Source: Bradyrhizobium genosp. L (GTDB lineage: Bacteria > Pseudomonadota > Alphaproteobacteria > Rhizobiales > Xanthobacteraceae). From it: 64,000 nt of DNA. The notes below the pieces were generated by a model that made no database searches, was not told the origin of the DNA, and saw nothing but the letters and a program-made list of their open reading frames with translations. The DNA lies in contig NZ_CP061378.1 in the NCBI RefSeq assembly GCF_015624485.1, positions 1,178,001 to 1,242,000 of the forward strand. The letters run 5' to 3'. Positions 1 to 64,000 of this stretch are shown here, in pieces. The position numbers were made by a program, and so were the translations under genes. Every line of letters starts with the position of its first letter. Within the stretch, counting starts at the first letter, position 1.

Positions 1-652
1 GATCGGCCCGAACGGCGCCGGCAAGTCGACATTGCTGCGCGGCATTGCCGGCGTGCTGAAGCCGCTGTCCGGCGTGATCGATCTCGACGGGCTGGACCAT
101 CGTGACATCGCCTATCTGCCGCAGTCGGCCGATATCGACCGCACCTTCCCGATCTCGGTGTTCGATTTCGTCGGCACCGGGCTGTGGCGTTCGACCGGCT
201 TCTTCGGCGGCATCGGCCGGGCCGCGCGCGACAAGATCCTGGCGGCGCTGGCCGCGGTCGGTCTCAACGGCTTTGAGAATCGCCCGATCGGCACGCTTTC
301 CGGCGGCCAGATGCAGCGCATGCTGTTCGCGCGCGTGCTGCTGCAGGACGCCCGCCTGATCGTGCTCGACGAGCCCTTCAACGCCATCGACGCCAAGACC
401 ACCGCCGACCTGCTGGCGCTGGTCAAGCGCTGGCACGGCGAGGGCCGCACGGTGCTGGCCGCGCTGCACGACCTCGACATGGTGCGCAACAATTTCCCGG
501 AAACGCTGCTGCTCGCCCGCGGGCCGGTCGAATGGGGGCCGACCGCGCAGGCGCTGACGCCCGACAATCTGGTGGTGGCGATGCGGATGTGCGAGGCCTT
601 TGACGACCAGGCCGCCGCCTGCGCCGTCGACCCGAACGCGCGGGCCGCCTGA
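1..652 (+). CDS. Metal (zinc/manganese) ABC transporter ATP-binding protein, 5' end outside window
   Basis: This is the ATPase of a metal-uptake ABC transporter. The reading frame is open from base 2, so the start codon lies upstream of the window; 216 residues are visible. The Walker A GPNGAGKST lies at visible residues 3-11, followed by a Q-loop (LPQS), the signature LSGGQ, Walker B (LIVLDEP) and an H-loop (ALHD), so the ATPase core is complete apart from its extreme N-terminus. The permease begins 5 bases downstream and the binding protein follows, giving the ATPase-permease-binding protein order of ZnuCBA/AztABC-like operons. The zinc preference is inferred from the neighbouring His-rich COG0523 GTPase and is not proven; manganese is the alternative. 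Confidence 0.93.
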   Translation, partial: IGPNGAGKSTLLRGIAGVLKPLSGVIDLDGLDHRDIAYLPQSADIDRTFPISVFDFVGTGLWRSTGFFGGIGRAARDKILAALAAVGLNGFENRPIGTLSGGQMQRMLFARVLLQDARLIVLDEPFNAIDAKTTADLLALVKRWHGEGRTVLAALHDLDMVRNNFPETLLLARGPVEWGPTAQALTPDNLVVAMRMCEAFDDQAAACAVDPNARAA

Positions 653-657
653 CGCCG

Positions 658-1527
658 ATGCTGACGGACGCGCTGATCACGCCCTTTACCGAATTCGAGT
701 TCATGCGCCGCGCGCTCGCGGCCGTGATCGCGCTGTCGCTCGGCGGCGCGCCGATCGGCGTGTTCCTGATGCTGCGGCGGATGAGCCTGGTCGGCGACGC
801 CATGGCGCATGCGATCCTGCCTGGAGCGGCGATCGGCTTCCTGGTCTCCGGACTCAATCTGTTCGCGATGACGACCGGCGGCCTGATCGCGGGCTTTACC
901 GTGGCGCTGCTCGCCGGCCTCGTTGCCCGCACCACCGAACTGAAGGAGGACGCCTCGCTGGCGACCTTCTACCTGGTCTCGCTCGCGCTCGGCGTCACCA
1001 TCGTCTCGATCAAGGGCACCAATGTCGACCTGCTGCATGTGCTGTTCGGCAACATCCTGGCGATGGACGATCAGACCTTGCTGGTGATCGCCTTCAACGC
1101 CACGCTCACGCTGCTGGTGCTCGCGGTGATCTATCGGCCGCTGGTGATCGAATGCGTCGATCCGGTGTTCCTGCGCACCGTCAGCCGCGCTGGCGCCCCG
1201 GCCCATCTCGCCTTCCTGGCGCTGGTCGTGATCAACCTCGTCAACGGCTTTCATGCGCTCGGCACGCTGCTCGGCGTCGGGCTGATGATCCTGCCCGCCG
1301 GTATCGCCCGGTTCTGGTCGCGCGATGTCACCACCATGATCTGCATCGCGGTGGCGAGTGCGATGGTTTCGGGCTATTCAGGCCTCGTGCTGTCGTACCA
1401 GACCAGAATCCCGTCCGGCCCCGCGATCATCCTGGTCGCGGCCGGGCTCTATATCGTGTCGCTGCTGTTCGGCAATGTCAGCGGCCTGGTGCGGCAACTG
1501 TTCCCCGGCCGGCATCTCGAGGCGTGA
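658..1527 (+). CDS. Metal ABC transporter permease (ZnuB/AztB family)
   Basis: A 289-residue integral membrane protein with about eight hydrophobic segments, matching the ABC-3 family of zinc/manganese/iron permeases in length and composition. The segment near residues 35-60 (RRMSLVGDAMAHAILPG) is the typical cytoplasmic coupling loop of this family, in which an Asp-Ala-Met-Ala-His motif precedes a Pro-Gly. The start codon at 658 follows the ATPase stop by 5 bases, and the substrate-binding protein begins 2 bases after this gene ends, so all three are surely one transcript. It would form the inner-membrane channel through which the metal delivered by the periplasmic binding protein passes. 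Confidence 0.93.
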   Translation: MLTDALITPFTEFEFMRRALAAVIALSLGGAPIGVFLMLRRMSLVGDAMAHAILPGAAIGFLVSGLNLFAMTTGGLIAGFTVALLAGLVARTTELKEDASLATFYLVSLALGVTIVSIKGTNVDLLHVLFGNILAMDDQTLLVIAFNATLTLLVLAVIYRPLVIECVDPVFLRTVSRAGAPAHLAFLALVVINLVNGFHALGTLLGVGLMILPAGIARFWSRDVTTMICIAVASAMVSGYSGLVLSYQTRIPSGPAIILVAAGLYIVSLLFGNVSGLVRQLFPGRHLEA

Positions 1528-1529
1528 CG

Positions 1530-2402
1530 ATGCGGCGGTTGTTCGGGTTGATCGTTCTGGCGCTGGTGATGGCGAGCGGCGCGGCGCGGGCCGAGGGTCG
1601 CATCAACGTCGTCACGAGCTTCTCGATCCTTGCCGACATGGTGCGCAATGTCGGCGGCGACAGGGTCGACGTAGCAGCCCTGGTCGGCCCCGACGGCGAT
1701 GCGCATGTCTACGCGCCGACGCCGGCCGATGCCAAGAAGGTCGCCGATGCCCGCCTGCTGGTCGTCAACGGCCTCGGCTTCGAGGGCTGGCTGCCGCGGC
1801 TGCTCGAGGCGTCCGGCAGCAAGGCGCCGGTCGTCGTCGCGACCAACGGGATCATGCCGCGCAAGACCGGCGGCCATGACGATCCGCATGCCTGGCAATC
1901 CGCCGCCAATGCGAAGATCTACGTCGTCAATATCCGCGACGGGCTGATCGCCGCGGATCCCGACCATGCCGACATCTTCAAGGCCAATGCCGATGCCTAT
2001 CTGGCCCGGCTGGAGGCGCTCGACCGCGAGGTGCGTGCGGCGGTGGCGAAAATACCGGAGCCGCGGCGCAAGGTGATCTCGACCCATGGCGCCTTCGGCT
2101 ATTTCGCCGACGCCTACGGGGTCACGTTCTTCTCGCCGCTCAGCGTCTCCACCGATTCCGAGCCGAGCGCGCGCGATATCGCCGCCATCATCGCCCAGAT
2201 CAGGGTTGCAAAAATTCCAGCAGTTTTTCTCGAAAACATCAGCGATCCGCGCCTGATCCAGCGGATCGCGGCCGAGACCGGTGCAAAGGTCGGCGGTACC
2301 CTGTATTCCGACAGTCTGACGGGCGAAAAGGGGGCAGCACCCACTTACATTGATATGGTCAGGCACAATATAAAGGCCCTGACCAGCGCGCTCGCCGAAT
2401 AG
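1530..2402 (+). CDS. Metal ABC transporter substrate-binding protein (ZnuA/AztC family)
   Basis: A 290-residue periplasmic protein of cluster A-I (ZnuA, AztC, MntC). An N-terminal signal peptide (hydrophobic to about residue 20, cleavage near ARA-EG) is followed by the usual two-lobed domain. Candidate metal ligands are His59 (GDAHVY), His120 (DPHAW) and His186 (STHGAF) plus a C-terminal acidic residue, the standard three-His-one-acid site. The His-rich loop of enteric ZnuA is almost absent (only GGHDDPH), more like AztC. The ATG at 1530 is chosen because it lies 2 bases after the permease stop and begins the signal peptide; the open frame upstream of it lies over the permease gene. It captures metal in the periplasm and passes it to the permease. 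Confidence 0.92.
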   Translation: MRRLFGLIVLALVMASGAARAEGRINVVTSFSILADMVRNVGGDRVDVAALVGPDGDAHVYAPTPADAKKVADARLLVVNGLGFEGWLPRLLEASGSKAPVVVATNGIMPRKTGGHDDPHAWQSAANAKIYVVNIRDGLIAADPDHADIFKANADAYLARLEALDREVRAAVAKIPEPRRKVISTHGAFGYFADAYGVTFFSPLSVSTDSEPSARDIAAIIAQIRVAKIPAVFLENISDPRLIQRIAAETGAKVGGTLYSDSLTGEKGAAPTYIDMVRHNIKALTSALAE

Positions 2403-2420
2403 GGCAGGGGCCTCCCTGCC
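2403..2420 (+). terminator. Hairpin just after the metal ABC operon
   Basis: A short inverted repeat (GGCAGGG, then CCCTGCC) starts at the stop codon of the binding-protein gene. It has no T-run, so it is either a weak terminator, an mRNA 3'-end stabiliser, or an attenuating hairpin ahead of the COG0523 gene 39 bases downstream. Confidence 0.35.
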
Positions 2421-2458
2421 AGGTTGAGTGCCCTACAACAGGTTCCCTCGGAGTTGCC

Positions 2459-3505
2459 ATGGTTGAAGCTTCCCAGAAAATTCCCGTGACCGTGCTGACG
2501 GGCTATCTCGGCGCCGGCAAGACCACGCTGCTCAATCGCATCCTGTCGGAAAACCACGGCAAGAAATACGCCGTCATCGTCAACGAATTCGGCGAGATCG
2601 GCATCGACAACGACCTCATCATCGGTGCCGATGAGGAAGTGTTCGAGATGAACAATGGCTGCGTCTGCTGCACGGTGCGCGGCGACCTCGTCCGCATCAT
2701 GGACGGGCTGATGAAGCGCAAGGGCAAGTTCGACGCCATCATCGTCGAGACCACCGGCCTCGCCGACCCGGCGCCGGTGGCACAGACCTTCTTCGTCGAC
2801 GAGGACGTGCAGAAGAATGCCCGCCTCGATGCCGTCGTCACCGTGGCCGATGCCAAATGGCTGAGCGACCGGCTGAAGGACGCGCCGGAAGCCAAGAACC
2901 AGATCGCCTTCGCCGACGTCATCGTGCTGAACAAGACTGATCTGGTCTCCAAGCCCGAACTCGCCGAGGTCGAGGCCCGCATCCGCGGCATCAATCCTTA
3001 CGCCAAGCTGCACCGCACCGAGCGTTGCCAGGTCGGCATATCGGACGTGCTGGAGCGCGGCGCGTTCGATCTCGACCGCATCCTGGAGATCGAGCCTGAT
3101 TTCCTCGAGGCCGGCGACGATCACGACCATGATCACGATCATCATCACCACGACCATGATCACCACCATCATGACCACGGCCATGGGCTGAAGCACTATC
3201 ACGACGAGGACATGCAATCGCTGTCGCTGCGCTCGGACAAGCCGCTCGACCCGACCAAATTCATGCCCTGGCTGCAGAACCTGGTCGCCACCGAGGGCCA
3301 GAAGATCCTGCGCTCGAAGGGCATCCTCGCCTTCACCGGCGACGATGACCGCTACGTGTTTCAGGGCGTCCATATGATGCTGGAGGGCGACCACCAGCGG
3401 AAATGGAAGGACGGCGAGAAACGCGAGAGCCGCGTCGTGTTCATCGGTCGCGAGTTGCCGGAGCAGGCGATCCGCGACGGTTTTGAGAAGTGCATCACGA
3501 CGTGA
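2459..3505 (+). CDS. COG0523 GTPase, probable zinc metallochaperone (CobW/ZigA-like)
   Basis: A 348-residue G3E-family P-loop GTPase. Walker A is GYLGAGKTT (residues 15-23), the metal-binding motif is Cys68-Val-Cys70-Cys71, Walker B lies near ETTGLADP and the guanine-specificity motif is NKTD. Between the GTPase and C-terminal CobW domains (about residues 222-243) is a run of His and Asp residues, a metal-binding or storage stretch common in zinc-linked members. The gene follows a zinc-type ABC operon, which supports a role in moving zinc to client proteins over a role in cobalamin synthesis (no cob genes nearby). The next gene overlaps its 3' end by 16 bases, implying co-translation. The exact metal and client are inferred only. 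Confidence 0.9.
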   Translation: MVEASQKIPVTVLTGYLGAGKTTLLNRILSENHGKKYAVIVNEFGEIGIDNDLIIGADEEVFEMNNGCVCCTVRGDLVRIMDGLMKRKGKFDAIIVETTGLADPAPVAQTFFVDEDVQKNARLDAVVTVADAKWLSDRLKDAPEAKNQIAFADVIVLNKTDLVSKPELAEVEARIRGINPYAKLHRTERCQVGISDVLERGAFDLDRILEIEPDFLEAGDDHDHDHDHHHHDHDHHHHDHGHGLKHYHDEDMQSLSLRSDKPLDPTKFMPWLQNLVATEGQKILRSKGILAFTGDDDRYVFQGVHMMLEGDHQRKWKDGEKRESRVVFIGRELPEQAIRDGFEKCITT

Positions 3506-4521
3506 TTGATGATTTCGACGCCCCCGACGGGCCTTCCATCGTTTCGATCACCGACCGCGTCAAGCTGCTCGCCCTCGGGTCAGCGGTCGGCTCGGTGCAT
3601 TTCCTCGGCGACCGCGCCTTCTTTGTCGGCGCCGAGGAGAGCGTCGCGATCGCGACTGCCGACGGCGAGATCACCCGAACCGAAACACATTTCGGCGCCA
3701 TCCTGTGCGCGACCTCCGACGGCAAGCGGATCGTCACCGGCGGTGACGACGGCAAGCTGATCGCGATCGACGCCAAGGGCGAGACCTCGACGATTGCGAC
3801 CGACGCCAAGCGGCGCTGGATCGACAATGTCGCGCTGCATTCTGATGGCACGGTGGCGTGGTCGGCCGGCAAGACCGCCTTCGTTCAGAGCGCCAAGGGT
3901 GAGGCCAAGACCTTCGACGTGCCCTCGACCGTTGGCGGGCTTGCCTTCGCGCCGAAGGGACTGCGGCTCGCAATCGCGCATTACAACGGCGTGACGTTGT
4001 GGTTTCCCAACATGGCGGCCAATCCGGAATTCCTGGAATGGGCCGGCTCGCACCTCGCCGTCACCTTCAGCCCGGACAACAAATTCCTGGTCACGGCGAT
4101 GCATGAGGCGGCAATGCATGGCTGGCGGCTTGCCGACAACAGGCACATGCGGATGAGCGGCTATCCCGGCCGGGTCCGTTCGATGTCGTGGAGCGCGGGC
4201 GGCAAGGGGCTTGCGACCTCGGGCGCCGACAGCGTGATCGTCTGGCCGTTCAACAGCAAGGACGGGCCGATGGGCAAGGAGCCGGCGATGCTGGCGCCGA
4301 TGCCGGCGCGGGTCACGACGGTGGCCTGCCATCCGAAGAACGACATCATGGCGGTCGGCTACAATGACGGCACCGTGCTGATGGTCCGGCTCGAGGACGC
4401 CGCCGAGATCCTGGTGCGCCGGAACGGCGGCGCGCCGGTCGCGGGGCTGGCGTGGAATGCCAAGGGCACGCTGCTCGCCTTCGGCGCGGAAGATGGTGAC
4501 GCGGGCATCCTGGAAATGTAA
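3490..4521 (+). CDS. WD40 repeat protein
   Basis: A 343-residue protein made almost entirely of WD40-like blades: repeated stretches of about 40 residues with GH-like turns and terminal W/F-D-type strands (for example VATSGADSVIVW and LAFGAEDG). No signal peptide or membrane segment is visible, so it is probably a cytoplasmic scaffold. Translation probably starts at GTG 3490 or GTG 3502, both inside the 3' end of the COG0523 gene; no in-frame ATG lies near, so the start is uncertain. The 16-base overlap suggests it is made together with the GTPase and may act with it in metal handling. The pairing seems to recur in Bradyrhizobium from memory; its function is unknown to me. Confidence 0.8.
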   Translation: MHHDVIDDFDAPDGPSIVSITDRVKLLALGSAVGSVHFLGDRAFFVGAEESVAIATADGEITRTETHFGAILCATSDGKRIVTGGDDGKLIAIDAKGETSTIATDAKRRWIDNVALHSDGTVAWSAGKTAFVQSAKGEAKTFDVPSTVGGLAFAPKGLRLAIAHYNGVTLWFPNMAANPEFLEWAGSHLAVTFSPDNKFLVTAMHEAAMHGWRLADNRHMRMSGYPGRVRSMSWSAGGKGLATSGADSVIVWPFNSKDGPMGKEPAMLAPMPARVTTVACHPKNDIMAVGYNDGTVLMVRLEDAAEILVRRNGGAPVAGLAWNAKGTLLAFGAEDGDAGILEM

Positions 4522-4539
4522 GAGGACGCTGCATGCATG

Positions 4540-4586
4540 GCGTTTTCGAGCGAAGTGGGTACCGGTTCGCGTAAGGAAAACGCGTC
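4540..4586 (+). repeat. Palindromic intergenic repeat, family A copy 1
   Basis: A 47-base element whose ends are inverted (GCGTTTTC at the left, GAAAACGC at the right after one mismatch), with a conserved interior (GAGCGAAGTGG, then CCGGTTCGCGT). Four further copies lie at 21253, 37581, 58721 (inverted) and 61323 (degenerate). All are intergenic. It occupies most of the gap between the WD40 and MgtC genes. Confidence 0.85.
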
Positions 4587-4607
4587 AAAAGAAGAAGCTG
4601 GCATCCC

Positions 4608-5324
4608 ATGCGCTTTCTCACCACGTTCCAGCTCGCCGATTTCTTCGACACGCTGGTCAGCCTGTTTTCGGCCTTCGTGCTGGGCACGCTGATCGGCGCC
4701 GAGCGCCAGTATCGCCAGCGCACCGCCGGGCTGCGTACCAACGTGCTGGTCGCGGTCGGGGCTGCGGCCTTCGTCGATCTGGCGATGCATCTGGCCGGCG
4801 CCGACGGCGCGGTGCGGGTGATCGCCTATGTGGTCTCCGGCATCGGCTTCCTCGGTGCCGGCGTCATCATGAAGCAGGGCATGGATGTGCGCGGCCTCAA
4901 CACCGCGGCGACCTTGTGGGCCTCGGCCGCGGTCGGCTCCTGCGCCGGCGCCGACATGGTGGCGCAGGCGGCGGCGCTGACCGTGTTCGTGATCGCCGGC
5001 AACACGCTGCTGCGGCCGCTGGTCAATGCCATCAACCGCATCCCGCTGAACGAGAAGGCGTCGGAAGCAACCTACTACTTCAAGCTCGCCGTCACGCCCG
5101 AAGCGCTGCCCGACATGCGCGACCTCCTGGTCGAGAAGCTCGAGGCGGCGAACTATCCGGTCGCCGATGTCGACGTGGTCGAAGCCGGTGACGAATTCCT
5201 CGAGATCGTGGCGACGCTGGTCTCGACCGCGGTCGAGCCCAACGAGCTGAACGCCGTGGTGGTCGATCTGCAGCACCAGCCCGGCGTGCGCCATGCGACC
5301 TGGGAGGTCAGCACCACCGATTGA
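4608..5324 (+). CDS. MgtC/SapB family inner-membrane protein
   Basis: A 238-residue protein. The N-terminal half (residues 1-145) has four to five membrane segments with the MgtC/SapB signature: an acidic GAERQYRQRTAGLRTN stretch at about residues 30-45, then GIGFLGAGVI. The C-terminal half is soluble and resembles the ACT-like tail of longer MgtC homologues. Family members are linked to Mg2+ limitation, acid survival and control of ATP synthase, but many environmental copies have no established role. The ATG at 4608 is the first start after the family A repeat; the ribosome-binding site is weak (AGAAG). Its neighbours are metal genes, consistent with an ion-stress role, but no Mg2+ sensor leader is apparent. 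Confidence 0.88.
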   Translation: MRFLTTFQLADFFDTLVSLFSAFVLGTLIGAERQYRQRTAGLRTNVLVAVGAAAFVDLAMHLAGADGAVRVIAYVVSGIGFLGAGVIMKQGMDVRGLNTAATLWASAAVGSCAGADMVAQAAALTVFVIAGNTLLRPLVNAINRIPLNEKASEATYYFKLAVTPEALPDMRDLLVEKLEAANYPVADVDVVEAGDEFLEIVATLVSTAVEPNELNAVVVDLQHQPGVRHATWEVSTTD

Positions 5325-5406
5325 GCCTGAGTTCCCGCGGCCGGACGTCTCGGAACCATGCCGCCGCCGGATCGTTGACCTCACGGACAATGCGCGGGTG
5401 AACGAG

Positions 5407-5739
5407 ATGGCAGCGGACGACATCAAGCGAATGCGAGGCGACATGCTGATCGCCGCTCTCCTGCTGGTGGCAGGCGTCTCGCTGATCGGTCTCTCGCTGC
5501 ACGAGATCTCCGCCGAGCCGGAGCAGCAGGTGGCGCAGGCCACCCAGCCGCTGCAATCGTCACCGGATGCGCAGAAGACCGCGCCGCCGGCGGAATCGAA
5601 GCCCGGTGGCGCGCGTCCGACCACGCCGGCGCCGGAGCCCGCGGTGCCCGATGCCGATGCGCAGAAGGCCGGTGCCAAGCCGGTGCTGCCGCCGGCGCCC
5701 GCCGAGAAGACCGCGCCGCCGATCCAGCAGAAGAAGTAG
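5407..5739 (+). CDS. Small single-pass membrane protein with Pro/Ala-rich tail, unknown function
   Basis: A 110-residue protein from ATG 5407 (GTG 5398 is a possible alternative; the frame is open to 5293, overlapping the previous gene). Residues 8-30 form one hydrophobic segment (MLIAALLLVAGVSLIG), followed by about 75 residues very rich in Pro, Ala, Lys and Glu. The topology predicts a short cytoplasmic N-terminus and a disordered periplasmic tail. No domain is recognised. Its codon use (G/C third positions) is like that of the neighbours, which supports it being real. It may share a transcript with the MgtC gene 80 bases upstream. Confidence 0.6.
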   Translation: MAADDIKRMRGDMLIAALLLVAGVSLIGLSLHEISAEPEQQVAQATQPLQSSPDAQKTAPPAESKPGGARPTTPAPEPAVPDADAQKAGAKPVLPPAPAEKTAPPIQQKK

Positions 5740-5854
5740 CCCCTTGCGGGCATTGTGACGCGCATTTGACGATCGCTGCCGAAACTACGCTCTCGCCTCC
5801 GCCGTCACCTCGCTCCATAATTGGCCGTCACGCCAAACGACAGATGGGGCTTTC

Positions 5855-6595
5855 ATGAAGATCGAGGACGTCCGGCGCACCGCCTATTCGATGCCGCTCA
5901 CCAACCCGTCATTCCCGCCTGGGCCCTATCGATTCTTCGACCGCGAGTATTTCATCATCACCTACCGGACCGACCTGGAAGCGCTCGCCGCCGTGGTGCC
6001 GGAGCCGCTCGAGGTGACCGAGCCCATCGTGAAATACGAGTTCATCCGCATGCCCGACTCCACCGGCTTCGGCGATTACACCGAAACCGGCCAGGTGATC
6101 CCGGTCCGCTTCAGGGGCGAGGAGGGCGCCTATACGCATGCGATGTATCTCGACGACGAGGCGCCGATCGCCGGCGGCCGCGAGCTGTGGGGCTTCCCGA
6201 AGAAGCTGGCGCGGCCGAAGATCGCGGTCGAGAGCGACACGCTGGTCGGCTCGCTGCATTACGGCTCGGTGCTCTGCGCTTCCGCCACGATGGGCTACAA
6301 ATACCGCAAGGTCGACCACGACACGCTGGTCGGCGCGATGAAGGCGCCGAACTTCATCCTCAAGATCATCCCGCATGTCGACGGCAGCCCGCGGATCTGC
6401 GAGCTGGTGCGGTTTCATCTCGACGACATCGTGCTGAAGGAGGCCTGGACCGGCCCCGCCGCGCTCGGCCTGTTTCCGCACGCGCTGTGCGACGTCGCCC
6501 GCCTGCCGGTGCGCGAGGTGATCTCGGCGCTGCACTACAAGGCCGACCTGACGCTCGGCCTCGGCTCGGTGGCGTTCGACTACATGGCCAAATAG
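5855..6595 (+). CDS. adc: Acetoacetate decarboxylase family protein
   Basis: A 246-residue cytoplasmic enzyme of the acetoacetate decarboxylase family, which decarboxylates acetoacetate to acetone and CO2 through a Schiff base on an active-site lysine. The motif [10 protein letters not shown] places adjacent lysines at 116 and 117, matching the Lys115/Lys116 pair of the clostridial enzyme, where one lowers the pKa of the other. Length and the conserved YTHAMYLDD and PRICELV stretches fit the family. It begins at ATG 5855 after a gap of about 115 bases and is probably monocistronic; the downstream gap holds a repeat and the next gene is on the other strand. Related enzymes act on other beta-keto acids, so the substrate is not certain. 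Confidence 0.88.
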
Positions 6596-6600
6596 CTGCC

Positions 6601-6710
6601 GTCATTCCGGGGCGCGCCTCCTTGGCGCGAGCCCGGAATCCATCAAGCCACCTGTTCCATTGCGAAATGGATTCCGGGCCCGGCCCTCCGGGCCATCCCG
6701 GAACGACGCG
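6601..6710 (+). repeat. Palindromic intergenic repeat, family B (long form)
   Basis: Two inverted modules in tandem: GTCATTCCGGGGCGCG... with ...CGCGAGCCCGGAATCC, then GGATTCCGGGCCCGG... with ...CCATCCCGGAACGAC. It fills the gap between the convergent adc and homospermidine synthase genes and could act as a bidirectional terminator. A shorter relative lies at 29788-29827. Confidence 0.75.
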
Positions 6711-6763
6711 CGCGCCGGCCACTGTGCATGGGGTTGTTTTCGAGGTTTTTGCCGGAGGGCCCC

Positions 6764-8209
6764 TTACCGCACCAGGATGTTCTTGAACTGCCACGGATCC
6801 GACGTGTCGATGTCCTCCGGAAACAGCCCCGGACGATCCGTCAGCGGGGTCCAGTCGGTGTAGTAGCCCTTGACCGGGCCAAGATACGGCAGCTGGATTT
6901 CCAGCAGGCGATCGAAATCCATCTCGTCGGCTTCGACGATGCCTTCGTTCGGGTTCTCCAGCGCCCACACCATGCCGCCGAGCACGGCGGAAGTCACCTG
7001 CAGGCCGGTGGCGTTCTGATAGGGCGCGAGTTGGCGGGTCTCCTCGATGGAGAGCTGCGAGCCGTACCAGTAGGCATTGTTGTCATGGCCGAACAAGAGC
7101 ACGCCGAGCTCGTCGATGCCGTCGACGATTTCGTTCTCGTCGAGGATGTGATGCTTCTCCTGCATCTTCGCGGCGCGGCCGAACATTTCATGCAGCGACA
7201 GCACGGCATCGTCGGCCGGATGATAGGCATAATGGCAGGTCGGCCGATAGACTGCCTTGCCGGATGAATCACGCACCGTGAAGTAATCGGAGATCGAGAT
7301 CGACTCGTTGTGCGTGACCAGGAAGCCGTACTGCGCGCCGCGGGTCGGGCACCAGGTGCGCACCCGCGTGTTGGCGCCGGGCTGCATCAGATAGATGGCG
7401 GCACCGCAGCCGGCTTCGTGGGTATGGGCATTCTCGGGCATCCATTTCTCATGGGTGCCCCATCCGAGCTCGGACGGCTGCACGCCCTCCGACAGGAAGC
7501 CTTCCACCGACCAGGTGTTGACGAAGACATCAGGCTCTTTCGGCGTCTTGGAACGCTGGGTGTCGCGCTCGGCGATGTGGATGCCCTTGATGCCGGCCTG
7601 CCGCATCAAGTCCGCCCATTCGGCCTTGGTCTTCGGCTTGGGGGCATTGAGCTTCAGATCGGCGGCGACATTGAGCAGCGCCTGCTTGACGAAGAACGAG
7701 ACCATGCCGGGATTGGCGCCGCAGCAGGAGACGGCCGTGGTCGAGCCGGCAGGGCGCGCCTTCTTGGCGGCCAGCGTCACTTCGCGCAGCGCGTAGTTGG
7801 AGCGCGCTTCCGGGCCCTTCGACGCATCGAAATAGAAGCCGAGCCAGGGTTCGTTGACGGTGTCGATATAAAGCGCGCCAACTTCGTTGCAGAGCTCCAT
7901 GATGTCGGTCGAGCCGGTATCGACCGACAGGTTGACGCAAAAACCCTGGCCGCCGCCTTCGGTGAGCAGCGGGGTCAGCAATTCGCGGTAATTGTCCTTG
8001 GTCACGGCCTTCTGGATGAACCTGACATTGTGCTTCTCACAATGCGCCTTGCGGCCCTCGTCCTTGGGATCGATCACGGTGACGCGCGACTTGTCGTAGT
8101 CGAGATGCCGCTCGATCATCGGCAAGGTGCCTTTGCCGATCGAGCCGAAGCCGACCATGACGATGGGACCGGTGATTTTCGCGAGGATCTGCGAGGAGGG
8201 GCTCATCAA
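6764..8209 (-). CDS. hss: Homospermidine synthase
   Basis: A 481-residue NAD+-dependent enzyme that joins two putrescine molecules into sym-homospermidine, releasing ammonia; homospermidine is a major polyamine of rhizobia. A Rossmann motif (VMVGFGSIGKG, residues 17-27) is followed by a saccharopine-dehydrogenase-like core with the expected NEVGALYIDTVNEPW and SCCGANPGMVSFFVKQ stretches. Length agrees with bacterial Hss (about 475). It is the last gene of a minus-strand cluster beginning with ornithine decarboxylase, which supplies putrescine, so the cluster encodes ornithine to putrescine to homospermidine. Translation may begin at either of two adjacent ATGs; the outer one is used here. Confidence 0.96.
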   Translation of the reverse strand: MMSPSSQILAKITGPIVMVGFGSIGKGTLPMIERHLDYDKSRVTVIDPKDEGRKAHCEKHNVRFIQKAVTKDNYRELLTPLLTEGGGQGFCVNLSVDTGSTDIMELCNEVGALYIDTVNEPWLGFYFDASKGPEARSNYALREVTLAAKKARPAGSTTAVSCCGANPGMVSFFVKQALLNVAADLKLNAPKPKTKAEWADLMRQAGIKGIHIAERDTQRSKTPKEPDVFVNTWSVEGFLSEGVQPSELGWGTHEKWMPENAHTHEAGCGAAIYLMQPGANTRVRTWCPTRGAQYGFLVTHNESISISDYFTVRDSSGKAVYRPTCHYAYHPADDAVLSLHEMFGRAAKMQEKHHILDENEIVDGIDELGVLLFGHDNNAYWYGSQLSIEETRQLAPYQNATGLQVTSAVLGGMVWALENPNEGIVEADEMDFDRLLEIQLPYLGPVKGYYTDWTPLTDRPGLFPEDIDTSDPWQFKNILVR

Positions 8210-8251
8210 TTATCTCCAGGAGAGCGCCGGACGGCGGGTCGTTAGAGTGGA

Positions 8252-8641
8252 TCAGGCGCTGCGGCGCTTGGCGGTGACTTCGATCTCGACCTTCATCTCG
8301 GGTTTGGCGAGCGCGGTGACGACCAGCAACGTCGCAGCCGGCCTGATGTCACCGAGAACCTCGCCGCAGACGGCGAAGTGGGCATCGATGTCGTTGGTGT
8401 TGGTGACGTAATAGGTCGCGCGGACGATATCGGCCATCGCGAAGCCGCCCTCCTTGAGGGCCGCCTCGATGGTCTTGAAGCAGTTCCGTGACTGGCTCGT
8501 GACATCCGATGGCATCGTCATGGTCGCGTAATCGTAGCCGGTGGTTCCGGCGACGAAGGCGAAATCGCCGTCGATGACGGCACGGCTGTAGCCGACGGTC
8601 TTCTCAAGGGGAGCGCCGGTGGAGATCAGGCGGCGGGACAT
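8252..8641 (-). CDS. RidA family protein (YjgF/YER057c/UK114)
   Basis: A 129-residue member of the Rid family, whose archetype hydrolyses reactive enamine/imine intermediates made by PLP enzymes. The C-terminal signature around DIVRATYYVTNTNDI and the KVEIEVTA strand fit; the Arg of IVRATYYV is the residue that binds the substrate carboxylate in RidA. Start ATG 8641 is chosen because the family motif begins about 15 residues on and the frame upstream lacks protein-like sequence. It lies 42 bases upstream of hss on the same strand and downstream of a PLP-dependent ornithine decarboxylase, suggesting a housekeeping role for imines made in polyamine synthesis, though this is inference. Confidence 0.9.
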   Translation of the reverse strand: MSRRLISTGAPLEKTVGYSRAVIDGDFAFVAGTTGYDYATMTMPSDVTSQSRNCFKTIEAALKEGGFAMADIVRATYYVTNTNDIDAHFAVCGEVLGDIRPAATLLVVTALAKPEMKVEIEVTAKRRSA

Positions 8642-8736
8642 GTTCGGACCTCGACTGAGAAAGGGCTTTGCGGAGGGGTTTACGGGCATTCTTGACGCCC
8701 GTGCAACCCCTCGGATTCCAATCCTGACGGCTTGCG

Positions 8737-8904
8737 TCAGCGGGAGTGCTGGGTGGCGTCCGGCGGGGACGGCGGCGTGCCGGTCCAGCGCCGCATCAGG
8801 ATGTCCCTGACGATCATGACCGAGATCAGCAGCAGCATGATCGTGGTGACGAGGCCGCGCCAACGCGGGCGTGCGCCATCGATGGCAGGAAGGTTCTCCG
8901 ACAT
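8737..8904 (-). CDS. 55-residue single-pass membrane protein in the polyamine cluster
   Basis: A short open frame starting MSENLPAIDG and ending at a TGA (8739-8737). Residues 18-33 (LVTTIMLLLISVMIVRDI) form one membrane segment, with Arg residues on both sides and a Pro-rich tail. It begins 10 bases after the upstream acetyltransferase gene ends and precedes ridA by 95 bases, so it sits inside the ODC-acetyltransferase-RidA-Hss transcript. Third positions are G/C-rich as in its neighbours. Function is unknown. The tight spacing and clear transmembrane segment are the reasons to call it; database conservation has not been checked. Confidence 0.65.
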   Translation of the reverse strand: MSENLPAIDGARPRWRGLVTTIMLLLISVMIVRDILMRRWTGTPPSPPDATQHSR

Positions 8905-8914
8905 GGCGCCGCCC

Positions 8915-9517
8915 CTACGCCGCGTGGGGCACGGTAAGGGGTGCCTTCCGGATGCGGGCTGCCTTCGCTTTGGCGAGCCTGCCGGTCGGCATGATCATGC
9001 CCCAGGCACCGTCCAGCGCGCCTTCGACGAGTTCGAGGCCGAGCAGCCGCTCGCGCTCGAACGCGCCGGGCAGCGACAGCTCGCCGGTCTTGGCGGCCGA
9101 GAAGCCATAGCGGGCGTAATACGGCGCATCGCCAAGCAGGATCACCGCGCCATGGCCGCGCGACTCGGCGACACCGAGTGCGCGCTGCATGAGGGCGGCG
9201 CCGACGCCGAGGCCGCGGCTGTCGTCATCGACAGCCAGCGGCCCCAGCATCAGCGCGCTGCGGCCCCCCGCGCTGACGTGCCACAACCGCACGGTTCCAA
9301 CCAGCCGGCCGTCCTGGCGCACGGCCGCAAGGCTCAGGCCTTCGGCGGGCGCGCGTCCGTCGCGCAGGCGCTGGCAGGTGCGCGCATGGCGGTTGTCGCC
9401 AAAGCAGGCATCCAGCAGCGCTTCACGCGCGACGACGTCCGAGGCTCGCTCCGCGCGGATCACGAACGGAGCGGCATTTCGGATGAGGGCAACGGGGGTG
9501 TTCCGTTTTGCAGTCAT
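8915..9517 (-). CDS. GNAT family N-acetyltransferase
   Basis: A 200-residue acetyltransferase of the GNAT superfamily, using acetyl-CoA. The core spans about residues 18-150: LGPLAVDDDSRGLGVGAALM contains motif A, with RGLGVG as the Q/RxxGxG/A pyrophosphate-binding loop, and YYARYGF is the motif-B element typical of YhbS-type members. It lies between the ornithine decarboxylase gene (131 bases upstream) and the small membrane gene (10 bases downstream) on the same strand. Polyamine acetylation is an attractive role given this context, but the sequence alone does not show the substrate. Confidence 0.88.
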   Translation of the reverse strand: MTAKRNTPVALIRNAAPFVIRAERASDVVAREALLDACFGDNRHARTCQRLRDGRAPAEGLSLAAVRQDGRLVGTVRLWHVSAGGRSALMLGPLAVDDDSRGLGVGAALMQRALGVAESRGHGAVILLGDAPYYARYGFSAAKTGELSLPGAFERERLLGLELVEGALDGAWGMIMPTGRLAKAKAARIRKAPLTVPHAA

Positions 9518-9647
9518 GGCACGTCAGTCCTCGCTTGCAACGGCATGTCGAGCGCCGCGGCAAGCGTCGTTCAGAGAATCAAAAATGATCGGGAAGGAGC
9601 CGGCGGGGCCGGCTCCCGGTTCAGTCAGGCCTCAGATCGGAGGCAGT

Positions 9648-10790
9648 TCAGATGTGGTAGGTGCGCAGCGGCGGAATGCCGTTGAACGCCACCGACGAGT
9701 AGGTCGACGTATAGGCGCCGGTGCCTTCGATCAGCAGCTTGTCGCCGATCTCGAGCGTCACCGGGAGCGGATACGGCAGCTTCTCGTACATCACGTCGGC
9801 GCTGTCGCAGGTCGGGCCTGCGAGCACGCACGGCGTCATGTCCGCCCCGTCATGCGGGGTGCGGATGGCGTAGCGGATCGACTCGTCCATCGTCTCGGCG
9901 AGGCCGCCGAACTTGCCGATATCGAGATAGACCCAGCGCACCTCGTCCTCGTCGCTCTTGCGCGAGATCAAGACCACCTCGGTCTCGATGATCCCGGCAT
10001 TGCCGACCATGCCGCGGCCCGGCTCGATGATCGTCTCCGGGATCTGGTTGCCGAAATGCTTGCGCAGCGCGCGGAAGATCGACCGGCCATATTGCAGGAC
10101 CGGAGGAACGTCCTTGAGGTACTTGGTCGGGAATCCACCGCCCATGTTGACCATGGTGAGGTTGATGCCGCGCTCGGCGCAGTCCCGGAACACGGTCGAG
10201 GCCATCGCGAGCGCGCGGTCCCACGCCTTCACCTTGCGCTGCTGCGAGCCGACATGGAACGAGATGCCGCACGGCTCCAGCCCAAGGCGCTTGGCGAGGT
10301 CGAGCACGTCGACCGCCATCTCCGGGTCGCAGCCGAACTTGCGCGACAGCGGCCACTCGGCGCCGGCGCAGTCATAGAGGATGCGGCAGAACACCTTGGC
10401 GCCGGGGGCGGCGCGGGCGATCTTTTCGACCTCGGCAGCGCAATCGACCGCGAACAGCCGAATGCCGAGCGCGAAGGCGCGCGCGATGTCGCGCTCCTTC
10501 TTGATCGTGTTGCCAAACGAGATGCGGTCCGGCGTCGCGCCGGCGGCCAGCGCCATTTCGATCTCCGCGACGGTCGCGGTGTCGAAGCAGGAGCCGAGCG
10601 AAGCCAGCAGCGACAGCACTTCGGGCGCCGGGTTGGCCTTCACCGCGTAGAACACGCGGCTGTCCGGCAGCGCCTTCGCGAAGGTCTGGTAGTTGTCGCG
10701 CACGACCTCGAGGTCGACGACGAGGCACGGCTCGGTGTCGAGACCTTCGCTGCGGCGGTGACGCAGGAATTCCTGGATACGTTCGGTCAT
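9648..10790 (-). CDS. Ornithine/diamino acid decarboxylase (alanine racemase-fold, PLP)
   Basis: A 380-residue group IV (eukaryote-like) decarboxylase that converts ornithine, possibly also lysine, to putrescine or cadaverine. The PLP lysine is Lys51 in FYAVKANP; the phosphate-binding stretch is GGGFPTKY, and the catalytic Cys is in GPTCDSADV. The C-terminal YTSTYSSVAFNG is characteristic. The start ATG 10790 has a good ribosome-binding site (GGAGAG) 5 bases before it. It is the first gene of the polyamine cluster, providing putrescine for homospermidine synthase. A leader of about 500 bases with several hairpins precedes it, pointing to RNA-level control. Specificity between ornithine and lysine cannot be settled from sequence. 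Confidence 0.94.
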   Translation of the reverse strand: MTERIQEFLRHRRSEGLDTEPCLVVDLEVVRDNYQTFAKALPDSRVFYAVKANPAPEVLSLLASLGSCFDTATVAEIEMALAAGATPDRISFGNTIKKERDIARAFALGIRLFAVDCAAEVEKIARAAPGAKVFCRILYDCAGAEWPLSRKFGCDPEMAVDVLDLAKRLGLEPCGISFHVGSQQRKVKAWDRALAMASTVFRDCAERGINLTMVNMGGGFPTKYLKDVPPVLQYGRSIFRALRKHFGNQIPETIIEPGRGMVGNAGIIETEVVLISRKSDEDEVRWVYLDIGKFGGLAETMDESIRYAIRTPHDGADMTPCVLAGPTCDSADVMYEKLPYPLPVTLEIGDKLLIEGTGAYTSTYSSVAFNGIPPLRTYHI

Positions 10791-10949
10791 AGCACTCTCC
10801 CGGTCCCAGCGACGGGATCCGTATCAACGTGACGTCGGGTGAGAGCGCTCCGGCCACATCGCGCGATGGAGGCGCGTTGAGGCCAAAAAACTCAGACCAG
10901 ACTGTGCTGCCGTGGATTGGTTGGGAGAGTTTCCCGCCCGCACACCTGG

Positions 10950-11280
10950 CAATGAAGGACAAGCCTTTTCAGTAGCCCGCGCCGGCGTTGGACTGCCGGT
11001 AGAGACCAAAAAAGCCCGATCCGTCGTTGCTTTAAGTCGCGTCCCCCGTTGAGAGCGGGGTGCGCCGGTTCGCCTCCGGCTGCCAGTCACGGTTGCAAAG
11101 AGTGGTGAGACCTTCAACGGCATCCCTGGAGAGGGAGGCTGGCCGCCTCGTGTCCTGATGGACGTAAGCGACCCTCGGTTCTTCCACCCCTTGGCGGCTG
11201 TCCGGCCTCTTGTCCGGATACCTACCGACTGACACACGACCACAGGCACGTGCGAAATTGGGCAAGGCAGGAAATAAGTC
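10950..11280 (-). promoter_or_regulatory. Structured 5' leader of ornithine decarboxylase, candidate speF-type RNA element
   Basis: The untranslated stretch before the decarboxylase holds at least five GC-rich hairpins, written here on the + strand: 10982-10999 (CCGGC/GCCGG), 11043-11060 (CCCCG/CGGGG), 11064-11080 (GCCGG/CCGGC), 11134-11149 (GGAGGC/GCCTC) and 11201-11218 (TCCGG/CCGGA). Alphaproteobacterial ornithine decarboxylase genes are known to carry a conserved structured leader (the speF motif of Rfam), and position and complexity agree. A 96-codon frame opening with TTG at 11322 runs through it and stops at 11032, just before the last hairpins; it may be a leader ORF or chance. Boundaries are approximate. 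Confidence 0.5.
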
Positions 11281-11457
11281 TTTTGAATTGGCTTCGCAAG
11301 ATTTTTTTTGCGATCGCGACAAATTTCCCTAACGCGTGCTTGCGATCTCGCGCGCAGCACGTGTGAGAACGTCGAGAAGATGAACGGCTGTTAAGATTGC
11401 CTAACGAAGCGTGTGCGTTTTAGCCCTGTGCCGCAGCGCTATCTTGAATCGCTGCCG

Positions 11458-11718
11458 TCACGCGCGACGCGTGAACGGCTCGACGCGCTGAGCTGCGCGG
11501 ACGAAGGCGATCATGATCAGGACGCCGATGCCGAACAGCACCGCCTGCAGGATGTGCGCGCCGGTGTCGTCGAGCCCGAACAGGATTGCGAGCGCCCAGC
11601 CGCCGGCGAACGCCGCGCCGAACACCTCCGCGCCGATCAGGATCGCTGCCGAGAGCACGGTGACGACGCTCGGCCAGGCGATGGTGCGGTTGGCGGACGT
11701 GGTGGGCTGCATGGTCAT
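11458..11718 (-). CDS. Small two-pass membrane protein, unknown function
   Basis: An 86-residue protein starting at ATG 11718 (ATG 11712, two codons in, is an alternative), with AGGAC 8 bases upstream as ribosome-binding site. Hydrophobic segments lie at about residues 16-50 (two closely spaced or one long, with GAEVFGAAFAGG between) and 57-73 (HILQAVLFGIGVLIMIAF). The tail is basic. It faces the M3 peptidase gene across about 130 bases, so the two share a divergent promoter region. I recognise no family; similar short membrane proteins are common in rhizobia. Confidence 0.65.
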   Translation of the reverse strand: MTMQPTTSANRTIAWPSVVTVLSAAILIGAEVFGAAFAGGWALAILFGLDDTGAHILQAVLFGIGVLIMIAFVRAAQRVEPFTRRA

Positions 11719-11848
11719 GAAAACTGTCCTGTTCAGGGGGCGCAATGTCTCCGAAAAGGGCCCATCTATCAAGCGTAAAAGGCCCAAAAATGCCGTATCG
11801 CGTGATATAGATTGGGCCATATTTTGAAGGCAAAAAGCGGGATATTCG

Positions 11849-13936
11849 ATGTCAGAAACCAGTGCACCGGCCGCTGTCCAGAATTTGGCCAACCCCCTCC
11901 TCAAAGCGTGGCAGACGCCGTTCGAGACGCCGCCTTTCGCCGAGATCGAGCCGGAGCATTTCCTCCCCGCCTTCGAGCAGGCCTTCGCCGACCATTCGGC
12001 CGAGGTCGCCGCGATCACCCATGATCCGGCGCTGCCCGACTTCGACAACACCATCACGGCGCTGGAGCGCTCCGGCAAGCTTTTGTCGAAGGTCGCGGCC
12101 GTGTTCTACGACCTGGTCTCGGCGCACTCCAACCCCAAGATCCTGGAGATCGACAAGGAAGTGTCGCTCCGGATGGCGCGGCACTGGAATCCGATCATGA
12201 TGAACGCCGTGCTGTTTGGCCGCATCGCCATGCTGCACGAGAAGCGCGCCTCGCTCGGCCTGACCGGCGAGCAGCTCCGGCTGCTGGAGCGGACCTACAC
12301 CCGCTTCCACCGTGCCGGCGCCGGGCTCGACGACACCGCAAAAACACGGATGGCCGAGATCAATGAGCGTCTCGCCCATCTCGGCACCTCCTTCAGCCAC
12401 CATCTGCTCGGCGACGAGCAGGACTGGTCGATGGAGCTCGGCGAGGACGACCGCGCCGGCCTCTCCGACACCTTCGTGGCGGCCGCCAAGGCTGCGGCGG
12501 AACAGCGCGGCAAGCCGGGCAAGGCGATCGTGACGTTGTCGCGCTCCTCGGTCGAGCCGTTCCTGCAGAGCTCTGAAAGCCGCGACCTGCGCGAGAAGGT
12601 CTACAAGGCATTCACCGCCCGCGGTGACAATGGCAACGCCAACGACAACAACGCGACCATCGTGGAGATCCTCGCGCTCCGCGAGGAGAGCGCCAAGATC
12701 CTGGGCTTCCCGACCTACGCGGCCTACCGGCTCGAGGACTCCATGGCCAAGACGCCCGAGGCGGTGCGCGGCCTGCTGGAGCGGGTCTGGAAACCGGCGC
12801 GGGCCCGGGCGCTCGCCGACCGCGACGCGCTGCAGGCGCTGATCGCGGAAGAGGGCGGCAATTTCACGCTGGCGCCGTGGGACTGGCGCTATTACGCCGA
12901 GAAGCTGCGCCAGCGGCGCGCCAATTTCGACGATGCGGCGATCAAGCCGTATCTGGTGCTCGACCACATGATCGAGGCGGCCTTCGACTGCGCCACCCGC
13001 CTGTTCGGCGTCACCTTCGCCGAGCGCAAGGACGTCCCGGTCTGGCATCCGGACGTCCGGGTCTGGGAGGTCAGGGGGCGCGACGGCAAGCACAAGGCGC
13101 TGTTCTACGGCGACTACTTCGCCCGGCCTTCGAAACGTTCCGGCGCCTGGATGACCTCGCTGCGCGACCAGCAGAAGCTCGACCACGACGTCGCGCCGCT
13201 GGTGCTGAACGTCTGCAACTTCGCCAAGGGCGCCGACGGTGCACCGTCGCTGCTGTCGCCGGACGATGCGCGGACCCTGTTCCACGAGTTCGGTCATGGC
13301 CTGCACGGCATGATGTCCGATGTGACCTATCCGTCGCTATCGGGGACTTCCGTGTTCACCGATTTCGTCGAGCTGCCCTCGCAGCTCTACGAACATTGGC
13401 AGGAGCGGCCGGAGGTGCTGCAGCGCTTCGCCCGGCACTACCAGACCGGCGAGCCGCTGCCCGACGATCTGCTCAAACGCTTCCTCGCCGCGCGCAAGTT
13501 CAACCAGGGCTTTGCCACCGTGGAGTTCGTCTCCTCGGCGCTGGTCGACCTCGAATTCCACACCCAGCCGGCTTCGGCCAGCCGCGACGTCCGTGCCTTC
13601 GAGAAGCAGGAGCTGGAGAAGATCGGCATGCCCGCGGAAATCTCGCTGCGGCACCGGCCGACCCAGTTCGGCCACATCTTCTCCGGTGACCACTATGCTT
13701 CCGGCTATTACAGCTACATGTGGTCGGAGGTGATGGACGCCGACGCGTTCGGCGCGTTCGAGGAAGCCGGCGACATCTTCGATCCCGCCACCGCCAAGCG
13801 GCTGCTCGACGACATCTATTCGTCGGGCGGCTCGCGCGACCCCGAGGAGGCCTATGTCGCCTTCCGCGGCCGCGAGCCCGAGCCGGACGCGCTGCTGCGC
13901 CGTCGCGGGCTGCTCGAGACGCCCGAGGCGGCTTGA
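11849..13936 (+). CDS. dcp: M3 family zinc metallopeptidase (peptidyl-dipeptidase Dcp / oligopeptidase A type)
   Basis: A 695-residue thimet-oligopeptidase-family enzyme that degrades short peptides in the cytoplasm; no signal peptide is present. The zinc motif is His479-Glu-Phe-Gly-His483 (LFHEFGHGLHG), with the third ligand in the following SVFTDFVELPSQ helix. The RSGAWMTSLRDQ stretch before the active site and the C-terminal HYASGYYSYMWSEVMDADAF are typical of Dcp and OpdA. Length (about 680-700) is normal. The start ATG 11849 follows a low-GC leader (about 11780-11840) likely to hold its promoter. The DUF1007 gene begins 2 bases after the stop, hinting at a shared transcript. Dcp versus OpdA cannot be settled from motifs alone. 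Confidence 0.93.
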   Translation: MSETSAPAAVQNLANPLLKAWQTPFETPPFAEIEPEHFLPAFEQAFADHSAEVAAITHDPALPDFDNTITALERSGKLLSKVAAVFYDLVSAHSNPKILEIDKEVSLRMARHWNPIMMNAVLFGRIAMLHEKRASLGLTGEQLRLLERTYTRFHRAGAGLDDTAKTRMAEINERLAHLGTSFSHHLLGDEQDWSMELGEDDRAGLSDTFVAAAKAAAEQRGKPGKAIVTLSRSSVEPFLQSSESRDLREKVYKAFTARGDNGNANDNNATIVEILALREESAKILGFPTYAAYRLEDSMAKTPEAVRGLLERVWKPARARALADRDALQALIAEEGGNFTLAPWDWRYYAEKLRQRRANFDDAAIKPYLVLDHMIEAAFDCATRLFGVTFAERKDVPVWHPDVRVWEVRGRDGKHKALFYGDYFARPSKRSGAWMTSLRDQQKLDHDVAPLVLNVCNFAKGADGAPSLLSPDDARTLFHEFGHGLHGMMSDVTYPSLSGTSVFTDFVELPSQLYEHWQERPEVLQRFARHYQTGEPLPDDLLKRFLAARKFNQGFATVEFVSSALVDLEFHTQPASASRDVRAFEKQELEKIGMPAEISLRHRPTQFGHIFSGDHYASGYYSYMWSEVMDADAFGAFEEAGDIFDPATAKRLLDDIYSSGGSRDPEEAYVAFRGREPEPDALLRRRGLLETPEAA

Positions 13937-13938
13937 CG

Positions 13939-14583
13939 GTGCGGCCGGTGCTGGACCGCCTGATCGCCTGCTTCGTGCTGGTGGCTGCAGCGCTCGGCGC
14001 GGCGGCGGCGGAAGCCCATCCGCATGTCTGGATCACCGCCCGGAGCGAGCTGATCTATGCGCCTGACGGCACCATCACCGGGGTTCGCCACGCCTGGACC
14101 TTCGACGACATGTTCTCGTCCTACGCGCTGCAGGGCATCGAGACCAAGGTGAAGGGCGCCTATAGCCGCGAGGAGCTGGCGCCGCTGGCCCAGACCAATG
14201 TCGAGTCGCTGAAGGAATACGCCTACTTCACCTTCGCCAAGGGCGACGGCAAGAAGCAGAAATTCACCGAGCCGGTCGACTATTTCCTCGAATACAAGGA
14301 TACGGCGCTGACCTTGCACTTCACGTTGCCGCTGAAGACCCCGTTCAAGGCCAAGCAGCTTTCGCTCGAAGTGTTCGACCCGAGCTACTTCATCGACTTC
14401 CAATACGCCGACAAGGACCCGATCAAGCTGGTCGGCGCGTCCGCCGACTGCAAGATGGAGTTCCAGCGGCCGAACGATGGCACCGTTGCCGCGCAGAAGC
14501 TCGGCGAGCAGAACTTCCTCGACGGCAGCGCCGGCAATTTCGCGATGATGTTTGCCAACAAGATCACGGTGGACTGCCCATGA
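13939..14583 (+). CDS. DUF1007 family secreted protein, partner of nickel/cobalt exporter
   Basis: A 214-residue protein starting at GTG 13939. An N-terminal signal peptide (cleavage near AAAEA-HP) exposes a mature N-terminus beginning HPHVWI, a hallmark of DUF1007 and a possible metal-binding site. The body contains the family's TFDDMFSSY and YFTFAKGDG stretches. Genes of this family commonly precede NicO/RcnA-type nickel/cobalt transporters, and here the stop codon overlaps the transporter's ATG by four bases (ATGA), so translation is coupled. A periplasmic role in metal binding or delivery to the exporter is inferred from this pairing; no biochemical function is established to my knowledge. 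Confidence 0.88.
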   Translation: MRPVLDRLIACFVLVAAALGAAAAEAHPHVWITARSELIYAPDGTITGVRHAWTFDDMFSSYALQGIETKVKGAYSREELAPLAQTNVESLKEYAYFTFAKGDGKKQKFTEPVDYFLEYKDTALTLHFTLPLKTPFKAKQLSLEVFDPSYFIDFQYADKDPIKLVGASADCKMEFQRPNDGTVAAQKLGEQNFLDGSAGNFAMMFANKITVDCP

Positions 14584-15707
14584 CGCCAATCGTCTCCCGC
14601 ATGACGCGCGGCCTCGCCATGTCAGCGGCCGTGCTGGCCGTTGTCGCAATCCTCGACGGCACCCTCCACGCGCTGCTGGCGCAAAATCCGTTCGGCGCGC
14701 CGCGCACCGCACCCGAGCCGCAGGGCGGCGTGATCGGCTGGCTCCTGGCCAAGCAGTCGGAGTTTTACCGCGAGATGTCGGGAACCATCCGCGCCGCCAA
14801 GTCGGACGGCTCGGCGGTCTGGACGCTGCTTGCGATCTCCTTTGCCTACGGCATCTTCCACGCCGCCGGGCCCGGCCACGGCAAGGCGGTGATCTCGTCC
14901 TATCTGGTTGCCAATCGCGAGACCGCGCGGCGCGGCATCGTGCTGTCGTTTGCCTCGGCGCTGATGCAGTCGCTGGTCGCGGTCGTGATCGTCGGGATCT
15001 GCGCCTGGCTGCTCAATGCCACGGCGAAGACGATGTGCGGGGCGGAGAAGGCGGTCGAGATCGCAAGCTACGCGCTGATCGCGCTGTTCGGCGCCCGGCT
15101 GGTCTGGGTCAAGGGCGGCGGCTTCATGCGGGCGCTGCAACTGCCGCGGCCGGCGCTGGCAATGGCCGGCGCGCCCCACGCCGCGCACGATCATCATGAC
15201 CACGCCGCGCATGAGCCTGATCATCACCATCGTCATGCCCATGACGAGCACGATCATCATCATCACGATCATGGCCATGACCATGATCACGGCGACGATC
15301 CGCACCACGTCCACGACGAGCACTGCGGCCATTCGCACGGGCCGACACCGGCCGAGCTCGCCGGCCCCGGCGGCTGGCGGCGTGGCCTGGGTGCGATCCT
15401 GACCGTCGGCATCCGGCCGTGCTCGGGCGCGATCCTGGTCTTGGTGTTCGCGCTGGCGCAGGGCCTGTTCTGGGCCGGCATCGCCGCGACCTTCGTGATG
15501 GGGCTCGGTACTGCGATCACGGTGGCGACGATTGCCATCGTCGCGGTCTCGGCGCGAGGCATGGCGGAGAAGCTGAGCGGGGCGCGCGACGGCGGCGGCA
15601 TGCTGGTCATGCGCGGCCTGGAATTCGCAGCCGCCGGCCTGGTGTTGCTGTTCGGGCTGGGGCTGCTGTTCGGCTACGTCGCGGCGGAGCGGGCGACGTG
15701 TCTTTAG
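14580..15707 (+). CDS. NicO family nickel/cobalt transporter with His-rich loop (RcnA-like)
   Basis: A 375-residue inner-membrane protein. Diagnostic motifs are HAAGPGHGK (residues 94-102) in an early membrane helix and GIRPCSGAI in a later one, both hallmarks of the NicO/RcnA family. Between them, at about residues 200-255, is a very His- and Asp-rich cytoplasmic loop, expected to bind Ni2+ or Co2+ before export. It is translationally coupled to the DUF1007 gene. The C-terminus ends at 15707 where the AT-richer island begins. No rcnR-type regulator is adjacent, so control is unknown. Direction (export) follows from RcnA characterisation; import has been proposed for some relatives. Confidence 0.92.
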   Translation: MTPIVSRMTRGLAMSAAVLAVVAILDGTLHALLAQNPFGAPRTAPEPQGGVIGWLLAKQSEFYREMSGTIRAAKSDGSAVWTLLAISFAYGIFHAAGPGHGKAVISSYLVANRETARRGIVLSFASALMQSLVAVVIVGICAWLLNATAKTMCGAEKAVEIASYALIALFGARLVWVKGGGFMRALQLPRPALAMAGAPHAAHDHHDHAAHEPDHHHRHAHDEHDHHHHDHGHDHDHGDDPHHVHDEHCGHSHGPTPAELAGPGGWRRGLGAILTVGIRPCSGAILVLVFALAQGLFWAGIAATFVMGLGTAITVATIAIVAVSARGMAEKLSGARDGGGMLVMRGLEFAAAGLVLLFGLGLLFGYVAAERATCL

Positions 15708-16144
15708 AATCTGAACCAAGGAATAAATTCAGTTGATTCCGTGGGCGCCTGCTCCATGCCAAAATGGCGGTACCAAACCCGACGGAACGTTGGCCATCCG
15801 TCTGGACGACGCCAAGGTAGCCCCTGCGGGCCAGTCTCTGATCGATTGCTACGATTGTCCATCCGCTGATCGCTTGATGTTTGTCTCTCCACCGTGACAT
15901 GCTTAATGATTGGCAATACCAGACTGCGCCGACGTCTTGGGTGATCGAAGAGCACAGCGTTTGGAGAATGCCTCTAACGCATTTTCGCTCGATCAGCGCG
16001 GCATGATGCAGGATCGACTTTCGTGGAGAAAGAAAGTGATGAGGAGATCGGGTTGTCGGCGGGAGCATTGATGCTTCGTCGTGAGGAGGCATGCTGCATT
16101 GAGAAGTGAGGGGAAACGACAGTTTCTCAAAGGAGCGCAGTTGT
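15708..16144. other. AT-richer spacer at left edge of island; possible gene remnant
   Basis: These 437 bases separate the NicO gene from the island genes and already show the lower GC of the island. On the minus strand an open frame (16092 down into the NicO 3' end) reads protein-like in its middle (VWYCQSLSMSRWRDK) but lacks a convincing start or domain, so it may be a decayed gene. On the plus strand an AAAGGAG site 10 bases before ATG 16145 serves the first island gene. No tRNA, integrase or direct repeat was found. Confidence 0.4.
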
Positions 16145-19100
16145 ATGATAAAAACCTTGAATGAACTTGATGACGCGCTACTTCGGTGCCTTCGTTCGCG
16201 CAGGGTTGCGCTGTGGATTGAGGGTACGGTTCAAAGTGGCATCCTGAATGAAGCTGCAGGCCTCCCTTGGGTCAAGATTTGGAGCTCAGTATCTCGTGCA
16301 TCTCTCAGCTCGGCCCTTGCACATGCCAAAAATCGAAAGCCGCTATTCTTCGATCGACCAGACGACGCTCCGCAAGCGTGGAACGAGTCGGAATACATTG
16401 TAGTCTACGATGTTCAATCGAGCACAACTTCAGATCGGTTAGAGCTGGTTAGGCGACAGGCTTGGAACGAAGGCCTTAAGCAGCTCATCCAAGGCTGGGA
16501 TGGGATCATTTTGATCCTGACAGAGCGCATGGCGTCACTTCAACTAGGACGCGATATTGAGTTAATCTCCGCCCTCGCGCCGGCAAGTATAATCGTGCTG
16601 CAGCATGGCTTGCTGTCAGGAGCGAGTGCAGACGGGCTAACTAATCTCGTGACTTGGCAGGGCCCTTTGCTCGATTTTGTCAGAGAGGCCCTAAGCGTAT
16701 GCTCTGAGCAAGAGAAAGTAGACGTACTTGACCTGAAACACGCATCAGGTGTGCGAATCGAAGGAGCCGATTTTGACGTTATTGCGGGCTCATGGACCCT
16801 ACTCCGTCGAGGGCACTTGGCCCCGGCCTCTCGTGTTTCCCAGAAAGACTTTGACCACTTCCTTTCAGGTACAATCGGGACCTGGGAGGTTGGTTATTGG
16901 CAATTGATGAGTGCAGGAATCTCACACGACCGAGGTGGAATTGCTAACGAGGGAACAACTGCAGGCGACGCGAACTCTGTTGACCCTGTCGCCCTTGCGG
17001 TTGATGCGATTAAGGCCCTCGATTTCGCTGATCGCGATCCGTCCCAACAGGTGGACGTTCTCACGTTGGCAGCGGAGTCGGGCAGCGGCTGCACAACACT
17101 GCTCCGGCAACTCGCACTAGCTGTTGCCCGCGCTGGCTATCCTACTTTCATATCCCAACCAAACGTTCGCGATCTTTCGACCGATTCGCTGGCTGATGCG
17201 GTTGTTGCGGTGCAGTCTGCATGGGCTGCTGCACGCGATCGCAGCGCCAAGGGTAGCGGGCACGGCACCCTACCAGTCTGTATCATTGTTGACGCTGACG
17301 CAGAGCTTCAATCGGACCGCTCCCGGTTGATGTCGAAGCTTCAGTCACTCGGGCGCAAGGTGTATGTTGTCCGCGCTTTAACTCGAAGTCGCTCCGAAAT
17401 GGCGGAGTTGCCGACGGCGCTTCATCTAAAATCGGAAGCAACTGAAAATCAAATTTTAGCCCTAGGTCGACACCTTTCGGCATTTGGTTCTCGCTACGGT
17501 CTTGTTCCTCTTCCGTCCGACGACGAGTGGCATTCTTACTATCGGAGTTTCAAAGGTGTTCAGGCGGGGTTCCACGGAGAAATTGTCACGCCACCGCTGT
17601 TTTTGGTGGGGCTCCATATCTTCGTTAAGGATCGTGTGCGGGATGAACGGAGCTTGGAGCAATACCTATATCGAAAATGGCTGGAAATTGATGCTCCATC
17701 TGGGAAGGAGCTAGTCCGCGTCCTCGCTGCGGCTGGGAGTTATGGCTTGGCAGTGCCCTTCGAGACCGCCGCCAGAGTCGCCGAATTGAGACCAGCGCTG
17801 TTTGGGCAGCTTCAGGAGAATGAGGACCGAGCGCTAGACGTCTTTTGTCAATGGACGCGTCCACCAACGAATCAATCTGACTGGGCCGTTGCGATACGCC
17901 ATCAAGCGCTGGGGGTATTGCTTGGTAGGGTACTATTCCCTGATCAAGCGACGGCTCCATACAGCGCGTTGCTGCCGGTCCTGAGCACATTGACTTCGAA
18001 GGAAGAGGATCGGTGGTTCGCTGACAACCTTGCATATCGGCTCGGTCAGCGTTTTGGTAGCTATTCGGCTCCATTCTCGCTTGATGTGGATACCGCAAAT
18101 CAAAAGGCCGCGCGCGCGATTTTTGCGTCGTTTCCAAAAGAGCTTCGAAGTAGCAGTCGGACTATTCTGCATCACCATGCGCGTTACTACATCAAAGTCC
18201 TAAAAGCATGCATTGAGGCGATAGCTGAGCCAGAGCACACGATCGAGCCAAGATCCGCCACTATTCGCTTGGCCGAAGCTGCGGCCGACGAGGCTCAGGC
18301 GATTCTCGATGTGGCACTTGATTTGCCAGAGCAGAACGATCGACGGAGCAGTCTGCTAACAACGCTCTCCGCGGCGCTCGGGACGCTCTCACGAGCGTTG
18401 TTGTCTGTCGGGTCAAAGTCATACGCGAACCGATCCCTAAAATACTTTTGGGATTCGATAGATGCTGCGCAAGAAGCCGTCAATTTTGATGGGGGCAATG
18501 GGCATGCGAACTTCAATTTAATTGATACGATTCAAAAGGCCCTCCAGAATTCTTTGCCTTTGGCCGTGTCCCAGGAGTTGGAGCTCTTCGAGGTTGCCGA
18601 TAATTGTCTTGTCACTCTCCAGCAGTTGCACAGCACAAAGCGATGGAGCAATGTCGATGATCTCGGCGGACAGGAGTCCGTCGGAGGGCTGATAGTTGAG
18701 CAATTGGCGCTGGCAAAACGCCTTTCGGCGCGTACGAAGTCGTCAATTGGCCCGGCGTTTTTCGATAGTCCGGCGGGATTGATGATCAGAATTCGGGAGG
18801 TGGTTGGCCCAGATGACCTATCTCAAGCGTTTCGAGACCCAAAGCGCGCGCTAACTTTGAGAAAGTTGCGGGGATCGTTTGAAGATCATGAACTAAGGGC
18901 CGGACGTGCTCTCCAATACCTCTACAAGCTCTATCTCCACGATCCAATTGGACGTCTAAATTTTGCCCATCGTCGCGAGTTGTTGCGATTACTCAAAGCA
19001 TGTTCGGTCGAGGAATATGAACCATATCGACATGATGAGGCGACTTTGTCATGTCAGCTTGGGGAGTTCGAACCAGCTGAAACCTTGTTTAACCAATTGC

Positions 19101-19399
19101 GCGAGGCGCGACAGGCGGAGCCATCAAGGTGGTACTGGCACAATGAGAGAGTGCTCATTGAGGTCGTAGAGGGCGCGGCTCGGCCAAGGGAGTTCGCTAT
19201 TGAGGTTGTTGATGCGGCTAACGGCTGGGGCCGTATCAAAGGGCTCGACAGAATACGCATCAAAATTCAGCCGAATCAGTTCTCTGGCCTCTCTAAGGGA
19301 AGTTTTCATAGAGCTTGCGTTCGCTTCCGAACGGGTGGCTTGCAAGCAGTGCGCGATCGCTTCGCGAGAGACGATCTTTTGGAAATGGGGCTTGCCTGA
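16145..19399 (+). CDS. Large STAND-like P-loop protein with TPR-like tail, candidate defence/conflict protein
   Basis: A 1084-residue protein from ATG 16145 (AAAGGAG site; GTG 16106 is a weaker start). Residues 1-300 are alpha/beta with Rossmann-like strands (YIVVYDVQ, GIILILTE, ASIIVLQHG) but fit no domain I recognise. Next comes a P-loop NTPase: Walker A is GSGCTT (313-318), with Cys where Lys is normal, and Walker B is CIIVDAD (379-385). Residues from about 550 on are helical, with a TPR-like repeat near 970-987 (QLGEFEPAETLFNQL). This sensor/NTPase/repeat plan resembles STAND immune proteins, some of which lack the Walker Lys. GC content and codon use differ from the flanks. Its stop overlaps the next gene by one base (TGATG). 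Function is inference. Confidence 0.7.
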   Translation: MIKTLNELDDALLRCLRSRRVALWIEGTVQSGILNEAAGLPWVKIWSSVSRASLSSALAHAKNRKPLFFDRPDDAPQAWNESEYIVVYDVQSSTTSDRLELVRRQAWNEGLKQLIQGWDGIILILTERMASLQLGRDIELISALAPASIIVLQHGLLSGASADGLTNLVTWQGPLLDFVREALSVCSEQEKVDVLDLKHASGVRIEGADFDVIAGSWTLLRRGHLAPASRVSQKDFDHFLSGTIGTWEVGYWQLMSAGISHDRGGIANEGTTAGDANSVDPVALAVDAIKALDFADRDPSQQVDVLTLAAESGSGCTTLLRQLALAVARAGYPTFISQPNVRDLSTDSLADAVVAVQSAWAAARDRSAKGSGHGTLPVCIIVDADAELQSDRSRLMSKLQSLGRKVYVVRALTRSRSEMAELPTALHLKSEATENQILALGRHLSAFGSRYGLVPLPSDDEWHSYYRSFKGVQAGFHGEIVTPPLFLVGLHIFVKDRVRDERSLEQYLYRKWLEIDAPSGKELVRVLAAAGSYGLAVPFETAARVAELRPALFGQLQENEDRALDVFCQWTRPPTNQSDWAVAIRHQALGVLLGRVLFPDQATAPYSALLPVLSTLTSKEEDRWFADNLAYRLGQRFGSYSAPFSLDVDTANQKAARAIFASFPKELRSSSRTILHHHARYYIKVLKACIEAIAEPEHTIEPRSATIRLAEAAADEAQAILDVALDLPEQNDRRSSLLTTLSAALGTLSRALLSVGSKSYANRSLKYFWDSIDAAQEAVNFDGGNGHANFNLIDTIQKALQNSLPLAVSQELELFEVADNCLVTLQQLHSTKRWSNVDDLGGQESVGGLIVEQLALAKRLSARTKSSIGPAFFDSPAGLMIRIREVVGPDDLSQAFRDPKRALTLRKLRGSFEDHELRAGRALQYLYKLYLHDPIGRLNFAHRRELLRLLKACSVEEYEPYRHDEATLSCQLGEFEPAETLFNQLREARQAEPSRWYWHNERVLIEVVEGAARPREFAIEVVDAANGWGRIKGLDRIRIKIQPNQFSGLSKGSFHRACVRFRTGGLQAVRDRFARDDLLEMGLA

Positions 19400-20784
19400 T
19401 GGTCACAGTGGCCGAAGCAGCTCTCCATTTTTATCAACGGTTGAGCGAACAGCTTCTTCAGGAACCAGCACTTGCCACTCAAGGCGTTTTGATGCTGTGC
19501 GACAAGGATTGGGCTTTGCCGGACCAAGACATTCGCGGTGTGGCGAAGGCGTTGGTACGACGAATTCATCCAAGCGCAATCGAGCCAGGTTTCTTGTTGG
19601 GTTGGAAGGAGCTTGGCGGGCCGAGCCGCGATGGCCTGGTCTTGGATGTGCGTAGCGATACTCATGCTCCCCCGGAAAGGGATGCTCGCCGAGCGATTGA
19701 GGCTGCAGGTCCTGGGGTCGTTCTCATTTCCAACGATAGACTGACTGGCATCGGATTGCTGATCCTACCATTTCAGCGCAACGAAGCAGTATACGATGCG
19801 GTTCCGCTGGCTCTGAAGTCACTTGAGGAGTTCTGCGGAGGTCGACTTGATGTCGTTGCTTCCCGTCGGTTCATGAGAGGAGGGGTGTTGGCTGCCTTTG
19901 AGGTGGGGTTATTTCCGCCGGCGCAGCGACAAATAGCGGCGGCGTTTGATGAAGATCAGGTTTTGTCTCTTTGCAGGACGCTGTGTGGCACCTGGGTTTA
20001 CCGAGGGCGTCAAGTTACGCCCGAGCACGCAGCGAAATGGGCTGAGCAGTTCAGGGGAGCGAGACTAATCGGTGAGGCAATGGATGTCCTGAAGTATTTG
20101 AACTCTGACGGCTTTCTCACCAGAAACTACATCGTCGATTGCATTAGAGAACAGTACCAGTCCGTCCTGCGAAAATACGAGACTGTGCAGGCGATATCTG
20201 TTCAGAGAATTCAGAAGAGTGAGCATCACCTAGTGTACGATCTTCGCTTCTTGCCAAGGGAAATTGTTAGCTTCGCCGAAGCGATTGAAATCCATAAACG
20301 GGATGTGACGCTTGTTTGCTTCGATGACGTTGTTGGCAGCGGAGGTACATTCATTGATGCGCTATTCGGTGGTCTTGCGGGCGTGCCGGTAGAAAGGGTC
20401 AGTGAGTGGCTGCTAGACGGAAATAATCAAATAGTCGTGGTGTGTGCGATTGCAGGCGAGGAGGGAAAGCGTCGAGTCGAGGAGCATGAGCATGCTCATG
20501 GTCGCGTAGAGATATTTGCTCATAGGACAATAAGGAATGGAGAGGCCACGTTTCACGAAAGGTCTCGAATATTCTCGAAGAACTCGAGTGGAGAGAAATT
20601 TATGGAATTCTGCCGAAAGGTAGGAGACGACTTATATCCGAAGGCACCTCTAGGGTATGGCGACTCTCGATGGTGCATAGCAACAGAATACAATGCGCCA
20701 AACAATTCATTACCGGTTATATTCGCAAGAGGCAATGCGACCAGGAAGTGGACGCCACTCTTTGAACGAATCGAGCCGACTTAA
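19399..20784 (+). CDS. Phosphoribosyltransferase-like protein (PRTase-CE type), partner of the STAND-like protein
   Basis: A 461-residue protein starting at ATG 19399 inside the stop of the previous gene. Residues 1-190 are of unknown type. Around 213-255 is a helical segment (KWAEQFRGARLIGEAMDVLKYL), followed by an alpha/beta domain whose motif VCFDDVVGSGGT (306-317) is the PRPP-loop signature of type I phosphoribosyltransferases: two Asp, then a Gly/Ser loop ending in Thr. The helical segment before a DD-x-x-GSG-x-T loop is what I recall of PRTase-CE domains predicted in prokaryotic conflict systems. No nucleobase-salvage enzyme has this layout. Translational coupling to an NTPase-repeat protein supports a two-gene system. 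The reaction is unknown; the family call needs a profile search. Confidence 0.65.
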   Translation: MVTVAEAALHFYQRLSEQLLQEPALATQGVLMLCDKDWALPDQDIRGVAKALVRRIHPSAIEPGFLLGWKELGGPSRDGLVLDVRSDTHAPPERDARRAIEAAGPGVVLISNDRLTGIGLLILPFQRNEAVYDAVPLALKSLEEFCGGRLDVVASRRFMRGGVLAAFEVGLFPPAQRQIAAAFDEDQVLSLCRTLCGTWVYRGRQVTPEHAAKWAEQFRGARLIGEAMDVLKYLNSDGFLTRNYIVDCIREQYQSVLRKYETVQAISVQRIQKSEHHLVYDLRFLPREIVSFAEAIEIHKRDVTLVCFDDVVGSGGTFIDALFGGLAGVPVERVSEWLLDGNNQIVVVCAIAGEEGKRRVEEHEHAHGRVEIFAHRTIRNGEATFHERSRIFSKNSSGEKFMEFCRKVGDDLYPKAPLGYGDSRWCIATEYNAPNNSLPVIFARGNATRKWTPLFERIEPT

Positions 20785-20839
20785 GCGGTCTTACTTCCGG
20801 AGCCGGAGAAGAGCACTTTGAAATTGAATCGTGCAGCCC

Positions 20840-21238
20840 TCACCCCCTCAAATACCCCCGGATCATCGGTAGCAGGAAGATCGCGATGTTGATCGCAAAA
20901 CCGATGCTCCAGAGGATCGAGCGCAAGGTCGGGCGGTTGCCGATATAGGTGAAGACGTAGGCGATGCGCACGATCAGGAACAGCACGGCCAGCTCGTCGA
21001 TCAGCCGCAGCGGGCCGATGCGGAATTCGGCGAGCAGCACCGCGAAGGCGAAGAACGGGAACGCCTCGATCCCGTTCTGATGGGCGCCGAGTGCCCGCGA
21101 GCGGATCGGGTCGTCGTAGAAATCGGGATCGCGCGGGCGGGAATTGTCGAAGCGGCGGAAGCCGATCCATTTCACCGATGCGATCGTCAGGAGCGACAGC
21201 ATCAGCGTCCCGAAGACGCACCATTCGGCGACCGTCAT
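20840..21238 (-). CDS. MAPEG family membrane protein
   Basis: A 132-residue protein with four hydrophobic segments (about 7-24, 58-78, 80-98 and 107-127), the topology of MAPEG proteins (membrane-associated eicosanoid/glutathione metabolism). The motif RALGAHQNGIEAFPFFAFAV matches the conserved R-x-x-x-A-H-x-N-x-x-E segment of the family, and YIGNRPTLRSILWS the C-terminal helix. Bacterial members can have glutathione transferase or peroxidase activity, but this copy's substrate is unknown. It is convergent with the island and divergent from hemH. The ATG at 21238 is the only plausible start. Confidence 0.88.
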   Translation of the reverse strand: MTVAEWCVFGTLMLSLLTIASVKWIGFRRFDNSRPRDPDFYDDPIRSRALGAHQNGIEAFPFFAFAVLLAEFRIGPLRLIDELAVLFLIVRIAYVFTYIGNRPTLRSILWSIGFAINIAIFLLPMIRGYLRG

Positions 21239-21252
21239 GGTTCCTCCACAGA

Positions 21253-21298
21253 GCGTTTTCGAGCGAAGTGGTCCCGGTTCGCGTCAAGAAAACGCGTC
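21253..21298 (+). repeat. Palindromic intergenic repeat, family A copy 2
   Basis: A 46-base copy with inverted ends (GCGTTTTC/GAAAACGC) and the shared interior GAGCGAAGTGG and CGGTTCGCGT. It lies between the divergent MAPEG and hemH genes. Confidence 0.85.
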
Positions 21299-21388
21299 AA
21301 GACAAAGCTTGATCGAGAACGTAGCCAACCGGCACTCGCCTTGACAAGCCAGCGGCAACGCGCGAAGCCCACCCCAGAGAACACCAGC

Positions 21389-22423
21389 ATGAGCACGGTC
21401 ATTCCCTTCGAGAGCGCGAAGCCGGCAGCAAGCGCCAAGCCGGAGCGCGTCGGCGTGCTGCTGGTCAATCTCGGCACGCCGGATACCGCGGATGCCAAGG
21501 GCGTGCGGGTCTACCTGAAGGAATTCCTGTCCGATCCGCGGGTGATCGAGAACCAGGGGCTGCTCTGGAAGCTGATCCTCACCGGCATTCTGTGCATCCG
21601 GCCCGCCCGCAAAGCACGCGACTACCAGAAGATCTGGAACGTCGAGAAGAACGAGTCGCCGCTGAAGACGATCACGCGCGCGCAGGCCGAGAAGCTGGCG
21701 GCCGCTATTGCCGATCACGACCACGTGGTGGTCGACTGGGCGATGCGCTATGGCAACCCGTCGATCGCCTCCCGGGTGGCGGCGCTTGCCGCGCAGGGCT
21801 GCGGCCGCCTGCTGGTGGTGCCGCTCTATCCGCAATATTCCGCAGCGACCTCGGCGACCGTCTGCGACGAGGTATTTCGCGCGCTGGCCGGCATGCGCGA
21901 CCAGCCGATCCTGCGGGTGACGCCGCCTTATTATGATGACCCCGATTACATCGCGGCGCTGGCAGACTCGATCGACGCGCATCTTGCGACGCTGCCGTTC
22001 CAGCCCGAGATCATCCTCGCCTCGTTCCACGGCATGCCGAAGGCCTACGTCGACAAGGGCGATCCCTATCAGGCGCAGTGCATCGCGACCACGGACGCGC
22101 TGCGCAAGCGGCTCGGGCTCGAAGCGTCTAAGCTGGTCCTCACGTTCCAGTCGCGCTTCGGCAACGCCGAGTGGCTGCAGCCCTATACCGACAAGACCGT
22201 GGAGCGGCTGGCGAAAGAGGGCGTGAAACGGATCGCCGTGGTCACGCCGGGCTTCTCCGCCGATTGCCTGGAGACGCTGGAAGAGATCGCGCAGGAGAAC
22301 GCCGAAATCTTCCGGCACAATGGCGGCGAAGCATTCGCCGCGATCCCCTGCCTCAACGACAGCGATGGCGGCATGGACGTGATCCGCCAGCTCGTGCTGC
22401 GCGAGCTGCAAGGCTGGATCTAA
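21389..22423 (+). CDS. hemH: Ferrochelatase
   Basis: A 344-residue enzyme inserting Fe2+ into protoporphyrin IX to make haem, the last step of the protoporphyrin route. The catalytic His is His214 (SFHGMPKAY) and the acidic partner Glu295 (FSADCLETLEEI); their spacing of 81 matches well-studied ferrochelatases (His183/Glu264 in Bacillus). The N-terminus VGVLLVNLGTPDT and the SRFGNAEWLQPYT stretch are diagnostic. The ATG at 21389 begins a short extension before this motif. The last codons (GGC TGG ATC TAA) form the first unit of a 15-base tandem repeat. It appears to be monocistronic, with a family A repeat upstream. Confidence 0.96.
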   Translation: MSTVIPFESAKPAASAKPERVGVLLVNLGTPDTADAKGVRVYLKEFLSDPRVIENQGLLWKLILTGILCIRPARKARDYQKIWNVEKNESPLKTITRAQAEKLAAAIADHDHVVVDWAMRYGNPSIASRVAALAAQGCGRLLVVPLYPQYSAATSATVCDEVFRALAGMRDQPILRVTPPYYDDPDYIAALADSIDAHLATLPFQPEIILASFHGMPKAYVDKGDPYQAQCIATTDALRKRLGLEASKLVLTFQSRFGNAEWLQPYTDKTVERLAKEGVKRIAVVTPGFSADCLETLEEIAQENAEIFRHNGGEAFAAIPCLNDSDGGMDVIRQLVLRELQGWI

Positions 22424-22466
22424 GAAGGTTGGATCTAAGAAGGCTGGATTTAAGAAGGCTGGATCT
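22410..22466 (+). repeat. 15-base tandem repeat over the hemH stop codon
   Basis: Nearly four copies of AAGGCTGGATCTAAG occur in tandem, with single-base changes between copies. Because the unit is 15 bases, each copy carries an in-frame stop (TAA, TAA, TAA, TGA), so hemH ends at the first of four serial stops. Confidence 0.9.
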
Positions 22467-22644
22467 GATTGTTAACGATCCGTGACACCAGACACGGATG
22501 GCGCGTTCAGTCTTGGACCGTCTGGTATCCCGCAAGACGGCCTCCTACGTATCAGGTAGAACAACGGCCGGCTGAACCGGCGTCGCGGTCCTGCCGACCA
22601 ACCCACGACCGCGCCCCTGCGACGGTCGGGCCCTGGAGGACTCC

Positions 22645-23646
22645 ATGACTGGTTTCGATATTTTCGCGATCGCGCTTGTTCTTCTCGTCATCATTACGCT
22701 GTTCGCGGGCGTCAAGACCGTCCCGCAGGGCTATGACTGGACCATCGAGCGGTTCGGCAAATACACCCGCACGCTGTCGCCCGGCCTCAATATCATCGTG
22801 CCCTATTTCGATCGCATCGGGCGCAAGATCAACATGATGGAGCAGGTGATCAACATCCCCGAGCAGGAGGTGATCTCCAAGGACAACGCCACCGTGACGG
22901 TGGACGGCGTCGCCTTCTTCCAGGTGTTCGACGCCGCCAAGGCGAGCTACGAGGTCGCCAATCTGACGCAGGCGATCACCGTGCTGACCATGACCAACAT
23001 CCGCTCGGTGATGGGTTCGATGGATCTCGACCAGGTGCTGTCGCATCGCGACGAGATCAACGAGCGGCTGTTGCGCGTGGTCGACGCCGCGGTGTCGCCG
23101 TGGGGCGTCAAGGTCAACCGCATCGAGATCAAGGACATCGTGCCGCCGGCCGACCTGGTCGAGGCGATGGGCCGGCAGATGAAGGCCGAGCGGGTCAAGC
23201 GCGCCGACATCCTGCAGGCGGAAGGCCAGCGGCAATCCGAGATCCTGCGCGCCGAGGGCGCCAAGCAGGGCCAGATCCTGCAGGCCGAGGGCCGCAAGGA
23301 AGCCGCCTTCCGCGATGCCGAGGCGCGCGAACGCTCCGCCGAGGCCGAGGCCAAGGCGACGCAGATGGTCTCCGAGGCCATTTCCAAGGGCGACGTCGCC
23401 GCGCTGAACTATTTTATCGCCGACAAATACATCAAGGCGTTCGGGCAACTGGCCGACTCGCCGAACCAGAAAGTCCTGATGCTGCCGATCGAGGCGACCA
23501 GCATCCTCGGTTCGCTCGCCGGCATCGGCGAGATCGCCAAGGCAACCTTTGGCGAGAGCGCCGCGTCTGCCCAGGCAGCCGCACGGCGCGGCTCGGTGCC
23601 ATCAGCCGGTCCCGCGGCGCCGCCGCCTGTGCCGCCGAGGACCTGA
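22645..23646 (+). CDS. SPFH domain protein, stomatin/QmcA-like
   Basis: A 333-residue membrane-anchored protein. Residues 1-22 are a hydrophobic anchor, followed by an SPFH/band 7 domain ([24 protein letters not shown], about 25-190, is the stomatin signature) and a long charged coiled coil (about 190-260) rich in Ala, Glu and Gln that drives oligomerisation. The C-terminus is Pro/Ala-rich. It lies 40 bases upstream of an NfeD gene, the classic SPFH-NfeD pairing in which the two form a membrane-organising complex, sometimes linked to protease control. The start at ATG 22645 has a GGAGGA site 7 bases before it. Confidence 0.93.
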
Positions 23647-23686
23647 GGCGTGGTAGCGTCACGCCCGCAATCATAGGGGTCCTGTC

Positions 23687-24133
23687 ATGGCCGAGATGTT
23701 TTCGACGTTGGGCACCTGGAACTGGCTGATCTTCGGCTTCATCCTGATGGCGCTGGAGCTCGCCGCGCCCGGCGTGTTTTTGTTCTGGCTCGGGCTTGCG
23801 GCGCTGCTGGTCGGGCTGCTGTCGTTCGCCTTCACGCCGGCCTGGCAAACCCAGCTCCTGATGTTTGCGGTGTTCGCCGCAGCGGCAGTGCCGGCGTGGC
23901 GGCATTTCGCCCGAAGCGCGACCGAGGTGAGCAAGACCAACCCGTTCCTCAATCGCCGCAACCAGGCCCTGATCGGCCGCGAGTTCACGCTGGAGAAGCC
24001 GATCATCGATGGCGCCGGCACGGTGCGGATCGACGACACGGTCTGGCGGGTCGCCGGCCCCGACGCGCCTGCCGGCAGCCGCGTCAAGGTCGTCAGCGCC
24101 GACGGCGCCAACCTGACGGTGGCGGTGGCCTAA
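23687..24133 (+). CDS. NfeD family membrane protein
   Basis: A 148-residue protein with two or three hydrophobic segments in residues 12-75, then a soluble OB-fold C-terminal domain (about 90-148; LIGREFTLEKPI, DDTVWRVAGPDAPAGSRVKVV) typical of NfeD1b proteins. It lacks the ClpP-like protease part of long NfeD. Its position 40 bases after a stomatin-like gene is the usual arrangement, and the partners are thought to interact. The product is an inner-membrane protein; the physiological role is poorly known. Confidence 0.92.
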   Translation: MAEMFSTLGTWNWLIFGFILMALELAAPGVFLFWLGLAALLVGLLSFAFTPAWQTQLLMFAVFAAAAVPAWRHFARSATEVSKTNPFLNRRNQALIGREFTLEKPIIDGAGTVRIDDTVWRVAGPDAPAGSRVKVVSADGANLTVAVA

Positions 24134-24146
24134 CTTGCTCTATCCT

Positions 24147-24473
24147 TCAGCGCCTGCTCCAGCGTTCGGCGAAACGATTGAGCGGCATGAACGACTCGCT
24201 AAGCTCCCTGCCCAGCGCGGTCAGCCGATAGCCGTCCTCCGTCAATTCGACGAACCCTGCCTCGCGCAGCTCGGTCAGCCGCGTCTGCAGGATCGTCGGT
24301 GAGGCCTCGTCGCAGGCACTGCGCAGCGCGCGCGAGGTCAGCGCGCTCTCGCGCAATTCCCAGGTGATCCGCAGCGTCCAGCGGCGCCCGAGCAGGTCGA
24401 GCAGCGCCATGATCGGACGTCCCGTGCGCGAACCGCGGACGCTGTGCTTTGCGGTCGGAACCGGCTTCGGCAT
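24147..24473 (-). CDS. HxlR family transcriptional regulator
   Basis: A 108-residue winged-helix DNA-binding protein. The HxlR signature is visible: GRRWTLRITWELRESALTSRALRSACDEASPTILQTRLTEL (abbreviated) covers the recognition helices, followed by the wing (GFVELTEDGYRLTALGREL). Start ATG 24473 is chosen for its AAGGAGA site; the longer frame upstream has no protein character and would cross the operators. It is divergent from the CMD-family gene; two palindromes between them probably bind this regulator, giving control of its own gene and the neighbour. HxlR members often sense aldehydes or redox-active electrophiles; the signal here is unknown. The usual N-terminal sensing Cys is absent, with only one Cys (ACDEA) in view. 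Confidence 0.88.
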   Translation of the reverse strand: MPKPVPTAKHSVRGSRTGRPIMALLDLLGRRWTLRITWELRESALTSRALRSACDEASPTILQTRLTELREAGFVELTEDGYRLTALGRELSESFMPLNRFAERWSRR

Positions 24474-24494
24474 GCGGAATTCTCCTTGCGCAAC

Positions 24495-24533
24495 GCTACA
24501 GATATTGTAGCGTGTTGCTACGGTAATTGTAGC
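24495..24533. promoter_or_regulatory. Double inverted-repeat operator between hxlR and CMD gene
   Basis: Two near-identical 17-base palindromes lie in the 74-base divergent gap: GCTACAGATATTGTAGC (24495-24511, perfect arms) and GCTACGGTAATTGTAGC (24517-24533). Their centres are 22 bases apart, two helical turns, so two dimers could bind on one face of the DNA. The HxlR protein is the obvious binder. Confidence 0.75.
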
Positions 24534-24547
24534 AGTGAGGACAAGCC

Positions 24548-25087
24548 ATGTCACGCATCGCGCCGCTGGCGCCGCCCTATGCGGCGGACGTTCAACAGCA
24601 TTTCGACCGCATCATGCGCGGCAAGCCGCCGCTGCTGCTGTTTCGCGTGATGGCCGGCCATGCGCGCGCCTGGGAGAAGTTTCGCGGCGGCGGCCTGCTC
24701 GATCGCGGGCCGCTCTCCCTGCGCCAGCGCGAGATCGTGATCGACCGCACCTGTGCGCTCAATGCCTGCGAATATGAATGGGGCGTGCATGTCACAGCGT
24801 TCGGCGCGGCTGCGACTTTTTCAGAGGCGCAGGTCCATGCCACCGTGCACAGCAGCGCGGACGCAGCGTGCTGGTCGCCGGCCGAGCAGGCGATGTTGGC
24901 TGCGGTCGATGGGCTGCATGCGCGCGCGACGCTCGACGACGCCGAGTTCGCGGCGCTGTCGGCGCATTACGACGAGGATCAGATCCTGGAGATCATTTTG
25001 CTGTGCGGCTTCTACCGCACGGTGTCGTATCTCGCCAACGCGCTGGCGTTGCCGCTGGAGGCGGATGCGGCAAGGTTTCCGAAGTGA
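24548..25087 (+). CDS. Carboxymuconolactone decarboxylase-family protein
   Basis: A 179-residue all-helical protein of the CMD/AhpD-like superfamily. The core LSLRQREIVIDRTCALNACEYEWGVHV (abbreviated motif near residues 58-84) has the Arg-Glu, Cys and His positions of the family, but the Cys pair is C-x4-C, not the redox C-x-x-C of AhpD, so thiol-peroxidase activity is doubtful. It faces the HxlR regulator across a double operator and is probably its target. The reaction is unknown; a role against an electrophilic compound would suit HxlR control but is speculative. Confidence 0.85.
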   Translation: MSRIAPLAPPYAADVQQHFDRIMRGKPPLLLFRVMAGHARAWEKFRGGGLLDRGPLSLRQREIVIDRTCALNACEYEWGVHVTAFGAAATFSEAQVHATVHSSADAACWSPAEQAMLAAVDGLHARATLDDAEFAALSAHYDEDQILEIILLCGFYRTVSYLANALALPLEADAARFPK

Positions 25088-25091
25088 GATT

Positions 25092-25171
25092 GTAGGGTGG
25101 GCAAAGCGCAGCGTGCCCACCACTCTTGCACTGCTCGTGATGGTGGGCACGCTTCGCTTTGCCCACCCTAC
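25092..25171. repeat. Long perfect inverted repeat, family C
   Basis: Arms of about 30 bases (GTAGGGTGGGCAAAGCGCAG... and its complement ending CCCACCCTAC) enclose a loop of about 20 bases, so the transcript would form a strong hairpin. It sits between the convergent CMD-family and kdsD genes and may end transcription from both sides. Confidence 0.85.
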
Positions 25172-25183
25172 GGATCGTGATCG

Positions 25184-26191
25184 TTACGCCACGCCGGCGC
25201 GCAGCAGATCGTGCAGATGGATGATCCCGACTGGCTTCTTCGCGTCTGTTACGATCAGCGTCGTGATCTTCGATGCGTTGAGCAGTTCCAGTGCTTCGCC
25301 GGCGAGCATGTCGCGGCTGATCGTCTTCGGCGTCTTGGTCATGACCTCGTCGACCGAGAGCGTGAGCAGCTCGGGGCGCATCTGCCGGCGCAGATCGCCG
25401 TCGGTGACGATGCCCACGATATGGCCGCGGTCATCGACGATGCCGACACAGCCAAATCCCTTCGAAGTCATCTCGACCAGCGCATCCGACATTTTGGTGC
25501 CGAGCGGCTTCAAGGGCACCGCGTCACCGGAATGCATGAGGTCGCCGGTGGTTTTCAGCAGCGCGCCGAGCTTGCCGCCCGGATGCAGCACGCTGAAATC
25601 GGTCGAGGTGAAGCCGCGGCCCTCGAGCAGCGCGATCGCCAGCGCATCGCCGAGCGCCAGCATCATCAGCGTCGAGGTGGTCGGCGCGAGATTATGCGGG
25701 CAGGCCTCGCGCGCCTTCGGCAAGGTCAGCTGCACGTCGGCGGCCTTGCTCAGCGTCGAATCCTTGTCGGCGGTCATCGCGATCAGGGGAATGCTGAAGC
25801 GTGCCGCATAGGCGATCAGGTTGCGCATCTCCGCCTGCTCGCCGGACCACGACAGCGCGAAGATCGCATCATCTGACGTGATCATGCCGAGATCGCCATG
25901 GCTGGCTTCGGCGGAGTGCACGAAGAACGCCGGCGTCCCGGTCGAGGCGAAGGTCGCGGCGATCTTGCGGCCGATATGGCCCGACTTGCCGAGCCCGGTG
26001 ACGATCACGCGCCCTTTCAGCTTGCGGATCAGCTCGGCGGCCGCCGCAAACGAGGTCGCAAGGTCGGATTTGAGCGCAGCGGACAGCGCGGCGATGCCGC
26101 TGGCTTCGGCATCGAGGGTGCGGAGCGCCGATTGAACAGCGCCGTCGTCGCGGCCGGATGATTTGGTCATCAGCGGTTTCGGTTTGGCCAT
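25184..26191 (-). CDS. kdsD: Arabinose-5-phosphate isomerase (KpsF/GutQ/KdsD family)
   Basis: A 335-residue enzyme interconverting ribulose-5-phosphate and arabinose-5-phosphate, the first step of Kdo synthesis for lipopolysaccharide. The N-terminal SIS domain (about 30-200) contains VIVTGLGKSGHIGRKIA and FVHSAEASHGDLGMI; two CBS domains follow (about 215-335; LMHSGDAVP, VMTKTPKTI). ATG 26191 is preferred over the GTG nine codons upstream, since homologues start close to it. The neighbouring gene, on the opposite strand, encodes an outer-membrane barrel protein, in keeping with an envelope locus. KpsF and GutQ paralogues have the same reaction and cannot be told apart here. Confidence 0.93.
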   Translation of the reverse strand: MAKPKPLMTKSSGRDDGAVQSALRTLDAEASGIAALSAALKSDLATSFAAAAELIRKLKGRVIVTGLGKSGHIGRKIAATFASTGTPAFFVHSAEASHGDLGMITSDDAIFALSWSGEQAEMRNLIAYAARFSIPLIAMTADKDSTLSKAADVQLTLPKAREACPHNLAPTTSTLMMLALGDALAIALLEGRGFTSTDFSVLHPGGKLGALLKTTGDLMHSGDAVPLKPLGTKMSDALVEMTSKGFGCVGIVDDRGHIVGIVTDGDLRRQMRPELLTLSVDEVMTKTPKTISRDMLAGEALELLNASKITTLIVTDAKKPVGIIHLHDLLRAGVA

Positions 26192-26379
26192 ACTGGATTC
26201 CAGGGGAGGGTTTTGCACCCGGGCGTCTCCCTTAGCACGGTCGCTTCAACGAAGCGACGCAGGGCGGCCAATCCTCAACGGCCCATTAACCATAATTGTT
26301 TTAACTCCATTAACGACGATTTCCGCCGCAGTGCGCGGCGGGTCGTCAAGCGTATGAATTCGTTGGGGTATTTTCCATC

Positions 26380-28119
26380 GTGGTGCGGAGGCCAACAAAG
26401 GGCCGGGATGGGCGCGGACGCCTCGTTCGCGTTGCCTTGCCATGCCTTTTGTTGATCGCGGCCTCGGATACCGCCGGCGCCCAGACCGTGACGCCGGATC
26501 TGTTCAGCCCGAACCGGCAGAGCCAGATCATCAATCCCGATTCGCCGCTGCGCCGGACCACTGCCGACGCGCTCGATCCGTTGACCGGAACGAGGCTGCC
26601 GGACCCGGATCGCGACCGGCGCGGCTCGTCATCCACTTCGACGTCCACGACGCAGATCGGGCAGATCCCGACCTATGGGCTGCCGGCCGCCAACGGCGCC
26701 TCCACCTCCGGCTACGACTCGCTCAACCGCAAGCGCCTGAAGCTGAAATATTATCCCGGCCAGGCCAAGCCGAAGCCGCCGCCGGGGCCCGGCTCGCCGG
26801 TGCCCGCACCGCCGCCGCTGAACGCGGCCGGCCAGCTGCGGCTGTCGATCCCGCCCTCGGAGACCGCGAGCAAGCCGCCGGTGCCGCCGGCGATGGCCGG
26901 CAACATCACGGGCCAGCCGCCGCGCAGGCGGTTGAAGATCGACGACGATCCGTTCGGCGCGGTCGGCGATTACGCGGGCTCGTTCATGGTCAAGACCGCT
27001 GTCGAGGTGATGGCCGGTTACGACACCAATCCGGGGCGGCTGAACCAGCCGCAGGGCCGGGCCTTCTACATGGTCGCGCCGGAATTCCTCGCCGTGTCGG
27101 ACTGGGAACGTCACTCGGTCGTCGCCGATCTGCGCGGCTCCTTCACCGGCTACAATTCCCCCCTGACGCCGAACGCCGACGGCACGCCGCTGTCGGCGCC
27201 GCTCGACGTCGACCGGCCGAGCTTCAACGGCCATATCGACGGCCGGCTCGACGTCTCAAGGGACACCCACCTCACCGGCGAGGTGCGCCTGCTGGTCGCG
27301 ACCGACAATCCCGGCAGCCCGAACATCCAGACCGGCCTCGACAAATATCCGATCTACACCACGGTCGGCGGCACCTTCGGCTTCGACCAGAATTTCAACC
27401 GCCTGCAAGTCTCCGGCGGCGCCACCATCGACCGCACCGACTATCAATGGTCGAAGCTCACCGACGGCACCATGTCGTCGAACGACGACCGCAACTTCAC
27501 CCAGTATGGCGGCGTCGCCCGCGTCAGCTACGAGCTGACACCGGCGGTGAAGCCGTTCGTCGAGGTGCAGGGCGACAGCCGCGTCCACGATCTCACTCTC
27601 GACCGCAACGGCTATGCGCGCGATTCGGCCGGCGGCTACGCCAAGGCCGGCAGCTCCTTCGAGTTCACGCGGCTGTTGTTCGGCGAGGTCTCGGTCGGCT
27701 ACGCCATGCGCGACTATGCCGACACGCGGCTCGGCCGCCTCGAGGGCCTGCTCACCACGGCCTCGCTGACCTGGACCGCGACGCCGCTGACGACGGCGAA
27801 ATTCTATTCCGACACCCAGCTCGGCGAAACCACGCTGCCCGGCACCTCGGGCGTGCTGTCGCGCACCTATACCGTCGAGGTCGATCACGACTTCCGCCGC
27901 TGGCTGAGCGCGGTCGGCAAGTTCACCTACGGCACCCTCGAATACAAGGGCGACAGCCGCAACGACACCATCTACTCGGTGTCGACAGACATCATCTACA
28001 AGATGACCCGCAGCCTCTGGATCAAGGGCACCATCCGCCGCGACTGGCTGGACTCCAACCAGCCGCTGAACAACTCGGCGTCGACGGTGGTGATGCTGGG
28101 GGTGAGGGTGCAGAATTGA
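26380..28119 (+). CDS. Outer-membrane beta-barrel protein (BBP2-type)
   Basis: A 579-residue protein starting at GTG 26380 (a second GTG follows directly). Residues 1-33 form a signal peptide ending near DTAGA-QT. Residues 35-195 are Pro/Ser/Asn-rich and probably disordered, and from about 200 the sequence alternates polar and hydrophobic residues as in beta-barrels, ending with a C-terminal motif (VMLGVRVQN). The barrel resembles the putative beta-barrel porin 2 family often found near surface-polysaccharide genes. The promoter lies in the 188-base gap shared with kdsD. Substrate and function are unknown. Confidence 0.82.
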   Translation: MVRRPTKGRDGRGRLVRVALPCLLLIAASDTAGAQTVTPDLFSPNRQSQIINPDSPLRRTTADALDPLTGTRLPDPDRDRRGSSSTSTSTTQIGQIPTYGLPAANGASTSGYDSLNRKRLKLKYYPGQAKPKPPPGPGSPVPAPPPLNAAGQLRLSIPPSETASKPPVPPAMAGNITGQPPRRRLKIDDDPFGAVGDYAGSFMVKTAVEVMAGYDTNPGRLNQPQGRAFYMVAPEFLAVSDWERHSVVADLRGSFTGYNSPLTPNADGTPLSAPLDVDRPSFNGHIDGRLDVSRDTHLTGEVRLLVATDNPGSPNIQTGLDKYPIYTTVGGTFGFDQNFNRLQVSGGATIDRTDYQWSKLTDGTMSSNDDRNFTQYGGVARVSYELTPAVKPFVEVQGDSRVHDLTLDRNGYARDSAGGYAKAGSSFEFTRLLFGEVSVGYAMRDYADTRLGRLEGLLTTASLTWTATPLTTAKFYSDTQLGETTLPGTSGVLSRTYTVEVDHDFRRWLSAVGKFTYGTLEYKGDSRNDTIYSVSTDIIYKMTRSLWIKGTIRRDWLDSNQPLNNSASTVVMLGVRVQN

Positions 28120-28155
28120 TGTTCGGAGACGCGTAGGGCGCGCCACACCGAAGGT

Positions 28156-28257
28156 GTCATGCCCCGCGAAGGCGGGGCATCCAGTACGCCGCGGCTTCTC
28201 CGTATCTCACTGGCGTCTCTGGAATACTGGGGCGCCCGCTTTCGCGGGCGACGACAG
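28156..28257. repeat. Palindromic intergenic repeat, family D
   Basis: A composite of two hairpins: ATGCCCCGCGAAGGCGGGGCAT (shown in part as GCCCCGCGAAGGCGGGGC) and GGCGCCCGCTTTCGCGGGCG. It lies between the convergent barrel-protein and gltD genes. I recall similar elements ending gene pairs in Bradyrhizobium. Confidence 0.75.
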
Positions 28258-28297
28258 TTGAGTTGGTAATTGCAAGTTGGGCGTACCCGCAGCCGCT

Positions 28298-29755
28298 TTA
28301 CCGCGGCAAATCCGTCTTCCCCATCAAAAACGTATCGATCGCGCGGGCGCAGAGCCGGCCTTCGCGGATCGCCCACACCACCAGCGACTGGCCGCGGCGC
28401 ATGTCGCCGGCGGCGAAGACCTTGGCCTTTGAGGTCTGGTAGTCCTGCAAATTGGCGCGGACGTTGCCGCGCTGGTCGAGATCGACGCCCAGGGTCTTGA
28501 GCAGGCCGTCGTGCACGGGGTGCACAAAGCCCATCGCCAGCAGCACGAGCTCGGCGTCGAGTGTGAACTCGGTGCCGGGCAGAGGCTTGAACTTGTCGTC
28601 GACCTTGATGCAATGCAGCTTGGTGACCTTGCCGTCGACGCCCTCGAATTTCTGGGTCAGCACGGCGAATTCGCGCGCCGCGCCTTCGGCCTGGCTCGAC
28701 GAGGTCCGCATCTTCAGCGGCCAGTTCGGCCAGGTCAGGGCCTTGTTCTCGCGCTCGGGCGGCGCCGTCATGATCTCGAGCTGGGTCACGGACTTGGCGC
28801 CCTGGCGGAACGAGGTGCCGATGCAGTCCGAGCCGGTGTCGCCGCCACCGATCACGACGACATGTTTGCCGCCGGCGAGGATGTCGGTCACGCCGTTCAG
28901 CGGCTCGCCGGAGACGCGGCGGTTCTGCTGCGGCAGGAAGTCCATCGCGAAATGGATGCCCTGGAGATCGCGGCCGGGGATCGGCAGGTCGCGCGGGGCT
29001 TCCGCGCCGCCGGTCAGCGCCACGGCGTCGTACTGTTTTGCCAGTTCCTGCGGGTCGATCGCACCCGTCGTGTTGCCGCCGATCGCCTTGCCGTAGTGGA
29101 AGGTGACGCCCTCGGCTTCCATCTGCGTCACGCGGCGGTCGATGACGCCCTTCTCCATCTTGAAGTCGGGAATGCCGTAGCGCAGCAGGCCGCCGGCCTT
29201 GGCGTACTTCTCAAACAGATGCACGTCATGGCCGGCACGCGCGAGCTGCTGCGCGCATGCCATGCCGGCCGGGCCGGAGCCGACAACGGCGACCTTCTTG
29301 CCGGTTTTCTGGAGCGCGATCTCCGGCTTCAGCCAGCCTTCGTCCCAGGCGCGGTCGACGATCGCGCATTCGATGGTCTTGATGGTGACCGGGTTGTCGT
29401 CGATGTTGAGCGTACAGGACGCCTCGCACGGCGCCGGGCAGATCCGCCCGGTGAACTCCGGGAAGTTGTTGGTCGAGTGCAGGTTGCGCGCGGCCTCTTC
29501 CCAATTGTTCTGGTAGACGAGGTCGTTGAAGTCGGGGATCTGGTTGTTGACCGGGCAGCCCGGCGTGCCCGGCTCGGCCGAGCCGGTGCCGTGGCAATAG
29601 GGGATGCCGCAATTCATGCAGCGCGCTGCCTGGTCGCGGGTATCTTTCTCGCTCAGCGGAATCACGAACTCGTCGAAGTTCTTCAGCCGGTCGGCAACCG
29701 GCTCGTACTTGCGGTCGTGCCGCTCGATCTCGAGAAAACCTGTGATCTTGCCCAT
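28298..29755 (-). CDS. gltD: Glutamate synthase small (beta) subunit
   Basis: A 485-residue subunit of NADPH-dependent GOGAT. The N-terminal Fe-S region has the cysteines of [11 protein letters not shown] (residues 46-56) and CPVNN; the FAD-binding motif is [13 protein letters not shown] and the NADPH motif [11 protein letters not shown]. It transfers electrons from NADPH to the large subunit for making two glutamates from glutamine and 2-oxoglutarate. gltB lies 93 bases upstream on the same strand with a family B repeat between, so the pair is likely one operon. Length and motifs are complete. Confidence 0.97.
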
Positions 29756-29787
29756 TAAACCCGATGCCCCTGCATCTCAGTTGTTCC

Positions 29788-29827
29788 GGTCATTCCGGGA
29801 TGCGCGAAGCGCAGACCCGGAATCTCG
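29788..29827. repeat. Palindromic intergenic repeat, family B (short form)
   Basis: GTCATTCCGGGATGCG... pairs with ...CGCAGACCCGGAATC, a shorter relative of the element at 6601. It sits between gltB and gltD in the same transcript, where it could act as an mRNA-stabilising hairpin and uncouple expression of the two subunits. Confidence 0.75.
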
Positions 29828-29848
29828 AAGTTGTTTCGTCTCGTGATG

Positions 29849-34600
<4,752 letters not shown>

Positions 34601-35071
34601 GTGTCCTCTCCCTCTGTTAAGGGGCCTCACCGTCTTTGGCGCACCTTGGACGTTGCGGCACCCACCGGGCCACCGCTCGTCCGCCGCGAGCCGCATTTTC
34701 CTTAATTCAGACGACGGGCGTTCAACGTCCCTGTGGAACAGCCCTGCCTGCAGCATTCTCAGAGCCCGGGGCACCGAGTTTCGTTGCAATCCCTGTGCCG
34801 GGATGGCCCCGAAATTGAGACAGCCTTGCTGTCCTAACTCCGACCTTGCCAAATTTTTGTCTATCACACAAGCGCGTGCAAGTCCTCGTCCGCATGCTCG
34901 GATCGAGCGGCTCGCCCGGGCCGCGCCGCCCCTGATTTGAAGCAAGCGCGCCGCGATCTGGCCCAAGGAGCGACCAAGGACCGCCGGAATTAGAAATGAA
35001 ATTTCGCGTCAAGGCAAAGCCGGAAAGAGAGCGGGAAGCTCCCCGGGGAGGGGCAGTCAGGAGTAACGGCG
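34601..35071. other. Divergent intergenic region between gltB and a secreted-protein gene
   Basis: A 471-base gap that must hold the gltB promoter (minus strand) and the promoter of the 35072 gene (plus strand). An AT-rich stretch near 34845-34875 is a likely promoter area. I saw no convincing palindrome, small gene or known riboswitch here. Confidence 0.4.
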
Positions 35072-35854
35072 ATGAAGTTGTTCACAGGAGGATGGGTTGC
35101 AGTGGCCGGTCTGGCGCTCGGCGCAGCCTCGGCGCAGGCCCAGCTCTTGGCGCCGGCGCGGATCGGCAGCCCGGCGGTCGTCAGGGTCTCCGACTTCGAG
35201 CAGCCCTATGCGGCGATGCCCGAGGTGCCGCCGCCACCGCGCTACGGCCGACTGCCGAGCCTGCTGCCGCCGGTGGAGGTCTACACCGTGCTGCGCGACA
35301 ACGGCTATCTGCCGCTCGGCGCGCCACGGCAGCGCGGCTTCGTCTACACCATCTCGGTGATCGACCATGGCGGCGATGACGGCCGGCTGGTGATCGACGC
35401 CCGCGACGGCCACATCATCCGCTTCATCCCGGCCTACGCCATGGGCGACGATTTCGATGGCGAACTGACCGCGACCTACGGACCGGTTGGCGCGATGCCA
35501 CAGCCGATCCAGGCCCGCGTGCCGCGTCCGCCGGCCTCCATTCCGCATGTCGCGCGGCGCTCCGTGCCGGTGCCGAAACGTAGCCCGCTCGCCGTGGCCA
35601 AGCCCGCGGAGCCGCCGGCTGCCGCCCAGGCCGCCGCGCCGGAGCCTGCTCCGACCCAGGCGGCCGCGCCCGTGCCCGAGCCGGCTCCGCAGGCGGTCGC
35701 CGCCGCGCCGAAGCCGGCCGAGGCCGCGACGCAGCCGCCGGCAGCTCAGGCCACCCCACAGGCCGACACGACGACCGTCGGCAAAGCCGCCACGCCAGCC
35801 GCGCCCGCGATCCTGCCGACCCAGGAAATGCCGAAGGTGCAGGGATTGCAGTGA
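35072..35854 (+). CDS. Secreted Pro/Ala-rich protein, unknown function
   Basis: A 260-residue protein with a clear signal peptide (cleavage near AQA-QL, residue 24). Residues 25-135 look folded, with a PepSY-like run (VYTVLRDNGYLPLG ... DGRLVIDARDGHIIRFIPAY), and the C-terminal half (140-260) is a low-complexity Pro/Ala/Glu/Lys tail. Such tails often cross the periplasm or peptidoglycan. A good AGTAACGGCG leader precedes ATG 35072. No recognised domain beyond this; it is followed by a terminator and convergent with the hsp20 gene. Confidence 0.72.
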   Translation: MKLFTGGWVAVAGLALGAASAQAQLLAPARIGSPAVVRVSDFEQPYAAMPEVPPPPRYGRLPSLLPPVEVYTVLRDNGYLPLGAPRQRGFVYTISVIDHGGDDGRLVIDARDGHIIRFIPAYAMGDDFDGELTATYGPVGAMPQPIQARVPRPPASIPHVARRSVPVPKRSPLAVAKPAEPPAAAQAAAPEPAPTQAAAPVPEPAPQAVAAAPKPAEAATQPPAAQATPQADTTTVGKAATPAAPAILPTQEMPKVQGLQ

Positions 35855-35874
35855 CAGCTGCGAAGCCAAAATAA

Positions 35875-35900
35875 AAACGCCCCGGTTTCCCGGGGCGTTT
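35875..35900. terminator. Bidirectional Rho-independent terminator
   Basis: A-rich sequence, then CGCCCCGG, a TTT loop, CCGGGGCG and TTT. The A and T runs on both sides allow it to stop transcription of the secreted-protein gene from the left and hsp20 from the right. Confidence 0.85.
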
Positions 35901-35938
35901 CGCGTCGAGCCAATATCTGCTGACGACGCTGGACTTGT

Positions 35939-36409
35939 TTAGGCCGCGACCTTGCTGGCGTCGACGACCTGCGGAGCCTTCTCGCCGCCGGAGATCGGAA
36001 TGCTGCGAGGCTTCTTGGCCTCGGGAATCTCGCGGACGAGATCGACATGGAGCAGGCCGTTCTCGAGCGAGGCGTTCTTCACCTGCACGAAGTCGGCAAG
36101 CTGGAAGACGCGCTCGAAGGCGCGCGAGGCGATGCCGCGATAGAGCACCTCGGCCTTGTCGCCGGAGTTCTCGTTGGCACCCTTCTCGCCCTTGATCGTC
36201 AGCGTGTTCTCCTTCGCGACGATCGAAAGCTCGGCCTGCGAGAAGCCGGAGACCGCAACGCTGATCCGGTACGCGTTCTCGCCGGTGCGCTCGATGTTGT
36301 AGGGGGGATAGCCGGGGCTGCCGTCCGAGGTCACCTGGTCGAGCAGGTTGAAGAGGCGGTCGAAGCCGACGGTGGAACGATAGAACGGAGTGAGGTCGTA
36401 GCTACGCAT
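35939..36409 (-). CDS. Small heat-shock protein (Hsp20/IbpA family)
   Basis: A 156-residue holdase chaperone. The start MRSYDLTPFYRSTVGFDRLF is the typical class A (IbpA-like) N-terminus of rhizobial sHsps. The alpha-crystallin domain covers about residues 36-125 (YNIERTGENAYRISVAVSGF ... GIASRAFERVFQLAD, shown in part), and the C-terminal I-x-I anchor is PRSIPIS. It would bind unfolding proteins under heat stress as large oligomers. The gene starts at ATG 36409, not at the long upstream frame. The 5' leader has ROSE thermometer features. It is alone in its operon. Confidence 0.95.
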   Translation of the reverse strand: MRSYDLTPFYRSTVGFDRLFNLLDQVTSDGSPGYPPYNIERTGENAYRISVAVSGFSQAELSIVAKENTLTIKGEKGANENSGDKAEVLYRGIASRAFERVFQLADFVQVKNASLENGLLHVDLVREIPEAKKPRSIPISGGEKAPQVVDASKVAA

Positions 36410-36500
36410 AGGGTAGTCCTCCAATGAGCGACTGTTGCAGTTACCCGCCCGCCATCGGGCCGGGCTTAGATGTGTGCAGCCTGATGTTCCGGTTCCGAAA
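36410..36500 (-). promoter_or_regulatory. ROSE-like RNA thermometer before hsp20
   Basis: In the minus-strand leader, GGAGGA (36422-36417) lies 7 bases before the ATG and is preceded by TCGCT (36431-36427), the U-Y-G-C-U motif that masks the ribosome-binding site in ROSE elements. AGTC and GACT close this hairpin and a G faces a G of the SD, as in characterised ROSE structures. A second hairpin (GCCCG/CGGGC near 36445-36468) lies upstream. ROSE elements are known on Bradyrhizobium hsp genes. Confidence 0.65.
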
Positions 36501-36628
36501 CACACTGGTAGCGGCCTGCACTGAGGTGATATGGGAGGGGTAACGTTGCGTTCAAGAGGCGGAATCCGCGTCGCTTTTCGGCGCCCGTGCCCTTGATTTC
36601 CACCTCGTTCCACCAGCCGGTTCCCTGC

Positions 36629-37576
36629 ATGACGCTCGTCTCGATTCCCGCCAATCCGGTTCCGGAGGACGTCGTCAGCGGCACGATCAAGACTCCCGAC
36701 GGCGCCGAGCTGCGCTTCGCGCGCTGGGCGCCGCCGCCCGGCCGCAAGGGCACGGTCTGCGTGTTCGCCGGGCGCGGCGAGATGATCGAGAAGTATTTCG
36801 AGACGGTGCGCGATCTGCGCGACCGCGGCTTTGCGGTGGCGATGATCGACTGGCGCGGGCAGGGCCACTCGTCGCGGCGGCTGCGCGATCCGCGCAAGGG
36901 CTATGTGCGCAGCTTCGCCGACTACGAGATCGACGTCGAGACCTTCGTGCAGCAGGTGGTGCTGCCCGATTGTCCGCCGCCCTATTTCGCGCTGGCGCAT
37001 TCGATGGGCGGCGCGGTGCTGTTGCGCGTCGCGCATGCCGGCAAGCGCTGGTTCGACCGCATGGTGCTGTCGGCGCCGATGATCGACCTGCCGCGCCGCC
37101 GCGTATCGTTCTTTCCGAGCGCGCTGCTGCGGATCATGCGGCTGACCGGGCAGGGCGGCAACTACGTCCCCGGCGGCAGTGACGAGCTGGTCGGCACGGC
37201 GCCCTTCATCGGCAATCCAGTCACCAGCGATCCGGTGCGCCACGCCCGCAATGCCGCGATCCTCGAGGAAGATTCCACGCTCGGCATCGCCGCGCCGACG
37301 ATTGCCTGGGCCGACACTGCGTTCGCGGCGATGCGCACCTTCCGCGGCATGTCGTACCCGTCCGACATCCGCCAGCCGATCCTGATGCTGGCGGCGAGCA
37401 ATGACGAGGTGGTGTCGACCGCGGCGATCGAAGAATTCGCCTATCATCTACGCGCCGGCTCGCATCTCGTGATCGCCGGCGCCAAGCACGAGATCCTGCA
37501 GGAGCAGGACCGCTATCGCGCGCAGTTTTGGGCGGCGTTCGACGCCTTCGTGCCGGGCACGCCGCTGTTCAAGTAG
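36629..37576 (+). CDS. Alpha/beta hydrolase, lysophospholipase-like
   Basis: A 315-residue hydrolase of the PldB/monoacylglycerol-lipase type. The oxyanion loop is VFAGRGEMIEKYFE (about residues 43-56), the nucleophile Ser is in AHSMGG (about 128-133), and candidate Asp and His are in NDEVVS and GAKHEIL. Length is typical. The start could be ATG 36629 or GTG 36587; ATG is preferred as the extension is not protein-like. It is divergent from hsp20. The natural ester substrate is unknown; membrane-lipid turnover is the usual guess. Confidence 0.85.
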   Translation: MTLVSIPANPVPEDVVSGTIKTPDGAELRFARWAPPPGRKGTVCVFAGRGEMIEKYFETVRDLRDRGFAVAMIDWRGQGHSSRRLRDPRKGYVRSFADYEIDVETFVQQVVLPDCPPPYFALAHSMGGAVLLRVAHAGKRWFDRMVLSAPMIDLPRRRVSFFPSALLRIMRLTGQGGNYVPGGSDELVGTAPFIGNPVTSDPVRHARNAAILEEDSTLGIAAPTIAWADTAFAAMRTFRGMSYPSDIRQPILMLAASNDEVVSTAAIEEFAYHLRAGSHLVIAGAKHEILQEQDRYRAQFWAAFDAFVPGTPLFK

Positions 37577-37580
37577 GCAT

Positions 37581-37627
37581 AGCGTTTTCGAGCGAAGTGG
37601 ATCCCGGTTCGCGTGAAGAAAACGCGT
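37581..37627 (+). repeat. Palindromic intergenic repeat, family A copy 3
   Basis: A 47-base copy (GCGTTTTCGAGCGAAGTGG, then CCGGTTCGCGT and AAAACGCGTC) lying in the 62 bases between the convergent hydrolase and PCP-motif genes. Confidence 0.85.
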
Positions 37628-37638
37628 CGAACAAGAAT

Positions 37639-38298
37639 CTACGTGTTCAGCAGCGCGACGATGCGTTCCGGAAAGCGCCGCTCGACGAACAGCGTCCTGA
37701 CCTCGGCGACGGCAAGATAGCGGTCGCTGCCCTCGCCCTTGCCCATGATGTCGAGCAGCACCGGCCACTCGCCCAGCATCAGCATCGGATAATAGAAGTG
37801 CGTGATCGCCCAGGACGGTTCGTGCTCGTCCTTGGCGCGCTGGAAGTTGGCGGCCATGTAGGTCTTGACGTCGGATGCCGACAGTCCGCGCTCGGTGCCG
37901 CCATCCGGATTCGGATAGTCCTTGCCGAAGGTGGCGAGCCGCGCGATCTCGTCCTCATGCACCACGGCGTGTTCGTCGAGGATGCGCGAGCCGGCGCCGT
38001 GCTTGTCGAGCGGGCCGTTGCGTAGCTCGTCGAGGATCGCCCCTTGGGTCAGGCTGCGCAACTGGCTCAACGGGCCGATGCCGTTGGCCATCTCCGCCAC
38101 CATGAAGATCTGGGCGCCGGCGACCGCCGCCGGCAGGCCGTGCTTGCCGGTGGCGCGCTCGATGGTCGCGGTCAGCTCCGGCAGCGGCACGATGTGGCCG
38201 CCGACATAGCTGCCGGCGACCAGCGCGCGCAGGAACGGGCAGGGATTGTTGGGCGAAACCTGCGGGGCGGGCGCCCCGCTTGCGACCGGATCGGGCAT
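37639..38298 (-). CDS. Conserved hypothetical protein with PCP motif, possibly heme-thiolate peroxidase-like
   Basis: A 219-residue protein with no signal peptide or membrane span. The N-terminus NPCPFLRALVAGSYV resembles the Pro-Cys-Pro motif whose Cys ligates haem in chloroperoxidase/unspecific peroxygenase (Peroxidase_2) proteins. Later, DEHAVVHEDEIARL (about residues 111-124) could correspond to their E-H-D/S-x-x-R acid-base motif, though it is not exact. The C-terminal part has several aromatic residues (HFYYPML, GEWPVLLDIM). I do not recognise the family firmly; this peroxidase link is a hypothesis from motif order. It is probably monocistronic. Confidence 0.6.
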   Translation of the reverse strand: MPDPVASGAPAPQVSPNNPCPFLRALVAGSYVGGHIVPLPELTATIERATGKHGLPAAVAGAQIFMVAEMANGIGPLSQLRSLTQGAILDELRNGPLDKHGAGSRILDEHAVVHEDEIARLATFGKDYPNPDGGTERGLSASDVKTYMAANFQRAKDEHEPSWAITHFYYPMLMLGEWPVLLDIMGKGEGSDRYLAVAEVRTLFVERRFPERIVALLNT

Positions 38299-38359
38299 GA
38301 ATTCACATCCTGAAAATCGCCAGTCTAAAAATCACGCGTGACCGAGCGATGACCTCGCC

Positions 38360-40159
38360 TCAGGAGTCCACGGCGAATTTCGACGTCGATGCAACCAGGG
38401 CGAGTTTGCCGAAGGGGACGCCGGCTTTCAAGAGGCCATCGCGGTAATGGGCGATGTCGGCCGGGTTCTTCCAGTGGAAATTGCGCAGATGACGCTCGAC
38501 CGTCAGCCCCGGATGGTTGGCGAGCAGCGCCTCGGCGGCCTGCGCGGCCTCCTCGGCGCGTCCGAGCTGAGCCAGCGCCGCAGTGCGCGCCGCCAGGCAC
38601 TGCAAATGGTTCGGGTTGAGATACAGCCCCTCGCGCGACCAGGACAGCGATGCGTCATACTGGCCGAGCAGATAATGGCTGAAGGCGTTCAGCGCCGCCC
38701 ATTGATAGCGCGGATCGCTGTTGCCGCGCTGGACCGCGGCGGAGAACAGCTCGACCGCCTTGCGATGATCACCGATCACCATGTGGCAGATGCCGAGCAC
38801 GCCGCGCGCGCCCATGTCGTAGGGGTTGAGCTCGATGGCGCGCTTGATGGCGTCCATCGCCGCTTCGTAGTGGCCCTGCATCGCGTGCAGATAGGCGAGC
38901 AGCGAGAACGCGAAGGAGGAGCGCGGGTCGAGCCGGACGCTGCTCTCGGCAAGCGCAACCGACGCCGCCCAGGTCTCGCGCGTGCCGGGAACCCAGCCGA
39001 ACTGGATGGCCTGGATCTGGATCAGCGCGAGATAGGCGCGCGCGATCGAGAGCGCGGGGTCGAGCTCGATCGCCTCCTTGAACAGCGCGATCGCGGTTTC
39101 GAAGTCGTTCTTGGTCTGGTGATAGTAGTGCGACAGGCCCTTCAGGAAGCGGTCCCACGCCGTCAGCTCGGAATTCGGCGAGCGGGCCGGCGCGGACGCC
39201 TCGGCGCGATAGATCTCCTGGGCGACCGCGGCGGAGAGATTGGCGGTGATCTCGTCCTGCATCGCGAACAGGTCGCCCATGTCGCGGTCATAGCGGCCGG
39301 TCCACAGCTGCTCGCCTTTTTCCGGGGCGATCAACTCCGCCGTGACGCGGATCTTGTTGCCGGCGCGGCGCACCGAGCCCTGGATCAGATAGCTGGCGTC
39401 GATCTCGCGCGCGATCAGGCGGGTGCCGACGTTCTTGCCCTTGTAGGCGAAGGTCGAGTTGCGGCTCAGCACGCGGTAGAAGGATTGCAGCGACAGCGCG
39501 TGGATCAGGTCCTCGGTCAGGCCGTCGGAGAAATATTCGTCGTCGCGGCCCGAGTGATTGTCGAACGGCAGCACGCCGACGATCGCGGTGCGGTATTGCC
39601 CCGGCAGATGCGGGCCGTCCTGCGGGAGCTTCTCCTGGAGGTCGGATCCCTCCGGCGCCCAGGTCCAGACGTTGAGCGGCTCGGCGATGTTCTTGAAACG
39701 GTGCGGGCCGGCATCGACCAGGGTGATGGCAAGGCGCCGCCCCGCCTCGGTGCGCGCCTTCTCCGAGACCGCGATGCCGCCGGGGGCGGCGACCGTCTCG
39801 AGACGGACCGCGATGTTGACGTCGTCGCCGAACACCTCGTCCTCGTCGGCCATGACGTCGCCCATGTGGACGCCCATCCGGAAATGCATGGCGCGCTCGG
39901 CCGGCAGATGCTCGTTGCGCTCGGCCATCACGGTCTGCATCGCGACCGCAGCCTCGATCGCGCCGATGATGCTCGGAAACTCCAGCAGGAAGCCGTCGCC
40001 GGTGTTTTTGACGATCCGGCCGCCATGGTTGAGGATAATGGGGTAGATCGCGCTGCGATGTGCCTTGAACGAGGCATGCGTGCCCGCCTCGTCGGCACCC
40101 ATCATGCGGGAATAGCCGGCGATGTCAGCGCAAAGAATGGCAGCGAGCCGTCTTTCCAT
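38360..40159 (-). CDS. Class III adenylate cyclase with TolB-like and TPR domains
   Basis: A 599-residue protein. Residues 1-165 are a class III nucleotide cyclase: metal-binding Asp12 (CADIAGYSR) and Asp55 (KNTGDGFLLEF), with Lys51 in the position that selects adenine, plus GDDVNIAVRLE near 122. Residues 185-320 resemble the TolB-like domain found in rhizobial cyclase fusions (GVLPFDNHSGRDDEYFSDGLTEDL, partial). Residues 340-575 form TPR repeats (AIALFKEAIELDP, AIKRAIELNP). There is no membrane segment. Start ATG 40159 sits at the cyclase core, with earlier codons not protein-like. It probably makes cAMP in response to an unknown signal through protein partners bound by the TPRs. Confidence 0.9.
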   Translation of the reverse strand: MERRLAAILCADIAGYSRMMGADEAGTHASFKAHRSAIYPIILNHGGRIVKNTGDGFLLEFPSIIGAIEAAVAMQTVMAERNEHLPAERAMHFRMGVHMGDVMADEDEVFGDDVNIAVRLETVAAPGGIAVSEKARTEAGRRLAITLVDAGPHRFKNIAEPLNVWTWAPEGSDLQEKLPQDGPHLPGQYRTAIVGVLPFDNHSGRDDEYFSDGLTEDLIHALSLQSFYRVLSRNSTFAYKGKNVGTRLIAREIDASYLIQGSVRRAGNKIRVTAELIAPEKGEQLWTGRYDRDMGDLFAMQDEITANLSAAVAQEIYRAEASAPARSPNSELTAWDRFLKGLSHYYHQTKNDFETAIALFKEAIELDPALSIARAYLALIQIQAIQFGWVPGTRETWAASVALAESSVRLDPRSSFAFSLLAYLHAMQGHYEAAMDAIKRAIELNPYDMGARGVLGICHMVIGDHRKAVELFSAAVQRGNSDPRYQWAALNAFSHYLLGQYDASLSWSREGLYLNPNHLQCLAARTAALAQLGRAEEAAQAAEALLANHPGLTVERHLRNFHWKNPADIAHYRDGLLKAGVPFGKLALVASTSKFAVDS

Positions 40160-40434
40160 GTCCCCTGCTTCTATGCCTCCTGTGCCTCGGACGGCCACTC
40201 AGCCGACGTGACCGAATCACATACTTACAGGACAGGCTGGGTCCGGCGGAAGCTCGGTTTGCGGGCAGCCATGGCATCTATAATGCATCGTAGCAGGAAT
40301 TGGCATGCGACCAACCGACCTTACATTCCGTTTCTCTACAGAATTCATGTGTCGTAGGGATGGCGTGCTACCCTGGCGCATCGTCCTTTCCGCCTGGTTA
40401 CTTACAATTCCTCACATGGGTTAGTTTCGCTGAC

Positions 40435-41070
40435 ATGCTCGGAATCCACGAACTCTGGCTCTTCGTCCTGTCGGGCCTCCTGCTCAATATCACCCCGGGG
40501 CCGGATACCGCTTATATCATTGGGCGCACGATTCAGCTCGGATGGCGCGGCGGAACGGCTGCGGCGCTCGGCATCAGCGCCGGCTGCGTCGTTCACGTGC
40601 TGGGCGCGGCCATCGGGCTGTCGGCGCTGTTGATGGCATCGTCCGCCGCGTTCCTCGTCGTCAAGCTGGTCGGCGCGGCCTATCTGGTGCTGACCGGCCT
40701 GCAGATGCTGCTGACGCGCGCCAAGCCGGTCGCGGAGATGGCGGCGCAGGGCGGCGAGACCGCAATTTGGCGGGTGTTCTGGCAGGGCGCGCTGACCAAC
40801 GTCCTGAACCCGAAGGTGGCGCTGTTCTTCCTCGCCTTCCTGCCGCAATTCGTGGCGGCCGATGCCCCGCACAAGACGCTGGCCTTCCTGGTGCTCGGGC
40901 TGATCTTCATCACCACGGGGACGCTGTGGTGTCTCGCGATCGCGGCCTTTGCGGCGCGGGCCGCCGGCCGCATCCGCCAATCCGCCGGAATGATCGCCTG
41001 GATCAACCGCTCACTCGGCGCGCTCTTCATCTATCTCGGCGTCCGCGTCGCGCTGCTGGAGGCGCGTTAG
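40435..41070 (+). CDS. LysE/RhtB family amino-acid exporter
   Basis: A 211-residue inner-membrane protein with five to six hydrophobic helices, the LysE fold. The N-terminal GLLLNITPGPDTAYIIGRTI (abbreviated) is the family signature (N-x-x-P-G-P-x), and NVLNPKVALFFLAFLPQF its second signature. Start ATG 40435 is chosen since family proteins begin near it. It is alone on its strand, with the cyclase divergent upstream and an SDR gene convergent. The exported amino acid cannot be predicted from sequence. Confidence 0.92.
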   Translation: MLGIHELWLFVLSGLLLNITPGPDTAYIIGRTIQLGWRGGTAAALGISAGCVVHVLGAAIGLSALLMASSAAFLVVKLVGAAYLVLTGLQMLLTRAKPVAEMAAQGGETAIWRVFWQGALTNVLNPKVALFFLAFLPQFVAADAPHKTLAFLVLGLIFITTGTLWCLAIAAFAARAAGRIRQSAGMIAWINRSLGALFIYLGVRVALLEAR

Positions 41071-41129
41071 GCGGCGGAGTTGGACGTCTGACACGACGAG
41101 GTCGCCGTATACTCAATTGTCGTCCCACC

Positions 41130-41900
41130 TTAGGCCGCGCTATATCCGCCGTCGACCACGTGCGAGGCGCCGGTCATGAAGGACGCCTTGTCCGAGCACA
41201 TCCAGACCACGGCTTCCGCGATTTCCTCGGGCACGCCCAGGCGACGGACCGGCACCTTGGCGATGATCTCGTCGTAACGTTCGTCCATGGTCTCCTTGGT
41301 CATCGGCGTCTTGATGTATCCGGGGTTGACGCAATTCACGCGGATGCCGTCCTGGGCATATTCGATCGCGGCGGACTTGGTCAGTCCGACGACGCCGTGC
41401 TTGGTCGCGACATAGTGGCCCGACGTGGCGAGGCCGATCAGCCCGGCGATCGACGCCGTGTTGACGATCGCGCCGCCGCCGCCCTGCTTGAGCATCTCGG
41501 CGACCTCGTATTTCAGGCACAGGAACACGCCCATCAGATTCACCGAGAACATCTTCGCCACGCTGGCCTGCGTGAGCTCATGGATGCGCTGGCCAGGCGG
41601 GCCGACGGAGCGCCCGGCCACGCCGGCATTGTTGAATGCGCAATCGAGGCGCCCGAATGCGGAAACGGTGCGGGCCACCATGTTCGCGACGCTGGCCTCG
41701 TCGGTGACATCGCCCTGGATCGCGATCGACTGGCCGCCGGCGGCATTGATCAGCGCGACCGTCTGGTCGATCCCCTCCTTCGACAGATCGGACACCGCCA
41801 CGCGCGCGCCTTCGCGCGCCATGGCGACCGCCGTTGCCCGGCCGATGCCGGAGCCGCCGCCCGTCACCAATGCAGCCTTGCCGTCCAGAATGCCCGCCAT
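41130..41900 (-). CDS. SDR family oxidoreductase
   Basis: A 256-residue classical short-chain dehydrogenase. The NAD(P) motif is TGGGSGIG (residues 14-21), with NNAG at about 89, the catalytic Ser in NTASIAG, and Tyr-x-x-x-Lys in HYVATKHG (about 155-159). VSDLS after beta-2 ends in Asp, suggesting NAD(H). It is the last gene of a TauE-ThDP enzyme-SDR cluster on this strand; the ThDP-enzyme stop lies 75 bases upstream with a repeat between. It may oxidise or reduce the ThDP enzyme's product, but the substrate is unknown. Confidence 0.92.
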   Translation of the reverse strand: MAGILDGKAALVTGGGSGIGRATAVAMAREGARVAVSDLSKEGIDQTVALINAAGGQSIAIQGDVTDEASVANMVARTVSAFGRLDCAFNNAGVAGRSVGPPGQRIHELTQASVAKMFSVNLMGVFLCLKYEVAEMLKQGGGGAIVNTASIAGLIGLATSGHYVATKHGVVGLTKSAAIEYAQDGIRVNCVNPGYIKTPMTKETMDERYDEIIAKVPVRRLGVPEEIAEAVVWMCSDKASFMTGASHVVDGGYSAA

Positions 41901-41926
41901 GACAAACTCCTCGCTAGCTTTTTTTT

Positions 41927-41975
41927 GAGCATGATCTCTTCGGAAAACCGCTTCACACTTTTCCAGATCACGCTT
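41927..41975 (-). repeat. Palindromic intergenic repeat, family E
   Basis: Interrupted inverted repeat with GAGCATGATC at one end and GATCACGCT at the other, and CGGAAAACCGCTTCACACTTTTCC (in part) inside. It abuts the stop codon of the ThDP-enzyme gene. This type is abundant in Bradyrhizobium from memory; only one copy is seen here. Confidence 0.75.
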
Positions 41976-43639
41976 TAGCGCTTTCCTTCGATTGCGATCT
42001 CGACGAGATACGGCCGCTGCGCCGCGACCGCCTTTGCGACGGTGCCGGCGATGTCGTCGGCGGTCTCGACCCTGACGGCCTCGACGCCCATGCCGGCTGC
42101 CAGATGCACGAAGTCGAGCGTGGGGCCGGTGATGTCCATGTTCTGGTAGGGATGCTGGGTGCCGGCTTCGAAATTCTGGCGCCAGACGTCCACATTGTGC
42201 TTGAGGATGCGGTACTCGCGGTTGGCGAGCACCACGAACACGATCGCAAGCTTGTGGTGCGCGGCCGTCCACAGCGCCTGGATCGCATACATCGCCGAGC
42301 CGTCGCCGGAGATGGCGACCACCGGACGATCCGGCATCGCGACCTTGACGCCGATCGCGCCGGCGAGGCCCTGGCCGATGCCGCCGCCGCGACCGCCGAA
42401 ATAATCGCCGAAGCCGCGGTAGTCGAAGGCGCGCGCGAGATCGAGGCTGGCCGTGATGCTTTCGTCGACGATGACGACATTATCAGGGAGACCGCGGCGA
42501 AGTTCCGCGGTGACGCGCGGCATCGCGCTCGGCTGCCGGTTCCAGCCTTTCTCGACGCGCGCGCGATAAGCCTCCTTCTCTTTCGCCTGCAACTCGGCGA
42601 GCGAAGCATTGCGGTTCTGCGCGGCCTGCTTGAAATCCGTGCTGGCCTTTGCGCGCAACGCGTCCGTCAATGTACTGATGCTGACGGCGATGTCGCCGAC
42701 GACCCCGGCATCGAGCCGGTTGTTGAGCGCGAGGCGCTCGCTAGCGGCTTCGATCTGGAGCAAGGACGCGCCGTCGGGAATGTGGCCGCCGGGCGCAAAC
42801 CAGATGTCCTCGAAGAAAGGGCCGCCGATCAGCAGCACGAGATCGGTCTTGCCGAGCGCCTTGCGCACCTGCCGGGCGTCGCCGGGGAGCGACTGGCGGT
42901 AGCTCGGATGTCCGGTAGGGAACGGCGCGTGATGCCGCAGTCCCTCGAACCACACGGTGGCGCCGATTGCTTCCGCCAGGGCCACCAGCGCCTGCTCGCC
43001 GCCCGATCTCGCCACGTCGTCGCCGGCGATGACGGCCGGATTTCTCGACCTCAGAAGCAGCGCGACCAGCGCGTCGATGCCTGCCGGATCGGGGCGCGTC
43101 GATCGCCACAGATGATCCGGTGTCGACGCCTCGACGGCCGTCTCCTGTTCCAGGACGTCGATCGGCAGCGACACGAACACGGGCCCCTGCGGCGCGTCGG
43201 TCGCCACCTTGAACGCCCGTCGCAAGATCGGCACGATCTCGTCGGCGCGCTCGATCTGCACGCTCCACTTGGTCACCGGGGCAGCCATTGCAACGAGGTC
43301 GTGGCCGAGCAGCGGATTGTTGAGCCGCATCCGGGTGTCCTGCTGGCCGGCAGTCACGACCACGGGCGAACTCGCCTTCAGCGCGCCGTAGAGCGATCCG
43401 ATACCGTTGCCGAGGCCGGGCGCGACGTGCAAATTGGCGACGGTGACGCGTCCCGACGCCTGCGCGTAGAAGCTCGCGGCGCTGACGGCGACGCCTTCAT
43501 GCAGCGCCATGATGTATGCGAGTTGCGGGAAGGCCGGCAGGCTGTCGAGCAGCGGCGTCTCCGTCGTGCCGGGGTTGCCGAAGATGTGACGCACACCGTG
43601 CGTGACGAACGATTCCATCAGCACACGCCGTCCACGCAT
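41975..43639 (-). CDS. Thiamine diphosphate-dependent decarboxylase (benzoylformate decarboxylase-like)
   Basis: A 554-residue ThDP enzyme with the three-domain POX/BFD layout. The catalytic Glu is in ALHEGVAVSAASFYA (about residue 48), the early motif FGNPGTTETPLL matches benzoylformate decarboxylase, and the ThDP-Mg motif is GDGSAMYAIQALWTAA (about 428) ending in NREY. A middle domain (190-320) completes the fold. Start ATG 43639 has GAGAGGAAG before it. It clusters with TauE and SDR genes next to a LysR regulator, so it probably acts on a 2-oxo acid in a small catabolic or detoxification pathway. Benzoylformate itself is not assured. Confidence 0.88.
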   Translation of the reverse strand: MRGRRVLMESFVTHGVRHIFGNPGTTETPLLDSLPAFPQLAYIMALHEGVAVSAASFYAQASGRVTVANLHVAPGLGNGIGSLYGALKASSPVVVTAGQQDTRMRLNNPLLGHDLVAMAAPVTKWSVQIERADEIVPILRRAFKVATDAPQGPVFVSLPIDVLEQETAVEASTPDHLWRSTRPDPAGIDALVALLLRSRNPAVIAGDDVARSGGEQALVALAEAIGATVWFEGLRHHAPFPTGHPSYRQSLPGDARQVRKALGKTDLVLLIGGPFFEDIWFAPGGHIPDGASLLQIEAASERLALNNRLDAGVVGDIAVSISTLTDALRAKASTDFKQAAQNRNASLAELQAKEKEAYRARVEKGWNRQPSAMPRVTAELRRGLPDNVVIVDESITASLDLARAFDYRGFGDYFGGRGGGIGQGLAGAIGVKVAMPDRPVVAISGDGSAMYAIQALWTAAHHKLAIVFVVLANREYRILKHNVDVWRQNFEAGTQHPYQNMDITGPTLDFVHLAAGMGVEAVRVETADDIAGTVAKAVAAQRPYLVEIAIEGKR

Positions 43640-43775
43640 TCGCTTCCTCTCGCTCGGCCTTGATCCGTTTCGCGCATCATCGGCTGGGGAGCGGCCCATG
43701 GCAACCGCGCGAGACGGCTCGCGCCCGCGCGGCCGGCTGCGTCTTCCGCATGGCTTGCCAAGTTTAGCCCGCGTT

Positions 43776-44528
43776 CTAGCCGTGAATCTTCAGCACCGCG
43801 CTGCCGGCGAGATAGATCCCGAGCAGGATCATCGCGATCAGGAACCAGCGGCGGAACACCTCCGGCTGCATCCGTGTTCGCACGGCCTGGCCAACGAACA
43901 TGCCGGCGAATGACGCCACCATCGCGACCGCGCCCGGCAGCGCGGTGGCGGCCGTGAGCAGCCCGGATGCCGTGAGGTTGAAAGCCAGCGCCACGGTCGC
44001 GGTGGTGAAGAAGACGCCGAGCGCCTGGACCAATTCGTCACGCTCCATGCCGATCGCCTGCATGAACGGCATCGAGGGGATCACCTGGACGCCGGTCGCC
44101 GCCGAGATCATCCCGGTGATGATTCCGACGATGCCGCCGACCCATTTCTCGTGGCGCCGCGGAACCTTGAAGTTGAATTTGCTGAGGCCGACGATCGCGT
44201 AGATCACCAGCAGCAGGCCGAGCACGACGGTGCCGTAGGCCGCGTAGGGCCCGGTCAGCAGCCCCGCATTGATCCAGATTCCGACCACGGTGCCTGTCAT
44301 GAGCGGCCACAGCCGCCGCAGGATGTCGCGCAGATAGGGGCCGACGAAGGTCTGCCAGATGTTGGTGACGATCGCCGGCACGATCACGATCGCGATCGCC
44401 TGGCCCGGCGACATCGTGGTCGCCAATAGTCCCATCGCCACGGTCGGCAGGCCGAGGCCGAGCGTGCCTTTGACGAAGCCGGCGAGCAGGAATGCAACAG
44501 CGATGAAAATCAGCAGATGGTCGACCAT
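43776..44528 (-). CDS. TauE/SafE family permease (sulfite/organoanion export type)
   Basis: A 250-residue membrane protein with about eight hydrophobic segments and the TauE/SafE repeats: FLLAGFVKGTLGLGLP near residue 10 and GIVGIITGMISAATGVQVIP near 135, duplicated G-rich motifs of the two halves. Start ATG 44528 is preferred over the longer frame. It is the first gene of a minus-strand cluster (TauE, ThDP enzyme, SDR) facing a LysR gene over 94 bases. It likely moves a small organic or sulfur-containing anion related to the enzymes downstream. Confidence 0.9.
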   Translation of the reverse strand: MVDHLLIFIAVAFLLAGFVKGTLGLGLPTVAMGLLATTMSPGQAIAIVIVPAIVTNIWQTFVGPYLRDILRRLWPLMTGTVVGIWINAGLLTGPYAAYGTVVLGLLLVIYAIVGLSKFNFKVPRRHEKWVGGIVGIITGMISAATGVQVIPSMPFMQAIGMERDELVQALGVFFTTATVALAFNLTASGLLTAATALPGAVAMVASFAGMFVGQAVRTRMQPEVFRRWFLIAMILLGIYLAGSAVLKIHG

Positions 44529-44586
44529 GATGTGAGCACATTGACCGATCGCGGCAATCGGCACAATCTGGAGGTTACGGAGATAG

Positions 44587-44605
44587 CCTTCGGATCACGC
44601 GAAGG
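44587..44605. promoter_or_regulatory. LysR-type operator between lysR and tauE
   Basis: CCTTCG, seven bases, CGAAGG: a perfect inverted repeat containing the T-N11-A core of LysR boxes (T590 to A602). It lies 18 bases before the lysR ATG and 59 before tauE, the usual place for self-repression and divergent activation. Confidence 0.7.
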
Positions 44606-44622
44606 TCGAGGGCCGAAACGTC

Positions 44623-45516
44623 ATGCGGTTTGATCTGGTCGACTTGCAGCTGTTCATCGCGGTGGCCGATGCGCGCAGCATCACCCACGGCGCGGCGCGC
44701 GCCAATCTCGCGCTGGCCTCGGCCAGCGAGCGGATCAAGGGGCTCGAGGATTCGCTCGGCGTGGCGCTGCTCAAGCGCGGCCGCCGCGGCGTCGAGCTGA
44801 CGGCGGCGGGCGAGAGCCTGCTCGGCCATGCTCGCATCGTGCTGCACAATGTCGAGGCGCTGCAGGGCGATCTCGCGGCCTATGCCTCCGGCGTCCGCGC
44901 CAATGTGCTGCTGCTCGCCAACACCTCGGGGCTGTCGGAGCATCTGCCGCGGGCGCTGGCCAATTTCCTGCACGAGCATCCCGATATCAGCGTCGACGTC
45001 GAGGAGCGCGAGAGCACCGATATCGCGGATGCGATTGCCGGCGGCTCGGCCGATCTCGGCTTCTGCGCGGAGCACGCACTGCCCGACAGCGTCGAGCGCT
45101 TCCTGTTCAGCGAGGACCGGCTGATGCTGGTGGCGGCGCGGCGCAGCGATCTCGGCGGCCGCCGCCAGATCGACTTCCAGGAGGTGGTCGGCCGCGACTT
45201 CGTCGGGCTGACGGCGACCTCCGCGCTGCAGGTGCATGTTTCCCGGCACGCCGCCAAGCTTGGTGCGCGCTTGCGCTTCCGCGCCCGGCTGCGCGGCTTC
45301 GACGCGATCTGCCAGATGGTCGCCGCCGACGTCGGCATCGCGGTGATCCCGGAAACCGCGGCGCGGCGCTGTGCGGCCTCGATGCCGATCACGACGATCC
45401 GGATCCGCGACGCCTGGGCCAACCGCCGCCTGACGATCTGCGCCCGCAGCTTCAAGGCGCTGCCGCGCGCGGCCAAGCAGCTCGTCGAACATCTGCGCGC
45501 CGAGGCACAGCGCTGA
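44623..45516 (+). CDS. LysR family transcriptional regulator
   Basis: A 297-residue LTTR. The winged helix-turn-helix is residues 1-60 (LQLFIAVADARSITHGAARANLALASASERIKGLED, in part), followed by a linker helix and a periplasmic-binding-like effector domain (90-290), with the usual NTSGLSEHLP and DVGIAVIPE strands. It is divergent from the tauE-ThDP enzyme-SDR genes and an LTTR box lies between, so those genes are its likely regulon. The effector is unknown but may be the pathway substrate. Confidence 0.93.
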   Translation: MRFDLVDLQLFIAVADARSITHGAARANLALASASERIKGLEDSLGVALLKRGRRGVELTAAGESLLGHARIVLHNVEALQGDLAAYASGVRANVLLLANTSGLSEHLPRALANFLHEHPDISVDVEERESTDIADAIAGGSADLGFCAEHALPDSVERFLFSEDRLMLVAARRSDLGGRRQIDFQEVVGRDFVGLTATSALQVHVSRHAAKLGARLRFRARLRGFDAICQMVAADVGIAVIPETAARRCAASMPITTIRIRDAWANRRLTICARSFKALPRAAKQLVEHLRAEAQR

Positions 45517-45560
45517 TACGTCTTACGAGGGATTAGATTGGGCTGGAGCAGCGTCTGAGG

Positions 45561-45687
45561 TTCACCTCTCCCTTGGGAGAGGTCGGCGCGCAGCGACGGG
45601 TGAGGGGTTATTGTCCCTCGTTAGAGCTGCGGCCCCTCACCCGATTTGCTACGCAAATCGACCTCTCCCCGTCGGGAAGAGGTGACG
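45561..45687. repeat. Palindromic intergenic repeat, family F
   Basis: Nested inverted modules: CACCTCTCCC...GGGAGAGGT at the left, GGGTGAGGGG...CCCCTCACCC across the centre, and ACCTCTCCCCGTCGGGAAGAGGT at the right. It fills most of the gap between the convergent lysR and dioxygenase-like genes. Confidence 0.8.
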
Positions 45688-45727
45688 AACCCGCGGCCAT
45701 ACCGATTTAACCTCACATCATCGCGCT

Positions 45728-46480
45728 CTAGGCTTCCTGCGCGATACGGCGCTCGTCGCGGTTCTGCCGCACCGTGTTGGCCTTCAGGATCACGCTGCTC
45801 GGATGCGGATCGCCATAATGGAGCAGCATCGTCGCCCGGACCGCGTCGCTCGCGACCGGGAAATTGGCGTGATAGGTGCGGTAGCCCCAGAACAGATAGA
45901 GATTGCCGGGCTTCAGATATTTGATGTTCGGCAGGTCGCCCGCCGCCAGCTTGCGGGTGACGCGGTTGCGGTACCAACTGCTCTGGACGATCGCCTTCTC
46001 GACGATGTTGAACAGCGTGAACCGGCGATAGTCGCGGCGGTTCGGGAAGACGACCAGCTCGCCGGCGCGCCGCTTCGGCCCTTCCGGGATCAGGATCGGC
46101 GCCAGCGCCGTGATGACATGCTTGTCGTAATGGTAGAGCAGCGATTTCTCGTCGCCGGTGCGGCCCGCGACGACGCGCAGGCCGGTATAGATTTCCTCGT
46201 CCAGCTTCGCCTTCGGGCAGCCGATTTGCGCGAGCCGCGTGAGGAGCCGGCGCATCTGCGGATCGTCGGTCAATTCCTGCGGCGGCGTGCCCTGGTTGCG
46301 CGACAGCCAGTTCAGCGCGAAATAGCGCTTGCCCTTCTGCTCGACCAGGCGATGGACGTAGGCCTGCGCGCGCGCGATCCAGGCCGGTTCGATCGCATTC
46401 TCGATGCAGACGAAGCCCGTTTCGTCCAGCTCCGCGGCGAGCGCGGCGGCATCCAGCCGATCGGTCAGCAGCGCCATCAT
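45728..46480 (-). CDS. 2-oxoglutarate/Fe(II) dioxygenase-like protein
   Basis: A 250-residue protein resembling phytanoyl-CoA dioxygenases. The core has HYDKHV (about residue 138-143; His-x-Asp iron ligands) and a distal His in YRTYHANFP (about 210), followed by Arg in AVRATMLLHYGD, which could bind 2-oxoglutarate. The N-terminal DETGFVCIENAIE matches the family's entry strand. Start ATG 46480 or 46477; GGAGAG lies upstream. The substrate is unknown. It is separate from the Bug-type gene by 122 bases on the same strand and could share a transcript. Confidence 0.75.
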   Translation of the reverse strand: MMALLTDRLDAAALAAELDETGFVCIENAIEPAWIARAQAYVHRLVEQKGKRYFALNWLSRNQGTPPQELTDDPQMRRLLTRLAQIGCPKAKLDEEIYTGLRVVAGRTGDEKSLLYHYDKHVITALAPILIPEGPKRRAGELVVFPNRRDYRRFTLFNIVEKAIVQSSWYRNRVTRKLAAGDLPNIKYLKPGNLYLFWGYRTYHANFPVASDAVRATMLLHYGDPHPSSVILKANTVRQNRDERRIAQEA

Positions 46481-46602
46481 GCTCTCCAATGGGAAATGCT
46501 GTTGGCGGCCACCCGGCCGCGCGCGCGACCGTAGGCGCCAATCCTGATACATCGGTTAAATCGATCTGCGGTATTCGCGGGAGAGTTGTGCCAAAGCGGT
46601 AG

Positions 46603-47571
46603 CTATTTCGCCGTCTCCACGCAGGCATCCTTGATCACCTTGGCCCACTTCTCGATGTCGGCGGCGATGAAGTCGCGGAATTGGTCCGGCGTGTCGGCCG
46701 CAAGGGTCAGCCCCTGCTCGGCGAGCTTGTCCTTCACCACTGGGTCGGCCATCGCCGCGGTCGCGAGCCTGTTGAGCTTGGCGACGATCTCGGGCGGCGT
46801 CCTGGCGGGGGCGACCATGCCGTACCAGTTCTCGATGATGAGGTCGGGCAGGCCGGCTTCCGCCGTGGTCGGCACGTCGGGCGCGGTCGGTGCGCGCGCG
46901 CGGGCGCCGAGCGCGATGGGTCGTAGCGTGCCGGCCTTGATCTGCGGCAGGATCACCGGCAGGTCGAGGAAGGTCATCTGCACCTGCTGGCCGATCAGAT
47001 CGTTCACGGCCGGCGCCGCGCCGCGATAGGGAATGTGCACGATATCGATTTTCGCGGTCAGCTTGAACAATTCGCAGGCGAGATGCGGCAGGCTGCCGGG
47101 GCCTGAGGAGGCGAAGTTGAGCTTGCCCGGCTGCGCCTTGGCCAGCGCGACCAGCTCGCTCATGTTCTTGGCCGGCACGCTGGTGGCGACGACCAGCATC
47201 TCCGGCACGGTGGCGACCAGCGTCACCGGCGCGAGGTCGCTCAGCGTGTCGTAGGCGACCTTCTCCATGCTCGGGCTGATCGCAAGCGCCCCGGCGCTGG
47301 CGATCGCGACGGTGTAGCCGTCGGGCGCGGCCTTTGCGACCGCGTCGGTGCCGAGCACGCCGCCCTGGCCGGCGCGGTTGTCGACGATGACCGGCTGCTT
47401 TGCGAGTTCCGACATCTTCTGGCCGACCACGCGCGCGATGATGTCGTTCGGCCCGCCCGCCGGGAACGGCACGATCAGTCGGATCGGCTTGGCCGGGAAG
47501 TCCTGCGCGGAGGCGGCAATCGGTGCGAGGAGCAGGAGCAATCCTGCCAGCAGTCTGCCGCAAATCGTCAT
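46603..47571 (-). CDS. Tripartite tricarboxylate transporter (Bug family) substrate-binding protein
   Basis: A 322-residue periplasmic binding protein. A signal peptide ends near ASA-QD (residue 23). The mature protein begins with the Bug signature KPIRLIVPFPAGGPNDIIAR and has the VVIVDNRAGQGG-like loop (PVIVDNRAGQGGVLG). Members bind carboxylates and feed TctAB permeases, but no tctA or tctB gene is nearby, so this is an orphan, which is common in Bradyrhizobium. Start ATG 47571 directly begins the signal peptide. The ligand is not predictable. Confidence 0.92.
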   Translation of the reverse strand: MTICGRLLAGLLLLLAPIAASAQDFPAKPIRLIVPFPAGGPNDIIARVVGQKMSELAKQPVIVDNRAGQGGVLGTDAVAKAAPDGYTVAIASAGALAISPSMEKVAYDTLSDLAPVTLVATVPEMLVVATSVPAKNMSELVALAKAQPGKLNFASSGPGSLPHLACELFKLTAKIDIVHIPYRGAAPAVNDLIGQQVQMTFLDLPVILPQIKAGTLRPIALGARARAPTAPDVPTTAEAGLPDLIIENWYGMVAPARTPPEIVAKLNRLATAAMADPVVKDKLAEQGLTLAADTPDQFRDFIAADIEKWAKVIKDACVETAK

Positions 47572-47642
47572 GTGCGTCCGTCCCGGCTTTTTCTGGTTGC
47601 GGTCAGGACGGACGCAGATCAATCGTGCGGCAACTCAAGAGA

Positions 47643-48422
47643 TCAGGCGTTGAGCAGCCTCATCGCCGCTTCATGCACCCGCGGGTCGCCGGCGGCGATG
47701 ATGCGGCCGCCGGTCTGCGCCGGCTTGCCGTCCCAGGTGGTGACGATGCCGCCGGCGCCGGTGACGATCGGGATCAGGCCTGCAATGTCGTACGGCTTCA
47801 GCTCGGTCTCGACCACGAGATCGAGATGGCCGGCGGCGAGCATGCAATAGGAATAGCAGTCGCCGCCGTAGCGCGAGAGTCGCACGGCGTGCTCGATGCG
47901 GCCAAAGCGGGCGCGGTCGGCCTCGTTCATCAAGAGTGGGCTTGTGGTGTAGGCTGTCGCCTCCTTCAGCGAGGCGCAGCGCCGCACCTGGAGCCGTCGC
48001 GTGGCGGAGGGGCCGGAGTAATGCGCCGAGCCGTTGTCGCCGGAGAAGCGCTCGCCGATATAGGGCTGGTGCATCATCCCGAACACCGGCGTGCCCTTGT
48101 GCAGCAGCGCGATCAGCGTGCCCCAGATCGGGAAGCCGGCGATGAAGGACTTGGTGCCGTCGATCGGATCGAGCACCCAGACGTACTCGGCGTCCTCGCG
48201 CTCATTGCCGAATTCCTCGCCGACGATGCCGTGCTGCGGGAAGCTCGCCTTGATCAGCCGTCGCATCACTGCTTCCGCGGCGCGGTCGGCCTCGGTGACC
48301 GGATCGAAATCACTCGCGCTCTTGTTGTCGATCGACAGCGAAGTGCGGAAGAACGGCAGGATGGTTTCGCCTGACACGGTGGCGAGGCGGCCGATGAAGG
48401 CGGTGAAGTCGATGACCGTCAC
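47643..48422 (-). CDS. hisN: Histidinol-phosphatase, inositol monophosphatase family
   Basis: A 259-residue Mg2+-dependent phosphatase. The IMPase metal motif is GEEFG (Glu70) and WVLDPIDGTKSFIAG (Asp85, Asp88), with the second Asp in KPYDIAGLIPIVTGAGG. The GTKSF variant and the length match HisN, which makes histidinol from histidinol phosphate in histidine synthesis in many actinobacteria and rhizobia. Other IMPase roles (inositol-1-phosphatase, CysQ) are less likely. It sits upstream of the Bug gene on the same strand (71-base gap). Confidence 0.9.
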   Translation of the reverse strand: MTVIDFTAFIGRLATVSGETILPFFRTSLSIDNKSASDFDPVTEADRAAEAVMRRLIKASFPQHGIVGEEFGNEREDAEYVWVLDPIDGTKSFIAGFPIWGTLIALLHKGTPVFGMMHQPYIGERFSGDNGSAHYSGPSATRRLQVRRCASLKEATAYTTSPLLMNEADRARFGRIEHAVRLSRYGGDCYSYCMLAAGHLDLVVETELKPYDIAGLIPIVTGAGGIVTTWDGKPAQTGGRIIAAGDPRVHEAAMRLLNA

Positions 48423-48679
48423 GGCATGTCCCTGATACGCAACGAATGAAGGTGGACGTCTTGCCTAGCTCAATCCGGTGCGTTGCGCACGGTTAACGGA
48501 GTGTTATCCCATCCTGATGACGCGGTTCCGGACTTTCGCATTGGGTTCGATTTCGAAAGCCGGTCCGGTCCTGAAGTGGATCACGAACCCGCGAGTTCTG
48601 GTATACAAGCTATGCGCGGAGCGACTGCCGATCCGGACTTCGAAGCAAGCTTTTGATATACTTCAAGAAAATTTAAGGT

Positions 48680-48842
48680 GTCGGGCCTGTTGCAGTTTGG
48701 CCAGTCCGATCGAGATTGCGCGGGAAATGTTTCGAAAGTCCTTGCGTTTTGTGCAGCGCGGCCGCATATTGTTGCGGTGCGGTAGCGCCTCGCGCTATCG
48801 CTGCCCTCCTTGGGCGTTTCCTCCCTAGACTTGGGCCGCTTG
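48680..48842 (+). ncRNA. Candidate structured small RNA with intrinsic terminator (possibly 6S-like)
   Basis: A stretch without a convincing gene folds well on the plus strand: GGCC-AGTC (48699-48706) can pair with GACT-TGGGCC (48828-48837); GGAAATG (about 48723) with CGTTTCC (48815-48821); GCCGCA/TGCGGT and GGTAGCGC/GCGCTATC (48781-48799) form hairpins. It ends in a strong terminator (48833). A long bulged hairpin of about 160 bases is the shape of 6S RNA, but I cannot confirm the family. The 5' end is approximate. Confidence 0.5.
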
Positions 48843-48868
48843 TTCATTCAAGCGGCCCTTTTTTCTTT
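48833..48868 (+). terminator. Strong Rho-independent terminator
   Basis: GGGCCGCTTG, loop TTCATT, CAAGCGGCCC, then TTTTTTCTTTT: a 10-base-pair perfect stem with a long T-run. It points along the plus strand, where no protein gene lies upstream, so it argues for a small RNA gene. Confidence 0.9.
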
Positions 48869-48998
48869 TGGGCATTCCGTCTGTTCGCTTGATCATGTGC
48901 GCGATGATCGAAGCAGATTCATTTTTGTCGGCGGCGCCATCGACAAATGGATTCAGGTTCACGGCTTGATGGCGCGCCGTCACGCACGCGCCGAACCA

Positions 48999-49886
48999 CT
49001 ACTCGGCTGCCGCCTGGAACGGGCCGAGATCGCCGAATGGAATCTTCGCCAAAGCGGTGGCCAGCGTCGCGAAGTCGGCGGCGACCTGGGCGAAGCGCGG
49101 GCCGCGCTCGCGCTTCCGCTCATCCATATAGACCGCGCGGTTGAGCTCGATCTGCACGGTGTGCAGGCCGCTCGCCGGATTGCCGTAATGCTCGGTGATG
49201 AAGCCGCCGGCATAGGGCTTGTTGCGGCCGATCGAATAGCCGAGCGAACCCATCACCTCCTCGACCAGATCAGGCAGCATCGCCGCACAACTCGTGCCGT
49301 AGCGGTCGCCGATCACGATGTCGGGCCGCCGCGGCTCGTCGCGCGACACGCCGATCGACGGCATCGAGTGGCAGTCGACCACGACCACGCTGCCGAACGC
49401 CTGATGCGCCTTGTTGATCAGCCGGCGCAACGCGCGGTGATAGGGCTTGTAGAGCACCTCGATCCGCCGCAGCGCCTCGTCGACCTCGAGCCGCTCGCGA
49501 TAGATCTCCTGGCCGTCGCCGACCACGCGCGGGATGGTGCCGAGCCCGCCGGCGACCCGCATCGAGCGCGTGTTGGCGAAGCTCGGCAGCCGCCCGGTGA
49601 ACATGCGCGGATCGAGCTCGTAGGGCTCGCGGTTCACGTCGACATAGGAGCGCGGGAAATTGACCCGCACGGTCGGAAAGCCGCGATCGCTCAGGTCGGC
49701 GATCAATTCGTCCATGAAGGAATCTTCGGAGCGGCGCAGCGCTGCGAGATCGATCCGCGACGCGTCGAGGAACTCGGCCGGATAGACCGATCCCGAATGC
49801 GGGGAATTGAAGATGACGGGCGCACGCCAAGCCTGCGGCTCGAATATCTCGAACGGAGGCGACAACTCGCCAGCAAACTCGGTCAT
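48999..49886 (-). CDS. N-formylglutamate amidohydrolase family protein
   Basis: A 295-residue zinc-dependent amidohydrolase of the HutG/FGase family, which releases glutamate and formate from N-formylglutamate at the end of one histidine-degradation route. Motifs FNSPHSGSVYP (residues 28-38), DSFMDELI, RVNFPRSYVDVNREP and VVDCHSMPS are family hallmarks, with zinc-binding His and Asp in them. The frame is open to 49994; ATG 49886 is preferred for length and the missing motif upstream. hut genes are absent here, so a role outside histidine use is possible. It is divergent from cpdR, a pairing I recall in rhizobia. Confidence 0.9.
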   Translation of the reverse strand: MTEFAGELSPPFEIFEPQAWRAPVIFNSPHSGSVYPAEFLDASRIDLAALRRSEDSFMDELIADLSDRGFPTVRVNFPRSYVDVNREPYELDPRMFTGRLPSFANTRSMRVAGGLGTIPRVVGDGQEIYRERLEVDEALRRIEVLYKPYHRALRRLINKAHQAFGSVVVVDCHSMPSIGVSRDEPRRPDIVIGDRYGTSCAAMLPDLVEEVMGSLGYSIGRNKPYAGGFITEHYGNPASGLHTVQIELNRAVYMDERKRERGPRFAQVAADFATLATALAKIPFGDLGPFQAAAE

Positions 49887-50191
49887 TCCCTTGGCGCCGT
49901 CCCTTGCGTCCGCTGTCCGGAAGACAATCGATTCCTGCCGGAAAAGCGGAGATTTATGGGGACGCATTGTCGGTAATCGCAGCCGTTCTGCCAAGTGAAA
50001 AGAGTGTGGCAGCCATTGGAACGGGTCTTAAGAACAGGAAATCCCGTAGCCGGTTGATTCGATGCGTGGTTCGGTCCACAAAGAGCACTGGCTCCGCGCC
50101 GCCGGCCCGGCGCAAATTTCACCCGAAATTTACTGTCTACGGGCTTACTGCTTCTGACAGATCCTCCAGCCGGGTTCGAACTGCTCCAGCC
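49887..50191. other. Divergent intergenic region before cpdR
   Basis: A 305-base gap likely holding promoters for both cpdR and the amidohydrolase gene. I saw no CtrA-like double TTAA box, no clear palindrome and no small gene with good coding character. Confidence 0.4.
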
Positions 50192-50551
50192 ATGCCGAAA
50201 ATCCTTCTCGCCGAAGACGACAACGATATGCGCCGCTTCCTGGTCAAGGCGCTGGAAAATGCGGGCTTCAAGGTCTCGCCGCACGACAACGGCATGTCGG
50301 CCTATCAACGGCTGCGCGAAGAGCCGTTCGAGATGCTGCTGACCGACATCGTGATGCCCGAGATGGACGGCATCGAGCTTGCGCGGCGCGCCTCGGAACT
50401 CGACCCCGACATCAAGATCATGTTCATCACCGGCTTCGCCGCGGTGGCGCTGAATTCCGATTCGGAGGCGCCGAAGAACGCCAAGGTTTTGGCCAAGCCC
50501 GTGCACTTGCGGGAATTGGTCAGCGAAGTGAACAAGTTGCTGGCGGCCTGA
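50192..50551 (+). CDS. cpdR: Single-domain response regulator CpdR
   Basis: A 119-residue receiver domain with nothing attached. The acidic pocket is AEDDND (residues 7-12), the phosphoacceptor Asp52 lies in LLTDIVMPEMDG, Thr in FITGF (about 82) and Lys in LAKPVHL (about 102). The start MPKILLAEDDNDMRRFLVKALE (abbreviated) is characteristic of CpdR, which, when unphosphorylated, primes ClpXP to degrade cell-cycle proteins such as CtrA and PdeA in alphaproteobacteria. Phosphorylation comes through the CckA-ChpT relay. It is followed by tRNA-Val. Confidence 0.93.
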   Translation: MPKILLAEDDNDMRRFLVKALENAGFKVSPHDNGMSAYQRLREEPFEMLLTDIVMPEMDGIELARRASELDPDIKIMFITGFAAVALNSDSEAPKNAKVLAKPVHLRELVSEVNKLLAA

Positions 50552-50630
50552 TTCGCCAAAAAAGCTTCACTTTGCGTCCTTGCCTGCCCCGCCCGGGTCC
50601 GTTATAGGGTCCCGATCCAAACATCGCTTT

Positions 50631-50705
50631 GGGTGCGTAGCTCAGCGGGAGAGCACTACCTTGACATGGTAGGGGTCACAGGTTCGATCCCTGTCGCACC
50701 CACCA
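50631..50705 (+). tRNA. tRNA-Val (GAC anticodon)
   Basis: A 75-base tRNA including encoded CCA. The acceptor stem is GGGTGCG/CGCACCC, the D-arm AGCTCAGCGGGAGAGC, the anticodon arm CTACCTTGACATGGTAG with anticodon GAC, and the T-arm GGTTCGATCC. Discriminator base A precedes CCA. The genome region to its 3' side is a repeat, not an integrated element. Confidence 0.98.
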
Positions 50706-50803
50706 CGCTTTACCCTGACGGGCTTCGCGTGGCGCAGCCACGCCGGAGGCCGTCAGGGCGAAGCGTGTCCGGCGTAGCTTGAACGAAGTGAAAGCGAAGA
50801 CGG
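50706..50803 (+). repeat. Palindromic intergenic repeat, family G
   Basis: CGCTTTACCCTGACGG...CCGTCAGGGCGAAGCG makes a long hairpin (to 50765), then a GTAGCTTGAACGAAGTGAAAGCGAAGACGGA tail-like segment (shown in part). It sits between tRNA-Val and the convergent MocR gene. Confidence 0.75.
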
Positions 50804-50820
50804 ACCGTCGCCGTGCTTCG

Positions 50821-52227
50821 TCACGTCAGCCGCTCGATAATCCCAAACAGTCGTTCGCACGCAGCCTCGATCCTCTTCTGCGGCGCTGTGGCGATGCCGA
50901 GCAGCAAGCCGGATCGCACTGAGCCCTTCGACGCAGACCAGAGCGACAGCGGCGTCGGCGCCAATCCGAATGCGGCGGTTTCCCTGGCGATCGACAGGTC
51001 GCAGGTCCCGTCCGGCAATCGCAGGATCGCCGCCAGGCCGCCGATCGCCACGTCCGTCGCCCGGGCACGCAGCGATTTCAGCAAAGCGTCGCCTTGCGCG
51101 GCATAGACCCGCTTGGTGCGGCGAAGGTGGCGGAGGTAGTGGCCGTCGCGCAGGAATTCGGCGGTCGCAAGCTGCACCGGGGGCGCCGGCGCCGGCGCGA
51201 GGCATGCAGCAACGTCGGCGAACCGGGGCATTAGCGATGGCGGTGCAACGACAAAGCCCAGCCGCAGGGCAGGGGTCAGTGTCTTGCTGAACGACCCGAT
51301 GTGAATCACGCGCCCGGCACGATCGAGCGAGGCGAGCGCCGGCGTGGCGCGGCCCTTCAACTGAAGTTCGCTCAGATAATCATCTTCGATCACCCACGCG
51401 CGTTGCTGCGCGGCCCAGTCGAGCAGCCGCGCGCGTCTTGCCAGTGACAACGTGAATCCGAGCGGTGCCTGCTGTCCGGGCGTGACGACGGCGAGCGCGG
51501 CATCGGGCGCGTGGTCAAGGCCGTAACCGACGTCGATGCCGTCACTATCGACCGGGATCGCTGCGATCGACAAGCCTGCAAGCGCAAGACCGTGCCGGGT
51601 GAAGGGAAAGCCTGGATCCTCGACCCAGACCTTCTTCCCTTCGAGGTTGAGAACGCGAAGCGCCAGGCCGAGGCCGCTGCTGAAACCGCCGGTGATGACG
51701 ATCTGCGCGGCCGTGCATGCGATCCCGCGCGCCAGCGCAAGATAGCCTGCAATTTCGCGCCGCAATTCCAGCTCGCCACGCGGATCCGGATACAAGGCCG
51801 GCGCGCTCATTTCGGCGCGAACGGCCTGGGTGTGCAGCCTCGAGAACAGTTTTGCGGGAAACGTCTCCTGCGCGGGCACGCCCATCTGGAAAATGGCGGG
51901 CCCCGCAGTGAGCTCCCGATACGTCTCCAGGAACGAGCCCGGGTCGGGAGCTGCTTCCTGCACGGCGGCCGCGAATGGCCGATTCGCGACATGCGTTCCG
52001 GTGGCGCGCGAAGCCACGATCAGTTGCGCGGAGGAAAGTCTTTCATACGCCGCGCGCACGGTGCCTCGCGCGACGCCGAGCTGCGCTGCCAAATCCTGCC
52101 AGGATGGCAGACGCGCTCCCGGGGCGAGCACGCCGCTTTCGATGGCGGCCCCGATTCCCTTCCGGATCTGCTCCGCCAGCGGCGTCTTCGCGGATCGGTC
52201 GAGCTCCAGTCGCAGCGGGTTGGTCAT
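50821..52227 (-). CDS. MocR-type (GntR/aminotransferase) transcriptional regulator
   Basis: A 468-residue regulator. The GntR winged helix covers residues 5-75 (PLAEQIRKGIGAAIESGVLAPGARLPSWQDLAAQLGVARGTV, in part), a linker follows, and residues 110-465 are a fold-type I aminotransferase with the PLP lysine in IGSFSKTLTPALRLG. MocR proteins (PdxR, GabR, TauR) use PLP adducts as signals. Start ATG 52227 lies 34 codons within a longer frame; upstream codons would cover the promoter. It is divergent from the cupin operon (89-base gap), its likely target. Confidence 0.92.
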   Translation of the reverse strand: MTNPLRLELDRSAKTPLAEQIRKGIGAAIESGVLAPGARLPSWQDLAAQLGVARGTVRAAYERLSSAQLIVASRATGTHVANRPFAAAVQEAAPDPGSFLETYRELTAGPAIFQMGVPAQETFPAKLFSRLHTQAVRAEMSAPALYPDPRGELELRREIAGYLALARGIACTAAQIVITGGFSSGLGLALRVLNLEGKKVWVEDPGFPFTRHGLALAGLSIAAIPVDSDGIDVGYGLDHAPDAALAVVTPGQQAPLGFTLSLARRARLLDWAAQQRAWVIEDDYLSELQLKGRATPALASLDRAGRVIHIGSFSKTLTPALRLGFVVAPPSLMPRFADVAACLAPAPAPPVQLATAEFLRDGHYLRHLRRTKRVYAAQGDALLKSLRARATDVAIGGLAAILRLPDGTCDLSIARETAAFGLAPTPLSLWSASKGSVRSGLLLGIATAPQKRIEAACERLFGIIERLT

Positions 52228-52316
52228 GTCTCGTGGTACACGGTTTTTATGCATTCTTGGTGCTTTTTTGTGAACCATGGCAAGCGCACTTAAGCGGGCA
52301 AAGGAGAGCCCTCGCC
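52228..52316. promoter_or_regulatory. Divergent promoter region of mocR and cupin operon
   Basis: An 89-base AT-richer gap. Related motifs GGTACACGG (near 52234) and TGGTGC...GAACCA (near 52258-52278) could be binding sites of the MocR regulator. An AAAGGAG site serves the cupin ATG. Confidence 0.5.
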
Positions 52317-52745
52317 ATGCAAACACCACCTTCCGTCCTTGCCGTCTGCGCCGCCCTCGTCATTGCCGCCGCCATGCCGGTCTCCGCGCGTGAAGCCGGC
52401 CAGACGGTCACACCGACTTTCCAGCAGCCGATCACCAACATTCCCGGCAAGTCGCTGATCGCCGTCGTGGTCGACTACGCGCCGGGCGGTGCGTCGCCGT
52501 CGCATGTCCACGCCAAGTCGGCTTTCATCTTCGGCTACGTCCTGTCCGGAGAAATCGAATCGCAGGTCAATGACGGACCCACCCGGGTCTATCGCACCGG
52601 CGAAAGCTTCTACGAGACGCCGGGTTCACGCCATACCGTCAGTCGCAACGCCAGCACGTCGAAGCCCGCGAAGTTGCTCGCCGTGTTCGTCGTCGATACC
52701 GACGACAAGGAGCTGACCACCCCCGTCAAAGCGGATAACCATTAG
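52317..52745 (+). CDS. Secreted cupin domain protein
   Basis: A 142-residue protein with a signal peptide (cleavage near VSA-RE, residue 24). The cupin motifs are SPSHVHAKSAFIFGYVLSG (first, with metal-binding His pair) and ETPGSRHTVSRN (second, with the final His). A small single-domain cupin in the periplasm could bind or turn over a small molecule. It leads an operon with AhpD-like and HD-domain genes (9 and 31 bases apart), facing a MocR regulator. Cupin-CMD pairs are often annotated as detoxification genes; the substrate is unknown. Confidence 0.88.
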   Translation: MQTPPSVLAVCAALVIAAAMPVSAREAGQTVTPTFQQPITNIPGKSLIAVVVDYAPGGASPSHVHAKSAFIFGYVLSGEIESQVNDGPTRVYRTGESFYETPGSRHTVSRNASTSKPAKLLAVFVVDTDDKELTTPVKADNH

Positions 52746-52754
52746 GAACGGCAT

Positions 52755-53216
52755 ATGAGCAAGCGCCTCGACTACACCCACATCGCACCGGCGGGCGTGA
52801 AAGCCCTCGGCGGCGTCTATGGCTACATCTTGCAGAGCAGGCTGCCGGCGTCGCTGATCAACCTCGTCTTCCTGCGCATCTCGCAGATCAACAACTGCGC
52901 CTATTGCCTCGACACGCATACGCGTGAGCTGCTCAAGGGCGGCGAGAGGATCGAAAAGCTCGCGCTGCTGCAGGCCTGGGAGGAAGCGGGCGATATGTTC
53001 GACACGCGTGAGCGCGCGGCCCTCGCATGGGCCGAAACGGTGACCCGCGTCGCCGAGACCGGCGTGCCGGATCAAGCCTACCAGGCCGCCCGCGCGGTGT
53101 TCGATGAACGCGACCTGGTCGACCTCACCATCGCGATCGGCCTGATGAACGCGTACAACCGCATGGCCATCAGCTTCCGCAACACGCCGCAAGCGGCCGT
53201 CGGGATGGCGGCTTGA
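52755..53216 (+). CDS. AhpD-like carboxymuconolactone decarboxylase-family protein
   Basis: A 153-residue helical protein. NNCAYCLDTHTREL (about residues 46-59) carries the redox Cys-x-x-Cys and His of AhpD-like alkylhydroperoxidases, unlike the other CMD protein in this window. The start MSKRLDYTHIAPAGVKAL is typical of the YnjA/AhpD group. It follows the cupin gene by 9 bases and precedes an HD-domain gene by 31, so all three should be co-expressed under the divergent MocR protein. Thiol-dependent peroxide or electrophile removal is the probable role. Confidence 0.92.
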   Translation: MSKRLDYTHIAPAGVKALGGVYGYILQSRLPASLINLVFLRISQINNCAYCLDTHTRELLKGGERIEKLALLQAWEEAGDMFDTRERAALAWAETVTRVAETGVPDQAYQAARAVFDERDLVDLTIAIGLMNAYNRMAISFRNTPQAAVGMAA

Positions 53217-53247
53217 TGCGGTCGAAGATGTCGAGAGGAGCCCGCAA

Positions 53248-53886
53248 ATGACCGACACGATTTCCGGTGTCAGGATTCCCGACAGCAGGCTGACGCGGGA
53301 GGCGACTGAACTGGTGCGCCAGTACGAAACCGAGATGCTGTTCAACCATTCGGTTCGCGTCTACCTGTTCGGTGCGATGAAGGGAATCCGCCAAAACCTG
53401 AAATTCGATGCCGAACTGCTCTATATCGCCGCGCTGTTCCACGATCTCGGCCTCGTCGATCACTACCACACCGAGACCAAGCGATTTGAAGTCGATGGCG
53501 CCGACGCCGCGCGCGAATTCCTTCGGGCCCACGGCATTGCCGAGCCGCAGGCCGATCTGGTCTGGGAAGCGATCGCGCTCCACACCACGCCCGGGATTCC
53601 GCAATACATGCGGCCGGAGATCGCTCTCACCAACGCAGGTGTCCTCGTCGACGTCGTGGGCGTCGGCTACGACGACTACACGCCGGAGCAGCGCGGCCGG
53701 GTGATCGCCGCATTTCCGCGCGGCGACTTCAAGAATGAATTTCTGGAGGTGCAGACCTGCTCGGCCCTGAAGAAGCCGCAGACCACGTTCGGCACGGTGA
53801 ACTTCGATTACATTGAACATCGCGATCCGACATTCCGCAAACCGAACGCCTGCGTCCGGATTCGCAACACGCCGTGGCAGAGCTGA
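53248..53886 (+). CDS. HD domain protein
   Basis: A 212-residue metal-dependent phosphohydrolase-type protein. The HD motif is ALFHDLGLVDHY (about residues 64-75), with a preceding His in FNHSVRVYLFG and a later Asp in NAGVLVDVVGVG, the H...HD...D set of the superfamily. Relatives next to cupin or AhpD-like genes include cyanamide hydratase-like and uncharacterised HD proteins; the DHYHTETKRFEVDGADAAREFL stretch (in part) is reminiscent of the cyanamide hydratase group. It closes the cupin operon. The reaction is unproven. Confidence 0.88.
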   Translation: MTDTISGVRIPDSRLTREATELVRQYETEMLFNHSVRVYLFGAMKGIRQNLKFDAELLYIAALFHDLGLVDHYHTETKRFEVDGADAAREFLRAHGIAEPQADLVWEAIALHTTPGIPQYMRPEIALTNAGVLVDVVGVGYDDYTPEQRGRVIAAFPRGDFKNEFLEVQTCSALKKPQTTFGTVNFDYIEHRDPTFRKPNACVRIRNTPWQS

Positions 53887-54206
53887 GCGATTGGGTCGTC
53901 CGGAGCACGGTGCGATTCCGCTAAAGGCTTACGCCGGCATCGTCCAAATTCCCGCGTGCTCGGGCTCATCCGGCTCTATTTTCCGAATCTGCCAATTGCA
54001 GCTCTTCGGTCGCGTTCCGGGCCGCAGCTTCGTCCAGCGGCACGAAATCGACGGGGCCAGGGTTGTCGCTTCCAGATGAGGCTTCGGCGGCTGAATCCGT
54101 CGGCTAAAATCTCCGCGATCAACGAACAAGGGGCTGGATTTCCGGGCCGGGATAGTCAATTCTGATTTGGAACTGACAATCCGTGCCAGACACGGAGGAG
54201 ATCCCC
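53887..54206 (+). other. Intergenic region before the AraC-family gene
   Basis: A 320-base gap on one strand between the HD-domain stop and the AraC-family start. It probably holds the regulator's promoter. A good GGAGGAG site ends it. I saw no coding frame with convincing character and no strong palindrome. Confidence 0.4.
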
Positions 54207-55079
54207 ATGGAGGAAGCGTGCGCGGGGCGGTATGTCCGCCAGGTCGGCGGTGAGCTTGTGTCCTCCGTCATCGCGCGCTCGAAACCGATCCGGGTCGAGC
54301 TGCTGCGGCGGACCTCGCGTCCCCGCATGAACTGGCATTTCCGCCAGCCGGAGCTGAGTCTGTTCTGGTTCGGCAGCGCCTGTTCGCGCTTGCGGGCCAG
54401 GGTCGACGGCCGCCCGGTCGACTATGAATTCTCCGAGGCCGCGAGCCTGGCGCTGTTTCCAGCCAATACCGAGATCGAAGGCGAGTGGTCGGTCGGGCCG
54501 GCGTTCGACTATATGGTCGTGTTCCTCGATCCGCGGTTCGTGCAGTCGCGCCTCAATGGCAATATCGAGCGGCCGACGATCGCGTTCGGACATGACCGGC
54601 TTGCCCGCGGCCTCGTCGAGCTGAGCCGGGAGGCGGCCTCGCCCGACAATTTGTTCGATCTGTTCGCCGAGGGCTGGGCCAGCCAGGCGCTGGCGCATAT
54701 GGCGCGGCTGTCGCGGAGCGTGGAACCGTCGAAGCCGCTCAGCCACGGCGGCTTGCCGGCGCTCAAGCTGCGCAGGATCGAGGCGTTCGTTCGGGATAAT
54801 CTCGGCGAGCAGATTTCGCTTGCGGCGCTGTCCGATCTCGCCGGCCTGAGCAAGCGGCATTTCCTGCGCGCCTTTCAGGAGAGCACGGGGACCAGCCCGC
54901 ATCGCTACGTGCTCGGTCTGCGCATCGAGGCGGCCAAGCATCGGCTCAGCGCGACCGATGAGAGCGTGACGAGCATCGCGCTGGCGTCGGGCTTCAGTCA
55001 CGCGCAGCATTTCTCGTCGGCGTTCCGCCAGGCGACCGGCATGAGCCCGTCGGTGTTCCGGCAGCACTGCCAAGCCTGA
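54207..55079 (+). CDS. AraC family transcriptional regulator
   Basis: A 290-residue regulator. The C-terminal AraC/XylS domain (about 190-288) has two helix-turn-helices: ISLAALSDLAGLSKRHFLRAFQ and VTSIALASGFSHAQHFSSAFRQ (in part), followed by GMSPSVFR. The N-terminal half is a cupin-like sensing domain. ATG 54207 has an excellent GGAGGAG site at 9 bases; GTG 54183 is rejected. It lies 112 bases upstream of a CaiB-SDR-GST operon on the same strand and is its probable activator. The ligand is unknown. Confidence 0.92.
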   Translation: MEEACAGRYVRQVGGELVSSVIARSKPIRVELLRRTSRPRMNWHFRQPELSLFWFGSACSRLRARVDGRPVDYEFSEAASLALFPANTEIEGEWSVGPAFDYMVVFLDPRFVQSRLNGNIERPTIAFGHDRLARGLVELSREAASPDNLFDLFAEGWASQALAHMARLSRSVEPSKPLSHGGLPALKLRRIEAFVRDNLGEQISLAALSDLAGLSKRHFLRAFQESTGTSPHRYVLGLRIEAAKHRLSATDESVTSIALASGFSHAQHFSSAFRQATGMSPSVFRQHCQA

Positions 55080-55191
55080 GTTCATGCCTGAGTTTCGGCG
55101 CCTTTTCGTAAGTCGAGGCGCTTTCTCGCAAGCGGCCCGCGCCCCTCCATCGTAAGCCGACGGTCGCGTCACTGATTTGAGGAGACACAGC

Positions 55192-56388
55192 ATGGCAGGG
55201 CCATTGGCAGGAGTGCGCGTTCTCGATTTGACCGGCGTCGTCTCGGGCCCGTTCGCGACGATGTTCTTGGCGGACCAGGGCGCCGATGTCCTCAAGGTCG
55301 AGCCGATCGGCGGCGACATCACCCGCCGCAGCCGGGCGCCGCTCGACAAGACGGGCGAATTCTCGGCGCTCTTCATCTCCTCGAACCGCGGCAAGCGTTC
55401 GCTCTCGATCGACATGAAGACCGATGTCGGCAGGGAAGTGCTGGGCAAGCTGGTCCAGCAGGCCGACGTGCTGGTGCAGAATTTCCGGCCCGGGACGATG
55501 CAACGCCTCGGGCTCGGTCCAAACCAGGTGCGCAAACAAAATCCGCGGCTGATCTATGTCTCGATCAGCGGAGTCGGCGAAACCGGACCCTATGCGAAGA
55601 AGCGCGTCTACGATCCGATCGTGCAGGCGCTGTCCGGCTTCTGCGATATCCAGGCCCAGCCGGTGACAAACCGTCCGCAGATGATCCGGACCATCGTCGC
55701 CGACAAGACCACGGCCGTCTACACCGCGCAGGCGATCACGGCGGCGCTGTATGCCCGCGAGAAGTCCGGCCTTGGCCAGCACATCCAGGTCGCGATGCTG
55801 GATGCGATGATCTCCTATCTCTGGCCGGAAGGCATGATGCAATACACCGCCGTCGGCCGCGAGCAGACCGCGGCGGATCCGAACGATCGCCCCGATCTCG
55901 TGTTTCAGACCTCGGACGGCTACCTCACCTGCGGCACCATTTCCGATTCCGAGTGGCAGGGCTTTTGCCGGGCCACCGGCGATCCCGAGCTGGCCAATGA
56001 TGCGCGGTTCGCGACGCCGGCCGCGCGCTCCGTCAATGCCACGGCGCGGATCAACAAGATGCAGGACTATATCCGCCAGCACACCACGGCCGAATGGCTG
56101 GCGCGGCTCGATGAAGCGGATGTGCCATGTGCCCCGATCCTGCGGCGCGGCGAGATCATCCACAACGAGCAGGTGGTGGCGCGGGAAATCATCACCGAGC
56201 TGGATCAGCCCGGGGTCGGCGCCGTCAGGCAGCCGAAGCCGGCGGCGCGCTTCGACGTCGATGCCGCCGTGATCGGCGGTCCGGCGCCGCGCGTCGGTCA
56301 GCACAGCCGCGAAGTGCTGCGCGACCTCGGCTATGGCGATGCCGCGATCGACGAGATGATCGAGCAGAAGGCCGTGCGGGCCGTCTGA
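55192..56388 (+). CDS. CaiB/BaiF family CoA transferase
   Basis: A 398-residue class III CoA transferase. The N-terminal RVLDLTGVVSGPFATMFLADQGADVLKVE (in part) with a following NRGKRS is the family signature, and Asp141 in YDPIVQALSG is in the place of the catalytic Asp that forms an acyl-enzyme anhydride. Length is normal. ATG 55192 (GAGGAGA site) is preferred over the upstream codon. It is the first of three genes (CaiB, SDR, GST) in one operon under the AraC regulator, pointing to degradation of an acid through its CoA ester. The acid is unknown. Confidence 0.92.
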   Translation: MAGPLAGVRVLDLTGVVSGPFATMFLADQGADVLKVEPIGGDITRRSRAPLDKTGEFSALFISSNRGKRSLSIDMKTDVGREVLGKLVQQADVLVQNFRPGTMQRLGLGPNQVRKQNPRLIYVSISGVGETGPYAKKRVYDPIVQALSGFCDIQAQPVTNRPQMIRTIVADKTTAVYTAQAITAALYAREKSGLGQHIQVAMLDAMISYLWPEGMMQYTAVGREQTAADPNDRPDLVFQTSDGYLTCGTISDSEWQGFCRATGDPELANDARFATPAARSVNATARINKMQDYIRQHTTAEWLARLDEADVPCAPILRRGEIIHNEQVVAREIITELDQPGVGAVRQPKPAARFDVDAAVIGGPAPRVGQHSREVLRDLGYGDAAIDEMIEQKAVRAV

Positions 56389-56450
56389 GCGAATGCGCCG
56401 CGCGAAGTGGCCGCGTTGAACCAAATAATTCAGTCGGTGGGAGATGTCCG

Positions 56451-57194
56451 ATGGTCGAGACCAACAAGGCCGCACTTCTGGTCGGCGCCGGTGATGCGAT
56501 CGGAGCCGCGGTCGCGCGTCGCTTCGCCGCGGGCGGCTATTCGGTTTGCATCGCGCGCCGCGATCCGGCGAAGTCGAGCGAACTGGTCGCCGAGTTGACG
56601 CGCGCCGGCAACCGCGTGCAGGCATTCGCCGTCGATGCGCGACGCGAGACGGAAGTGCAGGAGCTTTGCGAGAAAGTCGAGCGGGAGGTCGGGCCGATCG
56701 AGGTCTGCCTGTTCAATGCCGGCTCGAACGTCAAGAAGGAGTTGCACGAGACCAGCGACAAGCTGTTCTTCAAGGCCTGGGAGCTCGCCTGCTTCGCCGG
56801 CTTCCTGGTCGGGCGCGAGGCGACGCGGCATATGTTGAAGCATGGACGCGGCACCATGCTGTTCACCGGCGCGACCGCGAGCGTGCGCGGCTCCAGCGGC
56901 TTTGCGGCGTTCTCCTCCGCCAAGTTCGGCCTGCGGGCGGTTGCGCAGGCGATGGCGCGCGAGCTCGGACCCAAGAATATCCATGTCGCGCATTTGCTGA
57001 TCGATGCCGGCGTCGACAGCCCGGCGATCCACCAGCGGATGAAGGCCGCCAGCGGCATCGATGCGTCGGAGATCCCGCCGGATTCGCTGACGCGCACCGC
57101 CTCGATCGCGGACGCTTATTGGTTCGTGCACCAGCAGAGCCGCGACGGCTGGAGCTTTGAACTGGACCTGCGTCCGTCGGTCGAGAAATGGTGA
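56451..57194 (+). CDS. SDR family protein with atypical active site
   Basis: A 247-residue Rossmann protein. The nucleotide motif is VGAGDAIGAA (residues 11-20), less canonical than TGxxxGIG, and the YxxxK motif reads Phe154-Ser-Ser-Ala-Lys158, so the catalytic Tyr is replaced by Phe; Ser is still found in GATASVRG. FNAGSNVK replaces NNAG. Many homologues with AFxSAK are known to me only as unclassified SDRs, so the protein may be a non-reductive or altered-mechanism member. It lies between the CaiB and GST genes (62 and 4 bases). Confidence 0.87.
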   Translation: MVETNKAALLVGAGDAIGAAVARRFAAGGYSVCIARRDPAKSSELVAELTRAGNRVQAFAVDARRETEVQELCEKVEREVGPIEVCLFNAGSNVKKELHETSDKLFFKAWELACFAGFLVGREATRHMLKHGRGTMLFTGATASVRGSSGFAAFSSAKFGLRAVAQAMARELGPKNIHVAHLLIDAGVDSPAIHQRMKAASGIDASEIPPDSLTRTASIADAYWFVHQQSRDGWSFELDLRPSVEKW

Positions 57195-57198
57195 GGCC

Positions 57199-57855
57199 AT
57201 GCCGGATACGCTGACGTTATGGGGCGTCGGGACATCGCGGACGATCCGGGCGCATTGGGCATTGCGTGAACTCGGCCTCGAGTATCGCTGCAAGCCGATC
57301 CTGCCGCGCTCGGGCGAGACCAAGACGCCGGAATACACCTTGCTCAATCCTCGGCAGAAGATTCCGCTGCTGCAGGACGGCGACTTCACGATCGGTGAGA
57401 GCGCCGCCATCGTGGCCTATCTGGCGCGACACTATTCCAACCCGGATGTTTCGCTCGTCCCTTTCGAGGAGCGCGATTTCGCGCGCTGGCTGGAATGGTG
57501 CTTCTTCATCGTGGCCGAACTGGACTCGACCAGCCTCTATGTCATGCGCCGCCACGGGTTGAAGGGCCTTGCACATATCTATGGCCATGCGCCCGATGTG
57601 GTCGGACAGGCCGCGGAATATTTCCGCCAGCAGCTCCGGCATGTCGAAGTCGCGCTGTCGGATGGCCGCCAATATCTGATGGGCGACCAGTTCACCAGCG
57701 CGGATATCCTGCTGACGACCTGCCTCGTCTGGGCGATCGATTACGGTGTCGGGGTCTGCGATATCGCGAACCCCTATCTGGAGCGTCTCACGGCCCGGCC
57801 GGCCTACAAGGAAAGCGTCGCGATCAATTCGGCGCCGAGCCGCCCCGCGCAATGA
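57199..57855 (+). CDS. Glutathione S-transferase family protein
   Basis: A 218-residue GST. The N-terminal thioredoxin-like domain (1-80) contains LTLWGVGTSRTIRAHWALRELG with Ser/Thr near the glutathione thiol site, the cis-Pro segment QKIPLLQDG, and GESAAIVAYLA for binding the gamma-glutamyl group. The C-terminal helical domain has the N-capping FTSADILLTTCLVW. It starts 4 bases after the SDR gene, so is co-translated with it. With CaiB and SDR it suggests breakdown of an aromatic or halogenated acid or a glutathione-dependent isomerisation, which is inference. Confidence 0.93.
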   Translation: MPDTLTLWGVGTSRTIRAHWALRELGLEYRCKPILPRSGETKTPEYTLLNPRQKIPLLQDGDFTIGESAAIVAYLARHYSNPDVSLVPFEERDFARWLEWCFFIVAELDSTSLYVMRRHGLKGLAHIYGHAPDVVGQAAEYFRQQLRHVEVALSDGRQYLMGDQFTSADILLTTCLVWAIDYGVGVCDIANPYLERLTARPAYKESVAINSAPSRPAQ

Positions 57856-57915
57856 CGGAGCCGGCGTGCGTCGCATGTTCCAGCCATTCCTCGCGAATGG
57901 CGGGATGCGGCGATA

Positions 57916-58656
57916 TCACGTGGTTGCAACTGCGTTTTCAGTTCTCGGTTGTTCCTTCCACACGATCAGGAGAACAACGAACAGAACTCCGGTGGCAAGC
58001 GTGCTCAGGGGCAAACCAAGCATGCCTCGAGCCGAAAGGTAGTCGCCGACGGCCGTGCCCGCGGCCCTGATGGCGACCACCGTCGTCCAGTAAACCGGCA
58101 GCAGGAGAAGCCACCCCTCTCGTCCGGCGATGAACAGGACGGCTACCACCGGGCACAGCAGGACTGCCGCGCCGCCGTCGTCCAATTTCAGGTTATGCGA
58201 GCAATAGTCGCCGATCTCGGTACCCAGCGTGCCCGCGAGGAACATGCAGATCCAGTAGCCGAGGTCGGCACACAACACCTCGTCCGACTTGTCGGCACGT
58301 TGCCGCCAGACGAATTGCCAACTGAGCCCGATGGCGCCGGCCAGCAGGATTGCCAAGGCGACCATGACCCAGAGGCGCGGCAGCTTCAGATCGCCCGCGG
58401 CGAAGTCCGCGAAATTCGTGGCCGCGGTGCGCACGATGATGATGGCGCACCAGTAATAGACCTGGTGCCGCATGCCGTCGAAGCGTTCGGCCGCCAGCAC
58501 GAGGACGAGCGCAAGCGCCAGGAACGGCAGGCCGGCGACGTGGCCGAGGCCGAGATTATGGGCAAAGAAGTCGCCCATATTGGCGCCGAAGATGCTCGCG
58601 ATGCAAAGCGCTGTCCAATAGCGTGGTCCCAGTGCGGGGAGATGGATCGTCTTCAC
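57916..58656 (-). CDS. COG4705-type multipass membrane protein (four internal repeats)
   Basis: A 246-residue integral membrane protein with about eight hydrophobic segments. Four similar segments recur: ANMGDFFAHNLGLG (25-38), TNFADFAAGDLKL (80-92), GTEIGDYCSHNLKL (144-157) and GTAVGDYLSARGML (200-213). Each has a G-x-x-x-D/A-D pattern followed by a polar loop. This internal fourfold repeat characterises uncharacterised COG4705 proteins. It follows a second family member on the same strand (113-base gap with repeat) and an RpiR regulator. The function is not known to me. Confidence 0.8.
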   Translation of the reverse strand: MKTIHLPALGPRYWTALCIASIFGANMGDFFAHNLGLGHVAGLPFLALALVLVLAAERFDGMRHQVYYWCAIIIVRTAATNFADFAAGDLKLPRLWVMVALAILLAGAIGLSWQFVWRQRADKSDEVLCADLGYWICMFLAGTLGTEIGDYCSHNLKLDDGGAAVLLCPVVAVLFIAGREGWLLLLPVYWTTVVAIRAAGTAVGDYLSARGMLGLPLSTLATGVLFVVLLIVWKEQPRTENAVATT

Positions 58657-58678
58657 GGGATCGTCCTTTCCGTCGGCT

Positions 58679-58701
58679 CGGTTCTGATCCCATCAGAACC
58701 G
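58679..58701. repeat. Perfect palindrome next to family A copy 4
   Basis: CGGTTCTGAT, CCC, ATCAGAACCG: 10-base perfect arms, 23 bases upstream of the 58656 start codon. I recall it as the distal hairpin of full-length family A elements, so it is probably part of the same repeat; a regulator site is the alternative. Confidence 0.7.
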
Positions 58702-58720
58702 AACTCCAGATGCTTGCTTT

Positions 58721-58767
58721 GACGCGTTTTCTTGACGCGAACCGGTGTCCACTTCGCTCGAAAACGC
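58721..58767 (-). repeat. Palindromic intergenic repeat, family A copy 4 (inverted)
   Basis: The reverse complement of the family A core, GACGCGTTTT at the left and CTCGAAAACGC at the right. It lies between the two COG4705-type genes, with a palindrome 20 bases away that may complete the element. Confidence 0.85.
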
Positions 58768-58768
58768 T

Positions 58769-59542
58769 CTAGGTGCGGGTCGTTTCGGGCTTGCCAGAAT
58801 GAGTGCCGGCCCGCTGCGGCAGCAGCGCCACGCACGCGATGATGAGCGCTGCCAGGATCGCCGATGCGTAATAGCGGCTGAAGGCGAGACCGCCATTGGC
58901 GTGGGGCTTGTCGAGCAGGTCGCCGAGGGTTGCGCCCAGCGGCCGGGTCAGAATGAAGGCGGCCCAGAATAGCAGGGTCCGCGACAGCGACGTGAAGAAA
59001 TAGGCTGCGGCGATCACGACGAGCCCGCTCCCGAACACCAGCGCGCCGCCCTCATAGCCGAGGCCGTTGGTGTCGGCCATCCAGTCGCCGAGCGCGGTGC
59101 CAAGGGTCTGGGAAAACAGGATTGCGACCCAATAGAACGTCTCGACCCGCGGCGTCGACACCGTGTTGACGGAGACCGATCCCTCGGACCGGTACCAGAG
59201 CCCGAGCGAGACCATCAGCAACGCGAACAGCAGCGACGATCCGCCTGGATAGCCGATGCCAAGCGACCGGTCGGCGAAGTCGGCCATGGTGGTGCCGGCC
59301 GTGGTGGTGGCGACGACGACGAACCAGTACAGGGATGGATGGAACTTGCGGACCATGATCTGGGCGACGACAGCGGCGACGAAGATGCCGATGAAGATCG
59401 CGCTGCCGACCGCGTAGCCGAGATTCATGGACATCGACACGGCGTCGCCGCCGGTCTCGCCAAGTGTCGTGGCGAGGATCTTGATGATCCAAAAGATCAG
59501 CGTGACTTCCGGAACCTTGCTTGTTTCGATGTCCTGGTCCAT
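58769..59542 (-). CDS. COG4705-type multipass membrane protein, second copy
   Basis: A 257-residue relative of the protein at 57916 with the same fourfold repeat: TTLGETGGDAVSMSMNLGY, GTTMADFADRSLGIGY, GTALGDWMADTNGLGY and GATLGDLLDKPHANGG (residues about 26-45, 82-98, 146-161, 203-218). The Asp/Glu and Gly in each repeat fall in or near membrane segments and could bind a cation. Its start overlaps the RpiR gene's 3' end by 46 bases on the same strand, so the regulator and both membrane proteins form one operon. Function is unknown. Confidence 0.8.
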   Translation of the reverse strand: MDQDIETSKVPEVTLIFWIIKILATTLGETGGDAVSMSMNLGYAVGSAIFIGIFVAAVVAQIMVRKFHPSLYWFVVVATTTAGTTMADFADRSLGIGYPGGSSLLFALLMVSLGLWYRSEGSVSVNTVSTPRVETFYWVAILFSQTLGTALGDWMADTNGLGYEGGALVFGSGLVVIAAAYFFTSLSRTLLFWAAFILTRPLGATLGDLLDKPHANGGLAFSRYYASAILAALIIACVALLPQRAGTHSGKPETTRT

Positions 59543-60471
59543 GCGGGATTCCTTCGCTTTCGTCCAGCCTGCCCCTGAAAGGTCTTCTCGCTCTTGACCT
59601 GCGTCTCGGTCGCACGCCTCAGACGGTTGAGGTTATCGAGCGAAGCCAGCGCCGCATCCGGATTGGCGGCGGCGAGCGAGAGCACGAAAGCTTCGAGGCC
59701 GACGAGCGTTGCGCCGTGCAGTGCGATCCGGCCGGGACGGCCGCGGGGAATCGCCACGGAGATGTCCGCGAGCTTCGCCAGCGGCGTGTCGTCTGCCTCG
59801 GTAATCAGGACGCTCGGAAGGCCGAGCGCTTTCGCCTCCGCGAACACCGCCTTCACTTCGCGATAGAGGCGGCCATAGGCGAGGATCAACAGCGCGTCGC
59901 CCGCGCGCAGGTCGAGCAGTTGATCGGCCAGCATCGACCCGGTTGCGCTGATCGTGCGGCTGCGCCGGCCGCTGCGTGACAGCAGCATCGCGACATAGGC
60001 CGCGAGCGCCGACGAGGGGCCGATGCCGAACACCACGATGCGCGCGGCGCCGTCGAGCAGCCGCACCGCAGCGGTCATCTGCGCACGGCACTTTGCCGAT
60101 TGCAGGACGGCGAGACCTTCGGCATGCGCCTGCAGGATGCCGTTGAGCGCCTTGCCGGTGCTCTTTTCGATATCGACCAGCGTCCGCCGCATGTCGTCGG
60201 CCGGCGTCGAACTCGCGCCGGATGTGAGGATGGCCGCCTTGAGATGGGCGAGGCTGGTGAAGCCGAGGCTCTGGACCGTCCGGAGCACCGTGGCGTCGGA
60301 GGTTCCGATCCGCGCGCCGAGCGCGGCGGCGGAACTCGCCAGCACGACCTGCCGGTTCTCGTCGATGAATTTGGCGACGCGCAACCCGGTCGCGGCAAGC
60401 TGCGGCTTCGCCTGCGCAAGCCTGCGGTCGAACTCGCCCGAGGCTGCGCCGGTTCCGGCTTTCACGACCAT
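59497..60471 (-). CDS. MurR/RpiR family transcriptional regulator
   Basis: A 324-residue regulator. The N-terminal helix-turn-helix domain is residues 15-90 (LAATGLRVAKFIDENRQVVLASSAAALGARIGTSDATVLRTVQSLGF, in part); the SIS sugar-phosphate-binding domain is about 125-265 (ARIVVFGIGPSSALAAY, LILAYGRLYREV). A basic tail of about 35 residues extends past the usual end and overlaps the next gene by 46 bases. ATG 60471 has AAGG at 7 bases; ATG 60474 is an alternative. A perfect 24-base palindrome 36 bases upstream is its probable operator. Its signal is likely a phosphorylated sugar. Confidence 0.9.
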   Translation of the reverse strand: MVVKAGTGAASGEFDRRLAQAKPQLAATGLRVAKFIDENRQVVLASSAAALGARIGTSDATVLRTVQSLGFTSLAHLKAAILTSGASSTPADDMRRTLVDIEKSTGKALNGILQAHAEGLAVLQSAKCRAQMTAAVRLLDGAARIVVFGIGPSSALAAYVAMLLSRSGRRSRTISATGSMLADQLLDLRAGDALLILAYGRLYREVKAVFAEAKALGLPSVLITEADDTPLAKLADISVAIPRGRPGRIALHGATLVGLEAFVLSLAAANPDAALASLDNLNRLRRATETQVKSEKTFQGQAGRKRRNPAWTRTSKQARFRKSR

Positions 60472-60506
60472 CATTCCGCCTTGTAGTAGAATAAACTCGG
60501 TGTCGA

Positions 60507-60530
60507 TTGATGTAGTATATGCTACATCAA
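60507..60530. promoter_or_regulatory. 24-base palindromic operator of the RpiR regulator
   Basis: TTGATGTAG, TATATG, CTACATCAA: perfect 9-base arms around 6 bases. It lies between the divergent rpiR and barrel-protein genes (26 bases before the latter's ATG), so the regulator likely controls both sides. Confidence 0.75.
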
Positions 60531-60555
60531 TGCAAGTCAGAATGTTGCGAGTGGC

Positions 60556-61311
60556 ATGCCCGGACGATGCGCAGTGCTGGTTGGTTCGGTATCGGCGGCG
60601 ATCGTCTTGCTTGCGCTGCTCGTGCGGCCGGCGGCGGCGGGACCGCCCTTCGTCGCGGACGACCCCGAACCGACCGATACCGGCCATTTCGAGATCTATA
60701 CGTTCGCGAACGGCACCAACACGCGCGCGGGTACGGCGGGTGAGGCCGGGATTGACTTCAATTATGGCGCAGCGCCTGACCTCCAGCTCACCGCGACGTT
60801 GCCGGCAGGCTATGCCGACGCAATGCAAGGCGGCACGCATGTCGGCCTCGGCAATGTCGAGCTCGCCGCGAAATACCGCTTCCTGCATCAGGACACGTTC
60901 GGACTGGATGTCAGTGTGTTCCCGCGCGTGTTCCTGCCGAGCGGATCGGAGATTGTCGGAGACAATCACGCGTCATTGTTGCTGCCGATCTGGGTCCAGA
61001 AGGATTTCGGCAAGGGCTGGTCCGCTTTCGGCGGCGGCGGCTGCACCTTCAACGAGATCCGCGCCGCGAATTTCTGTCAGGCCGGCGCGGTGGTGGCGTA
61101 TCAGCTCCTGCCCAAGCTTCAGATCGGCGCCGAACTGTTCCATCAAACCGCCGACTCCCAGGGGACGCCCGCTTCGACCAGCCTCGGCGTCGGATGGCGT
61201 TACGACCTGACCGACAACTATCATCTGCTGGGCTATGTCAGGCGCGGGATTGAGAACGCCGACGAAACCGATCGATATTCCTGGTACGCGTCCGTGCTCT
61301 TTACCTTCTGA
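60556..61311 (+). CDS. Outer-membrane beta-barrel protein (phenol-degradation MetA-like)
   Basis: A 251-residue protein. A signal peptide ends near AAA-GP (residue 28), and the mature N-terminus PPFVADDPEPTDTGHFEIYTF (in part) is characteristic of a group of transporter-like barrels. Alternating amphipathic strands and a C-terminal aromatic residue (ASVLFTF) fit assembly by the BAM complex. It faces the RpiR operon across a palindromic operator and is probably controlled by it. Substrate unknown. Confidence 0.82.
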   Translation: MPGRCAVLVGSVSAAIVLLALLVRPAAAGPPFVADDPEPTDTGHFEIYTFANGTNTRAGTAGEAGIDFNYGAAPDLQLTATLPAGYADAMQGGTHVGLGNVELAAKYRFLHQDTFGLDVSVFPRVFLPSGSEIVGDNHASLLLPIWVQKDFGKGWSAFGGGGCTFNEIRAANFCQAGAVVAYQLLPKLQIGAELFHQTADSQGTPASTSLGVGWRYDLTDNYHLLGYVRRGIENADETDRYSWYASVLFTF

Positions 61312-61322
61312 CGCAAGGGCCG

Positions 61323-61368
61323 GAGCATTTCGAGCGAAGTGATAACCGGTCTACGCTGAGAAAACGCG
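61323..61368 (+). repeat. Palindromic intergenic repeat, family A copy 5 (degenerate)
   Basis: GAGCATTTCGAGCGAAGTG, then ACCGGT, and GAGAAAACGCG. Several positions differ from the other copies. It lies between the convergent barrel and livF-like genes. Confidence 0.75.
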
Positions 61369-61372
61369 CGGC

Positions 61373-62068
61373 TCACACCTCGAGCCATTCCTCGCGAACG
61401 GCCGCGTTGGACTTGAGCTGCTCGGGCGTGCCTTCGAACACGACGCGGCCGTGGCCCATGATGTAGAGGCGGTTCGAGATCTTCATCGCGATCGAGAGCT
61501 TCTGCTCGACCAGCAGGATGGCAACGCCGGCCTTGGCGATTGTCGCGATCAGTTCGCCGACCTGCTGCACGATCAGCGGCGCGAGGCCTTCGGTCGGCTC
61601 GTCGATCATCATCAATTCGGGGTCGCCGAGCAGGGTGCGGCAGGTCGTCAGCATCTGCTTCTCGCCGCCGGAGAGAACGCCGGCCGGCGTGTCGGCGCGC
61701 GCGGCGAGATTGGGAAACATGTCGAGCATGTCCTGCAGCCGCCACTTGCCGGGGCGGCGCGGATCCTTGATGCCGAGGATCAGGTTCTGGCGAACCGTCA
61801 GGCCCGGGAAGATGTCGCGATGCTCGGGCACATATCCGAGGCCGAGGCGGGCGATCTTGTGGCTCGGGAGACCGGCGATATCCTGGCCCTTGAAGCGGAT
61901 CGTGCCCTGCGGCGGCACTTCGCCCATGATCGCCTTGACCGTGGTGGAGCGGCCGACGCCGTTGCGGCCGAGCAGGCTCACGACCTCGCCGGCCGCGATG
62001 TCGAGATCGACGCCCTGCAGGATGTGGCTCTTGCCGTAATAGGCGTGAAGATTCCTGACCTCGAGCAT
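61373..62068 (-). CDS. livF: Branched-chain amino acid-type ABC transporter ATPase (LivF-like)
   Basis: A 231-residue ATPase of the HAAT family. The Walker A motif is GRNGVGRST (residues 34-42), with Arg40 where Lys is expected. The Q-loop is VPEHRDIFP, the signature LSGGEKQ, Walker B LMMIDEPTEGLAP and H-loop VEQK. It begins within the stop of livG (TGATG), so translation is coupled. Motif loss need not abolish function, since LivG may hydrolyse for both, but it is unusual. The substrate of HAAT systems also includes amides and urea, so a branched-chain amino acid is only the default guess. Confidence 0.92.
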   Translation of the reverse strand: MLEVRNLHAYYGKSHILQGVDLDIAAGEVVSLLGRNGVGRSTTVKAIMGEVPPQGTIRFKGQDIAGLPSHKIARLGLGYVPEHRDIFPGLTVRQNLILGIKDPRRPGKWRLQDMLDMFPNLAARADTPAGVLSGGEKQMLTTCRTLLGDPELMMIDEPTEGLAPLIVQQVGELIATIAKAGVAILLVEQKLSIAMKISNRLYIMGHGRVVFEGTPEQLKSNAAVREEWLEV

Positions 62069-62817
62069 CAGTCGACCTCCTCGCCGAGATAGGCTTCCTT
62101 GACCTTCGGATTGCCGCGGATTTCCTCGGGGGTGCCTGATGCGATGATGTGGCCGTAGACCAGGACCGAGATCCGGTCGGCGAGGCCGAACACCACGCTC
62201 ATGTCGTGCTCGACGATGACGAGCGTGCGGCCCTCGGTGAGGCGGCGGATCAGCGCGACGGCGCGGTCGGTCTCGGCATGGCTCATGCCCGCGGTCGGCT
62301 CGTCCAGCATGATGACATTGGCGCCGCCGGCGATGGTGATGCCGATCTCGAGCTCGCGCTGCTCGGCATAGGTCAGAAGCCCCGCCGGCACGTCGCGGCG
62401 GTGGGTCAGATGGATGTCGTCGAGGATCTGCGCGGTGCGTTGCTTCACCTCGGGCAGATTGTCGACGTTCTTCCAGAATGCGTAGCGGTGGCCGGTCGCC
62501 CACAGCACGGCGCAGCGGACGTTCTCCCACACCGTCATGCGGGCGAACACGTTGGTGACCTGGAACGAGCGCGACAGGCCACGGCGGTTGATCTCGAACG
62601 GGCGCAGGCCGGAGATGACGTCGCCGTTGAGCCGGATCTCACCCGAGGTCGGCTTGATGTGGCCGCTGATCAGATTGAACGTCGTCGACTTGCCGGCGCC
62701 GTTCGGGCCGATGATGGCGTGGCGTTCGCCCTTGGCGACGCTCAGATTGAGGTCGCGGATGATGCCGACATTGCCGAAGCGCTTTTCGACGGCTTTGACT
62801 TCGATCGCGGATGTCAT
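62068..62817 (-). CDS. livG: Branched-chain amino acid-type ABC transporter ATPase (LivG-like)
   Basis: A 249-residue ATPase. Walker A is GPNGAGKST (about 36-44), the signature LTYAEQRELEIG is the relaxed form typical of LivG, Walker B is VIMLDEPTAGMS and the H-loop VEHDM. It overlaps livM by 4 bases at its start (62814-62817) and livF by one at its end. It pairs with the LivF-like protein to power uptake. Confidence 0.95.
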   Translation of the reverse strand: MTSAIEVKAVEKRFGNVGIIRDLNLSVAKGERHAIIGPNGAGKSTTFNLISGHIKPTSGEIRLNGDVISGLRPFEINRRGLSRSFQVTNVFARMTVWENVRCAVLWATGHRYAFWKNVDNLPEVKQRTAQILDDIHLTHRRDVPAGLLTYAEQRELEIGITIAGGANVIMLDEPTAGMSHAETDRAVALIRRLTEGRTLVIVEHDMSVVFGLADRISVLVYGHIIASGTPEEIRGNPKVKEAYLGEEVD

Positions 62818-64000
62818 GCGAGATACCCCCGATCACGGGCTACCGTCGCGGCACGATCCCAGGCCTCCGCGACGCGTCGCCAGGTGATACGTGCGATCAG
62901 GAAGCCGCCGACGAGGAGAATCGCAGCGGCTGCCCAGGTGGTCGGCGCAGTTGCTGCGAAGGGGATGCCGACGAGATTGACGACGTTGCCGCCGCCTTCG
63001 CCGCCCGAAAAGCGCGCGACGGTTTCGATGGTCAGGATGATGCCGAGCACCAGCGCCAGCGTCGGGATCGCCGCGACCAGGTAGGACGGGATCACCGTGC
63101 CGAGTGTGCCGGCGCGGATCAGCGGTCGGTGCTTCATCAAGAGCCCCGCGATGCCGCCCGGTGCGAACATCACGATGCCGATGAAGATGATGCCGAAATA
63201 GAGCTGCCACACCGAGGTGACGTTGGTCAGCCCGAGTTGCAGATAGGTCACCAGGATGGCGCCTAAAATCGGCCCGAAGAAATAGGCGGTGCCGCCGATG
63301 AAGGCGGCGAACAGCACGAGGCCCGACTGCGTCGCGCCGAGATAGGCGGAGTTGGCGATCTCGAAATTGATCGCGGTGAGTCCGCCGGCGATGCCGGCGA
63401 AGAAGCCGGCGAACATGTAGGCGAGATAGCGCACCACGTGCGGATCGTAACCGATGAACTCGACGCGTTCCGGATTGTCGCGCACTGCGTTGCAGATGCG
63501 CCCGAGCGGCGTGCGGGTCAGCGCATACATCGCGATCGCCGACACCATCACCCAGAACGCGATCAGATAGTAGACCTGAAGCTGCGGCCCAAACGTCCAG
63601 CCGAACAGCGGTAACAGCGAGGTGCGGTCGGTGGTGATGCCGGATTCGCCGCCGAACACGCTGCGCAGGATCAGCGACGAGGAGGCGACCAGCTCGCCGA
63701 TGCCGAGCGAGATCATCGCGAACACGGTGCCGGCGCGCTTGGTCATGACCCAGCCGACCAGCAACGCGAACGCCATGCCGCCGACGCCGCCGGCCAGCGG
63801 GATCAGCGGCAGCGGGATCGGCCAGTTGTGATTGGCGGCCGCATTCATCATGTGGACGGCGAGGAAGCCGCCGAGACCGTATTGCACGGCGTGCCCGAAC
63901 GACAAAAGCCCGGTCTGGCCGAGCAGGATGTTGTAGGACAGCGCGAAGATGATCGAGATGCCGATCAGGCTGAACGAGGTCAGCGAGCCGCCGGAGGAGA
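62814..64000 (-). CDS. livM: Branched-chain amino acid-type ABC transporter permease (LivM-like), 5' end outside window
   Basis: The frame is open to the right edge of the window; about 395 residues are visible from the first complete codon at 63998. Sequence upstream of the internal TTG (SFSLIGISIIFALSYNILLGQTG, in part) is the family's typical early segment, so the gene really continues. About nine membrane segments are seen, and the cytoplasmic coupling motif is GRICNAVRDNPERVEFIGYD. The 3' end overlaps livG by 4 bases. Its C-terminal part has two extra hydrophobic segments past the usual end. Confidence 0.93.
   Translation of the reverse strand, partial: SSGGSLTSFSLIGISIIFALSYNILLGQTGLLSFGHAVQYGLGGFLAVHMMNAAANHNWPIPLPLIPLAGGVGGMAFALLVGWVMTKRAGTVFAMISLGIGELVASSSLILRSVFGGESGITTDRTSLLPLFGWTFGPQLQVYYLIAFWVMVSAIAMYALTRTPLGRICNAVRDNPERVEFIGYDPHVVRYLAYMFAGFFAGIAGGLTAINFEIANSAYLGATQSGLVLFAAFIGGTAYFFGPILGAILVTYLQLGLTNVTSVWQLYFGIIFIGIVMFAPGGIAGLLMKHRPLIRAGTLGTVIPSYLVAAIPTLALVLGIILTIETVARFSGGEGGGNVVNLVGIPFAATAPTTWAAAAILLVGGFLIARITWRRVAEAWDRAATVARDRGYLA

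Follow-up and report, generated by a model that had tools for sequence, protein, structure and literature searches.

A predicted two-gene immune module pairing a STAND protein of SAMD9-like plan with a PRTase-CE protein in Bradyrhizobium

A gene pair inserted between exporter and MAPEG genes

The 64,000-nucleotide stretch of Bradyrhizobium DNA analysed here (the window) is contained in a 7.40-Mb single-contig genome and carries two adjacent genes at 16145..20784, which we call A and B (Table 1). Both reading frames are intact and overlap in the sequence TGATG, as the initial annotation had described. It had also described the pair as lower in GC than its flanks, and we measured a GC content of 0.534 for A and B together, compared with 0.659 for positions 8001-15700, 0.652 for positions 20851-28000 and 0.644 for the whole window; sliding windows agree with these values. 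By eye, the names nickel exporter and MAPEG fit the flanking genes. Upstream of gene A, window positions 15710-16144 form a low-GC stretch of about 400 bp, and an antisense open reading frame (ORF) at 15607-16092 has no Pfam match. No convincing flanking repeats were found around the pair, and the single tRNA of the window is located at 50.6 kb.

Table 1. Features of the gene pair, in window positions
Feature	Position	Strand	Remarks
Gene A	16145..19399	+	1084 aa; ATG at 16145, stop 19397-19399; sirtuin-fold domain, nSTAND_NTPase7, helical (TPR-like) repeats, C-terminal beta-rich domain
Sirtuin-fold N-terminal domain of A	16145..16714	+	Structure match; profile link to Pfam iSirtuin group
STAND NTPase domain of A	17027..17785	+	PF24404, residues 295-547 of A
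Degenerate Walker A, GSGCTT	17081..17098	+	Lys replaced by Cys
Helical repeat (TPR-like) array, putative sensor	18014..19126	+	Predicted structure
C-terminal beta-rich domain of A	19130..19396	+	Strands at low pLDDT; OB/cold-shock-like only by eye
Gene B	19399..20784	+	461 aa; PRTase-CE protein, predicted effector; ATG at 19399, stop codon ends at 20784
N-terminal alpha/beta region of B, no family assigned	19399..19998	+	Secondary structure; outside the PRTase-CE match
PRTase-fold domain of B	20035..20769	+	
PRPP/phosphate-binding loop, DDVVGSGGT	20323..20349	+	Starts at residue 309 of B

A MAPEG match is present in all 98 genomes of the genus that were searched. We took 30 MAPEG loci with 1.5-kb flanks, namely the window's own and 29 others. 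An exporter gene lies within the flank at 12 of the 29 loci, in 10 cases at a distance of 48-371 bp from the MAPEG gene, and this spacing includes seven of the eight best MAPEG matches, the eighth locus being incomplete. The site is empty in near relatives, and the exporter-MAPEG distance in the window is 5.1 kb. For 15 of the genomes, stretches of 12-16 kb were taken, representing 13 of the 17 loci with no exporter in reach and two with a longer gap; the exporter was located 0.8-10.2 kb from the MAPEG gene in 12 of them and not found in three. Across the genus, the exporter-MAPEG interval (L057-L071, L091-L105) is a variable insertion site, whose length runs from 48 bp to about 10 kb and whose cargo differs between genomes. 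The gap ORFs of relatives resemble by eye KaiC, efflux, transposase and thioesterase genes, among others, and look metabolic or transposon-like. The A-B pair is thus a lineage-specific insert at this variable site, and no defence island is visible around it.

Both genes are rare. Full-length B occurs in one of 146 genus genomes, two others having weak partial matches. A occurs in two of 385 class genomes and one of 397 order genomes. Each of these counts includes the genome from which the window is taken. Among 349 genomes of the phylum, window included, matches over the cut-off were observed in two for nSTAND7 and in 16 for PRTase-CE. Reading the ORFs of 13-24 kb, we recognised no defence genes beside the pair. 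A tblastn comparison of 13 defence-type proteins (seven RTs, two ORC-like proteins, two from an Hma-like cluster, one GajA-like protein and a 236-aa ORF product described below) with the whole window gave no match better than E 0.068, the best value for the seven type III-A RTs being E 0.22. A location in a defence island, for which the initial annotation had proposed a survey, is not supported here, and no relatives of these retron RT, ORC, Hma and GajA genes were found in the window. A retron identity for the pair was rejected, there being no RT relative in the window.

Domain architecture of gene A

Gene A matches nSTAND_NTPase7 (PF24404) with an E-value of 7.5e-24 and 84.9 bits against a gathering score of 27; a PF25199 match (E 1.1e-6) is under the Pfam cut-off. 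Relatives of A match over its full length. PF24404 matches all 18 aligned members of the A family at E <= 1 and is over the cut-off in all 10 that are shown individually. The P-loop of the initial annotation is present as a P-loop-like stretch, GSGCTT, but it is not canonical because its lysine is replaced by cysteine. None of the 18 family members has a lysine at this position, which is occupied by cysteine in 12, glycine in three, alanine in two and isoleucine in one. A canonical STAND NTPase was ruled out for A, as the P-loop lysine is missing.

A structure match gives the N-terminus of A a sirtuin fold, and a profile comparison relates it to the Pfam "inactive sirtuin" group; P0014 and P0025 were left out of the profile comparison because their N-termini are missing. 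The Pfam iSirtuin family itself (PF24403) is matched in six of the 18 family members at E <= 1 and is not matched in the window protein. We call the sirtuin-fold domain of A inactive because sirtuin catalytic motifs are not recognisable in it by eye. The structure predicted for A is of low confidence (mean pLDDT 60) and contains a helical array in the tail. TPR proteins are among its structure matches, at Z values that helical repeats may reach by chance, and the Pfam TPR match is weak, being found in two of the 18 family members and not in the window protein. These observations are the support for the TPR-like tail initially annotated. Profile searches of PDB sequences with A gave no informative relative and reached E 1.9e-4 with P-loop chains of bacterial tyrosine kinases. 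Of 61 stretches found for gene A in viral contigs, none was confirmed, and plasmid records gave no match.

With Foldseek, the top matches of A are five human SAMD9 entries (six chains, E 2.7e-12 to 4.7e-10), followed by NSF at 1.9e-4. In VIA-align, SAMD9 (12.5), SIR2/HerA (12.5), DSR2 (12.4) and Avs5 (11.9) are tied, and the whole-chain superposition of A and SAMD9 is poor, with an rmsd of about 30 A. No SAMD9 chain is present among the PDB sequence matches at E <= 10 of the A profiles A2, A4 and A5. According to a 2017 paper (PMC5445408), the SAMD9 core consists of an AlbA domain, a variant Sir2-like domain, a STAND-like P-loop domain with glycine for lysine (GGT/S), TPRs and an OB fold of the cold-shock type. 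The family also has members in bacteria, many of which lack AlbA, and some members have lost that domain. Avs5, too, is reported to resemble SAMD9 (PMC12931631). In the A family, the GGT signature is present in the distant members P0023-P0025 only, the window protein having cysteine, and Pfam searches found no AlbA domain in A or in the family members searched. When nine A-tail sequences (L089 left out) were compared with eight cold-shock domains (two identical) in hhalign, the score was 14.5, which did not rise above the shuffles, as five of 100 column shuffles reached it. These comparisons suggest that A has a SAMD9-like plan, which we propose without claiming membership of that family. The initial annotation had mentioned neither the sirtuin fold of the N-terminus, nor the missing P-loop lysine, nor the resemblance in plan to SAMD9.

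Gene B and the partners of both genes

Gene B matches PRTase-CE (PF24390) with an E-value of 1.5e-31 and 110.7 bits against a gathering score of 27, and the PADLOC family PRTase_III-A at 9.1e-28. The STAND and PRTase calls of the initial annotation therefore both score over the Pfam cut-off, and the loop that it had noted in the second gene is in place, with residues D309, D310, G313, S314 and G315 invariant in all nine aligned homologues (window included). By Foldseek and VIA-align, the fold of B matches uracil and orotate PRTases, which are base-salvage enzymes; this is a statement about fold, not function. Foldseek also places dynein, processome and AAA+ chains (probability about 0.5-0.6, the two best E-values included) among the uracil PRTases, and we discounted these because VIA-align puts PRTases on top. 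PDB sequences contained no informative relative of B, and the N-terminal regions of A and B were judged not to be homologous (hhalign probability 1.1). None of 84 stretches found for B in genome contigs was confirmed, phage records gave no match, and plasmid records gave three matches with about 26% identity over 60%.

A 2023 NAR paper that named PRTase-CE reportedly proposed it as a nucleotide-targeting effector; to our knowledge, PRTase-CE chemistry has so far only been predicted. Judged from its residues, the intact PRPP loop of B is consistent with the proposed role. PRTases also appear in three publications: a system composed of DprA and a PRTase gives protection from T7 and lambda (PMC9122126), type III retrons typically have a PRTase as their effector (PMC12548924), and a figure legend names PRTase among validated DefensePredictor systems (PMC13092281). 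We infer that the last of these is DS32 of NCBIfam, the label "DS-32" being absent from the main text.

The reading that we favour, and believe a little more readily than we doubt, is that A and B form a two-gene immune module in which A would sense infection and activate B, a probable nucleotide-targeting effector. Within the same module, B might transfer phosphoribosyl from PRPP to a macromolecule, be it protein, RNA or DNA, rather than destroy free nucleotides. The intact PRPP-type loop and PRTase fold would suit this, and the extra N-terminal region of about 200 residues could bind such a target, but we found no precedent and in fold B is closest to base-salvage PRTases, so that we regard a macromolecular target as unlikely. 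That fold match would also be expected if B were a housekeeping enzyme of nucleotide salvage and A an ATPase unrelated to it. However, B falls in PRTase-CE, has no Pfam or NCBIfam salvage family over the cut-off, a match that the initial annotation had named as refuting its reading, and is missing as a full-length protein from 145 of the 146 genus genomes; we rejected a salvage enzyme for B on these grounds and consider such a pairing hardly credible. The nucleotide-targeting effector remains our preferred reading of B.

Six A-B pairs were seen, window included, and these are not single genes in core loci, the other situation that the initial annotation had named as refuting its reading. Three are on one DNA (the window, L039 and L088), and the other three are inferred from A and B matches on equally sized contigs (9562, 20371 and 6472). 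Pairing is kept down to 34% identity to the window for A and 26% for B. In the Tateyamaria contig (L039), B may start either with a TTG inside the stop of A or with an ATG just after it. The identity matrices of A and B correlate with r = 0.99 over 15 comparisons, which shows co-inheritance of the two genes and not contact. A and B are a real, conserved, accessory two-gene module. We found no description of this pair in the literature consulted on PRTase-CE, nSTAND, PRTase retrons and bacterial SAMD9, although an earlier one may exist.

The overlap of the two genes would also fit a toxin-antitoxin-like arrangement in which A restrains B as a standing toxin and loss of A frees it, and the published retron model is one of a sequestered toxic effector. 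STAND-type proteins, however, activate effectors rather than sequester them, and A is a large STAND-type protein that stands ahead of B in the operon. We consider restraint of B by A quite unlikely and retain activation of B by A as the preferred reading.

A partner gene was seen or inferred for seven of the 18 A-family members. In G325, the stretch L089:9778-13761 holds an iSirtuin-nSTAND7 gene with the Walker A sequence GAGATT, and helicase and restriction-like ORFs are nearby. This A-family gene is followed by an unrelated 236-aa ORF that has no Pfam, PADLOC or PDB match, and the description "Toprim-like" is therefore by eye only. The two genes are possibly a sister system with another effector.

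The PRTase-CE search of the phylum returned 29 matches, 13 of them under the cut-off, and neighbours were counted at the 15 over-cut-off loci besides the window. PRTase-CE adjoins RT genes at eight of these loci, Hma-like genes at two, a divergent GajA-like gene at one (L043) and ORC-CDC6-like genes at four. All eight RT neighbours match RVT_1, and RT_III-A is the best PADLOC family in all seven that were run. At L041:4671-16691 and at L042, the PRTase-CE ORF has an HTH-helicase on one side and a NADAR plus HmaB/HmaC-like cluster on the other; L041 was tested by family, whereas at L042 only the helicase was tested and the rest was assigned by matching ORF starts. These two loci are possibly an expanded Hma-type system. 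The ORC-CDC6-like AAA+ genes are at L044, L049, L052 and L053, with a neighbouring gene that has HAD-like matches at L049 and L053 and also a weak SIS match at L049. ORC-CDC6-like genes have been linked to defence. Partners thus vary on both the PRTase-CE and the nSTAND7 side, as is expected of a sensor-plus-effector module. The sensor-effector module of the initial annotation gains from the conservation of the pair and the exchange of partners elsewhere, but not from the site, where no defence island is visible.

With no defence neighbours seen at the site, the role of A and B could be regulatory or metabolic and have nothing to do with phage; B would then sense PRPP or nucleotides and A would be a signalling ATPase; some PRTase-fold proteins, PurR and PyrR, are indeed regulators. 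The near absence of the pair from the genus, its deviant composition and the neighbours at the 15 other PRTase-CE loci argue against this, and we judge it distinctly improbable. A defence function of A and B, as predicted from these comparisons, is likely.

Proposed mechanism and relation to known systems

In the immune module that we favour, A would be both sensor and switch, its helical tail, perhaps together with the C-terminal beta domain, detecting an infection signal. The lysine-less STAND domain may change state by nucleotide binding rather than rapid hydrolysis, and A would oligomerise with nucleotide bound, in a state for which the P-loop lysine is dispensable, with the sirtuin-fold domain serving as a putative scaffold rather than an enzyme. 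B would act as an effector in trans, activated in a complex by assembled A. Its PRTase fold would most likely break or rebuild the base-sugar bond of a nucleotide, an activity that could starve phage replication or stop growth.

We find the sensor architecture of A to be the most interesting part of the module. In humans, SAMD9 has both antiviral and disease roles, and its lysine-less STAND switch is poorly understood. A compact bacterial protein of SAMD9-like plan whose effector is encoded separately would make it possible to study the switch independently of its output and to test it against phages. The pair also links the PRTase-CE effector, which in this survey mostly adjoins retrons and AAA+ genes, with a sensor of the STAND type. 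As a tentative generalisation, which we hold to be possible rather than probable, the SAMD9 core (dead sirtuin, lysine-less STAND, repeats) may serve bacteria as an interchangeable sensor driving effectors that have genes of their own, in this pair a PRTase that destroys nucleotides and in other cases a different small protein, and animal SAMD9 may be the same switch with the effector fused on.

Among known systems, type III-A retrons have the effector domain in common with B, as reflected in its PADLOC match, but the sensor here is a STAND protein and B has an extra N-terminal region. The anti-phage protein DS32_1 (NCBIfam NF053875) is related to B over residues 205-329 at 28.7 bits, far under the family cut-off of 250. 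Proteins that combine iSirtuin and nSTAND_NTPase7 (PF24403 and PF24404) share with A the nSTAND7 match, the lysine-less P-loop and profile-related N-termini; the partner of A is PRTase-CE, whereas a 236-aa ORF lies beside the iSirtuin-nSTAND7 gene of L089. Avs5 (SIR2-STAND) carries its effector, an active sirtuin, within the one chain, while the sirtuin of A looks dead and the likely effector is the second gene, B. With the SAMD9 core, A shares three of five parts in the order dead sirtuin, lysine-less STAND and helical repeats; unlike the SAMD9 family, it has no AlbA or SAM domain ahead of the sirtuin domain, and its likely effector is encoded by a separate gene.
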